A stretch of 49,945 bases of DNA from Candidatus Limiplasma pullicola (GTDB lineage: Bacteria > Bacillota > Clostridia > Christensenellales > Aristaeellaceae), in NCBI GenBank assembly GCA_018710985.1, contig DVIV01000002.1:1-49945 (forward strand). Direction: 5' to 3'. The notes beneath the pieces are model-generated. The model did not search any database, was not told where the DNA came from, and saw only the letters and a list, made by a program, of their open reading frames with translations. Shown here piece by piece: positions 1-49,945 of the stretch (the first letter of the stretch is position 1; the number at the start of each line of letters is the position of its first letter). A program made the translations under genes and the position numbers.

Positions 1-115
1 TTCCTGTTTACGCTCCAGATTTCTCTGGCTCGCAATTTCACTCATTTCATTGACTGCTTGCGTTCTTGCTTTCCTTGCTCTGTATCGTTTTCAAGGTTCG
101 TTGCTCTCAAGCGAG

Positions 116-180
116 CTTGTACATAATAGCACGGTTTGCCCTTTGTGTCAACAGGTTTTTTGCCATTTTTCTGAACTTTT
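116..180 (-). promoter_or_regulatory. Strong rRNA-type promoter reading off the left edge
   Basis: On the minus strand TTGACA (146-151) and TATTAT (123-128) are separated by exactly 17 bases, with A-rich tracts just upstream (152-180) resembling an UP element. The transcript would start near 116. Its leader contains the string GAACCTTGAAAAC (about 88-100), which is typical of Firmicute rRNA leaders and 16S-23S spacers. The rRNA genes would lie left of position 1 and are not visible, so the assignment rests on promoter quality and leader sequence. Confidence 0.75.
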
Positions 181-194
181 TTCCGTGCCCGAAC

Positions 195-237
195 GTTCGT
201 CTCCGTTAATTTCTCTACATATATATAATAGACGAAC
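195..237. repeat. 8-bp inverted repeat flanking an AT-rich stretch
   Basis: GTTCGTCT (195-202) and AGACGAAC (230-237) are perfect inverted copies. The AT-rich sequence between them contains TATAAT-like strings on both strands. It lies upstream of the rRNA-type promoter and downstream of the pyr operon terminator. It could be a protein-binding site or a second rRNA promoter region; no good -35 was found. Confidence 0.35.
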
Positions 238-281
238 TTTCATTCCAATTCTTCCGCGTATCATTCCGGTTTTGGGTTTCA

Positions 282-328
282 ACAAAAGCGAAAGAAGGGA
301 CGGCCATTCTCACGGCAGCCGTCCCTTC
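282..328 (-). terminator. Terminator of the pyr operon
   Basis: GAAGGGACGGC (294-304) and GCCGTCCCTTC (318-328) form an 11-bp perfect stem. On the minus strand it is followed by a T-rich tail (282-293). It lies six bases past the pyrI stop and would end the nine-gene operon before the rRNA-type promoter. Confidence 0.85.
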
Positions 329-333
329 TCCTG

Positions 334-756
334 TCACTCGCTCTTGTACGCCGCCTCGCAGTAAAGGCAGCGGTACACCTGCTTTTCCCGATCCGCCAGC
401 ACAAAAATCTGGTCCAGTTCCTGCTCGGTCTGGGTGATGCAGCGCGGGTTCTTGCACTTCATCACATTGACCACACGGGCAGGCATTTCGGGTTTTTTCT
501 TTTCCACCAGTTTTCCATCCCGGATGATATTGACGCTGATGCCGGGATCAATATACCCCAGCAAGTCCAGATCAAGGGGAATCTCCTGGTCGATCTTGAT
601 GATATCCTTCTTCCCCATGCGCTGGGACTTGGCGTTCTTGATGATGGCCACCGAGCAGTCCAGGGTGTCCAGCCCCAGATAATGATAGATCTCCATGCTG
701 CGCCCGGCGCGGATATGGTCGATCACATAGCCGTTCTGGATGCTGTCGATGTTCAT
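334..756 (-). CDS. pyrI: Aspartate carbamoyltransferase regulatory chain PyrI
   Basis: A 140-residue regulatory subunit that joins PyrB trimers and binds nucleotide effectors for allosteric control of aspartate carbamoyltransferase. The N-terminal allosteric domain (about 1-95) contains the family string TLDCSVAI. The C-terminal zinc domain has the four expected cysteines C101, C106, C130 and C133. The ATG at 756 is chosen because it overlaps the pyrB stop by four bases (ATGA) and follows a GGAGGTGG ribosome site; the frame stays open further upstream without family sequence. It is the last gene of the operon. Confidence 0.96.
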
Positions 757-1670
757 GCCTCCACCTCCAAAAGCTTCATCAGCAGGGCCTCGCGCATGTA
801 CTTGCCGTTGGCCACCTGGCGGAAATAGCACGCACGGGGGTCATCGTCCACGGCGCGGCTGATTTCGTTCACACGGGGCAGCGGATGCAGCACGCACAGA
901 TCGCGCCGCGCCAGGCGCATCTTGTCGGTATCAAGGATATAGCTGTCCTTGAGGCGTACGTAATCCGCCTCATTGAAGAAGCGCTCGCGCTGCACACGGG
1001 TCATGTAGAGGATGTCGAGGGTGCCGATGACATCCTCCAGCCGCTCCACCTCCACGAAGGTGACGCCGTTTTTGTGCATGCTTTCGCGCACATATTCAGG
1101 CACGCGCAGCTCCTCGGGGGAAATCAGGACAAAGCGGATGCTCTTGTAGCGCATCATGGCGTTGATGAGGCTGTGGACCGTGCGGCCGAACTGGAGATCT
1201 CCGCAGCAGCCGATGACGAGCTGGTTCAGCCGCCCCTTCTCGCGGCGGATGGTAAGCAGGTCCGCCAGCGTCTGGGTGGGATGGTTGTGTCCGCCGTCGC
1301 CCGCGTTGATGATGGGCACGGGGCTGACCTGTGCGGCCGCGGTGGGCGCGCCCTCCTTGGGATGGCGCATGGCGATGATATCGGCATAGCAGCCCACGGT
1401 GCGCACGGTGTCGGCCACGCTTTCACCCTTGGACGCCGAGGAGCTGTCCGCCGAGGAAAAGCCGAGCACGCTGCCGCCCAGTTCCAGCATGGCGGCCTCA
1501 AAGCTGAGGCGCGTACGGGTGCTTGGCTCGTAGAAGAGCGTCGCCAGCTTTTTTCCGTGCATGCATTCCGCGTAACGTTTGGGGTTTTGAATGATGTCAT
1601 CCGCGCGGTCCATCAGAGCGTCCAGCTCCTGCGTGGACAGATCACGGATATCAAGAAGATGTCTGGGCAT
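753..1670 (-). CDS. pyrB: Aspartate carbamoyltransferase catalytic chain PyrB
   Basis: Catalyses carbamoyl phosphate + L-aspartate to N-carbamoyl-L-aspartate, the committed step of UMP synthesis. The 305 residues match the usual length. The carbamoyl-phosphate motif STRT is at 50-53 within [15 protein letters not shown], and HPLPR is near residue 263. It lies 12 bases after pyrE and overlaps pyrI by four bases, so the two chains are translationally coupled. The presence of pyrI suggests an allosteric holoenzyme rather than the unregulated trimer of Bacillus. Confidence 0.97.
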
Positions 1671-1682
1671 GCGCGCGCCTCC

Positions 1683-2315
1683 TCAGTTGTGCATCCAGCT
1701 TTCGTCGCCGGGGTTGTTGCGGAAGCGGATCAGCCGCTCCACCTGCTCGGGGCGGATATACCCCTTCTCCGCCGCCACCTCTGCCAGCACGTCAAAGTTG
1801 GACAGGCTCACGTTTTTCACATTGGCGGCAGCCAGCCGGTCCAGCCCCTTCTGCATGCCATAGGTGAAGATGCTCGCGATGCCCAGCACCTCCGCGCCGG
1901 CCTCGCGCAGCGCGTCCACCACCTCGATGACGCTGCCGCCCGTGGAGATCAGATCCTCCACCACGACCACCTTCTGGCCCTTTTCCAGCTTGCCCTCAAT
2001 GCGGTTCTGACGGCCGTGATCCTTGTTGCCGCCGCGCACGTACCCCATGGGCAGATGCATCATATGGGCCACGATCGCCGCATGGGCGATGCCCGCGGTA
2101 GACGTGCCCATGAGCACTTCCACATCGGGATACTCGCGGCGGATGGTTTCCATCAGCCCGTTTTCCACCTGATCGCGCACCTCGGGCGCGGTCAGGGTCA
2201 GGCGGTTATCGCAGTAAATGGGGCTTTTGATGCCGCTGGCCCAGGTGAAGGGCTCCTCGGGCCTGAGAAACACCGCGCCGATGGAGAGCAGCGCGCCCGC
2301 AATCTGTTTTTCCAT
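1683..2315 (-). CDS. pyrE: Orotate phosphoribosyltransferase PyrE
   Basis: Transfers the phosphoribosyl group of PRPP to orotate, giving orotidine 5'-monophosphate. The 210-residue protein starts [20 protein letters not shown]. The PRPP-binding motif [13 protein letters not shown] is at about residues 118-130, and GMGTSTAGI-like and KDHG-like loops are present ([19 protein letters not shown]). The start at 2315 follows an AAAGGGAGGAAAG ribosome site; sequence upstream in the same frame is not family-like. It is 20 bases past pyrF. Confidence 0.95.
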
Positions 2316-2335
2316 GATGGTCTTTCCTCCCTTTG

Positions 2336-3046
2336 TCACTCGCCAAGGAATTCCTTCACGCAGCGGCGATAGGCCGCCACGGGGTCCGCCGCCTGGGTGA
2401 TGGGCCGCCCCACCACAATGTAGTCGCTGCCGCCCAGCCGCGCCTTTTCCGGGGTCATCACGCGCGCCTGGTCGTCCGCTGCGGAATCCGCGAAGCGGAT
2501 GCCCGGCGTCACCGTCTGGAACGCCGCGCCGCAGGCCTCCTTCACCAGCCCCGCCTCCAGCGGAGAGCACACCACGCCGTCCAGTCCGGCTTCCTTGGCG
2601 TTCTGGGCGTACTTTTTCACGGTGTCGGGCATGCTGGCATTGATGAGCAGCTCCCGCTGCATGCGCTCCTCGCTGGTGGAGGTGAGCTGCGTCACCGCCA
2701 GCAGCATGGGCCGCGTGCCGTCCGGCCGGGTCAGGCCCTCCACGGCCGCGCGCATCATGTCGATGGTACCGGCGGCGTGCAGGTTGGTCATGTCCACATC
2801 CAGCCTGGACAGCGAGGCCATGGCCTTTTTCACGGTGTTGGGAATGTCGTGGAGCTTCAGGTCCAGAAAGATCTTATGGCCCCGCGCCTTGATCTCCCGC
2901 ACGATCTGCGGACCCTCGGCATAGAACAGCTCCATGCCCACCTTCACGTAGGGCTTGCGCGCCTCGTTTTCAAACTTGTCCAGGAAGGCGTACACCGCCT
3001 CCGCGCTTGGGAAGTCCAGCGCAATAATCACATCTCCGCCGCTCAT
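2336..3046 (-). CDS. pyrF: Orotidine 5'-phosphate decarboxylase PyrF
   Basis: Decarboxylates OMP to UMP, the last step of the pathway. The 236-residue TIM barrel carries the catalytic signature [10 protein letters not shown] (D62, K64, D67). ATG 3046 is preferred over the upstream in-frame GTG 3052: it overlaps the pyrD stop as ATGA, and GGAGGT lies eight bases upstream of it but only two from the GTG. Confidence 0.95.
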
Positions 3047-3957
3047 TTCCACGCACCTCCGATAATGTCGTTCAACCGTTCTATGCCCAGGCGCTCCATC
3101 TCGCCGGGCAGCGCCTCAATGATCTTCGGACAAACGTAAGGGTCCACCAGGTTCTGCGCGCCCACCTGCACGGCGGTCGCGCCAGCCAGCATCATCTCGA
3201 TCACGTCGCGCGCGCTGCTCACCCCGCCCATGCCGATGACCGGGATCTTCACCGCCCGCGCCACCTGATACACCATGCGCAGCGCCACCGGAAACACCGC
3301 CGGGCCGGAGAAGCCGCCCATGACGTTTGCGATCACGGGTTGGCGCTTTTTCAGATCGATTCGCATGCCCAAAAGCGTGTTAATCAGGCTCAGCCCGTCC
3401 GCACCCGCGTCCTCGCAGGCTTTCGCGATGGAAACGATGTCCGTCACGTTGGGGCTCAGCTTGATATAGACGGGCTTGGTGGTCACGGCTTTGACCGCGC
3501 GGGTCACCTCCGCCGCGCTCTCCGCGCACGTGCCAAAGGCCATGCCGCCGCCGTGCACGTTGGGGCAGCTGACGTTGACCTCAATGATGCCCACCTGCTC
3601 CTGCGCATCCATCAGGCGGCAACATTCCACGTATTCCTCCACGGAAAAGCCGCTGATGTTGGCGATGACCTTTTTATGAAAGAAGGTTTTCAGCCTGGGC
3701 AGCTCATGCTCGATCACATGGTGCACGCCGGGATTTTGCAGCCCCACGGCGTTGATCATGCCGGCCGTGCACTCGGCGATGCGGGGCGTGGGGTTGCCGA
3801 AGCGCGGCTCCAGCGTGGTCCCCTTGAAGGAAAACGTCCCCAGAACGTTGATGTCGTACATCTCGTGAAACTCCTCGCCATACCCGAAGCACCCGCTGGC
3901 CGGGATGATGGGGTTGTCCAGCGTCCAGCCGGAGAGGGTCACCCGCGTGTCTACCAT
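3043..3957 (-). CDS. pyrD: Dihydroorotate dehydrogenase 1B, catalytic subunit PyrD
   Basis: FMN enzyme oxidising dihydroorotate to orotate; with PyrK it forms the NAD-linked heterotetramer of class 1B, in the cytosol. The 304 residues include [11 protein letters not shown], with the class 1 catalytic cysteine at C131, and a C-terminal FMN phosphate loop ([10 protein letters not shown]). ATG 3957 follows GGAGGAGATCCT and overlaps the 3' end of pyrK by seven bases. Direct linkage to pyrK supports the 1B assignment. Confidence 0.96.
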
Positions 3958-4712
3958 AGGATCTCCTCCCTCCTGAGCACCGGTCCGTCCTTGCAGATGC
4001 GCTTGCTGCCGTACCTGGTTTTGCACGAACAGCCCATGCAGACCCCAAAGCCGCAGGCCATGCGCTCCTCAAAGCTGAACTGGCCATGGATCTCCTGCTT
4101 TTCGCACACGGCGTGCACCGCGCGCAGCATGGGCTCCGGCCCGCAGGCGTAGACGTAATCGTACTTTCCCTCCAGCGGGACCATGGCATCGGTCACAAAG
4201 CCCCTGATGCCCATCGTGCCGTCAACCGTGGTCACCGTCACCGGCACATCCAGCGCCTCGAACTCCTGTTTCCAGAACACCTCCGCCGCCGTGTTGAACC
4301 CCAGAATCACGCGCGGCTTCTTGCAGGCGGCCAGCAGCTTCTTGCACAGGCCGTACATGGGCGGCGTGCCCACGCCCCCGCCCACCAGCAGCGGAAACTG
4401 CGAGGCCGTCACCTCGTCCAGCCGATCCACGTCAAAGCCGTTGCCAAGGCCGGTCAAAAGGTCCAGCTCCGTGCCGGGCGCGTAGCGGCTCATGGCCTCC
4501 GTGCCAAGGCCCACCACCTTGTAGATCAGATCCAGCGTACCGTTCTCCCCGGGCCGCCAGTCGCACACCGAAATGGGACGGCGCAGGTAAAAGCCCGACA
4601 GCTGCACCTGCACAAACTGCCCCGCCTGCACGATGGCCCGCGTATCGCCCGAAAGGCGCATATGATAGACGCTTTCCGTGAGCCTTACGTGGCTTTCAAT
4701 CACAAAACGCAT
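3951..4712 (-). CDS. pyrK: Dihydroorotate dehydrogenase electron-transfer subunit PyrK
   Basis: Carries FAD and a [2Fe-2S] cluster, passing electrons from PyrD to NAD+. It has a ferredoxin-reductase-like FAD domain (RRPISVCDW at 44-52) and a nucleotide-binding region (GGGVGTPPMYGL at 111-122). The four cluster cysteines are C220, C225, C228 and C240. At 253 residues it is normal length. It lies 12 bases after carB and overlaps pyrD. Confidence 0.96.
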   Translation of the reverse strand: MRFVIESHVRLTESVYHMRLSGDTRAIVQAGQFVQVQLSGFYLRRPISVCDWRPGENGTLDLIYKVVGLGTEAMSRYAPGTELDLLTGLGNGFDVDRLDEVTASQFPLLVGGGVGTPPMYGLCKKLLAACKKPRVILGFNTAAEVFWKQEFEALDVPVTVTTVDGTMGIRGFVTDAMVPLEGKYDYVYACGPEPMLRAVHAVCEKQEIHGQFSFEERMACGFGVCMGCSCKTRYGSKRICKDGPVLRREEILW

Positions 4713-4724
4713 CGGTCCGCCTCC

Positions 4725-7700
4725 TCAGGAATCAATGGTGGAGATGCACAGCGTGATTTCCTCCAGCACCTCAAGCAGCACCCGCACCGTATCCAGCGCG
4801 GTGAACATGGTCACGTTGTTTTCCACCGCGCAGCGGCGAATCTGCGCGCCATCGCTGTCGCGGCCCAGATTCGCGGGTTCGCGGGTGTTGATGACGTAGT
4901 TGACATGGCCCTGCCGGAGGGAATCGAGGATCTCCTCGCTGCCCTCGCTGAGCTTCTTGCGGATGCGGGTGCGGATGCCGTTGGCCTTGAGGAACTCGGC
5001 GGTCCCGCGCGTGGCCTCGATGTTGAAGCCCATGTCATAGAAGCGGCGGATGAGGGGCAGGGCCTCGTCCTTGTCGGTGTCGGCGATGGTGACGAAGATG
5101 GTGCCGTAGTTGGCCACGTTCATGCCGGAGGACTGCATGGCCTTGTAGAGTGCGCGGGTGAGGCGCTTGTCATAGCCGATGGCTTCGCCCGTGGACTTCA
5201 TCTCCGGGCTCAAATATGCGTCCATGCCGCGCAGCTTGGAGAAGCTGAAGGCCGGGGCCTTGACATACCACTTTTCCTTCTCCGGGGCCATGACCTCCAC
5301 GATGCCCTGCTCGCGCAGGCTGTGGCCCAGCATTACGCGGGTGGCGATGTCGGCCAGGGGCACGCCCGTGGCCTTGCTGAGGAAGGGCACCGTGCGCGAG
5401 GAGCGGGGGTTGACCTCGATCACGTACACGTTGTCCTTGCGGTCCACGATGAACTGGATGTTGTACAGTCCCACGATGCCGATGCCCAATCCCAGCCGCA
5501 CCGTGTAGTCGATGATGGTCTGACGCGCCTTCTCGCTCACCGAGAAGGTGGGATAGACGCTGATGGAGTCGCCGCTGTGCACGCCGGTGCGCTCCACGTG
5601 CTCCATGATGCCGGGGATGTAGACGTTCTCGCCGTCGCACACGGCGTCGGTTTCCAGCTCCTTGCCGGTGATGTAGTGGTCCACGAGCACCGGCTGGTCC
5701 TCGCTGACCAGCACAGCGGTCTTGAGGTAGTGGCGAAGCGCCTCCTCGTTGGGCACGATCTGCATGGCGCGGCCGCCCAGCACGTAGCTGGGGCGCACCA
5801 GCACGGGGTAGCCGATGCGCTCGGCCACGCGCACGCCGGCCTCGATATCGGTCACGGCCTCGCCGTTGGGCTGGGGAATCCCGAGCGATTCCATCACCTT
5901 TTCAAAGGCGTCGCGGTTTTCCGCGCGGCGGATGGCCTCCACGTCGGTGCCGATGATGCGCACGCCCATGTCATGCAGACGCTCGGCCAGGTTGATGGCC
6001 GTCTGCCCGCCCAGGCTCACCACCACGCCCTCCGGGTTTTCGAGGGTGACGATGTTCATCACGTCCTCCACGGTGAGGGGCTCGAAGTAGAGCTTGTCGC
6101 TGGTGGTGTAGTCGGTGGAGACGGTCTCGGGGTTGTTGTTGATGATGATGGCCTCGTAGCCCGCGCGGCGGATGGTCCAGATGGCGTGCACGGTCGAGTA
6201 GTCAAACTCCACGCCCTGGCCGATGCGGATGGGGCCGGAGCCCAGCACGATAATCTTTTTGCGGTCCGACACCACGGACTCGTTTTCCTTTTCGTAGGTG
6301 GAGTAGAAGTAGGGCACGTAGCTTTCAAACTCGCTGGCGCAGGTGTCGATCATCTTGTAGACGGGCATGAGGCCGTAGGCCTTGCGCAGGAGGAAAACCT
6401 CCCTTTCCGTCATGTCCCATACCTGGCCGATGTACCTGTCGCTGAAACCCAGCTTCTTGGCCGAAAAAAGCGTCGCCTCGTCGCGGGGATGCGATTTGAG
6501 CACGGCCTCGTACTCCACGATGTTTTTGATCTTCTCCAAAAACAGCATGTCGATCTTGGTGCGGTCGTAGATGAGGCCCAGGTCCACCCCGCAGCGGATC
6601 AGCTGAGCGATGGCGAAGAGCCGGTCGTCCGTGCCATCCTGAATGTAGTCCAGCAGCTCATCCACGGGCTTGTTGTCAAAGCGGGGCATATAGATGTGGC
6701 ACACGCCGATTTCCAGCGACCTAACGGCCTTGAGCAGGCTTTCCTCGATGGTGCGGCCCACGCTCATCACTTCGCCCGTGGCCTTCATCTGCGTGCTCAG
6801 GCGGTTGCTGGCGCCCTCCAGCTTGTCAAAGGGGAAGCGCGCCATCTTGCTGACCACGTAGTCCAGCGCAGGCTCAAAGCAGGCCGGCGTGTTGGCCAGG
6901 GCGATCTCCTCCAGATACATGCCCACCGCCACCTTGGCCGACACGCGCGCGATGGGGTAGCCGCTGGCCTTGGAGGCAAGCGCCGAGGAGCGGGACACGC
7001 GGGGGTTGACCTCGATCAGGTAATACTGGAAGCTGTAGGGGTCCAGTGCGAACTGCACGTTGCATCCGCCCTCGATCTTGAGGGCCCGGATGATCTTGAG
7101 CGCGCTGTCGCGCAGCATGTGGTATTCCTTGTTGGTCAGCGTCTGGCTGGGGCAGAGCACGATGGAATCGCCCGTGTGCACGCCCACGGGGTCGATGTTT
7201 TCCATGTTGCAGATGGCGATGGCGGTGTCGTTGGCGTCGCGCATCACCTCGTACTCGATTTCCTTGTAGCCCTTGATGCTCTTTTCCACCAGCACCTGAT
7301 GCACCGGGGAGAGCTTGAGCGCGTTTTTGAGCAGTTCCTCCATCTCCTCGGGGTTGTCGGCAAAGCCGCCGCCCGTGCCGCCCAGCGTAAACGCGGGGCG
7401 CAGCACCACGGGGTAGCCGATCTTTTCGGCCGCGCGGAAACCCTCCTCCATGCTGGTGGCGATTAGCGACGGCAACACCGGCTCGCCCAGGCGCTCGCAC
7501 AGCTCCTTGAACTTCTCGCGGTCCTCCGCCATCTCGATGGATTCAAAGCTGGTACCCAGAATCTCCACCTGGCACTCGTCCAGGACGCCCTTGCGCTGGA
7601 GCTGCATGGCGAGGTTGAGGCCCGTCTGCCCGCCCAGACCCGGCAAAATGGCGTCCGGCCGCTCGTAGCGCAGAATCTTGGCCACGTATTCCAGCGTGAG

Positions 7701-7904
7701 GGGCTCCATGTACACCTTGTCGGCGATGTCCACATCCGTCATGATGGTGGCGGGGTTGGAGTTGACCAGGATGACCTCGTACCCTTCCTCGCGCAGGGCC
7801 AGGCACGCCTGCGTGCCCGCATAGTCAAACTCGGCAGCCTGCCCGATCACGATGGGGCCGGAGCCGATCACCAGAATGCGGTGGATGTCTGTGCGCTTAG
7901 GCAT
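4725..7904 (-). CDS. carB: Carbamoyl-phosphate synthase large subunit CarB
   Basis: Makes carbamoyl phosphate from bicarbonate, ATP and ammonia delivered by CarA. At 1059 residues it contains the two homologous ATP-grasp halves: the first begins [20 protein letters not shown] and the second [20 protein letters not shown] (about residue 555). A C-terminal MGS-like allosteric domain follows (from about 930). The start overlaps the carA stop by eight bases. A single enzyme of this type would supply both pyrimidines and arginine unless another copy exists elsewhere. Confidence 0.97.
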
Positions 7905-8997
7905 GCTTCTTCTCCCCTTCCATCAAGTCGATAAAGCGCCTGAACAGATAGGTGCTGTCCTGCGGGCCGGGTGCGCTTTCCGGGTGGTACTGGACGGAAA
8001 AGAGCTTGTCGGGCAGGCAGGCCACGCCCTCGGCGGTGCCGTCCAGGAGGTTCTGGTGCGTAAGGGTCAGGCCCGTGCCCTGAAGGGACTTCTCGTCCAC
8101 CGCAAAGGAATGATTCTGGCTGGTGATTTCGATCTTGCCGGTGGCCAGCTCGCGCACGGGATGGTTGCCGCCGCGGTGGCCAAACTTCATCTTAAAGGTC
8201 CGCGCCCCGCACGCCAGCGAGATCATCTGATGCCCCAGGCAGATGCCGAAGATGGGCAGCCGTCCCCGAAGCGCGCGCACCAGGTCGATCACCGGGCGCA
8301 CATCCTCGGGGTCTCCGGGGCCGTTGGAGAGGAACAGCCCGTCGGGCTTGAAACTGAGGATGGTGTCGGCAGGCGTGTCGTAGGGGACCACGGTCACGTT
8401 GCAGCCGAACTGATTGAGCTTGCGCACAATGTTGAGCTTGATGCCGCAGTCCACCGCCACCACGCTGTAGCGCGGGTTGGGGGTGCGGGCGTACCACTTC
8501 TTCTTGCAGCTCACGCGGCTGACGCAGTCGGTCGGCAGCTGATAGGCGCGCACGCGCTCCAGCGCCTCCTCGACGGGGGTGTCCGCGTCGCAGATGAGCG
8601 CGCGCTGGCTGCCCTCGTTGCGGATCATCCGGCCGATGCGCCGCGTGTCCACGCCCTGCAGGCCGGGGATACCGTTTTCCTCCAGAATCTCGCCCAGCGT
8701 TTTGGTGTAGCGGAAGTTGCTGGGCATGTCGCAGTATTCGCGCACCACCAGCCCGCCCATGGTGGGCACGCGGGTTTCATTGTCCTCGTCGGTGATGCCG
8801 TAGTTGCCGATGAGCGGATAGGTCATCACCACCGTCTGCGCGGTGTAGCTGGGATCGGTCACGATTTCCTGATAGCCCACCATGGAGGTGTTGAATACCA
8901 GCTCGCACACCGCGTCGTTCATGGAGCCAAAGCCCGTTCCCTCATGCACGCTGCCGTTTTCCATCACCAGCATGCGCCGCTTTACCGCCTGCGCCAT
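7897..8997 (-). CDS. carA: Carbamoyl-phosphate synthase small subunit CarA
   Basis: Glutamine amidotransferase subunit feeding ammonia to CarB. An N-terminal CPSase-small domain is followed by a class I GATase domain with nucleophile motif FGICLGHQ and the catalytic HPE near the C terminus ([11 protein letters not shown]). ATG 8997 (MAQAVKRRM) gives 366 residues and lies about eight bases from AGGAGGG; the upstream ATG at 9003 is only two bases from it. It overlaps the end of pyrC. Confidence 0.95.
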
Positions 8998-10232
8998 ACG
9001 CATGTCCCTCCTACATAGGTTTCAATGCACTCTCCCCGCACCCGCCAGCCCGCAAAGGGCGTGGCGCGCCCCTTGGAAAGGAAGGTGTCCGGGTCGATGG
9101 TCAAGGTTTCGTCCAGATCAAAGATCGCAAAGTCGCCCGCGCCGGGCTCAATACGAGCCGGGGGCAGATGGAAGCGCGCGCGCGGCGCGTCCGTCATGGC
9201 CCGCAGCACCCTCTCCAGCGGCACGCGGCCCGTCAGCACCAGCCCCGTATACAATACTGGGAACGCACATTCCAGCCCCACCACGCCCATCAGGCTCTTT
9301 TCCAGCCCGCGCGCCTTTTCCTCGGCGCTGTGGGGCGCGTGGTCGGTGGCGAGGATGTCGATGGTGCCATCCAAAAGGCCCTCCACCAGCGCGTCGCGAT
9401 CGGCCGCGGAGCGGATGGGCGGGTTCATCTTGAACCGTCCGTCGTCCTCCAGCTGTGCATCGCACAAAAGCAGGTAGTGCGGCGCCGTCTCGCACGTCAC
9501 ATCCACGCCCCGCGCCTTCGCCTGACGGATGAGCGCCACGCTCTCCTTCGTGGATACATGGCACACATGGTAGGGGCAGCCGGTTTCTTCCGCCAGGCGC
9601 AGGTCGCGCTCCACCTGCCGCCATTCGCTCTCGCTGGAAATGCCCCTGAGACCGTGCTGCCGCGCGTATTCGCCCTCATGGACGCAGCCGCCGTGCAGCA
9701 GGCTTTCGTCCTCGCAGTGCGCGGCGATGAGCCCGCCCGCGGCCTTCACGCGGCGCATGGCCTCGCGCATGACGCTTTCCTCCTGCACCCCGCGCCCGTC
9801 ATCGGAGAAGGCCACGGCATGGGGCTTGAGCGCCGCAAAGTCGCACAGCTCGCCGCGTCCTCGCTGCCCCAGCGTGATGCACCCGTAGGGATGAACCCGC
9901 ACCGCCGCGTCCCGGCGGATGACGGCCATCTCCTCCTCCAAATGCTCGGGCGTATCGGGCGGAGGATTCAGGTTGGGCATGGCACACACGTCGGTGTATC
10001 CTCCGCGCGCCGCGGCCAGCGTGCCGCTCTTCACGCCCTCCTTATAAAAAAAGCCCGGCTCCCGAAGATGCACATGAACATCAACAAGACCCGGTATCAA
10101 CAATTTGCCCGTTAAAGGCAACGCCCCCGCCTCATGGAAATTGGAAACATCAACAATGCGGCCCCCGTCCAGGGATACGTCCGCCTGCATCAGCCTTCCC
10201 TCATGGTACACCGTGGCTTTTTCAAGCGCCAT
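8982..10232 (-). CDS. pyrC: Dihydroorotase PyrC (class I)
   Basis: Zinc amidohydrolase cyclising carbamoyl-aspartate to dihydroorotate. Metal ligands are visible as DVHVHLREPG (H53, H55) and, near the C terminus, ATDHAPHS. At about 416 residues it is a class I enzyme as in Bacillus, unlike the roughly 350-residue enterobacterial form. It is the first gene of the operon. The start is ambiguous: ATG 10232 has a poor ribosome-site spacing, while an in-frame TTG at 10241 lies five bases from AAAAGGGGG. Confidence 0.93.
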   Translation of the reverse strand: MALEKATVYHEGRLMQADVSLDGGRIVDVSNFHEAGALPLTGKLLIPGLVDVHVHLREPGFFYKEGVKSGTLAAARGGYTDVCAMPNLNPPPDTPEHLEEEMAVIRRDAAVRVHPYGCITLGQRGRGELCDFAALKPHAVAFSDDGRGVQEESVMREAMRRVKAAGGLIAAHCEDESLLHGGCVHEGEYARQHGLRGISSESEWRQVERDLRLAEETGCPYHVCHVSTKESVALIRQAKARGVDVTCETAPHYLLLCDAQLEDDGRFKMNPPIRSAADRDALVEGLLDGTIDILATDHAPHSAEEKARGLEKSLMGVVGLECAFPVLYTGLVLTGRVPLERVLRAMTDAPRARFHLPPARIEPGAGDFAIFDLDETLTIDPDTFLSKGRATPFAGWRVRGECIETYVGGTCVWRRR

Positions 10233-10280
10233 GTGCAACAATGCCGCCCCCTTTTCGCTTCATCAGGTGCGTATATCCAA

Positions 10281-10315
10281 TCATTTATAATACACAGGGG
10301 CAGGAGGTTTGTCAA
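10281..10315 (-). promoter_or_regulatory. Promoter of the pyr operon
   Basis: On the minus strand TTGACA (10310-10315) and TATTAT (10287-10292) are 17 bases apart, a consensus sigma-A promoter. The transcript would start near 10280, about 40-50 bases before pyrC. That leader is too short for a PyrR-type terminator/antiterminator, and I see no such stem in it. Confidence 0.85.
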
Positions 10316-10413
10316 GGCGATGTTCGCGGTTTTTCGCGTTATACGGTTTCGGTCCTGCGCCGCGTCGCAGGTACAGCTTGCCACATCCCCATTCACGTTT
10401 TCAACGAAAAAGA

Positions 10414-10460
10414 GAGGTCCACGTTCTTCGTTATTGATACGCTATGCTTTCTTGGACCTC
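10414..10460. repeat. 8-bp inverted repeat between pyr promoter and pseudogene
   Basis: GAGGTCCA (10414-10421) and TGGACCTC (10453-10460) are perfect inverted copies with a 31-base interval. A second inverted pair, ATCGCCCGT / ACGGGCGAAT, lies just right of it (about 10484-10523). No gene is supported between 10316 and 10548. The arms could fold in RNA as terminators of the decayed gene to the right, but neither has a clear T-tract. Confidence 0.35.
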
Positions 10461-10548
10461 ATGGAACTCCGTGATTCTGGCGAATCGCCCGTTTTATCGC
10501 ATAAACAGACGGGCGAATACAGGCCGCTTCAAAGCGGATGCGCCATCA

Positions 10549-11633
10549 TCATCGTTCCGCTAATGCCAAGTCCGCAATGGGAACAAAGCCGCGAATCGGC
10601 TCGCCATCTATCGTCACTTCAGCATATATATAGCTGGCATCCCACCCGCTTAGTCCGATGATTCGCGTGCCGGAATGCAGCGTCTTATAGCACTTCTGAG
10701 AGAAAACCGGATCGTCTGTCAAACAGGTATCTGTACTTGCCACCAACGAAACGGAGTCAAAACAGCACGTACTGATTTTCAGCTCTCGTTCTGTCAGCGG
10801 GAACGCATTTGCTGTAATGTAGCCGAAATACGCGTGGTTTATATTGTCCCGATAACCGATGAAATACCAACCGTCAGCATTGCCGTAGAACGAGAAGGTT
10901 TCGTTTTGAAAAAGAGCCGAAGTATCAACTTTGCTTGCACTTTCGGGCGCAACATGAACATGTACATCTTTAGGCAGTAAATCCGTGCTAATCTGATCTT
11001 GACCAAAGTGGTTTTCGTTCAAAACGGTAAGCACAGCATTGCTTTTTTCTACCTTTCCATGCTTTTGGGAAATAACAGAGGATTGCAGTTGAGCCAGGTA
11101 ATCTGATTATACTCGCTCAGGTTCCAATAAGCGGAATCATCAGCAGAATAGAATCGCAATCCCGCGGCATTCGTTTCTCCAATGGCAATGCAATGTTCAC
11201 CATCAGCATGAAACGCTGCTCGATATAACCTTGTAAAATGATCCGTACCTCCGGCATAGTAATCATACTGTTCTCCCGGCCAGCTCATTTTAAAACGTTC
11301 CGAATCAATTTTCTGAATTTGCAATGTTTTATTCTGTTTTGTTCCGGGATACAGAGCGTTTCGAGTATAGCCTACAAGATCCCATTGCTTTTCAGTCTCT
11401 TTGGCAACAAAAAGGACACAGTAATCTTCCATTTCCAACACAAATACTGATATGTCTGCCGGATGCCCGGAAAGAGTATCTTCGTCGGCGGTCAATAGCG
11501 TAAACTGATCAAATTGTCCGGTTTCATAGACCATTGCTTACAGCTCTCCTGGAAATGAAACCGGCTGACTTTCCGCCAAAGCTCCAGAAGATAAAAGAGC
11601 AGATACGAGAAAGCAGAGCATCCGTTTTTTCAC
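10549..11633 (-). pseudogene. Broken secreted protein gene (signal peptide, SH3-like end)
   Basis: Reading from GTG 11633 the frame encodes a classic signal peptide (MKKRMLCFLVSALLSSGALA) and eleven more residues, then hits TAA at 11538-11540. The same frame resumes two codons later and runs 161 residues to 11049. A second 161-residue stretch (10549-11034) is in another frame, and its frame extends upstream across the first stop, so one frameshift near 11050-11090 would join them. The rejoined protein would be about 355 residues. The C-terminal part (ending GFVPIADLALAER) resembles bacterial SH3-like wall-binding modules. No function can be named. Two separate lesions argue for a real pseudogene over a single sequencing error. 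Confidence 0.7.
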
Positions 11634-11711
11634 TGTGAAACGCCTTCTTTGGAATCTGTCATACCGTCATGCCAGGATCATATATTCCACAACGAAAGGT
11701 GGAACGGCTCT

Positions 11712-12911
11712 TCAGGACTTTATACTTTCCTTTTCCGGCGCCACCGCCAACAGGTATGCGCACAGGCTGAACGCCGTGACCGACAGCAGCTTGTACGTCA
11801 TCCAGTAATGGATGTTGCTGTGATTCTGCACCGCCAGATACCACACGAACGGGTACAGGGCCACCGACGCCACCGGCAGGGCGCGAAGCCAGCCCTTCGC
11901 TCCCGTCCGCATCCGCAGCGCACGCACGCCCAGCCAGGCCAGCAGCAGCGCCAGCAGCAGCACATTGGACCTTGTAAAGAAGGTTTCCATATTGATCTGT
12001 ACCGCGCCGGCGGGGGTCATGGGATACCACTTGCCGTCCTCCGGCACACCGGTCATGCGCCACATGGCCTGACCGAAAATATCTCCCAGCACATTTTGTC
12101 CGGTAAGCAGCGTGCCCACCAGTCCCTTGCCCACCCAGGTCAGGGCATAGCCGACCATCCACGCAGCCGAAAGGCCGATGGTCTGCACCCACAGCCGCCG
12201 CGCGCTCACATCCTCACGCACCCCCAGCAGCTGGCAGCACAAAAGCGGATACCCCAGCGCCAGGACAGGGAAGGTCAGCAGGTCCGAAAAGCATACCAAC
12301 GACCCCAGTATCAGAAAAAATTCCGGAAGCCGGGCGCGAACGGCTTTGGGCCAGCGCAGCTGCACATAGCATCCCAGCAAAGCCAGGCTGGTGACGGCCA
12401 TGTAATGCTGGCAAAACGGCGCAATCAGCAAAAAACCCATCAACAGGCCCGCCGCGAACGTCAGCGCGGTCCTCCTGCCCAGCAGCGACCGCATGCGGGC
12501 GTAGCAGCCCAGCAGCAGCCCCATCAGCAGCATTATGTTCAAATAACGCATGCCGCTGATGCCCAGCACCGCCAGCAATGGCCGCAGCAGCACGGCATAG
12601 CCGTGCCAGTAGCGGGCATATTCGGTGTGCATGGCCGCGTCTACCACACTGCGGCCGTCGCGCAGGAGCGACGTGTAGATGACCCGGTCCGATATGTTGT
12701 CCGTAATTCCAAAATCCGAATGCCAGAAGTAGTTGCCATAGCAACCCCAGTAATTGACTTCCTCATCAATGACGGCTACAGCCCCCTGCACCTTTCCGGC
12801 TACCCACTCGTCAGGAAAGATATAAACCGCCAGCATAAGCCCCGTGTATAGCACCACCAGCACCACCAGCAGCACTCCCAGCCCGGCGCCCCGGCGGACG
12901 ACTTTCCTCAT
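11712..12911 (-). CDS. Polytopic membrane protein of unknown function
   Basis: 399 residues with about ten hydrophobic segments, the first at 9-32, and a basic N terminus (MRKVVRRGAG). A periplasmic-side loop after helix 1 has the acidic and aromatic string DEEVNYWGCYGNYFWHS. Near the C terminus, NHSNIHYWMTYKLLS precedes the last helix. The architecture recalls GT-C-type glycosyltransferases or polymer-export membrane proteins, but no catalytic signature is clear. The start has GGGAGGAGA upstream. It stands alone, divergent from the response regulator. Confidence 0.8.
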   Translation of the reverse strand: MRKVVRRGAGLGVLLVVLVVLYTGLMLAVYIFPDEWVAGKVQGAVAVIDEEVNYWGCYGNYFWHSDFGITDNISDRVIYTSLLRDGRSVVDAAMHTEYARYWHGYAVLLRPLLAVLGISGMRYLNIMLLMGLLLGCYARMRSLLGRRTALTFAAGLLMGFLLIAPFCQHYMAVTSLALLGCYVQLRWPKAVRARLPEFFLILGSLVCFSDLLTFPVLALGYPLLCCQLLGVREDVSARRLWVQTIGLSAAWMVGYALTWVGKGLVGTLLTGQNVLGDIFGQAMWRMTGVPEDGKWYPMTPAGAVQINMETFFTRSNVLLLALLLAWLGVRALRMRTGAKGWLRALPVASVALYPFVWYLAVQNHSNIHYWMTYKLLSVTAFSLCAYLLAVAPEKESIKS

Positions 12912-13048
12912 TCTTCCATTCTCCTCCCTAATATGGTTCGTTTGTGAAACAATGTTAGTATATCTTTATATTCTCAAAAAGGCAAGCACCTCGCCCCGCC
13001 TTTACGCCCCGCTTTCTCCGTGGTATCATAGGCGCGGGAGGGAACGCC

Positions 13049-13720
13049 ATGTACCGCATACTCATCGTCGAGGACGACCCCGTCATCACCGAAACCCTGT
13101 GCGCCTACATGGGCCGGTGGGGGATGGAAGCGCGGGGCGTGGAGGATTTTCAAAACGTGCTGCGCGAATTTGCCGCCTTTGATCCGCAGCTGGTGCTGAT
13201 GGACATCACCCTGCCGTTCTTTGACGGCTATCACTGGTGCGCCGAGATCCGCAAAGTCAGTACGGCGCCCATTCTCTTCATCTCTTCGGCGGAGGACAAT
13301 CTCAACATCCTGCGCGCGCTGGATGCGGGGGCGGATGATTTTGTCTCCAAGCCCTTCGACCTCAGCGTTCTTATGGCCAAGGTGCAGGCGCTTCTGCGCC
13401 GCGCCTATGACTTTGCGGGGCAAAGTCCCCTGCTGACCCATGGGGATCTCATCCTGAACGCCTCCGACGGGGCGGTGACCTGCCGGGGGCAGCGTGCGGA
13501 GCTTACGCGCAACGAAAACCGCATCCTGACCGTGCTCATGGAAAACAAGGGCAAAATCGTCAGCCGCGACGCGCTCATGGCCCGCCTGTGGGAAACCGAC
13601 GCCTTTGTGGACGAAAACACCCTGAGCGTCAACATCACGCGCCTGCGCCGCAAGCTGGCCGCCGTCGGCGCGGAGGATCTGATCAAGACCAGAAAGGGCA
13701 TGGGGTATCTGATCGAATGA
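13049..13720 (+). CDS. OmpR-family response regulator, Bce-type module
   Basis: 223 residues. The receiver domain has acidic residues E8-D9-D10, phospho-acceptor D52 (LVLMDITLPFFDG) and K101. The C-terminal winged helix (about 130-223) ends in RKLAAVGAEDLIKTRKGMGY. It overlaps the kinase gene by four bases (ATGA) and leads an operon with an ABC transporter. That arrangement is typical of BceRS/VraSR-like peptide-antibiotic responses, where the regulator activates the adjacent transporter. Confidence 0.95.
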   Translation: MYRILIVEDDPVITETLCAYMGRWGMEARGVEDFQNVLREFAAFDPQLVLMDITLPFFDGYHWCAEIRKVSTAPILFISSAEDNLNILRALDAGADDFVSKPFDLSVLMAKVQALLRRAYDFAGQSPLLTHGDLILNASDGAVTCRGQRAELTRNENRILTVLMENKGKIVSRDALMARLWETDAFVDENTLSVNITRLRRKLAAVGAEDLIKTRKGMGYLIE

Positions 13721-14727
13721 AAACGCTTCGCTGGGGTACGCTTCTCCTTCGCTACGCGCGCGACCGCCTGTTCCATATCGTGCTGGCGATCGCCTGTCCG
13801 GCGGTTTTTGCGCTGATATGCGCCCTTGCCGGCGCGCCGCTGGCGGGCGTCGTTTACGCCGGCGTGCTGGTGCTGGCGGGCGCGCTGATCGCGCTTTGCG
13901 TGGACCTGCCGCGCTATGTCCGCCGCCACAGGGAGCTGCAGAGCCTGCTGGATAGCTGCCTGTACGCAGCCACGGTTCTTCCCGCCCCGCACGGGCTTGT
14001 GGAGGAGGACTGGCGCGCGCTGCTTTTGTGCGCCATCGACCAGAGCGCGGGCCAGGCCGACGCCCATGACCGCGACCGGCGCGACCGCGAGGCCTACGCC
14101 GCCCTGTGGGCGCACCAGATCAAGGTGCCGCTGGCGGCCATGCGCATGCTGCTCCAGGCCGAACCCGGTCCCGCCTCGGACCGACTGTCGGTGGAGCTGT
14201 TCAAGGTGGAGCAGTACGTGGAAATGTCGCTGGGTTACCAGCGCCTGTCCGGTCCCTCGACCGATTTTTCCCTGCGGGAGTGCGATGTGAACGCCGTGAT
14301 GCTGGCTGCGGCGCGCCGCTTCGCGCCCCTGTTCATTCAGAAAAAGCTGCGCCTGAACTATCAGGAAACGACCCTGCGCTCCCTCACGGATGAAAAATGG
14401 CTGGCCTTTGTGCTTGAGCAGGTGCTCAGCAACGCCGTCAAGTACACCCGCCGGGGCAGCGTGACCCTGCGCGCCGACGAGGACGCCCACGCCGTGATCG
14501 TGGAGGATACGGGCATCGGCATCGCGCCGGAGGACCTGCCCCGCGTGTTTGACCACGGCTATACCGGCCTCAACGGTCGGGAGGACAAGCGCGCCACGGG
14601 GCTGGGGCTGTATCTGTGCAAGCGTGTGCTGGACCAGCTCGGTCACACCATCTCCATCGCCTCCGAGCCGGGGCGCGGCACGCGGGTGACCATCGGCCTG
14701 GACAGCCTGCGCATGCGCATGGAATGA
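13717..14727 (+). CDS. Intramembrane-sensing sensor histidine kinase, BceS-like
   Basis: 336 residues. Two N-terminal helices (about 21-38 and 44-62) are separated by only a few residues, so there is no extracellular sensor domain. A short linker leads to the H-box WAHQIKVPLAAM (H133), the N-box LSNAVKYT, the G1 box DTGIGI and the G2 motif GLGLYLCKRV. BceS-type kinases sense through the partner ABC transporter, which is encoded immediately downstream. Translation is coupled to the response regulator gene. Confidence 0.94.
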   Translation: MKTLRWGTLLLRYARDRLFHIVLAIACPAVFALICALAGAPLAGVVYAGVLVLAGALIALCVDLPRYVRRHRELQSLLDSCLYAATVLPAPHGLVEEDWRALLLCAIDQSAGQADAHDRDRRDREAYAALWAHQIKVPLAAMRMLLQAEPGPASDRLSVELFKVEQYVEMSLGYQRLSGPSTDFSLRECDVNAVMLAAARRFAPLFIQKKLRLNYQETTLRSLTDEKWLAFVLEQVLSNAVKYTRRGSVTLRADEDAHAVIVEDTGIGIAPEDLPRVFDHGYTGLNGREDKRATGLGLYLCKRVLDQLGHTISIASEPGRGTRVTIGLDSLRMRME

Positions 14728-14734
14728 GCCAACA

Positions 14735-14807
14735 TGACAAAAACGTAAGCTGCGCAGGCAAACTGTAAGGCAAATCCATGGCGCACGTTTCCGCCGTAAG
14801 GTATACT
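14735..14807 (+). promoter_or_regulatory. Activator-type promoter of the ABC transporter genes
   Basis: A BceR-like site TGACA-N4-CGTAA spans 14735-14748. GTAA cores recur in the same orientation at 14745, 14765 and 14796, with spacings of 20 and 31 bases, close to two and three helical turns. TATACT (14802-14807) is a good -10, but the sequence 17 bases upstream is GC-rich and unlike TTGACA. A strong -10 with no -35 fits a promoter that depends on the adjacent response regulator. Confidence 0.55.
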
Positions 14808-14834
14808 CTGACTCGAACAAAGGAGGTATGCCTC

Positions 14835-15602
14835 ATGGCAATGCTGGAAGTCGATCATCTGCAAAAGATCTATACCACCCGCTTTGGCGCCAGCCAGGTA
14901 CAGGCGCTGACCGACGTGACCTTTTCGGTGGAAAAGGGCGAGTACGTGGCGATCATGGGTGAAAGCGGCAGCGGCAAGACCACCCTGCTCAACATTTTGG
15001 CCGCCCTGGACAGGCCCACGCGCGGCGAGGTGCGTCTGAACGGAAAGCTTCTCTCCTCCATCTCCGAAAAGGAGCTTTCCGCCTTCCGCCGGGACAACCT
15101 GGGTTTTGTGTTTCAGGACTTTAATCTTCTGGACACCTTCTCCATCCGTGACAACATCTTTCTTCCCCTGGTGCTGGCAGGCTGCCCCTACCGCGAGATG
15201 GAAAACCGCCTGACCCCCATCGCCCAGAAGCTGGGCATCGGCGGCATTCTCTCCAAATTCCCCTATGAGGTCAGTGGCGGCCAGAAGCAGCGCACCGCGG
15301 TCGCGCGCGCCCTCATCACCCGGCCCCAGCTCATCCTGGCCGATGAGCCCACCGGCGCGCTGGACAGCCGCGCCACGGACAGCCTTCTGCGCCTTTTCGG
15401 CGAAATCAACGAGGACGGCCAGACCATCCTCATGGTCACCCACTCGGTCAAGGCCGCCAGCCATGCAACGCGCGTGATGTTCATCAAGGATGGCGAGGTA
15501 TTCCATCAGCTCTACCGCGGGCTGGGCGGCGCGGAGGAGCTTTACCAGCGCATCAGCGACACCCTCACCGTCATCGCTACGGGAGGCGCCCGCCATGCGT
15601 AA
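14835..15602 (+). CDS. ABC transporter ATPase, BceA-like
   Basis: 255 residues of the MacB/LolD/BceA class. Walker A is GESGSGKTT (42-50), followed by Q-loop FVFQDFNLLDTF, signature VSGGQKQR and Walker B LILADEPTGALDS. The ATG at 14835 follows AGGAGG. It overlaps the permease start by eight bases. With its permease it would remove or shield a cell-wall-active peptide and relay the signal to the kinase. Confidence 0.96.
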   Translation: MAMLEVDHLQKIYTTRFGASQVQALTDVTFSVEKGEYVAIMGESGSGKTTLLNILAALDRPTRGEVRLNGKLLSSISEKELSAFRRDNLGFVFQDFNLLDTFSIRDNIFLPLVLAGCPYREMENRLTPIAQKLGIGGILSKFPYEVSGGQKQRTAVARALITRPQLILADEPTGALDSRATDSLLRLFGEINEDGQTILMVTHSVKAASHATRVMFIKDGEVFHQLYRGLGGAEELYQRISDTLTVIATGGARHA

Positions 15603-17565
15603 AGGTTTCTTTCCACGGCTGGCCCTCAGCGGAATCCGCAAAAACCGCAGCATCTACTATCCCTATATTCTCACCGCCGTGCTGACCACGGCCATGATGT
15701 ACATCATGGGTTCCCTGCAAAACGTCACCACCGATTATTCGGGTACCCTGGCCTTTTCCCTCCAGCTGGGCATCGTGGTCACCTCCGTTTTCAGCGTGAT
15801 CTTTCTGTTCTATACCAACAGCTTTCTCATGCGCCGCCGCAAAAAGGAGTTCGGCCTGTACAACATTCTGGGCATGGAAAAGCGACACCTCGCCCGCCTG
15901 ATTCTCTGGGAAACGATGCTCATGCTGCTCATCAGCCTGCTGCTGGGGCTGGCGGTGGGCATCCTGCTGGACAAGCTGATGCACCTTCTGCTCTCCCATC
16001 TGGTGGGGCAGGCGGTCTCGCTCACGTTTGCCGTCTCTCCCGGAGCCATGCGCTATACGGCCCTTCTCATCAGCGTCACCTTCGGCCTGATCCTGCTCAA
16101 TTCCGTGCGTCAGGTCTACTTTGCCCGCCCTGTCGAGCTTCTGCGCAGCGCGGAGGTCGGCGAGCGCGAGCCCAAGGCGCGCTGGTTTATCACGCTGCTG
16201 GGCCTGATCACGCTGGGCACGGGCTACTGGCTGAGCGCCACGGTCAAGGACGCAGGCGCGATGATCCTGTTCTTCTTTGTGGCGGTGCTGCTGGTGATCG
16301 CGGGCACCTACCTGCTCTTTACCGCTGGCAGCGTCACCCTGCTCAAGGCCCTTCGCAAAAACCGGCGCTACTACTACAAGCCGGACCACTTCATCAGCGT
16401 TTCCGGCATGATCTACCGCATGAGGCAAAACGCCGTGGGCCTGGCCAACGTGTGTATCCTGTGCACCATGGTCCTGGTGATGGTCTTTTCTACCCTCTCC
16501 CTGTGGCTGGGCATGGAGGATACGCTCAACAGCCGCATCCGCGCCGATATTGACGTTCGCAGCAAAACCACGGACATCGCCGCGCTGGAAGCCGCCGTGG
16601 ATGAGGTTTTGCAGCAGGCGGGCGCCTCGCGCGAGAACACCTGGACCTACCGCTACCTGTCCTTCTCGGCCCTGCCCGCCAAAGACGGGTTCGTTACCCC
16701 CGCTTCCTTCACTGAAAGCGACATGCTCATTGCCAGCCCCGCCACCTTTCAGGTCCTTGTGCTGGAGGACTACAACCGCATGCTGGGCCAAAGCGAAACG
16801 CTTGCGCCCGGTGAAGCGCTGCTGGAGTGTAGCCGCGGCAATTTCGAGGGCGACACCCTGCGCCTGCTGGATGAAACCTTTACCATCAAAAAGCGCATCT
16901 CAGACGGTCTGGGAGCCGGACAGGCGCTGGCCAGCATCTACGATTACTACTGCCTTGTGGTCGACAGCATGGACACCCTCGCCCGTCTGGACCGGCAGCA
17001 GCAGGCGCTTTACGGCGATTTGTCCTCGTCGGTTTCCACCACGATGAGCTTTACGCTCGTTCCTGCCTCGGAGGAGCTGTCGCGCTCGGTGGGAACGCTC
17101 CTTCGCGACCGCGCCGAAGCCGACGGATTTACCAGCGTGGCCGAGCGCTCGGAGCTTGAGGAAAACCTGCTGGCGCTCTATGGCGGGCTGCTGTTCGTGG
17201 GTCTGTTTCTGGGGCTGCTGTTCACCATGGCCATGATCCTCATTATTTATTACAAGCAGATCACCGAGGGCTATGAGGACCGCGAGCGCTACCGCATCAT
17301 GCGCAAGGTTGGCCTGAGCCGCCGGGAGATTCGCCGCTCCATCTCCTCGCAGATTCTGATCGTGTTCTTCCTGCCGCTGGCGGCTGCGGGGCTGCATGTG
17401 GCCTTCGCCTTTCCGGGCATCGTCACCATGTTCCGGGCGTTCAGCATGACCAACGTGACTTTGATCGCCGGCTGCGCGCTGGGCAGCTTTGCGGGCTTCG
17501 CGGTGCTCTACGGCGCGGTGTACCTGCTCACGGCCCGCGTGTACTACCGCATCGTCAGCGAGTGA
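15595..17565 (+). CDS. ABC transporter permease, BceB-like (FtsX domains)
   Basis: 656 residues with ten predicted membrane helices: one near 20-42, three at about 55-160, two at 195-250, then one near 285-305. A large extracellular domain of about 200 residues follows (roughly 310-525) before the last three helices. This is the BceB/VraG layout, in which the extracellular domain recognises the peptide-lipid complex. Two FtsX-like regions are visible (LGMEKRHLARLILWE and RKVGLSRREIRRSIS). Which antibiotic it responds to cannot be read from sequence. Confidence 0.95.
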   Translation: MRKGFFPRLALSGIRKNRSIYYPYILTAVLTTAMMYIMGSLQNVTTDYSGTLAFSLQLGIVVTSVFSVIFLFYTNSFLMRRRKKEFGLYNILGMEKRHLARLILWETMLMLLISLLLGLAVGILLDKLMHLLLSHLVGQAVSLTFAVSPGAMRYTALLISVTFGLILLNSVRQVYFARPVELLRSAEVGEREPKARWFITLLGLITLGTGYWLSATVKDAGAMILFFFVAVLLVIAGTYLLFTAGSVTLLKALRKNRRYYYKPDHFISVSGMIYRMRQNAVGLANVCILCTMVLVMVFSTLSLWLGMEDTLNSRIRADIDVRSKTTDIAALEAAVDEVLQQAGASRENTWTYRYLSFSALPAKDGFVTPASFTESDMLIASPATFQVLVLEDYNRMLGQSETLAPGEALLECSRGNFEGDTLRLLDETFTIKKRISDGLGAGQALASIYDYYCLVVDSMDTLARLDRQQQALYGDLSSSVSTTMSFTLVPASEELSRSVGTLLRDRAEADGFTSVAERSELEENLLALYGGLLFVGLFLGLLFTMAMILIIYYKQITEGYEDRERYRIMRKVGLSRREIRRSISSQILIVFFLPLAAAGLHVAFAFPGIVTMFRAFSMTNVTLIAGCALGSFAGFAVLYGAVYLLTARVYYRIVSE

Positions 17566-17575
17566 GGTGACGGCT

Positions 17576-17743
17576 ATGATCAAAACCGTCTCCCCGCTGC
17601 GCCGCCGTCTGGCAGACGGCCTGTTCTGGACGGGCTTCGCGTTTTGCTGCCTGCTGCTGGTGCCGGTGTGCCTGCTGCTCTGGCTCATTCGCGGCATCTT
17701 CGCCGCGGTGGACTGGTGCTCCATGCGGCTCAAAAGCGCATAA
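17576..17743 (+). CDS. Small membrane protein ending the Bce-like operon
   Basis: A 55-residue protein from ATG 17576, preceded by GAGGTG and only ten bases after the permease stop. It has a basic N terminus (MIKTVSPLRRRLADG), one hydrophobic segment (about 17-41) and the C-terminal tail RGIFAAVDWCSMRLKSA. The position before a strong terminator, good ribosome site and clear topology support a real gene. I do not recognise the family; a transporter or kinase accessory subunit is possible. Confidence 0.6.
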   Translation: MIKTVSPLRRRLADGLFWTGFAFCCLLLVPVCLLLWLIRGIFAAVDWCSMRLKSA

Positions 17744-17746
17744 CGT

Positions 17747-17778
17747 CAGGGGGAGGCCAAACGGCCTCCCCCTGTTTT
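17747..17778. terminator. Bidirectional terminator between Bce operon and PBP gene
   Basis: CAGGGGGAGGCC (17747-17758) and GGCCTCCCCCTG (17763-17774) form a perfect 12-bp stem with loop AAAC, followed by TTTT on the plus strand. It separates two convergent genes and overlaps the end of the penicillin-binding protein gene. Confidence 0.9.
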
Positions 17779-20700
17779 CAGTCGCTCCAGAAAATCGATC
17801 GCTGATTCTCGGTCATGCTCTGCACGGCGTTCGTCTCGTCCTCGCCTCCGCCGGTGAAGAAGTTTCGCACCGTATCCCACAGGCTGCCTGCGCCGGACAG
17901 CTTGGCCTGCGCCACCTGCACGGCCTGCACGCCCTCCAGCAGAATCCCGTTGTTGAGCAGCTCCGCATGCACCGGGATCACGCGGTAGGTGTAGACCACG
18001 CCGGGCTTTGCGCTGGTATCGGCATAGTACAGGGTTTCACCCGCGGTGCCGTAGAGCTCGGTCAGGACAAAGCTCTCGCCGTAGGTATCGCGCTGCACGC
18101 GGTAGATGGCGGTATCCGCCGGCTGGATCATCAGAAGCGGATAGCCGCTTTCGTTGTGCCCCACGGTAAAGTTGTTGGGCGAGCGCGGCGGGGTCCAGAT
18201 GTCGCTCTTCTTGGTGGGGTAGTTGCTCGCCGAGAAGTACTCGGTGTAGCGGTACGCCTTGGGCGTCAGGTCCACGGCGAGCATGGGTTCGCCCCGCCAC
18301 TTGATGGCCTGCTTGTCGATCTCCAGGGCGATGATGCCCTCCGGCCGGGTGAACTGGGGCTTGTCGCGGTTCTGATAGAGGGCCTTGAAGTAATCGCGGG
18401 CCATGGCGGCGGTGTTGTCGCCGCCGCTGATCCAGCCCTGCAGCTTGTGGCTGCTGTCCGGTTCGTCAAAGCCCATCCAGAAGGCGCATGCGATCTCGGT
18501 GTTGTAGGCGGCCATCCAGATGTCGCGGTTGCCGCCGCCGGTCATGTTGACGGTGCCGGTCTTGCCCGCCACGGGCGTACCCGCGGCGGAGAGCTTGGCG
18601 CCTGTGCCCGAGGACGTGACCGACTGCAAAAGGCTGGTCATCAGGAACGCCGACTGCTCGGACAGCACCCGTTCGCCCTCGCTGCGGTGCTGGTAGAGCA
18701 CGCGGCCGGACGCGTCCGTCACCTTGGTGATGAAGTGCGGGCTATTGAAGACCCCGCCGTTGCCAAAGGGGGCGTAGGCCGCGGCGAGCTGCACGGGCGA
18801 AACGCCGTAGGTCATGGCGCCCAGCGCGAGAGCCAGGTTGGCGTCGCGGTCATCCAGCGGGATGCCCACCTTTTCCAGGTACGCACGGCCCGCTTCCACG
18901 CCGATCTCATCCAGCAGCGCCACCGTGGCCACGTTGAGACTGCTCTGCAGGGCAGAGCGGATGCTGACGTTGCCGTAGTAGGTATAGCTGGCGTTGCGCG
19001 GCTTGTAGCCGCCGAAGTTGGTCGGTTCGTCCTTGAGGACGCTGGCGGTCATGTAGCCGTACTGGTCGATGGCCGGAGCGTAGGCCACCAGCGGCTTGAG
19101 CGCAGAGCCCGGCTGACGGCGCAGGCGCGTAGCGCGGTTGAAGCCGCGGCGTACATCGTAGCTGCGCCCGCCTACGATGGCCAGCACCTCGCCGGTCTGG
19201 GTGTTGACGCACGCGGCAGCGCCCTGCACGGGCGTTCCGTCCGAGGCGTCGGCTGGGAAGATATCTTTGGTGAATTCCTTGTCCAGCTGGTCCTGATGTG
19301 CGCGGCTCATGGTGGTTTCAATCACCAGGCCGCCGGTGAGCACCTGATCGCTGGTCATGCCCAGCAGGGTTTCGGCCTCGTCCAGCACCGCGTCCACAAA
19401 CCAGCCGTACTGCAGCGTTTCCGCCGGGCGCTCCACCACGGCAATGGCCTCGGCGGCGGCCTCGTCGTGCGTGGCCTGGTCGATTATCCCCTCCTGAAGC
19501 ATGGTATCGAGGATATACAGGCGGCGGGATCGGTTGTTTTCCTCGTTCACATGGGGCGCATAATAGCTGGGCGCCTTGATGCTGGCCGCCAGCGAAGCCG
19601 CCTGCGCCAGCGTCAGATCCTCCGCATCCACGCCGAAATACGTCTGCGCCGCAGCCTGAATGCCGTAGGCCCCGTTGCCGAAATAGATATAGTTCAGGTA
19701 CATGGCAAGAATTTCGTCTTTGCTCATCTGCCGTTCCAGATTGACGGCCAGCCACATCTCCTCGAGCTTGCGCGCGATGGTTTTCTGCGTGCTCAGATGG
19801 CTCTGGCGGATGAGCTGCATGGTGATGGTGCTCGCGCCCTGCGCATAGCCGCCCTCCCGCAGGTTGGCGGCCAGCGCACCGAACAGGCGCACGAAGTCGA
19901 TGCCGTGATGGTTGTAAAAGCGCAGGTCCTCCGCCGCCAGAAACACCTGCCGCGTCAGGACCGGAATGCGCTCCAGCGGAATGACCACGCGGTTTTCCGC
20001 GCCCTGAATCTTGGTGATGAGTTCCCCCGCGTTGTCGTACATGCGCCCGGTCTGGGGCGCGGCGGTGATCTTGCTGATGTCCAGGGTCTGCCAGTGCGGC
20101 ACGTCAAAGGCAAAGTAGGCTGTCACCAGCCCGATGACGCCCAGGCTCAACAGCACTGCCAGCACCGTGCGCACAGGATGGCGCTTGCCCTTGCGGCGCT
20201 GCCGCCGGGCGCGGCGGCCCGCCCGCCCGGCGGGCTCCGTTTCGCCGTCTGAGGTCACGCCGCCGTCCGTCTCTCCCGCGCCATCCGCTTCCCCTTCCGT
20301 CCCGGACATTTCGTCTCCGTCACGCGTCTCGTCTTCGGAAAGCGGCGTCTCCTCCTGCCGCGGCTCATCTTCGCCAGGCGCGGGCACGTCCTCCGCAGGC
20401 ATGCCATCCTCCGTCTGCGCGTCACTGTCCGGGGCGTTTTCCGACGTTTCTTCCGGCACGGACAGCTCGGAAGGCGGCATCTCCTCCTGCCGCTCATCGT
20501 CCTCCGGACCGTCTTCCGGCATTTCCTCCGTCAGGGAGGCGCTTTCTTCGCCCTCAATGCCGCCTTCGGAGGGCCCGTCACCCTCCCCCATTGAGTCATC
20601 CTGCGCAGATACGCCGCCCGCCAGCGCCCGGCTGTCGCTGCTGCGCGCCGCGTCTTCGGCCAGCGCAGCCTCACGCGCAGCCGGAGAGTCGGCGTTTTCT

Positions 20701-20783
20701 ACCCGGCCCTCCGGGCGCGGCGCTTCGCTGCGCTCCCCCGCATCGGGCCGTCTGGCAGCGTTCTTGCGCTTGGCTTTCTTCAT
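17778..20783 (-). CDS. Class A penicillin-binding protein with acidic N-terminal tail
   Basis: Bifunctional peptidoglycan synthase of 1001 residues. Residues 1-60 are mixed, 60-185 are extremely rich in Glu/Asp/Ser/Pro/Gly, and 187-201 are basic, followed by one membrane helix (about 205-226). The GT51 glycosyltransferase domain has catalytic E285 in AAEDLRFYNHHG and the GASTITMQL motif at 316-324. The transpeptidase domain has S560-x-x-K563, S615-L-N617 and K741-T-G-T744. A C-terminal extension of roughly 120 residues includes an Fn3-like stretch. ATG 20783 follows GGGGGGA; the frame is open for ten more codons upstream. The acidic cytoplasmic tail is unusually long for PBP1. Confidence 0.95.
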   Translation of the reverse strand: MKKAKRKNAARRPDAGERSEAPRPEGRVENADSPAAREAALAEDAARSSDSRALAGGVSAQDDSMGEGDGPSEGGIEGEESASLTEEMPEDGPEDDERQEEMPPSELSVPEETSENAPDSDAQTEDGMPAEDVPAPGEDEPRQEETPLSEDETRDGDEMSGTEGEADGAGETDGGVTSDGETEPAGRAGRRARRQRRKGKRHPVRTVLAVLLSLGVIGLVTAYFAFDVPHWQTLDISKITAAPQTGRMYDNAGELITKIQGAENRVVIPLERIPVLTRQVFLAAEDLRFYNHHGIDFVRLFGALAANLREGGYAQGASTITMQLIRQSHLSTQKTIARKLEEMWLAVNLERQMSKDEILAMYLNYIYFGNGAYGIQAAAQTYFGVDAEDLTLAQAASLAASIKAPSYYAPHVNEENNRSRRLYILDTMLQEGIIDQATHDEAAAEAIAVVERPAETLQYGWFVDAVLDEAETLLGMTSDQVLTGGLVIETTMSRAHQDQLDKEFTKDIFPADASDGTPVQGAAACVNTQTGEVLAIVGGRSYDVRRGFNRATRLRRQPGSALKPLVAYAPAIDQYGYMTASVLKDEPTNFGGYKPRNASYTYYGNVSIRSALQSSLNVATVALLDEIGVEAGRAYLEKVGIPLDDRDANLALALGAMTYGVSPVQLAAAYAPFGNGGVFNSPHFITKVTDASGRVLYQHRSEGERVLSEQSAFLMTSLLQSVTSSGTGAKLSAAGTPVAGKTGTVNMTGGGNRDIWMAAYNTEIACAFWMGFDEPDSSHKLQGWISGGDNTAAMARDYFKALYQNRDKPQFTRPEGIIALEIDKQAIKWRGEPMLAVDLTPKAYRYTEYFSASNYPTKKSDIWTPPRSPNNFTVGHNESGYPLLMIQPADTAIYRVQRDTYGESFVLTELYGTAGETLYYADTSAKPGVVYTYRVIPVHAELLNNGILLEGVQAVQVAQAKLSGAGSLWDTVRNFFTGGGEDETNAVQSMTENQRSIFWSD

Positions 20784-20891
20784 CCAAATCCCCCCAAACC
20801 GTCCGCGCCGCATTCACTTGCGGGTCATACGTGCTTACTATGTGCGCTTTGGAGCCTGAAAAAACCGTGGAAACCCCAACAATAACTACCA

Positions 20892-20921
20892 TTTACACGC
20901 ATACCGGCGTCCGTGTATACT
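20892..20921 (+). promoter_or_regulatory. Promoter of the FtsH-like protease gene
   Basis: TTTACA (20892-20897) and TATACT (20916-20921) are 18 bases apart, about 30 bases before the start codon. It is divergent from the penicillin-binding protein gene. Confidence 0.65.
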
Positions 20922-20951
20922 CGTTTTGAAACAGGCACGGAGGTGTTTTCA

Positions 20952-22355
20952 ATGGGTTCCTTTCAGCCGGGCTACGCCCTGCTCCTGGGCGCGCTGATCG
21001 CCATGCTGGCACTGTACCGGTTTCGCCAGCGCCAGCGCGAACCGGCCGGGCGCGGCGGCCCCTTCCGGCCGTCGCCCGCGCCCAGCGCCCGCTTCTCGGA
21101 CGTGGCCGCCAACGACGAGGCCATGGAAAGCCTGCGCGACGTGCTGCATTTTATTCGTTCGCCCGAAGCGTACAGCCGCTTTGGCGCACGGGTGCCGCGC
21201 GGCGTGATGCTCTACGGTGCGCCCGGCACGGGCAAAACGCTCATGGCCCGCGCCCTGGCGGGCGAAGCGGGGGTGCCGTTTTTTGCCGTCAACGGCGCGG
21301 ACTTTGTGGAGATGTATGTGGGCGTGGGGGCAAGCCGCGTTCGCGCGCTGTTTCAGGCGGCGCGCAAGGCCGGGCGCGCGGTCATTTTCTTTGACGAGAT
21401 CGACGCCATCGGCAAAAAGCGCGACAACCGCAGCGACGAACGCGAGCAAACGCTTAATGCCCTTCTGTCCGAAATGAGCGGTTTTGACGAGCATGACGGC
21501 GTGGTAGTCGTGGCTGCGACCAATCGTCTGGACACGCTGGACGAGGCGCTGCTGCGCGCCGGGCGCTTCGACCGGCAGATCGAGGTGCCGCTGCCGGGCC
21601 TTGCCGAGCGGCTGCGCATTCTTCAGGTGCACGCGCGCGGCAAGCCGCTTTCGCAGGACGTATCGCTGGAGGCGCTGGCGCGGGATACGGCGCTGTTTTC
21701 CGGGGCCAAACTGGAATGCCTGCTCAACGAGGCCGCCATTCTGGCCGCCAAGCGGGAAGCCCCGGCCATCGAATCCGCGGATGTGCGCAGCGCGCTGGAT
21801 ACGCTGCTCTTCGGCATGGAGCGTCCCGGCGCCAACCGCCTGGCACATGAACGCGAGGTGACCGCCGCCCATGAGGCGGGCCATGCCATCCTGACCGCCG
21901 TGCTCCTGCCGCAAAGCGAGATCCGCAGGGTTTCCATCATTCCTACCAGCCGCGGCGCGGCAGGCTACAGCATGGCCGTGCCACAGGAAAAGCTGTTCCA
22001 CGAAAAGCGGGAGCTTATGCATCATATCGCCGTGGCGCTGGGCGGCCGGGAAGCCGAGGCCCTGCTTCTGGGCACGGAGCGCGTCAGCACGGGCGCGTCC
22101 AACGACATCGAAAAAGCCGCGCTCATCGCGCGGCGCATGGTGAGCGAATGGGGCATGCTGCCCCTGAGTGACGAGGTATGCCTCTTCAGCCAGCAGCAGA
22201 AGGACCAGGCCGCGCAGCAGTGGCTGTCGCAGGGGCGGCTGCTGGCCGCCGGTACGCTGCGCGCCCATCAGGCCGCCTGGGAGCGGCTCACGCGCCTGCT
22301 GATCGAGCGTGAAAGCGTGGATGGTCAGGACGTGGCGCGCTGTCTGGAAGCCTAG
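20952..22355 (+). CDS. Short FtsH-like AAA+ zinc metalloprotease
   Basis: 467 residues, against about 600-650 for standard FtsH. One N-terminal helix (about 7-22) leads almost directly into the AAA+ domain: Walker A GAPGTGKT (89-96), Walker B IFFDEID (D148, E149) and arginine fingers near R205/R208. The M41 protease domain has HEAGH (307-311) and the third zinc ligand D385. The usual second helix and extracytoplasmic domain are missing. All catalytic residues are kept, so it should be an active ATP-dependent protease. ATG 20952 follows GGAGGTG. It is probably a paralogue rather than the main FtsH. Confidence 0.9.
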
Positions 22356-22393
22356 CGAGCATTGAAGGACCGGGCGCGCTTTGATGCAGCCGT

Positions 22394-22414
22394 CCGGCCG
22401 GGCGGGCCGGTTTT
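22394..22414 (+). terminator. Probable terminator after the FtsH-like gene
   Basis: CCGGCC (22394-22399) and GGCCGG (22405-22410) pair around a five-base loop, followed by TTTT (22411-22414) and more T-rich sequence. The short stem makes this a moderate call. Confidence 0.55.
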
Positions 22415-22442
22415 CCCTTTTTTCGGGGAGAGCCGGCCCGCC

Positions 22443-22471
22443 TTTACATTGCCGGCAAAATCCGCTATAAT
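22443..22471 (+). promoter_or_regulatory. Promoter of rmlA-rmlB
   Basis: TTTACA (22443-22448) and TATAAT (22466-22471) are 17 bases apart, about 45 bases before the rmlA start. Confidence 0.75.
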
Positions 22472-22515
22472 GGCAACAAACGTGTTCATCTTGATTGTAC
22501 GGAAGGAGCATGCCC

Positions 22516-23418
22516 ATGAAAGGCATTATTCTGGCGGGCGGCGCAGGCACGCGCCTGTATCCCCTCACCATGGTAACCAGCAAGCAGCTTTTGCCCGTAT
22601 ATGACAAGCCCATGATCTACTATCCGCTCTCCACGCTGATGCTGGCCGGCATCCGCGATATCCTGATCATCTCCACCCCGGTGGACACCCCGCGCTTTGA
22701 AGCCCTGCTGGGCGACGGCAGCCAGTTTGGCCTGTCGCTGTCCTACGCGGTGCAGCCCTCGCCCGACGGGCTGGCGCAGGCGTTTTTGATCGGCGAGGAT
22801 TTCATCGCGGGCGAGCCGTGCGCCATGGTCCTGGGCGACAACATCTTCTATGGCAACGGTTTTTCCGGCATGCTGCGCGAGGCCGTGGCCAATGCCAAAA
22901 ACGGGCTGGCCACCATTTTCGGCTACTATGTCAACGACCCCGAGCGCTTTGGCATCGTGGAGTTTGACAAGAGCGGCCGCGTGCTGTCCGTGGAGGAAAA
23001 GCCCGCGCATCCCAAAAGCAATTACTGCATCACCGGCCTGTATTTCTATGACGGGCGCGTGACGGAATTTGCCAGGCGCGTCAAGCCCAGCGCCCGCGGA
23101 GAGCTGGAGATCACCAGCCTCAACGACCTCTATCTCCAGGATGGTTCCCTGCGCGCCAAGGTGATGGGCCGCGGGTTTGCCTGGCTGGATACCGGCACCA
23201 TGGACAGCCTGATGGACGCAGCCAACTTCGTACAGCTCATCGAAAAGCGTCAGAGCGTGAAGATTGCCGCGCTGGAGGAAATCGCCTACAACCGCGGCTG
23301 GATCAACCGCGACACGCTGCTTCGGAGCGCCGAGCGCTACGGCAAATCCCCCTACGGTGAACACCTCAAGCGCGTGGCCGAGGGCCGTATTCTCTACGAC
23401 AGCAGCACCACCGATTAA
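22516..23418 (+). CDS. rmlA: Glucose-1-phosphate thymidylyltransferase RmlA
   Basis: Makes dTDP-glucose from dTTP and glucose 1-phosphate. The 300-residue protein has the nucleotidyltransferase signature [11 protein letters not shown] at the N terminus, followed by [18 protein letters not shown]. The ATG at 22516 is about eight bases from GGAAGGAG; ATG 22510 is too close. It lies 15 bases before rmlB. No rmlC or rmlD follows, so the window itself yields only the 4-keto-6-deoxy sugar nucleotide. Confidence 0.96.
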
Positions 23419-23433
23419 AGGAGTGAGGCACCC

Positions 23434-24453
23434 ATGAACATCATCGTTACGGGCGGAGCGGGATTTATCGGCTCCAACTTCATCTTTTACCTGCTCAGCC
23501 ATCACCCGGAGGACCGGGTCATCTGTCTGGACAAACTGACCTATGCGGGCAATCTGGAAACCCTCGCGCCCGTCATGGAAGACCCGCGTTTCCGCTTTGT
23601 GCGTGCGGATATCGCCGAAGCCGAGGCGGTGGATCGCCTCTTTGAAGAAGAAAAACCCGACATCGTGGTCAACTTTGCGGCCGAAAGCCATGTGGACCGT
23701 TCCATCACCGACCCCTGCATCTTCGTGCGCACCAACGTGATGGGCACGCAGGTGCTGATGGAAAGCTGCCGCAGGCACGGCGTCAGGCGCTTCCACCAGG
23801 TCTCCACCGACGAGGTTTACGGCGATCTGCCGCTGGACCGTCCGGACCTGTTCTTCACCGAGGAAACGCCGCTGCACACCTCCTCGCCCTATTCGGCCAG
23901 CAAGGCGGGGGCCGATCTTCTGGTGTTGGCCTACGCCCGCACGTTCGGCCTGCCGGTGAGCATCACCCGCTGCTCCAACAACTACGGTCCCTACCACTTC
24001 CCCGAAAAGCTGATCCCCCTGATGATTTCCCGCGCGCTGGCGGATCAGTCCCTGCCCGTGTACGGCAAGGGCGAGAACGTGCGTGACTGGCTCTATGTGG
24101 AGGACCACTGCGCCGCCATTGACCTGGTGATGCGCCTGGGCCGCGAGGGCGAGGTCTACAACGTGGGCGGTCACAACGAGCGCGCCAACATCGACGTGGT
24201 GCGGGCCATCCTGCACGAGCTGAAAAAGCCTGAAAGCCTGATCACCTATGTGACCGACCGTCCCGGCCATGACCGCCGTTACGCCATCGACCCCACCAAG
24301 ATCCACAACGAGCTGGGCTGGCTGCCCCAGACCACCTTTGAGGACGGCATCCGGCGCACCATTCGCTGGTATCTGGACAACCGCCCCTGGTGGGAGCACA
24401 TTCTGGCGGGCGAGTACCGGGACTACTACGAAAAGATGTATGCTAATCGCTAG
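23434..24453 (+). CDS. rmlB: dTDP-glucose 4,6-dehydratase RmlB
   Basis: Converts dTDP-glucose to dTDP-4-keto-6-deoxyglucose with bound NAD+. The 339-residue SDR enzyme has the Rossmann motif GGAGFIGSNF, the catalytic TDE of STDEVYGDL and the YxxxK pair in YSASKAGAD. Cell-surface polysaccharide precursor synthesis is the expected role. It is the last gene before tRNA-Val. Confidence 0.96.
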   Translation: MNIIVTGGAGFIGSNFIFYLLSHHPEDRVICLDKLTYAGNLETLAPVMEDPRFRFVRADIAEAEAVDRLFEEEKPDIVVNFAAESHVDRSITDPCIFVRTNVMGTQVLMESCRRHGVRRFHQVSTDEVYGDLPLDRPDLFFTEETPLHTSSPYSASKAGADLLVLAYARTFGLPVSITRCSNNYGPYHFPEKLIPLMISRALADQSLPVYGKGENVRDWLYVEDHCAAIDLVMRLGREGEVYNVGGHNERANIDVVRAILHELKKPESLITYVTDRPGHDRRYAIDPTKIHNELGWLPQTTFEDGIRRTIRWYLDNRPWWEHILAGEYRDYYEKMYANR

Positions 24454-24474
24454 TCGGCAGCCTTGTCCTGCCTG

Positions 24475-24590
24475 AAAAGCGGTAATTTCTGTGGATGACA
24501 AATAAAAATCTTAGGCTTCATTCCTGTTGGCAGGCCAGCCAGGCCTTGCCCCATACCAAAAAAGCGCAAATTTCTGTTGACAAATAAAAA
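24475..24590 (+). repeat. Imperfect direct repeat upstream of tRNA-Val
   Basis: Two copies of a roughly 31-34 base unit lie at 24475-24508 and 24560-24590. They share AAAAGCG, AATTTCTGT and TGACAAATAAAAA and differ mainly by a three-base insertion (GGA) in the first. The second copy supplies the -35 of the tRNA promoter; the first has no matching -10. Confidence 0.65.
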
Positions 24591-24605
24591 AGAACATGAT
24601 ATAGT
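24577..24605 (+). promoter_or_regulatory. Promoter of tRNA-Val
   Basis: TTGACA (24577-24582) and TATAGT (24600-24605) are 17 bases apart, about 43 bases before the tRNA. An A-rich spacer follows the -35. Confidence 0.8.
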
Positions 24606-24647
24606 TAATGCTACTGTGACGGATATATGCTCCGTCATGGTGACAAT

Positions 24648-24724
24648 GGGATTATAGCTCAGTTGGTTAGAGCGCCACGTTGACATCGTGGAGGTCATAG
24701 GTTCGAGCCCTACTAATCCCACCA
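24648..24724 (+). tRNA. tRNA-Val(GAC)
   Basis: A 77-base tRNA with encoded CCA. The acceptor stem GGGATTA/TAATCCC, D stem GCTC/GAGC and anticodon stem CCACG/CGTGG all pair. The loop TTGACAT gives anticodon GAC. The T arm ATAGG-TTCGAGC-CCTAC has an A-C mismatch at its outermost pair. It has its own promoter and terminator. Confidence 0.96.
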
Positions 24725-24737
24725 AACCACTTTCAAA

Positions 24738-24774
24738 GGGGCTGTTTCCAAAAGGAAACAGCCCCGAAAGTTTT
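24738..24774 (+). terminator. Terminator of tRNA-Val
   Basis: GGGGCTGTTTCC (24738-24749) and GGAAACAGCCCC (24754-24765) form a perfect 12-bp stem with loop AAAA, followed by a short T run at 24771-24774. Confidence 0.85.
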
Positions 24775-24779
24775 CTTGA

Positions 24780-25700
24780 GAAGAAAACAAATAGCGCCTG
24801 AAACAGCCTGGCAATATGTTTCATGTCTTGTACTGCGGTGGTGAAAAACGACTGCTCATAAAGGCTATCCCGGATGTAAGCTGGGCGAAACGAATCACGC
24901 CGTCATTTTGTTAAAAGTCCATAACTCTTCTTGTTTGTTGCCGGTTACCGCTTCCAAAAGGCAGGATATGCCGTCAATTCTTTGTTTGGGAAAAAAAGGT
25001 CCAGGCCGTCTTGTCCATAAAATTGGTAAGTTGGAAGGTCTTTCCCCCCTTCCGGCTCGGTTAGGATGCAGGCATTATCTGCGCCTTTTTTGAGAAACCC
25101 GCCATTTTCAGCCGCAGGCGTATTTTTGCTTTTTCCGACGTTCTTCCGATACAATCACGCTCATTCATCGCCCCATCAGGTTCTCTCACAATTCTCGCTG
25201 AATCTGATGCAGGTCTTTTACGCCAACTTTGTTCTTCCAGGTTTCATAGCATCATCTTTTGTATATTTCCCCCATGCGCAATTGTATAAATATTGAAAAT
25301 CAGTTTGGGAGATCCAAGTCCGGTACAAGGTTTCTCCCATTTCTTCTCTATTTGAAATCGCTGCTGAAACGATGGAAGGTTTCCTTCCTGTCTCGCTGCG
25401 TCGGAAAAACGGATTTGCTTTTCGTCCTCATCCCCCTTCTGGTATCGTCTGTTCTCACCAATCCTCCACCTTCCCGAGACCTTTGCGGATTTACAGCGGT
25501 GGGACGCTCTCTTTTGCCACCTTGCGGTTGGACTCAAGCTTAAAATACGAAAAGAATACAAAAAAACAGGCTCCTTGACAATAATGCACAGTCTGAATTG
25601 ATTGCATAATCACCCAATTGGATGTATATATTGAAATCTCGCGACAATCATCGACGAGATGTGCGGCTTTTAGCCTGCGCTTTCCAGAGGAAACATCTGG
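24780..25700. other. Long intergenic stretch without a supported gene
   Basis: About 900 bases between tRNA-Val and the carboxypeptidase gene. Short open frames exist on both strands but none combines a ribosome site with recognisable protein sequence. The minus-strand frame at 25244-25561 is the longest (105 codons) and looks like low-complexity basic residues, possibly decayed mobile DNA. TTGACA occurs at 25575-25580 but has no convincing -10 at the right distance, so the start of the carboxypeptidase transcript is not located. Confidence 0.5.
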
Positions 25701-25714
25701 AAGAAAGGTGGAAA

Positions 25715-27025
25715 ATGGGCATGGATATGAAGGAGATCATCGCACGGGTGCCGGATTACACCTGCTTTATGACGGTGGACGAGCTTGACCAGAGCACGCA
25801 GAAGTTGGCAAGCGATTATCCGGACCGTGTGCAGGTTCGCTGTGTGGGGCATTCGCGGGCAGGACATCCCATTCAGCTGATTCAGATCGGGCACGGCAGC
25901 AAAAACGCGCTGGTCTTTGCCTGTCCTCATCCCAACGAGCCGATTGGATCGCTGACGGTGGACTTTCTCACCAGAGAGCTGGCGTCCAATGAGGCATTGG
26001 AAAAAGAGCTGGACTATACCTGGTATTTCATCAAGTGCATTGATATCGACGGCAGCCGCATGAATGAAGGCTGGTTTAAGGGCCCGTTCGGCATCACCAA
26101 TTACATGCACCACTACTTCCGTCCGGCGTTCCGCGATCAGGTGGAATGGACCTTCCCGGTTGAGTACAAGAAGCTTTCGTTCAATAGCCCCATTCCCGAA
26201 ACCAAAGTGCTGATGGACCTGATTGATACCCTGCGTCCGGAGTTCATGTTCTCGCTGCACAACCTGGGCTTTGGCGGCGCTTACTGGTACATCACCAAGA
26301 ACCTTCCGGAGCTCTATCCCAAGTTCTACGACATCGTCAAGCAGATGGGCATTCCCCGCAAGCTGGGCGAGGCCGAGGCGCCCTATGCCGTGACGTTTGC
26401 GCCGGCGGTGTTCCAGATGATGAAGGCGCGGGATTCGTATGATTACAACGAGCGTTTCACCGGCAAGGACCCCGTGGCGGGCCATAACTACGGCACCAGC
26501 AGCGACGAATATGCCAACCGGGACGGGAAGGACCGGACGCTGACGTTTGTGTGCGAGCTGCCTTACTTCTATTCCGACAAGATTGACGATACCTCGCTGA
26601 CTGACCGCGACCGCAGCGACGTGATTCTGGAAAGCTGCGATATGAAGGAAAAGCTTGACGGCCAGACGCGTGACATCTTCCGGCGTGTGGAGGATCTGCT
26701 CAGCTGTGATGACAACTACTTCCGCCGCGCCCTGGAAGAAAAGCTGGGCGGCTCGGAAAGCATCGAGGCGCAGCGCGCGTGGGCCAAGTCGCCCGAATGC
26801 GCGGGGAAGGCCACGCAGGCGCAGATGTTCGATAACCTTTACGTGATGCGTTACTTCCGCTGCACCAACCTGTGCCTGCTGCTGCGCGGCATTGACTTTG
26901 AGCTGGGGCGCGCGGCAGAGCGCGGCTTTACCGCGGAGCAGATGCAGCGGCTGCACGATGCCTTTGATGCGACCAATGCTCTTCTGGATTCCGAATGCGC
27001 CTATCTGGAAGAAAACATGCATTAA
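25715..27025 (+). CDS. M14-family zinc carboxypeptidase-like protein
   Basis: 436 residues, no signal peptide, so probably cytoplasmic. The M14 zinc site is visible as H72-P-N-E75 (CPHPNEPIGS) and H182 (MFSLHNLGFGG). DGSRMNEGWFKG (about 112-123) matches the substrate-binding Asn/Arg region, and a later Glu in FVCELPYF is the likely catalytic base. It adjoins peptide-transporter ATPase genes, suggesting trimming of imported peptides. ATG 25715 is four bases from AAAGGTGG; ATG 25721 is an alternative. The stop is immediately followed by a relic of a permease gene. Confidence 0.88.
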   Translation: MGMDMKEIIARVPDYTCFMTVDELDQSTQKLASDYPDRVQVRCVGHSRAGHPIQLIQIGHGSKNALVFACPHPNEPIGSLTVDFLTRELASNEALEKELDYTWYFIKCIDIDGSRMNEGWFKGPFGITNYMHHYFRPAFRDQVEWTFPVEYKKLSFNSPIPETKVLMDLIDTLRPEFMFSLHNLGFGGAYWYITKNLPELYPKFYDIVKQMGIPRKLGEAEAPYAVTFAPAVFQMMKARDSYDYNERFTGKDPVAGHNYGTSSDEYANRDGKDRTLTFVCELPYFYSDKIDDTSLTDRDRSDVILESCDMKEKLDGQTRDIFRRVEDLLSCDDNYFRRALEEKLGGSESIEAQRAWAKSPECAGKATQAQMFDNLYVMRYFRCTNLCLLLRGIDFELGRAAERGFTAEQMQRLHDAFDATNALLDSECAYLEENMH

Positions 27026-27087
27026 TCTTCTACATGATCGGCGACGGGCTGAACTACGCGCTGAGCCCAAGGATGAAAAAGCTGTGA
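27026..27087 (+). pseudogene. Relic of an OppC/DppC-type permease C terminus
   Basis: From 27028 the frame reads FYMIGDGLNYALSPRMKKL and stops at 27087. This matches the end of OppC/DppC permeases, which typically finish with a GDGLRDALDPR-like motif. No permease sequence precedes it: the carboxypeptidase stop ends at 27025. The relic lies just before oppD, exactly where an intact oppC would end. A deletion or gene replacement that removed the permeases is the simplest explanation. Confidence 0.75.
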
Positions 27088-27101
27088 GGGAGGGAAACAA
27101 G

Positions 27102-28070
27102 TTGTTGCTGGAAGCGGAGAACCTGTGCGTCAGCTATCGCACGGGCAAGAAAGATCTCAAAGCAGTGGACCGGGTTTCCTTCGGCATTGAACGCGGCGAT
27201 ACGTTGGGCATCATCGGCGAGAGCGGATCGGGCAAATCCACCATCGTCATGGCCATGCTGCGGCAGCTTGATCCCCGGTTTACCAACATATCGGGCACTG
27301 TCAAATTTGACGGGCAGGACCTGCTCTCCATGCCTGAGGATGCCTTCAAAAAGCTTTTGTGGCGGCGCATTGCCATCGTGTTTCAAAAGTCCATGAACAG
27401 CCTCAGCCCGGTGCACCGTATCGGCAGCCAGTTTGAGGATATCTATCGCGTGCACGAACCCCACGCATCCAAAGTTCAGATTCGCCAGCGCGCCATGGAA
27501 TTGTTTAATCTGGTAAATCTGCCTGAACGGGTATACACGCTCTATCCGCACGAGCTGTCCGGCGGAATGATGCAGCGCCTGTCCATTGTGCTGAGCCTGA
27601 TGTTCAACCCCGATCTGTTGATTATGGACGAGGCGACCACCGCGCTGGACGTGGTGACGCAGGGGCAGATTCTGCGCGAGATCATGCGGCTGGAGAAGGG
27701 CATGAACCTGACCCGCGTGATGATTACCCACGACCTGTCGGTGGTGACCAGCTCCTGCGGCAAGATCATGGTGCTCTATGCCGGTCAGATGGTGGAATTC
27801 GGCACGGTAGACCAGGTGGTGCGGACGTGTCTGCACCCCTATACGGAGGGACTGATTCGCTCCTTCCCCTCGCTCTACGGCGAAAAGCGGGCGCTGCGCG
27901 GCATTCCCGGTACCCTGCCCGACTTGACCAACCCGCCGCAGGGATGCGTGTTTGCGCCGCGCTGCCCCTATGCGAGCGACCGTTGCCGCAGTGAGCGGCC
28001 CATCATTGCCGAGTATGCGCCGGGGCACTTTGCCGCCTGCCATCGCTGCGCGGAAAGGGAGGCGAAATAG
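27102..28070 (+). CDS. oppD: Oligopeptide/dipeptide ABC transporter ATPase (OppD/DppD-like)
   Basis: 322 residues. Walker A is GESGSGKST (39-47), signature LSGGMMQR, Walker B LLIMDEATTALD, and the C-terminal oligopeptide-transporter extension has the Cys motif CVFAPRCPYA...C. The start is a TTG at 27102, seven bases after AGGGAGGG; the frame upstream overlaps the carboxypeptidase gene and is not family-like. Two bases separate it from oppF. No intact permease or binding protein is encoded here. Confidence 0.9.
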   Translation: MLLEAENLCVSYRTGKKDLKAVDRVSFGIERGDTLGIIGESGSGKSTIVMAMLRQLDPRFTNISGTVKFDGQDLLSMPEDAFKKLLWRRIAIVFQKSMNSLSPVHRIGSQFEDIYRVHEPHASKVQIRQRAMELFNLVNLPERVYTLYPHELSGGMMQRLSIVLSLMFNPDLLIMDEATTALDVVTQGQILREIMRLEKGMNLTRVMITHDLSVVTSSCGKIMVLYAGQMVEFGTVDQVVRTCLHPYTEGLIRSFPSLYGEKRALRGIPGTLPDLTNPPQGCVFAPRCPYASDRCRSERPIIAEYAPGHFAACHRCAEREAK

Positions 28071-28072
28071 CC

Positions 28073-29098
28073 ATGGCAAAGAAACAGGATTTCAGCGAGC
28101 TTTTCAACAGGGAAAAGCCCATGCTGGAGGTACGGGAGCTGAAAAAGCTCTATCCCCAGAAGGACGGCAAGCTGCTGAGCTTTCATGCGCCCCGCAAGGT
28201 ACATGCGGTGGATGGCGTCAGCTTTACGCTCAATGAAAAAGAGATCTTTGGCATTATCGGCGAAAGCTGATGCGGAAAGTCTACGCTGGGCCGGCTGTTG
28301 ATTCGTCTGGAGGAACCCACCAGCGGCGAGATCGAATTCTATGGTGTATCCACCAAAGAGCTGCTGAAATGCAACCCGGAGCAGTTTCACTGCCTGGTGC
28401 AATCGGTATTCCAAAACCCGTTTGATACCTTTACGCCCAACGACACCATCGGAGCCATTATGGAGCGGCCGCTCAAGCTGCACCACATCGGTGAAACGGA
28501 TGAGGAGCGCAGAAAGATTTGCGTGGACGCCCTTAATGAGGGCGGCCTGATCCCTGCCGAGTCCTTTCTGGAGCGGTATCCTCATGAGCTGTCCGGCGGA
28601 CAGCTCCAGCGCATCTCCATTCTGCGCAGCATGCTGCTCAAACCCAAGTTCCTGGTGGTGGACGAGCCGGTATCCATGCTGGATGTGTCCGTGCGCGCTG
28701 ACATCATCAACATGCTGCTGAAGCTGGTGGAAAACCACAATACCAGTATCCTGTTTATCAGCCACGACATTTCCATCATCCGCTATGTGTCGGCGCGGGT
28801 GGCGGTGATGTATCTGGGCAACATTGTGGAGATGGGCGAGACGGATACCATCATTCATCATCCCCTGCATCCCTACACCCGGGCGCTCATCTCCAACTGC
28901 GCATCCATTGATCTGGATGAAAAGCGCGAGCCTATCCGTATCGAGGGCGAGCCTCCGTCTCCTGTGGACCCCAAGCCCTGCTGTCCGTTTGCGGGCCGCT
29001 GCTTCTGCGAGCAGGAAATCTGCCGGCGCGAGAAGCCGCAGCTGAAGCAGATGTCCGACGGCCGGGTGGTGGTCTGTCATCTGGTCAAGGAAAACTAG
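28073..29098 (+). pseudogene. oppF: Oligopeptide ABC transporter ATPase OppF interrupted by TGA
   Basis: The frame from ATG 28073 to the TAG ending at 29098 encodes a full-length OppF/DppF (341 codons) apart from one TGA at 28268-28270, codon 66. The TGA falls inside Walker A: the sequence reads GES-stop-CGKST where the family has GESGCGKST. A single change of GGA to TGA explains it. All other motifs are intact (FQNPFDTFTP, LSGGQLQR, VVDEPVSMLD, and a C-terminal cysteine cluster). Restart at the ATG at 28298 would lack the nucleotide-binding loop. Many genes in the window stop at TGA, so general recoding is unlikely. Confidence 0.85.
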
Positions 29099-29142
29099 TT
29101 CCGGCTTGGAAGAACGGCACTTTCAAAACGACCATTCATCAA

Positions 29143-29174
29143 AGGGTTCGGAGGGCTGTTGCCCTTCGAACCCT
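29143..29174 (+). terminator. Hairpin after the opp genes
   Basis: AGGGTTCGGAGGGC (29143-29156) pairs with GCCCTTCGAACCCT (29161-29174), 14 bp with one G-T wobble and loop TGTT. The following bases are only moderately T-rich (CTTGCTTTG). It lies 45 bases after oppF. Confidence 0.7.
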
Positions 29175-29402
29175 CTTGCTTTGCCGCGGGGAGGCGGCAT
29201 CATGACGCAACCGCCGGACTTCCTCTGGCTGCCGTCACGTAAGAAGCGTCCAAAACGCGAGGCGGGCCTGTGCCTGCTGTGCAGACCGCATACCAAAAGA
29301 TATTCTTCAATGCTCTCCAGGCCTGACGAACGCCGCGGACATATGGCTTTTTGCCCCGTTCTCCGGTTTCTCCCGGAAGCGGACCGGCCAGACGGTGCAA
29401 GT

Positions 29403-29429
29403 AAAAACCCCCTGGCCTGTGCCAGGGGG
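29403..29429 (-). terminator. Terminator of the leftward sugar-acid operon
   Basis: CCCCCTGGC (29408-29416) and GCCAGGGGG (29421-29429) form a 9-bp stem. On the minus strand it is followed by TTTTT (29403-29407). It lies 19 bases past the stop of the mandelate-racemase-family gene. The stretch 29175-29400 between the two terminators holds no supported gene. Confidence 0.85.
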
Positions 29430-29447
29430 CAGCCAAAGCGAATGTCT

Positions 29448-30557
29448 TTACACCCGGTAACGCTCCACTGTTTCCATGTTCAGTTCCACCCCGATACCCG
29501 GTTCCTCAAACACCGTCACAACGCCATCCTTCATCACAATGCTCTTTTTGCACAGCTCGCTGCGCAGCGGATTCTCGTCCAGCGTGTATTCCATGTACTT
29601 GGTGTTATACAGCGACAGGCCAAAGCTCAGGTTGGCAGCCAGCGATACCATCGAGGCCGAGAAGTGCGGTATCACCATCTTGCCCCAGGTGCCAGCCAGC
29701 ATACCCACACGGCGCGCTTCCGTAATGCCGCCCGTCCAGATTGCGTCGGTCTGCACAATATCCACGGCGCTGCGGGTGATGAAATCCTTCATGCCGTAAC
29801 GGGTCAGCAGCGTTTCATACCCGGCGATGGAAACGTCCGTATGCTGCGCCAGGCGCAGACAGTCCTCCGGATAGTCGGTGGACATGGGTTCTTCAAAGAA
29901 CAGCACATTTTCCTTTTCGCAGGCGCGCGCCATTTTCAGTGCCGTGGGATAATCCCAGGCGTTGTTGGCGTCTATGCCCAGCGCTACATCGGGGCCAATG
30001 GCCTCGCGTACCGCATGCACCCGGGCGATATCCTCTTCAACCGGCGCACCGCCAACCTTGATCTTTACCGCCCGGAAACCCATCTCCACATAACCGGCAC
30101 ATTCCTTTTGCAGCTCGGGGATACCTTTGCCCTCCTGGTAATACCCCGCGCTGGCATAGGGGATCAGCGAATGCTTGGCGGCGCCCAGCAGCTTATAGAC
30201 CGGCATGGAGGCTGCCTTGCCCAGAATATCCCACAGGGCGATATCCACGGCGCTGATGGCGGCCATCATGATGCCGCGGCGGCCGTAGCGTGCGGTGTTG
30301 AGGTACATGCGGTTCCACAGCGCCTCAATCATGGTGGGGTCCTGCCCCACCAGCAGCGGTTTGAGGGTTTCCATGGTCAGGGTTGCCAGCGATTCCAGCG
30401 ACCCCAGCGCAAAGCCTTCGCCGATGCCGCTAATCCCGGCGTCGGTTTCGATCTGCACCAGAAACACATCGCGCGTTGGAATGGCAGCCAGGCCGTCGCG
30501 CGGCGGGTTGGGGGGCCAGAACTGCAACTTAATGGGTTTCACATCGGTAATGATCAT
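29448..30557 (-). CDS. Mandelate racemase/enolase-superfamily enzyme, probable sugar-acid dehydratase
   Basis: 369 residues. Enolase-superfamily residues are visible: K165-I-K167, and metal ligands D196 (GIDANNAW), E222 (FFEEP) and E248 (AGYETL), with a His in IPHFSASM near residue 298. The K-x-K plus C-terminal His pattern is that of the mandelate racemase subgroup, most of whose members dehydrate sugar acids. Its start overlaps the LacI gene stop by four bases. The substrate cannot be read from sequence; the TRAP transporter in the same operon points to an organic or sugar acid. Confidence 0.88.
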   Translation of the reverse strand: MIITDVKPIKLQFWPPNPPRDGLAAIPTRDVFLVQIETDAGISGIGEGFALGSLESLATLTMETLKPLLVGQDPTMIEALWNRMYLNTARYGRRGIMMAAISAVDIALWDILGKAASMPVYKLLGAAKHSLIPYASAGYYQEGKGIPELQKECAGYVEMGFRAVKIKVGGAPVEEDIARVHAVREAIGPDVALGIDANNAWDYPTALKMARACEKENVLFFEEPMSTDYPEDCLRLAQHTDVSIAGYETLLTRYGMKDFITRSAVDIVQTDAIWTGGITEARRVGMLAGTWGKMVIPHFSASMVSLAANLSFGLSLYNTKYMEYTLDENPLRSELCKKSIVMKDGVVTVFEEPGIGVELNMETVERYRV

Positions 30558-31576
30558 TCTTTTTGCTCCTTTGGTGGACAGCAGCTTTTGCGGATAGAGA
30601 GCTGCGTGTCCAAGATATGCACTTCATGTTTGCGTTCAGGCTGCGCGATCCGCTTGAGCAGCAGCTGGCAGGAAATGCGGCCCATCTCCAGCCTCGGCAC
30701 GCGCACAGAAGTCATCTCCACCCCTCGTATGCTGCTCCAGCTGATATCGTCCATCGAAACCAGGGACAGATCGTCGGGGATGGAGAGGCCGCGCTCCAGC
30801 ACGGCTTCTCTCGCGCCGAATCCCATCATGTCGTTTCCGGCCACCACGCCGGTGAAGGATAGACATCCCGCCGCGCGTGCGTCCAGAAATTCATTCATCA
30901 CCCGATGGCTGCTCTGCATGTCCAACTCGCCCCAGCCCACCAGCGCGGCGTTGACCGCGATGCCGTGCTTTGCGAGCGCTCCGGCATAGCCGCGGTATTT
31001 TTCCAGGCTGGAGAGCGAATTGCGCCTGCCGCAGATGTAGGCGATGCTGCGGTGACCCAGCGTGATCAGATGCTCGGTGGCGGAAAACGCCGCCTCATAG
31101 TCGTTAAAGAGCACGGTGTCGGCTTCGATGGTGGAAAGCTGCCTGCACAGCAGGACAAACGGCATGTCGTTTTGCACCAGCAGCGGAATGACGTCGTCGC
31201 CCTCCAGGGCGCCCAGATGCAGCACGCCGTCAATGCCGATCTCAATGATCTTTTTGACCGTTCTGATGCAGGAGTGATCGCCCTCGGAAATGGTAATCAC
31301 ATCAAAGCCGTTCTGCGAGGCTTCCTGATGAATCCCAAGCTGGATATCATCATAGTAAGGGTTGTATCCGTCCGGCACAATCACGGCAATCAAATCACGG
31401 CGCTTTTGCACAAGCCCACGGGCCAGTCCGTTGGGCACGTAGCCTGTTTGGCGTATGGCCTGCTCCACCTTTTCCCTGGCAGCCTTGCTTACGTGTGCGT
31501 TGTCCGTTAACACACGCGAGACCGTGGAGGTGGATAACCCGGATAGGCTTGCCAAATCGCGTATGGTTGCCCTCAT
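30554..31576 (-). CDS. LacI-family transcriptional regulator of the TRAP/sugar-acid cluster
   Basis: 340 residues with an N-terminal helix-turn-helix (TIRDLASLSGLSTSTVSRVL, hinge about 45-60) and a periplasmic-binding-protein-like effector domain. It sits inside the leftward operon between dctM and the dehydratase gene. It is the natural candidate to bind the two palindromes at 34714-34727 and 34925-34936. ATG 31576 is used; an in-frame GTG at 31603 is possible. Confidence 0.9.
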   Translation of the reverse strand: MRATIRDLASLSGLSTSTVSRVLTDNAHVSKAAREKVEQAIRQTGYVPNGLARGLVQKRRDLIAVIVPDGYNPYYDDIQLGIHQEASQNGFDVITISEGDHSCIRTVKKIIEIGIDGVLHLGALEGDDVIPLLVQNDMPFVLLCRQLSTIEADTVLFNDYEAAFSATEHLITLGHRSIAYICGRRNSLSSLEKYRGYAGALAKHGIAVNAALVGWGELDMQSSHRVMNEFLDARAAGCLSFTGVVAGNDMMGFGAREAVLERGLSIPDDLSLVSMDDISWSSIRGVEMTSVRVPRLEMGRISCQLLLKRIAQPERKHEVHILDTQLSIRKSCCPPKEQKE

Positions 31577-31609
31577 GCTTCTATACGAACCCCCTCTTTG
31601 CACTTACGG

Positions 31610-32893
31610 TTAATAGCCAAACAGGCCCGGCAGGAACAGCAGCACCGGCTCGGCAAAAATCAGCAGTATGCAGAACAGGATTTCTACCAGCGCATACGGC
31701 AATATGGCTTTGTACATTGCAGACAAGTCGATTTTTGCCACGGTGGATGTGGTAAACAGCAGCATGCCCACTGGCGGGGTTACCAGGCCCATGGTCAGCG
31801 TCATGGCCACGAACAGGCCAAAGTACAGCATATCCACACCAAAGGCTCTGGCTGCGGGTACCAAAATGGGCACGATGATCAGAATGGCAGGGGTCACGTC
31901 TACCAGCATGCCGATAATGACCAGCAGCGCGAAGCACAGCATCATGAACTGCAGCTTGGTATGCGCAAACGTCAGGCACCATTCGGAGATCTTCTGCGGC
32001 AGACGCATGGTGGTGATGCCCCAGCCCATGGCGGCGGCCACGGCGATGATAAACATGACCACAGCCGTCATCTTGGCCGATTCCACCAGCGCTTCATACA
32101 CATCACGCCAGGTCAGGTTACGCAGGACGAAAGCGGAAACCACCAGCGCATAGGCGCCCGCCACCACGGAGGACTCGGTAGGCGTAAACACGCCGCCCAG
32201 GATGCCGCCCAGAATGATGATCGGCATGAACAGGGCAGGCAGGGTCTGCAGCGCCGTTTTGCCAACATGGCGCCATCCCGCGAATTTTTCATTCTTGGGG
32301 AAGTTGTAGCGCTTGGCGTAGTAGACGTTGAGGGCGATCAGCAGCGCTGTGAGCACGACCGCCGGCACGATGCCGCCGATAAACATGGCCGAGACCGAAA
32401 CGGTGCCCGCCGTAACGGCGTAGACGATGAAGATGTTGCTGGGCGGCACGATGGAGGAAAGAATGGCGCTGGCAGCGGTAACAGCAGCGGAATAGCTGCG
32501 CTTGTAGCCCTTTTCCGTCATCATTTCGATTTCGATGGCGCCAAGGCCCACCGCGTCAGCATTCGATGCGCCGCTGATGCCGCCAAAGAGCATGCTGGCC
32601 AGCACGTTGGCATGTGCCAAACCGCCGCTGAAATGACCGCAGATGGCGTCACAGAACAGAAAAATACGTTTTGTGATGCCGCCGCGGGACATGATGTTCG
32701 CAGCAAAGATAAAGAACGGTATACACAGGAAGGTAAAGGTATTTACGCCGCCCACCATTTTCATGGGCAGCACGGAGAAGGCAACATCGCTGTAAAACAG
32801 CGTGAGCAGACTGACGCCTGCAATGCTCCAGCTGATGGGGACGCCGATCAGCACCAGCAGAAGAAAGACAACCAGCACCACGATTGCTTCCAT
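31610..32893 (-). CDS. dctM: TRAP transporter large permease DctM
   Basis: 427 residues, about 12 hydrophobic segments, with DctM-family strings such as GISGASNADAVG and VTPPVGMLLF. It is the ion-coupled transport channel of a tripartite ATP-independent periplasmic transporter. Its start is two bases after the dctQ stop. Confidence 0.95.
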   Translation of the reverse strand: MEAIVVLVVFLLLVLIGVPISWSIAGVSLLTLFYSDVAFSVLPMKMVGGVNTFTFLCIPFFIFAANIMSRGGITKRIFLFCDAICGHFSGGLAHANVLASMLFGGISGASNADAVGLGAIEIEMMTEKGYKRSYSAAVTAASAILSSIVPPSNIFIVYAVTAGTVSVSAMFIGGIVPAVVLTALLIALNVYYAKRYNFPKNEKFAGWRHVGKTALQTLPALFMPIIILGGILGGVFTPTESSVVAGAYALVVSAFVLRNLTWRDVYEALVESAKMTAVVMFIIAVAAAMGWGITTMRLPQKISEWCLTFAHTKLQFMMLCFALLVIIGMLVDVTPAILIIVPILVPAARAFGVDMLYFGLFVAMTLTMGLVTPPVGMLLFTTSTVAKIDLSAMYKAILPYALVEILFCILLIFAEPVLLFLPGLFGY

Positions 32894-32895
32894 GG

Positions 32896-33441
32896 TTACT
32901 CAACGCCTCCTTGTCCAACAGATTCAAAGGGCTTGATTTCGCCGCAGGCAAAGCCCAGCATTTCGATAATATAGCGGATGATTACAATACCCATGCCAAT
33001 AACGACCGGCCCATATTGAAAGAAGCCCGGCAGCTGCATAACCGGCGAAGTAAAATTCCAGTAGGTCTGCAGCGTGGAAAAGGAATAGATGAAGGCAACG
33101 AGTGCAATGGCCAGACACAGGCCGCGCACCACCAGATACAGGGCGGTCTTGGCCGCGCCCTTGAGCTTGTTGGGCAGGTAGGTGTTGGCGGCTTCCATTC
33201 CGTCCTTGATGCAGACGGGCAGAAGCAAATAGATGATCCAGAACAGGCAGTACCTGGCCAGTTCTTCGGTAAAGGCAAGGGGAAGGTTCATGAAGTTGGA
33301 CAGAACATAACGATAAAGGACCTGCAAAATGATCGCCAGAAAGGCAACCGACATGGCAACCGCACCCAGGGCTTTACAGACTTTGTATACCTGGTCCTCG
33401 ATTTTGTTAGCCGCGAAGTAGACTTTTTTTAATTTATCCAT
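32896..33441 (-). CDS. dctQ: TRAP transporter small permease DctQ
   Basis: 181 residues with four membrane helices and the DctQ-family region FTEELARYCLFWIIYLL. It pairs with DctM and is needed for transporter assembly. The start has GGAGAG upstream. A stable hairpin separates it from dctP. Confidence 0.93.
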   Translation of the reverse strand: MDKLKKVYFAANKIEDQVYKVCKALGAVAMSVAFLAIILQVLYRYVLSNFMNLPLAFTEELARYCLFWIIYLLLPVCIKDGMEAANTYLPNKLKGAAKTALYLVVRGLCLAIALVAFIYSFSTLQTYWNFTSPVMQLPGFFQYGPVVIGMGIVIIRYIIEMLGFACGEIKPFESVGQGGVE

Positions 33442-33463
33442 GGCCTGCTCTCCTCATAGATGC

Positions 33464-33497
33464 GGGTCATCTGGGCGCGCAGGCGCCCAGATGAACC
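33464..33497 (-). terminator. Intercistronic hairpin between dctP and dctQ
   Basis: CATCTGGGCGC (33468-33478) and GCGCCCAGATG (33483-33493) form an 11-bp perfect stem extended by GGGT/ACCC with one bulged base. No long T-tract follows on the minus strand. It could partly terminate transcription or protect the dctP message, giving more binding protein than permease, as is common in such operons. Confidence 0.65.
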
Positions 33498-33532
33498 CGA
33501 GGAAATATTGAACGGGGAAAGACTTCAACCGC

Positions 33533-34552
33533 TTACTTCAGGCTGTTGACGATCGCCATGAAGTTGTCCACGGTTTCCTGGCCCAGCTGCTCGACGACGT
33601 AGTCGTAGGTGCCGTCATAGCAGGCAGTCATCCACTCGGCGATCTCTTCTTCGGTCGGCTCGTACACCGTCATGCCCTGCTCCTTGAGGAAATCAAGGCC
33701 CTCGGCCTCCATGATATCCACGCGATCATTAGAGGCCTCAAAAGCGGCCTGCGCGGCGGCCTTGATGCCTTCCTGCAGCTCGGGATCAAGATTGTTGAGC
33801 CAGGCGGTGTTGGTCACCATGAAGGCGACGGAGTACACGTGGCCGTCCAGCACTAGGTAATCCTGCACCTGATAGGTCAGGTCAGAGATGATAGAAGCAA
33901 TGGGGTTCTCCTGGCCCTCGATGACCTTGTTTTGCAGGGCGGAGTACATCTCGCTGGAAGCCATGGGAACGGCCACGCCGCCCATCGCCTCAACCATCTT
34001 GACGTACAGCGGGTTTTCCATGGTGCGGAACACGATGCCGTTCATGTCGGCGGGGGTCTTTACCTCACGGACGTTGTTGGTGAAGTGGCGGGCGCCGGCG
34101 GAGAAGCCCATCAGAATGGTGGTGCCGGTCTGCTTGCTCACGTTGTCAAAGGTCGCCATGGCTTCCTCGCTGGACAGCAGCGCGCGCATATGCTCCAGGC
34201 TGACCACCGAGCCGGGGATCTGCCACACATTCAGGCTGTTGTCCACGGTAGCGATGGCTGCCACGTTGACCAGCGAGATCTCGATGCTGCCATCAGAGTT
34301 GCCCGCATAGGTTTCCGCAAAGGAGCCCAGCTGGCCGGACGGGAAAATCTGCACTTCAAAACGTCCCGGGAAATGCTCTTCAAGATAATCGCGGAAAGTA
34401 TAGGCAATGGTGGTTTCTACGCATTCTTCGGGCGTCAGTTCGGGGGGCATGTAGGCAAACTTGATTTTGATGGCTTCCTCGGCGCCAGCGGGCAGCGCAA
34501 CCAGTGTGAGAGCCAGGGCCAGTACCAGGGTCAGGGCAACAAATTTTTTCAT
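33533..34552 (-). CDS. dctP: TRAP transporter substrate-binding protein DctP
   Basis: 339 residues with a clear signal peptide (hydrophobic core 5-20, cleavage near ALPAGA-EEA). The conserved carboxylate-binding arginine is R176 in GIVFRTMENP. The ligand is therefore probably an organic acid. ATG 34552 follows GGAGGG; the upstream frame is not signal-like. It is the first gene of the leftward operon. Confidence 0.94.
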   Translation of the reverse strand: MKKFVALTLVLALALTLVALPAGAEEAIKIKFAYMPPELTPEECVETTIAYTFRDYLEEHFPGRFEVQIFPSGQLGSFAETYAGNSDGSIEISLVNVAAIATVDNSLNVWQIPGSVVSLEHMRALLSSEEAMATFDNVSKQTGTTILMGFSAGARHFTNNVREVKTPADMNGIVFRTMENPLYVKMVEAMGGVAVPMASSEMYSALQNKVIEGQENPIASIISDLTYQVQDYLVLDGHVYSVAFMVTNTAWLNNLDPELQEGIKAAAQAAFEASNDRVDIMEAEGLDFLKEQGMTVYEPTEEEIAEWMTACYDGTYDYVVEQLGQETVDNFMAIVNSLK

Positions 34553-34713
34553 GGTATTTCCCTCCGTGTATTTTTTTAGCGCCATAACCGACGCTTAAAC
34601 CAAACAAGAAACCACACAAACACCCGTATGGGGTTTGTCCAGTGACAAACAAATATAGAAGGATACCTCCCCCAGTTATTAATGTAACGCTCAGGAGGCA
34701 TTCCAGGGGTTCT

Positions 34714-34727
34714 TGGGAACGCTTCCA
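34714..34727. promoter_or_regulatory. LacI-type operator, TRAP side
   Basis: TGGGAACGCTTCCA is a near-perfect palindrome with the AACG/CGTT core usual for LacI-family operators. It lies about 160 bases upstream of dctP and shares the GGGAACG half-site with the palindrome at 34925. Confidence 0.65.
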
Positions 34728-34806
34728 TCTCTTTCTGTCTTCACTTTATCATAATGCCCTAGAAAAATCAATACATTTTCCAAATAAAAAATATTTCACA
34801 AAGCTA

Positions 34807-34835
34807 TTGCTTTTTTGTTGTGAAAGTGCTTATAT
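34807..34835 (+). promoter_or_regulatory. Probable promoter of the rightward sugar-acid operon
   Basis: TTGCTT (34807-34812) and TTATAT (34830-34835) are 17 bases apart in an AT-rich stretch. The LacI-type palindrome at 34925 lies about 80 bases downstream, where a repressor could block elongation. The call is moderate because both boxes deviate from consensus. Confidence 0.45.
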
Positions 34836-34924
34836 ATAGAATATCAGGGAGTAGGAAAGTATGGATTCAAACCCGTTATACCGTTTTCAGAGGACTCAAA
34901 CCCATGACTTTGGAGCAGCTACAT

Positions 34925-34936
34925 GGGAACGTTCCC
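34925..34936. promoter_or_regulatory. LacI-type operator, LarA side
   Basis: GGGAACGTTCCC is a perfect 12-bp palindrome with the LacI-family central CG. It lies about 80 bases upstream of the LarA-like gene start. With the similar site at 34714 it brackets the divergent promoters. Confidence 0.7.
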
Positions 34937-35014
34937 TTGTTCATTTCAATGACGTGGCTGTTTTCCGTCCGGCGTCCCAGACGCCATATCCATATTAATT
35001 AGGAGGTTACAAAC

Positions 35015-36283
35015 ATGGGCTCCATTCATGAATTGCTGAAAGATGTGCCCATTCCCCGCCTGGTGCCTGTCCGTCAGATCTTTGATGCCACCCACCTGGA
35101 AGATGTGGCAGCCGAAGTGCGCCGCGAGCTTTCGCGGCCGGAGGTGGTTTCTGTCATCGAGCCGAACATGTCGATTGCGATCACGGCCGGTAGCCGGGGA
35201 ATTGACCAGCTTGCCGTAGTCATCCGGGAGGTGGTTTCTTTCCTGAAGGTGCGCGGGGCCAAGCCCTTTGTGATTCCCGCCATGGGAAGCCACGGAGGCG
35301 CCACGGCCCAGGGCCAACTGGATGTTATCCATGGCTATGGCGTTACGGAGGAGAACGTGGGCTGTCCTGTGGTGGCCACCATGGAGGTAAAAAAGATCGG
35401 CGAGCTTGATGACGGGCGCCCCATTCTGATCAACCGGCTGGCCGCCGAGGCCGACGGGATCATTTCGCTCAACCGCATCAAAGCGCACACGGCATTTCGC
35501 GGCAAGTACGAAAGCGGCGTAATGAAAATGCTTACCATCGGGTTGGGCGGTCAGGCAGGCGCAGAGGTTTGCCACCGGGAAGGCATCCTGCGGCTCGGCC
35601 CCAACGTGGAGAAATTCGCCTTCGGTATTCTCAAGCATGCGCGTGTGCTGCTGGGCGTGGGCATTATCGAGAATGCCTACGATCAGGTGGCTATGGTGCG
35701 AGTGATGACCGGGGAGGAAATTCCCAACGAAGAGCCCAAGCTGCTCCAAATCGCCAAGTCACGCATGGCCTGCCTGAAGATTCCCAAGGTGGACGTGCTT
35801 ATCGTGGACAAAATAGGCAAAGACATCAGCGGCGAGGGCATGGATCCCAACATCGCCGGGCGGTGGATTGTGCCCACCATTCAGGGCGGTATTGACGCCT
35901 GCCGTATCGGCATTCTGGACATCACGGATGAAACGCTGGGCAATGTGGTGGGCCTAGGCATGGCCGACACCTGCTCGCGCCGCGTGGTGGAGCGCATGAG
36001 CCGTGAAAATACCTACCCCAATTCGCTTACCAGCACCGTGACCTGCCTTTGCAAGATTCCCATGTACTTTGACACGCAAAAGGAAACCATCCAGGCCACC
36101 ATCAAAATGACTCCTGCCAAGCCCCCGGAGGAGGTCACCATGATCCGCATTGCCAGCACTTTGGCCATGGATACCATTTACGTATCCGAAAACCTGCTGG
36201 ATCAGGTAGCCGCCACGCCCGGTATGGAAATCCTGGGCGAGCCCGAGGCCCTGGTATTCGATGAAAACGGGGACCTGTTCTGA
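35015..36283 (+). CDS. LarA-like protein (lactate racemase/DUF2088 superfamily)
   Basis: 422 residues. Conserved strings include AGSRGI, GSHGGAT, NRIKAHT and KMLTIGLGGQAGAEVCH. By comparison with nickel-dependent lactate racemase, whose key residues are H108, H174, K184 and H200, the likely counterparts are H93, H158, K171 and H187; the 16-residue K-to-H spacing is the same. LarA relatives interconvert alpha-hydroxy-acid stereoisomers using a nickel pincer nucleotide. Here it heads an operon with a mandelate-racemase-family enzyme, so a C2 epimerisation of a sugar acid is the inference. No larB/C/E cofactor genes are in the window. It starts after AGGAGG. Confidence 0.85.
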   Translation: MGSIHELLKDVPIPRLVPVRQIFDATHLEDVAAEVRRELSRPEVVSVIEPNMSIAITAGSRGIDQLAVVIREVVSFLKVRGAKPFVIPAMGSHGGATAQGQLDVIHGYGVTEENVGCPVVATMEVKKIGELDDGRPILINRLAAEADGIISLNRIKAHTAFRGKYESGVMKMLTIGLGGQAGAEVCHREGILRLGPNVEKFAFGILKHARVLLGVGIIENAYDQVAMVRVMTGEEIPNEEPKLLQIAKSRMACLKIPKVDVLIVDKIGKDISGEGMDPNIAGRWIVPTIQGGIDACRIGILDITDETLGNVVGLGMADTCSRRVVERMSRENTYPNSLTSTVTCLCKIPMYFDTQKETIQATIKMTPAKPPEEVTMIRIASTLAMDTIYVSENLLDQVAATPGMEILGEPEALVFDENGDLF

Positions 36284-36308
36284 CCTGTCCCGGAAAGGAA
36301 ACCGCCGC

Positions 36309-37400
36309 ATGCAAAAAATCACTCAGGTGGAAAACCGGCTTTACCTGGTTCCTCTCGCCCAGCCTTTGGGCGATGCCAGCCACGACAAGCATACGCATTT
36401 TGAGCTGGTGATGTGTATCGTCACCACCGGAGACGGGTTGACAGGCTACGGGTACACCTATACCGGAGGCATTGGCGGAACCGCCATTGTGGAGCTTCTC
36501 AACAAGGAAATAACGCCTGCGCTTCTGGGACAGGATGCCGCCTGCATCGAAGCCATATGGAGCAACCTGCGCCGCAAGCTGCATTATGTCGGTCGCGGTG
36601 GGATAGATGCTTTCGCCATCTCCGCCGTGGATATCGCCCTGTGGGATATCCGCTGCAAACGGGCCGGCCTTCCGCTGTGGAAAATGGTGGGCGGAGCCAA
36701 CGGCCGCGCCCGTGCCTATGCCGGCGGCATTGATCTGGATTTTTCCCAGGAGGAGTTGCTGGACAATATCCGCGGATATCTCAGGCAGGGTCACACGGCG
36801 GTCAAAATCAAGCTGGGCAAGGACACGGTGGCTGAGGACGCCGCCCGTGTCGCTGCCGTGCGCGAGCTGATCGGTCCGGACCGGACGCTGATGGTGGACG
36901 CCAATTACAAATGGACGGCGGAAAACGCCCTGCGCGTATGCCGTGCCATCGCACCCTACCGGCCCCTGTGGATTGAGGAGCCCGTCGATCCCGATGATCC
37001 GTCCGGCTATAGCCGGGTGGCTCAGCACGCGGGCATTGCCGTCGCCGGCGGGGAGAACTTCCATTCCGTCTATGAATTTGAAAACATGATGGATTCCGCC
37101 TGCATTGATTACCCGCAGCCGGATGCCTCCAACGTGGGCGGCATCACCGCATGGTTGAAGGTGGCCGCGCTGGCTTATGCGCGGCATCAGCCGGTCTCGA
37201 CCCACGGAATGCAGGAGTTGCATGTCAGCCTGTTGTCGGGCGTATGCAATTCCGGCTGGCTGGAGGTGCACAGCTTCCCCATCGACCAGTATACCACCCA
37301 CCCGCTTCAGGTGCGCGACGGCTATGCCTACCCGCCCGAAGAAAGCGGAACAGGGGTTTGTTTCCGCTTTGACCTGCTGGAACCGTATCGCTTGCGCTAG
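36309..37400 (+). CDS. Second mandelate racemase/enolase-superfamily enzyme
   Basis: 363 residues. K166-I-K168, metal ligands D197 (MVDANYKW), E223 (WIEEP) and E249 (AGGENF), D272 and H299 (STHGMQELH) match the mandelate racemase subgroup with its His-Asp dyad. It is clearly different from the first family member at 29448, so the two probably act on different stereoisomers or successive intermediates. ATG 36309 follows GGAAAGGAAA, 25 bases after the LarA-like gene. Confidence 0.88.
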   Translation: MQKITQVENRLYLVPLAQPLGDASHDKHTHFELVMCIVTTGDGLTGYGYTYTGGIGGTAIVELLNKEITPALLGQDAACIEAIWSNLRRKLHYVGRGGIDAFAISAVDIALWDIRCKRAGLPLWKMVGGANGRARAYAGGIDLDFSQEELLDNIRGYLRQGHTAVKIKLGKDTVAEDAARVAAVRELIGPDRTLMVDANYKWTAENALRVCRAIAPYRPLWIEEPVDPDDPSGYSRVAQHAGIAVAGGENFHSVYEFENMMDSACIDYPQPDASNVGGITAWLKVAALAYARHQPVSTHGMQELHVSLLSGVCNSGWLEVHSFPIDQYTTHPLQVRDGYAYPPEESGTGVCFRFDLLEPYRLR

Positions 37401-37443
37401 CTGTCCCCCGTTTTGCAATGACAGTAAGGAGGAATTTTACATC

Positions 37444-38808
37444 ATGCCAGTCACCGTCTCCTATGACTCCGATGGAAAGCTGTCCCTTTCCGGCTTGCAA
37501 TGCGATTGCCCCTGCGAACACCACCAGCTGGATATGGACATCTATGTGGGACGGGGCTTGATCGGGCGCGTTCCGGAGCTTATCCGCCGGCGCGGTCTGG
37601 GCGATCATTGCGTGCTGGTTGCCGATGACAACACCTATCGCGTGGCAGGAGCCGACGTGGAAAAGGCGTTGGTGAAGAACGGCTTTTCCGTGTCGCCTTG
37701 CGTGATCCACCGCCAGGGCGACATGCTGCCCGACGACGGGGCCTGCGGCGAGGTGTTGCTGTCCATCACGCGGGACACACAGTTTCTCATTGCCGTGGGC
37801 AGCGGCAGCGTAACTGATACCACGCGTATCAACGCCGAGCGGACCGGATTGAAGTTCGTCTCCGTCGGTACCGCGCCCTCCATGGACGGTTATATTTCCG
37901 CCGTGGCGCCGCTGCTGCATCGCGGCGTCAAGATTCAGCGGCCCGCGAAGTGCCCTGACATCGTCATATGTGATCTGGATGTACTGGCTACCGCCCCGAT
38001 GGAGATGATTGCCAGCGGCGTGGGCGATGTGCTTGGCAAGTACATCGCCAAAGCGGACTGGCAAATCGGCAACATCATCAACGGCGAGCCCTATTGCCCC
38101 GTGTGCGCCGGCCTGACCGCAAATGCCGTGAACGCGCTGGTAGAGCATGTGGACGAAATCGCTGCCAAAACCGAAAAGGGCATGCGGATTCTCATTGAAG
38201 CGCTGTTGCTTGCCGGCGTGACCATTGGCATCATCGACAACACGCGCGCCGTAGCCTCTATCGAGCACAACATTGCCCAGTACTGGGAAATGATTCTGGT
38301 GCAGCAGGGCGTGCGTCCGCCTATGCACGGAGCTTCCGTTGGGGTCGCCACGCTGCTGGTCTGGCCGCTTTATGAGCGGTTTGCCCGCGAGGATCTTACG
38401 GCACTGGATCTGGAATCCATCAAGGCTCGCCGCATGAGCCGCGAGGCACGCGAGCGCTGGATGGTCCGGGCCTTTGGCGAGGAGGGCGGCCGCCTGATCA
38501 TGCGGGAGAATCCCGGTGACTTTCTCTCATGGGAGGAGCAGGAGCGCCGTATCCATGCCGCGCAGACGCATATGGAGCAGATCCGCGAGGTGATTGCCCA
38601 GCTGCCGCCGCTTGCGACCGTGGAGCGGGTGATGCGCACCCTCAACGCCGATATGACCCCGCAGCAGGAAAACATTCCCCAAGACCTGCTTTGCCTCTCC
38701 ATGTGGTGCGGCAAAGACTACCGCACCCGCTACACGCTGCTGAAGACCATAGACGAATGCGGCCTGTTGCCGGCGTATCTCCAGGCGTACCCCTGCGACT
38801 TTGCGTAA
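37444..38808 (+). CDS. Glycerol-1-phosphate dehydrogenase-family oxidoreductase (AraM-like)
   Basis: 454 residues. The NAD(P)-binding GSGSVTD is at 119-125. Metal ligands are inferred as D195 (SGVGDVLGK), H275 (EHNIAQYWE) and H295 (MHGASVGVA). The family reduces dihydroxyacetone phosphate to glycerol 1-phosphate or acts on other small polyols, and AraM members occur in sugar operons. In this cluster it may act on a breakdown product of the sugar acid. ATG 37444 follows AAGGAGGAA, 43 bases after the previous stop. Confidence 0.88.
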   Translation: MPVTVSYDSDGKLSLSGLQCDCPCEHHQLDMDIYVGRGLIGRVPELIRRRGLGDHCVLVADDNTYRVAGADVEKALVKNGFSVSPCVIHRQGDMLPDDGACGEVLLSITRDTQFLIAVGSGSVTDTTRINAERTGLKFVSVGTAPSMDGYISAVAPLLHRGVKIQRPAKCPDIVICDLDVLATAPMEMIASGVGDVLGKYIAKADWQIGNIINGEPYCPVCAGLTANAVNALVEHVDEIAAKTEKGMRILIEALLLAGVTIGIIDNTRAVASIEHNIAQYWEMILVQQGVRPPMHGASVGVATLLVWPLYERFAREDLTALDLESIKARRMSREARERWMVRAFGEEGGRLIMRENPGDFLSWEEQERRIHAAQTHMEQIREVIAQLPPLATVERVMRTLNADMTPQQENIPQDLLCLSMWCGKDYRTRYTLLKTIDECGLLPAYLQAYPCDFA

Positions 38809-38841
38809 CCTGTTCGAACTTAGAAAAGCGAGGTGTTTTTC

Positions 38842-39783
38842 ATGCAAAACTACGAGGTTTTGGACCAGAACATCCAACGCGCGTTTGCCCAACTCAAGGC
38901 CGAGCACCCGGAGCGCCTGCAGAAGCGGCTCAACTTCTCCTGGAGCAACTGGGGATTCGGGCTGGAGCCGCTGGAGCGTTCCCTGGAACGGCTGGCAAAA
39001 AACGACATCCATTACGTGGAGCTGCACGGCAACCACTACGGTGACGACCTGGGATACGATGCGGCCAAAACCAAAAAGGCCCTGGCTGATTATGGCATTG
39101 CCTGCGCGGGTGTTTGCGGCATGTTCAGTGCGGACAACGACCTGTCCTCCAACCGCCACATTCAGCGCCAGGCCGCCATTGACTACATCAAGCGCGAAGT
39201 TGCCTTTACGGCGGAAATGGGCGGCAAGTACATGCTCGTGTGCCCGGCGGCAGTAGGGCGTCCCGGCAAGTATGACGACAGCGAAATCGCCCGCAGCCTC
39301 GACAGCCTGAGCCGCGTAGCAGACCTGTTCGTAGAGCACGGCGTGCGTGCAGCCCTTGAGCCCATCCGCGCGGCGGAGACCAGCATCGTCCACACCTTTG
39401 ATCAGGCCAAGGAGTATATCCGCCTGCTCAACCATCCCGGCGTTCAGCACATCAACGGCGACGTCTATCATATGCTGGTGGGCGAAAAGCACATCGGTCA
39501 GGCCATCTGGGATGCGGGCAGCATGCTGACCAACCTGCATATGGCTGATACCAACCGCTGCGCGCTGGGTGACGGCTTCATGGATATCAAAACCATCATT
39601 CGTGCCCTGTACCTCATCGGGTACAATAACGATTCTTGCTTTGTGACGCCAGAGCCGCTCGGCCCCGGCGGTGATCCCTATCCCGCCCAGAACGCCATCA
39701 CCCCGCCTGAGCAGCTGGATGAGCTGGTATCCAAGAGCGTCAGCTATTTCCGCCTCTGCGAGGAAGAAGTGCTGGCCGAGTGA
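38842..39783 (+). CDS. Sugar phosphate isomerase/epimerase-like TIM-barrel protein
   Basis: 313 residues of the xylose-isomerase-like (AP endonuclease 2) superfamily. Likely metal-site residues lie in RAALEPIR, VQHINGDVYHMLVGE and NLHMADTNR. Members isomerise or epimerise free or phosphorylated sugars. It is the last gene of the rightward operon, before a strong terminator. The start at 38842 follows GCGAGGTG. Confidence 0.87.
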   Translation: MQNYEVLDQNIQRAFAQLKAEHPERLQKRLNFSWSNWGFGLEPLERSLERLAKNDIHYVELHGNHYGDDLGYDAAKTKKALADYGIACAGVCGMFSADNDLSSNRHIQRQAAIDYIKREVAFTAEMGGKYMLVCPAAVGRPGKYDDSEIARSLDSLSRVADLFVEHGVRAALEPIRAAETSIVHTFDQAKEYIRLLNHPGVQHINGDVYHMLVGEKHIGQAIWDAGSMLTNLHMADTNRCALGDGFMDIKTIIRALYLIGYNNDSCFVTPEPLGPGGDPYPAQNAITPPEQLDELVSKSVSYFRLCEEEVLAE

Positions 39784-39800
39784 GAGCCGCCCAAAAGGAC

Positions 39801-39833
39801 ATAAGAAAAGCAGGCCGCCCGGTTGCGGCCTGC
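39801..39833 (-). terminator. Terminator of the leftward propeller gene
   Basis: GCAGGCCGC (39810-39818) and GCGGCCTGC (39825-39833) form a 9-bp stem. On the minus strand it is followed by TTTTCTTAT. It serves the convergent gene to the right. Confidence 0.7.
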
Positions 39834-39837
39834 GCAG

Positions 39838-39873
39838 GACCGTTGGCAAGGCCATGCCAACGGTCTCTTTTTT
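39838..39873 (+). terminator. Terminator of the rightward sugar-acid operon
   Basis: GACCGTTGGC (39838-39847) and GCCAACGGTC (39856-39865) form a 10-bp perfect stem followed on the plus strand by a run of T (39868-39873). Confidence 0.85.
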
Positions 39874-39896
39874 CAATTCCAAGAAATGGCCTGGTA

Positions 39897-40931
39897 TCAG
39901 TCCAAAGACAGCGTGTAGCGCACCAGCTGCTGCACCTTGCCGCAGGAAGCGTCAATCACGCAGGCATCCCTTCCGCTGGTAACGGACAGGTTGGTTGGCG
40001 CCACAAAGCGGTCAATCACGGTGTGCTGCATTTGCCAGCCTTCCTCGGGTTTGCGCAGCAGCAGCAATGCGCCGTCGCCACCGCGGTACGCGGCCAGCAG
40101 GCCGGGCCTGCCCAGGATGTTCCCACCCCAGAGCGCATGGGCAAACGGCGCGCTGAAACGGTATACGATCTGCCACTGGCTGCCGCACAGCTTGTTCACC
40201 GCGATCTCATCGCCGTGGAAGCCCTCAATCGTCACCAGCTCGTCCTCGCCGTCTCCATCCAGATCCACCGTCACGGCATCGCTGATTTCCCTCTCCAGCA
40301 GCCGCACGGCCTGCCAGGGATCATCCGGGCATTTGGGCACCGCCACTTCATACAATCCTTCCGAGCCGGCAATCAGCAGCACTTCGTGCCCGTTGTGCAC
40401 CGTATGGCAAAAGCCATGGTTTTTGGTCAGGCTGGGAATCACGGGGCGCATTTCCCGCGGTGGACGGTCGCCATCCAATTCTCCGATAGCCGTCTCCCCC
40501 GGCGAGCTCCAGTCGTCGCGGAAAGCCTTTGTCTTGCATAGCTGGCAGGCCACAAGAAACCGCTTCTCCTGAACCCTGACAATATCAAAGCGGTGCAGAT
40601 AGGGATAGGCCATCCACTTTTCCGCTTTCCAGCCCTCCTGCGTGGGAAAGGTTCTGACGATGCATGCCTGCGCGGCGTCAAAGCCGGGGAAAAAGTTCTG
40701 CACAGCCAGGAACGTACCGTCCGCTTCCAGCTGGCTGATGCTCATGCAGCCTCCGGCATCCTGCCAGACAGGGATTTGCCCGTCGGGTGCATTCCACTCG
40801 TACACTTGGCATCCGCCCTTGCCCTCGGAGGCACACACGCCATAGCAACCCTGCGGCGTATGCAGCTGGCTGACTGCATAGCACATCGGCAGAGAAAAAA
40901 GAACCTTGCGGCAAATGGAAAGATCGTTCAT
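39897..40931 (-). CDS. Uncharacterised protein with a FG-GAP/VCBS-like repeat
   Basis: 344 residues, no signal peptide. The only recognisable motif is DLDGDGEDEL (223-232), the calcium-binding loop of FG-GAP/VCBS propeller repeats. The spacing of aromatic strands suggests a beta-propeller. Propellers of this type in Clostridial catabolic clusters are usually uncharacterised. The ATG at 40931 follows GAGGGAACGGGG. It is convergent with the sugar-acid operon and 108 bases downstream of the AraC-type regulator on the same strand, so the two may be co-transcribed. Confidence 0.7.
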   Translation of the reverse strand: MNDLSICRKVLFSLPMCYAVSQLHTPQGCYGVCASEGKGGCQVYEWNAPDGQIPVWQDAGGCMSISQLEADGTFLAVQNFFPGFDAAQACIVRTFPTQEGWKAEKWMAYPYLHRFDIVRVQEKRFLVACQLCKTKAFRDDWSSPGETAIGELDGDRPPREMRPVIPSLTKNHGFCHTVHNGHEVLLIAGSEGLYEVAVPKCPDDPWQAVRLLEREISDAVTVDLDGDGEDELVTIEGFHGDEIAVNKLCGSQWQIVYRFSAPFAHALWGGNILGRPGLLAAYRGGDGALLLLRKPEEGWQMQHTVIDRFVAPTNLSVTSGRDACVIDASCGKVQQLVRYTLSLD

Positions 40932-41039
40932 ATCCCCGTTCCCTCTTTTCCTCTTTTGAACATGGCAGCCTATCGCCCCGGCGATACCTGCGGCTGATTT
41001 CAGTATAGCCCCGCCAAAGGGCACTGTCAACCGGCTGTC

Positions 41040-42290
41040 TCATCCCCGCAGCTGATACGGCGTTATGCCGGTCACGCGTTTGAACGCCTTGGTAAAGCTG
41101 CTTTGATCCGCATAGCCCACGGTCACGGCAATCTGATTGATGGGATATCGGGTGGCTGTAAGGAGCTGGCGGGCCTCCTCCATTCGAAATCGGGTCAGAT
41201 ATTCATGAAAGCCGACACCCATGCATTTGGAAAAGAGGGACGAAAAATAGGAGGGGCTGATACCCAGCTCGTCTGCCAGGCTCTGGATGGACAACGGCTG
41301 GTCAAAATGATCCGCAATATATTCCACGGCTCTGCGTACAACCGGCCGTGCCTGCGCCGTTTCGGGCAGCGATATGGCTCCAACGAAATTCTCCACAATT
41401 TCCTTCAGGGAAAAGCACAGGTCCTCATAGCTCTCGTCCTTTTGCAGCCGTTCCAGATACCTGGGATTGAGCGCAAGAATACGGTCGGGTGGCGCGCCAC
41501 CCTCGATGGCGATGCGGCTGAGCAAAACGGTCAGCTCGCAGGCCCGCGTCCGAATCCATTGCAGGTCCTGTCCCTGAGCCAGCAGCACAAATCCCAGCAG
41601 CTCATTGAGCACCTGCCTTGCGCCCCGGATATCGCACTGTTTAACCTTGCCCAGCAGATCGCATTCCTTGCGGTAAATCTGCGTGCACATGGAGTCGGTT
41701 CGGGTCCCTTTATAATGCTGCACGGTTTCGTTGATCACCGACTGCTGATACAGCTTTTCCTGCCGCTCCTGCATCAATAGCCGTGCGTCAGAAAGCAGTG
41801 GGGCGAACAGATCATCCATCAGGCTGCTGATGCTGTGTACGCGGGAAGGGCTGATTACAGGCAGCTTTTGCAGTTCGTCATACAAATCCAAACAAAGCGA
41901 AGGCGGCAGATGGTGCCTGTCCGCAAGACCAGACAGCAGCGTGCTGTCCGGCACATCCATCAGAAACGGACCCACGATCACCGTACCAAGAAGTTGCTTT
42001 CGGCTCACCAGGGAAAAGGCAATGTGGTTGAGCTCTGCATGGCAGCTGAAAACATAGCTTTCACCTAGCTCATAGGCGATTCTGCCCGCTTTCAGATGTG
42101 CCTGCGTACAGTCGTTCTCGCAAAAAACTTTCGTTTTCAGCAACTTGCAGTAGACGCCGGTTTCTCCATGCTGCTCAAGCTGCTTTCCCTGGGCATCAAG
42201 CAGTCGTGTTGGAAGGTTCAGACATTGGGAAAGTTCAGCCAACCTTCTGCTGAGCCTTTCCTTCGAGATCAGAGCATACAGTGCATCCAT
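41040..42290 (-). CDS. PocR-domain AraC-family transcriptional regulator
   Basis: 416 residues. The N-terminal PocR sensory domain has cysteines C48, C57, C61 and C83 (CENDC at 57-61, VFSCHAELNH). The C-terminal AraC domain (about 315-416) has two helix-turn-helix motifs (SIQSLADELGISPSYFSSLF and PINQIAVTVGYADQSSFTKA). PocR domains occur in regulators of cobalamin-linked catabolism. It is divergent from a corrinoid protein gene, which is its likely target. ATG 42290 is preceded by GAGGTG with tight spacing; the frame is open to 42335. Confidence 0.9.
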   Translation of the reverse strand: MDALYALISKERLSRRLAELSQCLNLPTRLLDAQGKQLEQHGETGVYCKLLKTKVFCENDCTQAHLKAGRIAYELGESYVFSCHAELNHIAFSLVSRKQLLGTVIVGPFLMDVPDSTLLSGLADRHHLPPSLCLDLYDELQKLPVISPSRVHSISSLMDDLFAPLLSDARLLMQERQEKLYQQSVINETVQHYKGTRTDSMCTQIYRKECDLLGKVKQCDIRGARQVLNELLGFVLLAQGQDLQWIRTRACELTVLLSRIAIEGGAPPDRILALNPRYLERLQKDESYEDLCFSLKEIVENFVGAISLPETAQARPVVRRAVEYIADHFDQPLSIQSLADELGISPSYFSSLFSKCMGVGFHEYLTRFRMEEARQLLTATRYPINQIAVTVGYADQSSFTKAFKRVTGITPYQLRG

Positions 42291-42408
42291 AGGCACCTCA
42301 AAAACAGACAAGATATCAAAAAAAGGAACAAGCATTTTTGATTTTATTCCATTATAATCGATTCATTCAAAAGTCGCAATATCGGAATCATCATAGGAGG
42401 AAGCCGTC

Positions 42409-43044
42409 ATGGAACTGCTTGATCAGATTTCGGAGCATGTGCAAAAAGGCATGGTCAAAGAAGTCATGCTGTTGGTACAGCAGGCTATCGACGAGGGTAT
42501 TCCCGCCCGGATAATCCTGGAGCAGGGCCTGCACCGCGGCATGGGCATCATCGGCGAAAGGTTCCAGAAAAACGAGGCCTTTGTCCCTGAGGTGCTGGTA
42601 GCTGCCCGTGCCATGAATCAAGGCGCGGCACTTCTCAGGCCGCAGTTGGCTGCCGCCGGCGTGAAAGCCGTCGGAAGGGTGTGCATCGGTACTGTCAGGG
42701 GAGACCTGCACGACATCGGCAAAAACCTGGTCAAGATGATGATGGAGGGCAAGGGGCTGGAAGTGGTGGACCTGGGAACAGATGTCACCCCCGAGCGCTT
42801 TGTTCAGGCGGCAAAGCAACAGAATTGCCAGGTGATTTGCTGCTCCACACTGCTTACCGCAACCATGGGAGCGATGGAAGAAGTGGTCAAGGCAGCTGAA
42901 GCTGCCGGCATCCGTGACAGTGTAAAAATCATGGTTGGCGGTGCTCCTGTAACGGAAGCGTTTTGCCGTGAGATTGGCGCAGACGCATACACCCCCGATG
43001 CCGTAAGTGCTGCGGATATGGCCGTGCGGCTCTGTGCTTCTTAA
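42409..43044 (+). CDS. Corrinoid (cobalamin-binding) methyltransferase shuttle protein
   Basis: 211 residues of the MtaC/MtbC/MttC type. A helical cap domain (1-85) precedes the B12-binding Rossmann domain with D99-L-H101-D-I-G104, where H101 is the lower cobalt ligand, and VGGAPVTEAFC near the C terminus. Such proteins carry a methyl group from a substrate-specific methyltransferase to a second one. No methyltransferase or corrinoid reductive activator is encoded next to it. It starts after AGGAGG and is divergent from the PocR-AraC gene. Confidence 0.93.
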   Translation: MELLDQISEHVQKGMVKEVMLLVQQAIDEGIPARIILEQGLHRGMGIIGERFQKNEAFVPEVLVAARAMNQGAALLRPQLAAAGVKAVGRVCIGTVRGDLHDIGKNLVKMMMEGKGLEVVDLGTDVTPERFVQAAKQQNCQVICCSTLLTATMGAMEEVVKAAEAAGIRDSVKIMVGGAPVTEAFCREIGADAYTPDAVSAADMAVRLCAS

Positions 43045-43307
43045 GGTCGTGTGGACAGAGATTCCTATTTCCCATGTACGGAAATCGGCGCCCTTCTTTT
43101 GCAGGCTGTCAGCATGCGTGACGCATTGAACGCCACGTTCCAAAGGCCGCAAGTCTTTCGTGCGAGCTGCAAGGCTGCATCGCTTCAGACGCTCAGGTGC
43201 TGTTATGGGCCTGTCCCGCCGAATCGGACTTCCTGCCTGTTATTGCACATACGTTGGCTGGGAAGGCACTGGCATCCTTTTCATGTCCTTTAGGAGGGAA
43301 AATACCC

Positions 43308-43859
43308 ATGAGCGAGCTTGGCATGTGTCTGATTAAGGCAGCTCTGACCAGCGGAGCAGCTAAAGCAGCCATCATCCCCCAGCGTCAGATCGTATTGTCC
43401 GCGGAGTTCCGCAGGATCTGCGAAACCAACGGCTGCGGCAACTACGGCCGCTGCTGGATGTGCCCACCCGATACGGGCGACATCGAAACCGCCATGGCGC
43501 AGGTTCGCCGCTATCCTTGGGCCCTGATTTATCAGACCATCGCGTCCATCGAGGACAGCTTTGACATTGAGGGCATGACCAGCCGCGCCAGAGAGCACGC
43601 CCAGGTGAGCCTACATGTGCAGCAGGCCGTTAAGCCGCTTTTGCAAAAGCCGTTTCTGCATCTGGGCTGTGGCGGCTGCCGCCTGTGCGAAACCTGTGCC
43701 CGGCGCGACGGTCAGCCCTGCCGCCATCCCGACAAGGCGCTGGCCTCACTGGAGGGAAGCGGCGTGGATGTGTACAACACCACCAAGGGTACATCCCTGA
43801 AGTACATCAATGGTCAGAATACCGTCACCTTTTTCGGAATGGTTTTGTGGGAGGCGTAA
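43308..43859 (+). CDS. DUF2284 cysteine-rich putative metal-binding protein
   Basis: 183 residues. Cysteines cluster as C38, C43, C49, C52 (NGCGNYGRCWMCPP) and C121, C124, C127, C130, C138 (LGCGGCRLCETC), consistent with iron-sulphur or other metal centres. This is the DUF2284 pattern. The family often neighbours corrinoid methyltransfer genes, as here. ATG 43308 follows TAGGAGGGAAA; the frame extends upstream without clear homology. The 263 bases before it contain no supported gene. Confidence 0.88.
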   Translation: MSELGMCLIKAALTSGAAKAAIIPQRQIVLSAEFRRICETNGCGNYGRCWMCPPDTGDIETAMAQVRRYPWALIYQTIASIEDSFDIEGMTSRAREHAQVSLHVQQAVKPLLQKPFLHLGCGGCRLCETCARRDGQPCRHPDKALASLEGSGVDVYNTTKGTSLKYINGQNTVTFFGMVLWEA

Positions 43860-44150
43860 AAGCTGCCCGTGCTCCCCGTGCGTCAGGGGGAGGCTGCAGG
43901 CATGGCCGCGCGGCTGTGCTTTGAGAGTCTGGAGAGGGACGGGGAACAAGGTGCCAGCGGTCCGGGAAAGGTTGTCGAGCGGCGTCGCCTATACTGACGT
44001 GCTGCATGGCGGAGATCCCTCTCTGCTGTATTTTGAGAGTAAGGGTGGAAATGCCGCCACCTTCATCCGCTACTTTCTGTTCTTTCTTTTGGGAGACAAG
44101 CATTTCTCAGCGCGGGTTTGTGCCTGGGGGCCGCGCCTGTACATATGTTG
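43860..44150. other. Non-coding interval between DUF2284 gene and LacI terminator
   Basis: About 290 bases. Short frames exist on both strands, but none has a ribosome site together with family-like sequence. No terminator for the DUF2284 gene was identified with confidence. Confidence 0.5.
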
Positions 44151-44185
44151 AAAAAAGGAAAGCCCCTTTGCATACGGGGCTTTCC
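44151..44185 (-). terminator. Terminator of the arabinoside operon regulator
   Basis: GGAAAGCCCC (44157-44166) and GGGGCTTTCC (44176-44185) form a 10-bp stem. On the minus strand it is followed by TTTTTT (44151-44156). It lies about 70 bases past the LacI-family gene. Confidence 0.88.
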
Positions 44186-44255
44186 CACCAATCCTCCTCT
44201 TCCTCTCCGGGCAGCTTCGCCATGCCTGCGAAAACAGATTCCCCCGGTCATCCGT

Positions 44256-45275
44256 TTAGCGGCGTACCACGGTTCCATCGTCATGAACGACTATCGGCAG
44301 CACAATGTTGGCTTTTTTCATATGCACATCCTGCATCTGCTCCAGCAGCACCTTGACCGCCACTTCGGAAACCGTCTGTTCTTTGGCGGTCACGCTGTTG
44401 AGCAGCGGGAAGCTGCTGTTATGGCGCCGGATATGGTCAAATCCGATCATGGAGATTTCCTCGGGGACGCGGATGCCGTGCATTCTCAGCTCATTCATGC
44501 AGTGATACGCGATATCGTCGTTGTAAGCGATCATTGCCGTATAATTCAAAGGCAACAGCAAAGGGTAATACTCCCCGGCTTCGCCCTGCCCCGGCAGCAT
44601 GGACCAGGGCAGGACCCGGAGCTTGGACCGGTCAACCCTATACTCATCAAAAGCGCGGAAGATGCCCCTCTGACGGTCTCCCTGCGAGCTGTTGATATAG
44701 GGGCCCGCAATGTAAAGAATATCACGGTGCCCATATTCCAGAAGCATTCTGGCAGCTTCGTATCCGCCGCTTTCATCGTCCAGCCGCACATTGTTGTAAG
44801 ACAAACCCTCAATCCAGCGATCCATAACCACAAAGGGAATGCCGCTGTTTTCGAGCTGGATGATATGCTTGGAACTGCTGAAAGGGAAAAACAGTATGCC
44901 GTCCACGCACATGGAGATGGACAGTTGAATCATCTGTTCGGCAAGGTTTTCATCATTCTTGCAGCAGAAGAGCATCATGTTAAAACCATTCTGATTGAGG
45001 TAGAGATTGATGTCGCTTGCCATATTGGTATAATAGGGATTGTTGATATCATTGATAATGATGGCTACCGTGTGGCTGCGTCCGAGTCGGAGCGTTTGTG
45101 CGGACATGTTCCGAATATAGCCCATCTCCTGCGCGGTTTGGGAAATCAGGGAGCGGGTTTTTTCAGGCAGTTTCTGATCTCCCCGCAGCGCACGCGATAT
45201 GGTATTTGCCGAATACCCGCAAACCTTTGCAACATCTTTCAGCGTAACTCGTTTGTCTGACCGATATGTGTGCAA
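44256..45275 (-). CDS. LacI-family transcriptional regulator of the arabinoside operon
   Basis: 339 residues with helix-turn-helix TLKDVAKVCGYSANTISRAL and a sugar-binding effector domain. It lies 110 bases downstream of the GH51 gene on the same strand and probably controls that operon. TTG 45275 is preferred because AAGGAG lies eight bases upstream; an in-frame GTG at 45296 has no ribosome site. A -10-like TATAAT (45325-45330) suggests it also has its own promoter. Confidence 0.9.
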   Translation of the reverse strand: MHTYRSDKRVTLKDVAKVCGYSANTISRALRGDQKLPEKTRSLISQTAQEMGYIRNMSAQTLRLGRSHTVAIIINDINNPYYTNMASDINLYLNQNGFNMMLFCCKNDENLAEQMIQLSISMCVDGILFFPFSSSKHIIQLENSGIPFVVMDRWIEGLSYNNVRLDDESGGYEAARMLLEYGHRDILYIAGPYINSSQGDRQRGIFRAFDEYRVDRSKLRVLPWSMLPGQGEAGEYYPLLLPLNYTAMIAYNDDIAYHCMNELRMHGIRVPEEISMIGFDHIRRHNSSFPLLNSVTAKEQTVSEVAVKVLLEQMQDVHMKKANIVLPIVVHDDGTVVRR

Positions 45276-45384
45276 AGCCTTCACTCCTTCAACCACTTCG
45301 CCAGCTCATGGCTTTTCGTGCATTATTATAACAAAACGCAAGTGGTTTGGGAATGATCTTTCCATACAATCCGGTTTTGTTTTT

Positions 45385-47806
<2,422 letters not shown>

Positions 47807-47807
<1 letters not shown>

Positions 47808-48094
47808 TATGAATCAGCCTCTTTCCTGAAGAACCCCATCAACACCAGCTGAATCAGGTTGACGACGCACACCATGACCAGCAGCACGATGCCTACTGCG
47901 CTGCCCAGGCCTATATCATTCTTTTTGAAGCCCATCATATAAAGATAGCCTACGATTGTGCGTCCGGTGCCGCCGGGATACTGCTGCTGCCAGAGTGCGA
48001 CGCTTTCCGTGAACATGGAGAAGCCGCCCATAACCGTAATGGTGATCACATAGATCAGCGTGTTTTTGATACCCGGAAGCGTAATGTTAAAAAA
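47807..48094 (-). pseudogene. 3' fragment of a sugar ABC permease (LacF/UgpA-like)
   Basis: About 95 codons remain, starting FFNITLPGIKNTLIY and ending GFFRKEADS. This is the C-terminal third of a MalF/LacF/UgpA-type permease, beginning within the EAA-loop region. Family-like sequence stops at a run of six A (plus strand, 48089-48094). Upstream codons stay open but read unrelated sequence (about 25 residues including RNAPTSGWCIIAPLVQS). The break coincides with the start of the mobile-element-like region. Confidence 0.85.
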
Positions 48095-48310
48095 CGATTG
48101 TACTAAGGGCGCAATTATACACCACCCAGAGGTTGGTGCATTGCGTTCTCCGAAGGCTCCTCGCCGGAGAGCTGTGATTTTCCGCAGTCATGGTCTGCTC
48201 CAAATCAAACAGGGGACGCTACACTTCCCCTGCGCTGGCTGCAGCCAGCTACCCTTTTGTGGACTTGCCTGTTGGGGACACCTTGCGGTGCAAGCTGTTC
48301 CCAGCCGACA
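48095..48310. mobile_element. Hairpin-rich terminal region of an integrated element
   Basis: Begins where the permease homology ends. In about 190 bases there are at least five inverted repeats: 48120-48138, 48148-48169 (CTCCG/CGGAG), 48211-48231 (AGGGGA/TCCCCT), a perfect 16-bp palindrome at 48234-48249 (GCTGGCTGCAGCCAGC) and 48279-48290 (CACC-TTGC-GGTG). No gene is supported. The density suggests a structured element end, transfer origin or regulatory RNA; I cannot assign the family from sequence alone. Confidence 0.55.
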
Positions 48311-48409
48311 AGTTTCATAAAATATGCTATCTTTTCGATAATCGATGAAGTATAATAAAGTCAGAAATAAATCAGGAATTTGAGGTCAAGGCTTAAACGT
48401 GAGGTTTAT

Positions 48410-48664
48410 ATGAAAAAATACCAATGTCCTTGCTGCGGATATTTTACCTATAATGTTCCGGCAAATGAAGATTGTGGGTATATTTGCCCCGTTTGTTTTT
48501 GGGAGAATGACCCGTTCATTGCTTCTGATAACGAACCAAGCGACTCTAATCATGGAATAACGCTAAAAGAAGCGAAATCCAATTTCTCAAAATTTGGTGC
48601 TTGTGAAAAAGAAATGTTATGTTATGTCCGACCACCAAGAGATGATGAAAAAGAAATTTCATAG
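48410..48664 (+). CDS. CPCC-family cysteine-rich protein
   Basis: 84 residues starting MKKYQCPCCGYFTYN. Two zinc-ribbon-like pairs are visible, CPCC (6-9) and CPVC (about 26-29), typical of the Cys-rich CPCC family (PF14206), which often occurs in immunity-gene arrays and mobile elements. It starts after GAGGT. Codon use is distinctly AT-rich compared with the genes to the left. TATAAT at 48351-48356 may be its -10. Confidence 0.85.
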   Translation: MKKYQCPCCGYFTYNVPANEDCGYICPVCFWENDPFIASDNEPSDSNHGITLKEAKSNFSKFGACEKEMLCYVRPPRDDEKEIS

Positions 48665-48721
48665 CGACAACTTCCAACTTGTAGAACTGAAAAATTAGAA
48701 GTTGTAAAGGAGTGTGATAAA

Positions 48722-49231
48722 ATGGAAACACTTTTTGACCAATACAAAGAACTGAATATAAATGGCTCTTTGATTTGTCTTGAACAAGTTGAAGATATTT
48801 ATTCTTACTTCTGCTATCCGACCAATGCAAAGGCAATAGGTTTTGAAGGAAGTATTATGTATTGCTTTATTGAGCCGTATGGGGAAATGGTTTTTGCCTG
48901 CAATCCTGATACTTGTGCAGATGTTTTTGTTTATCCACTGGCAAGAACCTTTGAGGATTTTATGAGACTTATTCTTGCTTGTGGTTCTACTAATCCTATT
49001 GAGCAGATTATTTGGATGGACAAAGACAAATTTGAAAAACACCTCAAAGAGGAAGAAGCAATCCGCACAGAGGAACAGAAAGCGACATTAAGTTATCTTG
49101 AAACAGAATTAGAAATTTCCCCTATTGATAACCCTTATGACTATGTAAAAGAACTGCAATCTCGCTTTGACAATAGTGGCATTGAGTATAGTGATGAATA
49201 CTATGATGTTTTGGGGATTGATAGAAAATAA
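48722..49231 (+). CDS. Uncharacterised 169-residue protein on the mobile segment
   Basis: A cytoplasmic, acidic 169-residue protein with AAAGGAG before the ATG. The N-terminal part resembles small immunity-type folds (strings such as SIMYCFIEPYGEMVFACNP and ARTFEDFMRLILACGS), and residues 100-130 are charged and helical. It lies 57 bases after the CPCC gene in the same AT-rich style and is probably co-transcribed. A SUKH-like immunity protein is possible, but I cannot confirm the family. Confidence 0.75.
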   Translation: METLFDQYKELNINGSLICLEQVEDIYSYFCYPTNAKAIGFEGSIMYCFIEPYGEMVFACNPDTCADVFVYPLARTFEDFMRLILACGSTNPIEQIIWMDKDKFEKHLKEEEAIRTEEQKATLSYLETELEISPIDNPYDYVKELQSRFDNSGIEYSDEYYDVLGIDRK

Positions 49232-49326
49232 CAACAAATAAATTCCAGTTCGTCAGCTTCACATCGGGTCAACTTGTCCCGAACTTTTACAACTAAATAC
49301 CCGCCGCCCACACAGCGGCACACCGA

Positions 49327-49362
49327 GCAGGAAATCTGAAAGAAAGGTTTCCTGCTTTTTTT
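49327..49362 (+). terminator. Terminator after the CPCC/unknown gene pair
   Basis: GCAGGAAA (49327-49334) and TTTCCTGC (49348-49355) form an 8-bp stem followed by a run of seven T (49356-49362). It precedes the relaxase fragment. Confidence 0.85.
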
Positions 49363-49425
49363 CTGCCCAAAATGAGGTGGTAAAACGCCACCCCGTCCAC
49401 CAATTAGCGAAAGGAGGGACACGAA

Positions 49426-49605
49426 ATGCCCTGTCCACACAACGAAATCACGATTGTTCAGCGCAGTCAGCGGCAGTCTGCGGTTGCCGCCGCTGCTTAC
49501 CAGAGTGGCGAAAAACTGTTCTGTGAATATGACCAGCAAGTGAAGCACTACCCGGAAAAGCGTGGTATCGTCCACAATGAAATCCTGCTCCCGGCAGATG
49601 CTGGC
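49426..49605 (+). pseudogene. MobA/MobL relaxase, N-terminal fragment
   Basis: Starts after AAAGGAGGG with MPCPHNEITIVQRSQRQSA, followed by AAAAYQSGEKL and YPEKRGIVHNEILLP, the typical MobA/MobL N terminus. Homology stops after about 60 residues. The expected continuation with the metal-binding histidines of the relaxase is missing; unrelated sequence follows at about 49600-49640. The frame stays open by chance into the recombinase fragment. It would nick a mobilisation origin if intact. Confidence 0.85.
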
Positions 49606-49641
49606 CGATCTGGAGCCAGCCTAACTGTTCCATCGACATCC

Positions 49642-49670
49642 TTAACACGGGCAGTCGGCAGAGGTATAAT
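49642..49670 (+). promoter_or_regulatory. Promoter of the serine recombinase
   Basis: TTAACA (49642-49647) and TATAAT (49665-49670) are 17 bases apart, about 47 bases before the recombinase TTG. Confidence 0.75.
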
Positions 49671-49716
49671 ATACATAAATAAGAACCTCTTGCTTGATTG
49701 CAGGAAGGAGGGTATT

Positions 49717-49821
49717 TTGAAACAGTCAAGCAAGAAAATCTCTACCGGCACAGCCGCTCTCTACTGCCGCCTGAGCCGTGATGATAATGTGGACAGCGAG
49801 TCCAACAGCATCCAGAACCAT
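49717..49821 (+). pseudogene. Large serine recombinase (TndX-like), N-terminal fragment
   Basis: TTG 49717 lies after AAGGAGGG. The product starts MKQSSKKISTGTAALYCRLS and continues RDDNVDSESNSIQN, the catalytic N terminus of TndX/Tn4451-type integrases with nucleophile S20 (YCRLSRDD). Family-like sequence ends at codon 34, where the inverted repeat at 49819-49830 begins, so the gene is interrupted. The remaining few hundred residues expected for this family are absent from the window. Confidence 0.85.
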
Positions 49822-49868
49822 GATGTAATGTATAGAGGGTGGATTACACCAAAAAACATTACATCATG
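49819..49868. repeat. 12-bp inverted repeat at the recombinase breakpoint
   Basis: CATGATGTAATG (49819-49830) and CATTACATCATG (49857-49868) are perfect inverted copies with a 26-base interval that contains a second small stem (GGTG/CACC, near 49839-49851). It marks the exact point where recombinase homology ends. It could be the end of an inserted element or a rearrangement junction. Confidence 0.7.
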
Positions 49869-49945
49869 ACTGGCGGCTCATTTGTGGCGAATGAAAAGAC
49901 AGTTATGATAAAGGAGGGATGCCCTCAAACCTACCGTAACTGTCA
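49842..49945 (+). CDS. Partial reading frame at the right edge
   Basis: From GTG 49842 the frame reads MDYTKKHYIMTGGSFVANE and stays open to the window end (34 codons), continuing KTVMIKEGCPQTYRNC. AGAGGG is directly upstream but very close to the GTG. I do not recognise the family. The 8-bp inverted repeat GACAGTTA (49898-49905) / TAACTGTC (49937-49944) lies inside it, so it may instead be element-end sequence. Confidence 0.35.

Follow-up and report, generated by a model that had tools for sequence, protein, structure and literature searches.

Nickel-dependent epimerases of the LarA type are expected to need LarB, LarC and LarE in their host, although these genes are not part of the definition of the protein family. 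In sugar-acid catabolism, the available part of one source describes the LarA-family C2 epimerase GntE2 as a D-gluconate/D-mannonate 2-epimerase (PMC7583248), and the accessible text of another reports 3,6-anhydro-L-galactonate cycloisomerase activity for SCO3480 of S. coelicolor (PMC9706016). The window analysed here, a 49,945-nucleotide stretch of contig DVIV01000002.1 from Candidatus Limiplasma pullicola, holds relatives of both enzyme types in two divergent operons of nine genes spanning 29448-39783, with terminator-like hairpins flanking both (Table 1). Judged from its genes, the locus may serve as an accessory cluster for the catabolism of a sugar acid taken up from outside, with LacI as its probable regulator; we see the chances of the proposed scheme as a whole as evenly balanced.

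Profile matching gave strong family matches for all nine genes named in the first-pass annotation (a TRAP importer, two mandelate-racemase-subgroup enzymes, and LarA-like, glycerol-1-phosphate-dehydrogenase-like, TIM-barrel and LacI proteins) and left their coordinates unchanged; the MR2 query started 16 residues and the oxidoreductase query 3 residues upstream of the likely start. Neighbouring genes within the operons overlap by 4 bp at the closest and are 91 bp apart at the widest. The single shared control region of 429 bp (34586-35014) contains both exact places of the LacI-type palindromic motif GGGAACGYTYCC in the window, as fits the earlier proposal of one intergenic region and one LacI regulator. 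Scanning this region for the sigma-70 consensus gave no promoter-like site. Since the hairpin scan returned 13 terminator-like sites against 10.8 expected, the two flanking hairpins are notable for stem length and position, not for number. Corrinoid, PocR and DUF2284 genes and 39897-41030 were considered as cluster members and rejected; 39897-41030 is convergent on the cluster, with terminator-like hairpins in between. The cluster lacks a KDG kinase and an aldolase, as previously noted, and none was found among 30 window proteins scanned against Pfam. The exact nine-gene combination was not seen at the other loci surveyed, nor in the 12.4 kb around the LarA gene of L017, whose product is 78% identical to the window LarA.

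Table 1. Features of the divergent cluster and its flanks (positions in the window).
Feature	Position	Strand	Evidence or remark
Terminator-like hairpin, left operon end	29407-29430	-	10-pair stem, 8 GC, T-rich tail
MR1, enolase superfamily, mandelate-racemase subgroup	29448-30557	-	Pfam MR_MLE_N/C
LacI-family regulator	30554-31603	-	PF00356, PF00532; 4-bp overlap with MR1
DctM, TRAP large permease	31610-32893	-	PF06808, 366 bits
DctQ, TRAP small permease	32896-33441	-	PF04290, 68 bits
DctP, TRAP solute-binding protein	33533-34585	-	Family match
Operator-like site GGGAACGCTTCC	34715-34726	.	One of two exact motif copies in the window
Operator-like palindrome, CG centre, core GGGAACGTTCCC at 34925-34936	34921-34940	.	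9/10 half-site pairs complementary
LarA-like protein, NPN isomerase group 22	35015-36283	+	NF052515, 485 bits (cut-off 400)
MR2, 3,6-anhydro-L-galactonate cycloisomerase family	~36309-37400	+	Open frame from 36261
Fe-ADH_2 oxidoreductase, glycerol-1-phosphate-dehydrogenase-like	~37444-38808	+	PF13685, 104 bits
TIM-barrel sugar isomerase/epimerase (AP_endonuc_2)	~38842-39783	+	PF01261, 105 bits
Terminator-like hairpin, right operon end	39837-39866	+	12-pair stem, T-rich tail

The TRAP importer is complete by Pfam, with DctP, DctQ and DctM all present, and all 12 aligned DctPs share R187, the putative carboxylate-binding arginine. Metal ligands were likewise assigned by motif and are putative. 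The group 22 profile was matched by all 48 proteins scanned, the window protein included, at E<=1e-119 (about the cut-off); in the surveyed genomes, the group 22 label (LarA-22) was given to proteins that match the one in the window at E<=1e-60, except that one survey of ten loci used E<=1e-3, with all ten at 4e-69 or better. Fold comparison revealed a LarA fold in the window protein, and a PDB profile search with the LarA-22 alignment returned nothing at E<=0.01. The NPN-contact and catalytic residues R75, H108, H174, K184 and H200 of LarA correspond to R61, H93, H158, K171 and H187 here, as placed by a weak pairwise alignment (E 0.07) and spacing. Across 61 aligned rows, K171 and H187 are kept in 61, H158 in 60, and R61 and H93 in 58, the remainder being gaps in fragments.

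Clostridia and Spirochaetes share the pairing of the LarA-22 gene with its TRAP importer, while the sugar-acid dehydratases next to the pair are interchangeable; this comparison supports a TRAP-LarA module. The LarA-22 and DctP trees agree, since the DctP clade of the window, L024, L018 and L019 (100/99) lies within a matching six-member LarA clade (100/100). In three lineages, the dehydratase neighbours of the pair are two MR enzymes (window), one MR enzyme (L018; L019) and a UxaA-type enzyme (L024, with a LarA 63% identical to that of the window). Within 7 kb of LarA-22 at 51 loci, a sugar-acid enzyme class occurs at 23 and a TRAP or TTT transporter at 19; profile checks in this tally covered eight cluster representatives plus a second GlucD and one MR, and the names KDPG aldolase, IlvD, TctA, TctC, SDR and GroEL, among others, were assigned by eye. 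GlucD was rejected as a constant LarA-22 partner, being near LarA in L018 and absent within 7 kb in L019. Together, the group 22 score, the LarA fold and the co-conservation with TRAP and dehydratases make it likely that LarA-22 acts as a C2 epimerase for an imported sugar acid.

MR2 matches 5xd7, the 3,6-anhydro-L-galactonate cycloisomerase of Vibrio EJY3, at 416 bits and 54% identity, with the stretch THGMQELHVSL identical in both, and SCO3480 is just 41-43% identical to MR2 or 5xd7. The tree fork holding MR2, 5xd7 and 2ovl has support of 94/99, just below the program's 95/80 mark, and the program warned of long outgroup branches. MR2 thus groups within a clade whose span is set by two enzymes with reported cycloisomerase activity. 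It keeps 7 of 7 placeable active-site residues from the accessible description of SCO3480 (K, K, D, E, E, D, H); an eighth, printed there as Glu-307, mismatched that position in 2ovl and was excluded. These residues indicate superfamily chemistry and not substrate, because the distant MR1 and the MR enzyme of L018 keep them too. The best NCBIfam profile, talarate/galactarate dehydratase, was rejected as an identity for MR2 (250 bits, cut-off 500) and does not discriminate, since a B. uniformis pBUN1 agar-cluster relative scores alike (240 bits). MR2 is probably not an ordinary dehydratase. Both MR enzymes, described earlier as two dehydratases, do belong to the beta-eliminating enolase superfamily, with complete catalytic residues, but MR2 falls in the 3,6-anhydro-L-galactonate cycloisomerase family and not in a plain aldonate dehydratase family.

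For MR1, the best profile is archaeal arabinonate dehydratase (NF040866, 370 bits, under the cut-off of 650) and the best PDB relative is 5olc (DauB, 218 bits). The oxidoreductase reaches 175 bits on the glycerol-1-phosphate dehydrogenase profile NF002022 (cut-off 413) and 209 bits against 9h4x; neighbourhoods of ten relatives gave no functional hint, and a plasmid search returned 3 records (best 36%). The nearest solved relatives of the TIM barrel are D-allulose/ketose 3-epimerases (75 bits), and its plasmid search returned 77 records, the best at 30% among the matches listed.

In the proposed scheme, the TRAP importer would bring in an external sugar acid, and LarA-22 would interconvert its C2 epimers by transient hydride transfer to the nickel-pincer cofactor, so that either incoming epimer becomes usable. 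MR2, from the cycloisomerase family, and MR1, of sugar-acid dehydratase type, would abstract the proton at C2 and eliminate whatever C3 carries, a ring ether or a hydroxyl, presumably yielding a 2-keto-3-deoxy acid. An alcohol dehydrogenase and a KduD-like reductase appear to reset the C4/C5 positions in known cycloisomerase clusters; by analogy, the oxidoreductase and the TIM-barrel protein may do so here, and the kinase and aldolase steps would be encoded elsewhere. The more specific suggestion of the first-pass annotation, one dehydratase per C2 epimer, found no direct support.

Two more specific substrates deserve consideration. The kinship of MR2 with 5xd7, the reported activity of an enzyme as distant from both as SCO3480, and the identity of DauB, the best solved match of MR1, as a 3,6-anhydro-D-galactonate cycloisomerase all speak for 3,6-anhydro-galactonate as the substrate, its source being sugars of agar or carrageenan after oxidation elsewhere. 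Ring opening by MR2 would give 2-keto-3-deoxy-L-galactonate, and the D-series could be handled by MR1. We consider this unlikely, as the scanned window proteins include no anhydrogalactose dehydrogenase or agarase, a goat-cecum MAG is among the close LarA relatives and no title of theirs carries a marine label, MR2-family genes also occur in soil and plant bacteria with no agar gene listed near, and the best-fitting profile for MR1 is arabinonate dehydratase. Alternatively, LarA-22 could act on hexarates as a 2-epimerase, making aldarates of other configuration available to glucarate/galactarate-type dehydratases. LarA-22 genes do lie beside a galactarate dehydratase in L080 (842 bits, cut-off 731), a tartronate semialdehyde reductase in L099 (429 bits, cut-off 397), glucarate-dehydratase-like genes in L018, L099, L101 and L107 (the two checked at 704 and 737 bits, below the cut-off of 829) and the UxaA-type gene of L024. 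However, the window enzymes are neither GlucD nor GarD, in L018 a GroEL-like gene, assigned by eye, lies between LarA and the two GlucD-like genes, and L019 has none within 7 kb. Moreover, PdxA and DUF1537 kinase genes (tetronate type) at five other LarA-22 loci suggest that the family has more than one substrate class. We give an aldarate pathway here little credence.

The claim of uptake followed by C2 epimerisation stands as regards a carboxylate importer, a group 22 LarA and a TRAP-LarA module, but not as regards the cofactor: LarB, LarC and LarE all score below profile cut-off in the host genome (95% complete), which probably does not provide for synthesis of the cofactor. Absence of LarA-22 (E<=1e-60) from 16 of 16 other genomes of the same genus fits acquisition of the cluster; had it come without cofactor genes, the protein might be no working nickel-pincer enzyme in this host, the step being dead or using another cofactor. 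This seems improbable to us, since the five NPN-contact/catalytic residues are kept in the window and across the family where covered, and the gap is common to at least 15 of 51 LarA-22 genomes, one of them a single-contig, 99% complete genome. Coherent sugar-acid gene sets around LarA-22 in several gap genomes (L099, L107, L108) also argue for a working enzyme. Loss of NPN residues in genomes without the cofactor genes was refuted by the alignment, in which these residues persist wherever covered.

Neither LarB nor LarE passes the cut-off in any of the four Clostridia of the six-member LarA clade; nor does LarC in three of them, the fourth having a C-terminal LarC piece only. The two Spirochaetes of the clade, by contrast, carry LarB, LarC and LarE along with the same TRAP-LarA pair. 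A single lineage behind the missing LarC was rejected: a tree built from 35 of the 61 sequences requires 8 changes of the label, and supported branches force 6 of these, although the label shows mild clustering (32 of 500 shuffles gave as low a count). LarC is commoner in LarA-22 genomes of a class sample (12/17 vs 67/179, one-sided Fisher p 0.009; 196 genomes, the 17 being taken as its members), and is missing from 13 of 19 LarA-22 genomes in the host's own order, host included. Such a recurrent gap beside a conserved LarA-22 raises the question of cofactor supply from outside the cell or by another route. Group 22 LarAs may, we tentatively suggest and with more doubt than confidence, function as C2 epimerases of sugar acids in many anaerobes with no nickel-pincer cofactor synthesis of their own; these would take up the cofactor or a precursor from neighbours, or produce it by a route yet to be recognised. 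If so, the cofactor would be a shared good of gut-type communities.

If the proposed scheme is right, an as yet uncharacterised branch of the nickel-pincer superfamily would gain both a class of substrates and an importer, and enzymes of the cycloisomerase family would be placed in a new context. Among the nickel-pincer-nucleotide racemases/epimerases of the LarA superfamily (LarA, GntE, Mar2, Hgr), solved members are 12-17% identical to group 22, which has no assigned substrate in the accessible portions of the superfamily literature, and the host stands apart in its LarB, LarC and LarE gap. GntE2, as described in the text available, is a LarA-family C2 epimerase with a place in sugar-acid catabolism, the role proposed here for the window protein, but belongs to another LarA group. 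MR1 has the same catalytic set as archaeal arabinonate dehydratase and DauB, yet scores low against both, and MR2 lies with the Vibrio EJY3 and Streptomyces cycloisomerases in clade and placeable residues. Known cycloisomerase clusters carry a Zn-ADH and a KduD-like SDR, often with an aldehyde dehydrogenase, as at L112, L151 and L152 (all three genes) and L115 (the first two); these usual partners are absent from the window cluster, which instead combines a TRAP importer, LarA, Fe-ADH_2 and a TIM barrel.

Family profiles recovered all nine genes that the first-pass annotation had placed between 29448 and 39783, and these genes form a genuine, coherent cluster. The left operon, on the minus strand, reads DctP, DctQ, DctM (together the TRAP importer), LacI and MR1, with 6 bp between DctM and LacI and a 4-bp overlap between LacI and MR1; the right operon, on the plus strand, reads LarA-like protein, MR2, Fe-ADH_2 oxidoreductase and TIM barrel. 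Terminator-like hairpins close both cluster ends, and the GC content of the cluster (57.7%) differs little from the 58.3% of the window as a whole. The 429-bp divergent region holds a palindrome and a related site, which contain the window's sole exact matches to GGGAACGYTYCC. Allowing at most one mismatch gave five matches versus 1.17 expected, the palindrome being counted on both strands, and five were reached in 1 of 100 shuffles. With the exact motif copies confined to the control region and no promoter-like site placed there by a sigma-70 scan, shared LacI control of both operons is plausible.

Features of the window and their coordinates
Feature	Position	Strand	Remark
Pyrimidine biosynthesis block	753-9003	-	Carbamoyltransferase, phosphoribosyltransferase, dihydroorotate dehydrogenase and its Fe-S partner, carbamoyl-phosphate synthase large and small chains
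Site related to palindrome	34715		Within divergent region
CG-centred palindrome ACATGGGAACGTTCCCTTGT	34921		Within divergent region
MR2 likely start	36309	+	Read from frames and upstream bases
Fe-ADH_2 oxidoreductase likely start	37444	+	Read from frames and upstream bases
TIM barrel likely start	38842	+	Read from frames and upstream bases
377-aa protein without Pfam match	39897-41030		Comes after PocR
PocR/AraC regulator, lone corrinoid (B12-binding) protein, DUF2284 metal-binding protein	41040-43859		No methyltransferase seen adjoining
Separate LacI, alpha-L-arabinofuranosidase (C-terminal domain match) and ABC permease cluster	44256-47807
Frames resembling, by eye, mobilisation and serine-recombinase fragments	48722-49945		Suggest a mobile element at the right window edge

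The scheme first proposed, in which a hydroxylated acid is taken up, epimerised at C2 and then undergoes beta-elimination, is still the best model, with MR2 now moved from the dehydratases to the cycloisomerase family and a separate enzyme for each epimer kept as a possibility. The closest solved relative of MR2 is the 3,6-anhydro-L-galactonate cycloisomerase of Vibrio EJY3 (5xd7, 416 bits), followed by 2ovl (316 bits), which we take to be SCO3480 because its first residues match those encoded by the SCO3480 primer given in PMC9706016; the same paper credits SCO3480 with cycloisomerase activity. A 21-row tree places MR2 within a fork that holds both structures (94/99, slightly below the program's mark of 95/80), nearest to rows from Priestia and Geobacillus plasmids, and its catalytic residues (K, K, D, E, E, D and H) are retained. 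MR2 is rare, the host itself being the only one of 291 genomes in the class sample to carry it at E<=1e-70. Plasmid relatives adjoin an aldehyde dehydrogenase in B. uniformis (pBUN1), Catenovulum and Microscilla, and those of soil or plant bacteria (Mesorhizobium, Enterobacter, Priestia) have no agar gene listed nearby. Most annotated neighbourhoods of relatives, Mesorhizobium and Thalassococcus excepted, include a zinc alcohol dehydrogenase or an SDR, KduD-like in all three cases checked (314-337 bits; cut-off, 339). Given these mixed settings, agar-linked or not, there is more support for the predicted type of reaction, a beta-elimination yielding a 2-keto-3-deoxy acid, than for the precise substrate.

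We infer the roles in the cluster of MR1, the oxidoreductase and the TIM barrel. MR1 best matches the archaeal arabinonate dehydratase profile (370 bits; cut-off, 650) and, in the PDB, DauB (5olc, 218 bits). The oxidoreductase is a member of a clostridial Fe-ADH_2 family present in 32 of the 291 genomes at E<=1e-60, host included; its best relative outside the host in that sample reaches 40%, and none of ten relatives' neighbourhoods had another cluster gene adjoining. The TIM barrel has no close relative in the genome sample; it scores about 78 bits against both the 5-keto-L-gluconate epimerase and the D-psicose 3-epimerase profile (cut-offs, 300) and also resembles other ketose 3-epimerases.

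A scan of named genomes for the window LarA yielded ten loci, five at 63-78% identity: a goat-cecum Clostridia MAG (L017), two Spirochaetaceae MAGs (L018, L019), an Oscillospiraceae MAG (L020) and a Clostridiales MAG (L024). The window LarA groups with these five (100/100), and its DctP with those of L024, L018 and L019 (100/99). Since the two trees agree, the TRAP-LarA pair looks to have been inherited or transferred as a unit. The pair recurs in those three loci, while the dehydratase next to it varies: an MR enzyme accompanies it in L018 and L019, a UxaA-type gene in L024 (194 bits against the galactarate dehydratase profile; cut-off, 731), and MR1 plus MR2 in the window. L017 and L020, both at contig ends, show no such neighbours on the available DNA. 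Ahead of MR, TRAP and LarA in L018 lies a 405-aa protein (4688-5902), DUF362-like by eye, with a weak match to the Npun_F2552 family (88 bits; cut-off, 500); L019 has an equal-sized gene at the matching position. DUF362 has served as outgroup for a LarA tree (PMC11770544).

Profile NF052515 (NPN isomerase group 22) matched 48 of 48 LarA proteins of the surveyed loci (22 + 26, window included) at E<=1e-119, approximately its cut-off. In raw counts over 51 group-22 loci (the window and 50 others), a sugar-acid enzyme class lies within 7 kb of LarA in 23 and a TRAP or TTT transporter in 19; at least one of the two is present in 31 loci and neither in 20. Galactarate dehydratase (L080) and tartronate semialdehyde reductase (L099) exceeded their profile cut-offs, and two glucarate dehydratase matches scored high without reaching theirs (737 and 704 bits; cut-off, 829). 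In L070, L091, L097, L104 and L108, LarA adjoins PdxA and DUF1537 kinase genes, and is perhaps a tetronate 2-epimerase branch; the representative checked for PdxA passed the general model of that family, and the one for DUF1537 fell under its models' cut-offs. The host's LarA gene, at least, is accessory, as none of 16 other same-genus genomes carries a group-22 gene at E<=1e-60.

The most surprising fact of the cluster is the missing pathway for the nickel-pincer cofactor. In the host genome, LarC (PF01969) was not found, and the best LarE (TIGR00268) and LarB (NF033503) matches were 38 and 26 bits (cut-offs, 150 and 175). Among 51 group-22 genomes, a count that leaves aside one further locus (L026), LarC was found in 30 and LarE exceeded its cut-off in 29. 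LarB did so in 11 of 30 genomes hand-chosen from the 51 and enriched for LarC-negative ones; in 15 of these 30 no LarB or LarE reached its cut-off and LarC was entirely absent, although genes may be missing from draft assemblies and divergent cofactor enzymes may go undetected by the models used. In nine of the 15, completeness reaches 90% or more and contamination stays within 5%; G160, among the 15, consists of one contig but has a LarE-like match of 88 bits. All three are under cut-off in G027 (89% complete), which has three group-22-like LarA genes (L099, L100 and a third place on contig C41). Against a simple reading of the missing genes, group-22 genomes of the class sample carry LarC more often than the others (12/17 versus 67/179, the membership of the 17 in the sample being inferred). 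No discussion of LarA without LarBCE was seen in the literature searched; the reverse case, larB, larE and larC without larA, is reported in PMC11796402 for about 15% of the genomes analysed.
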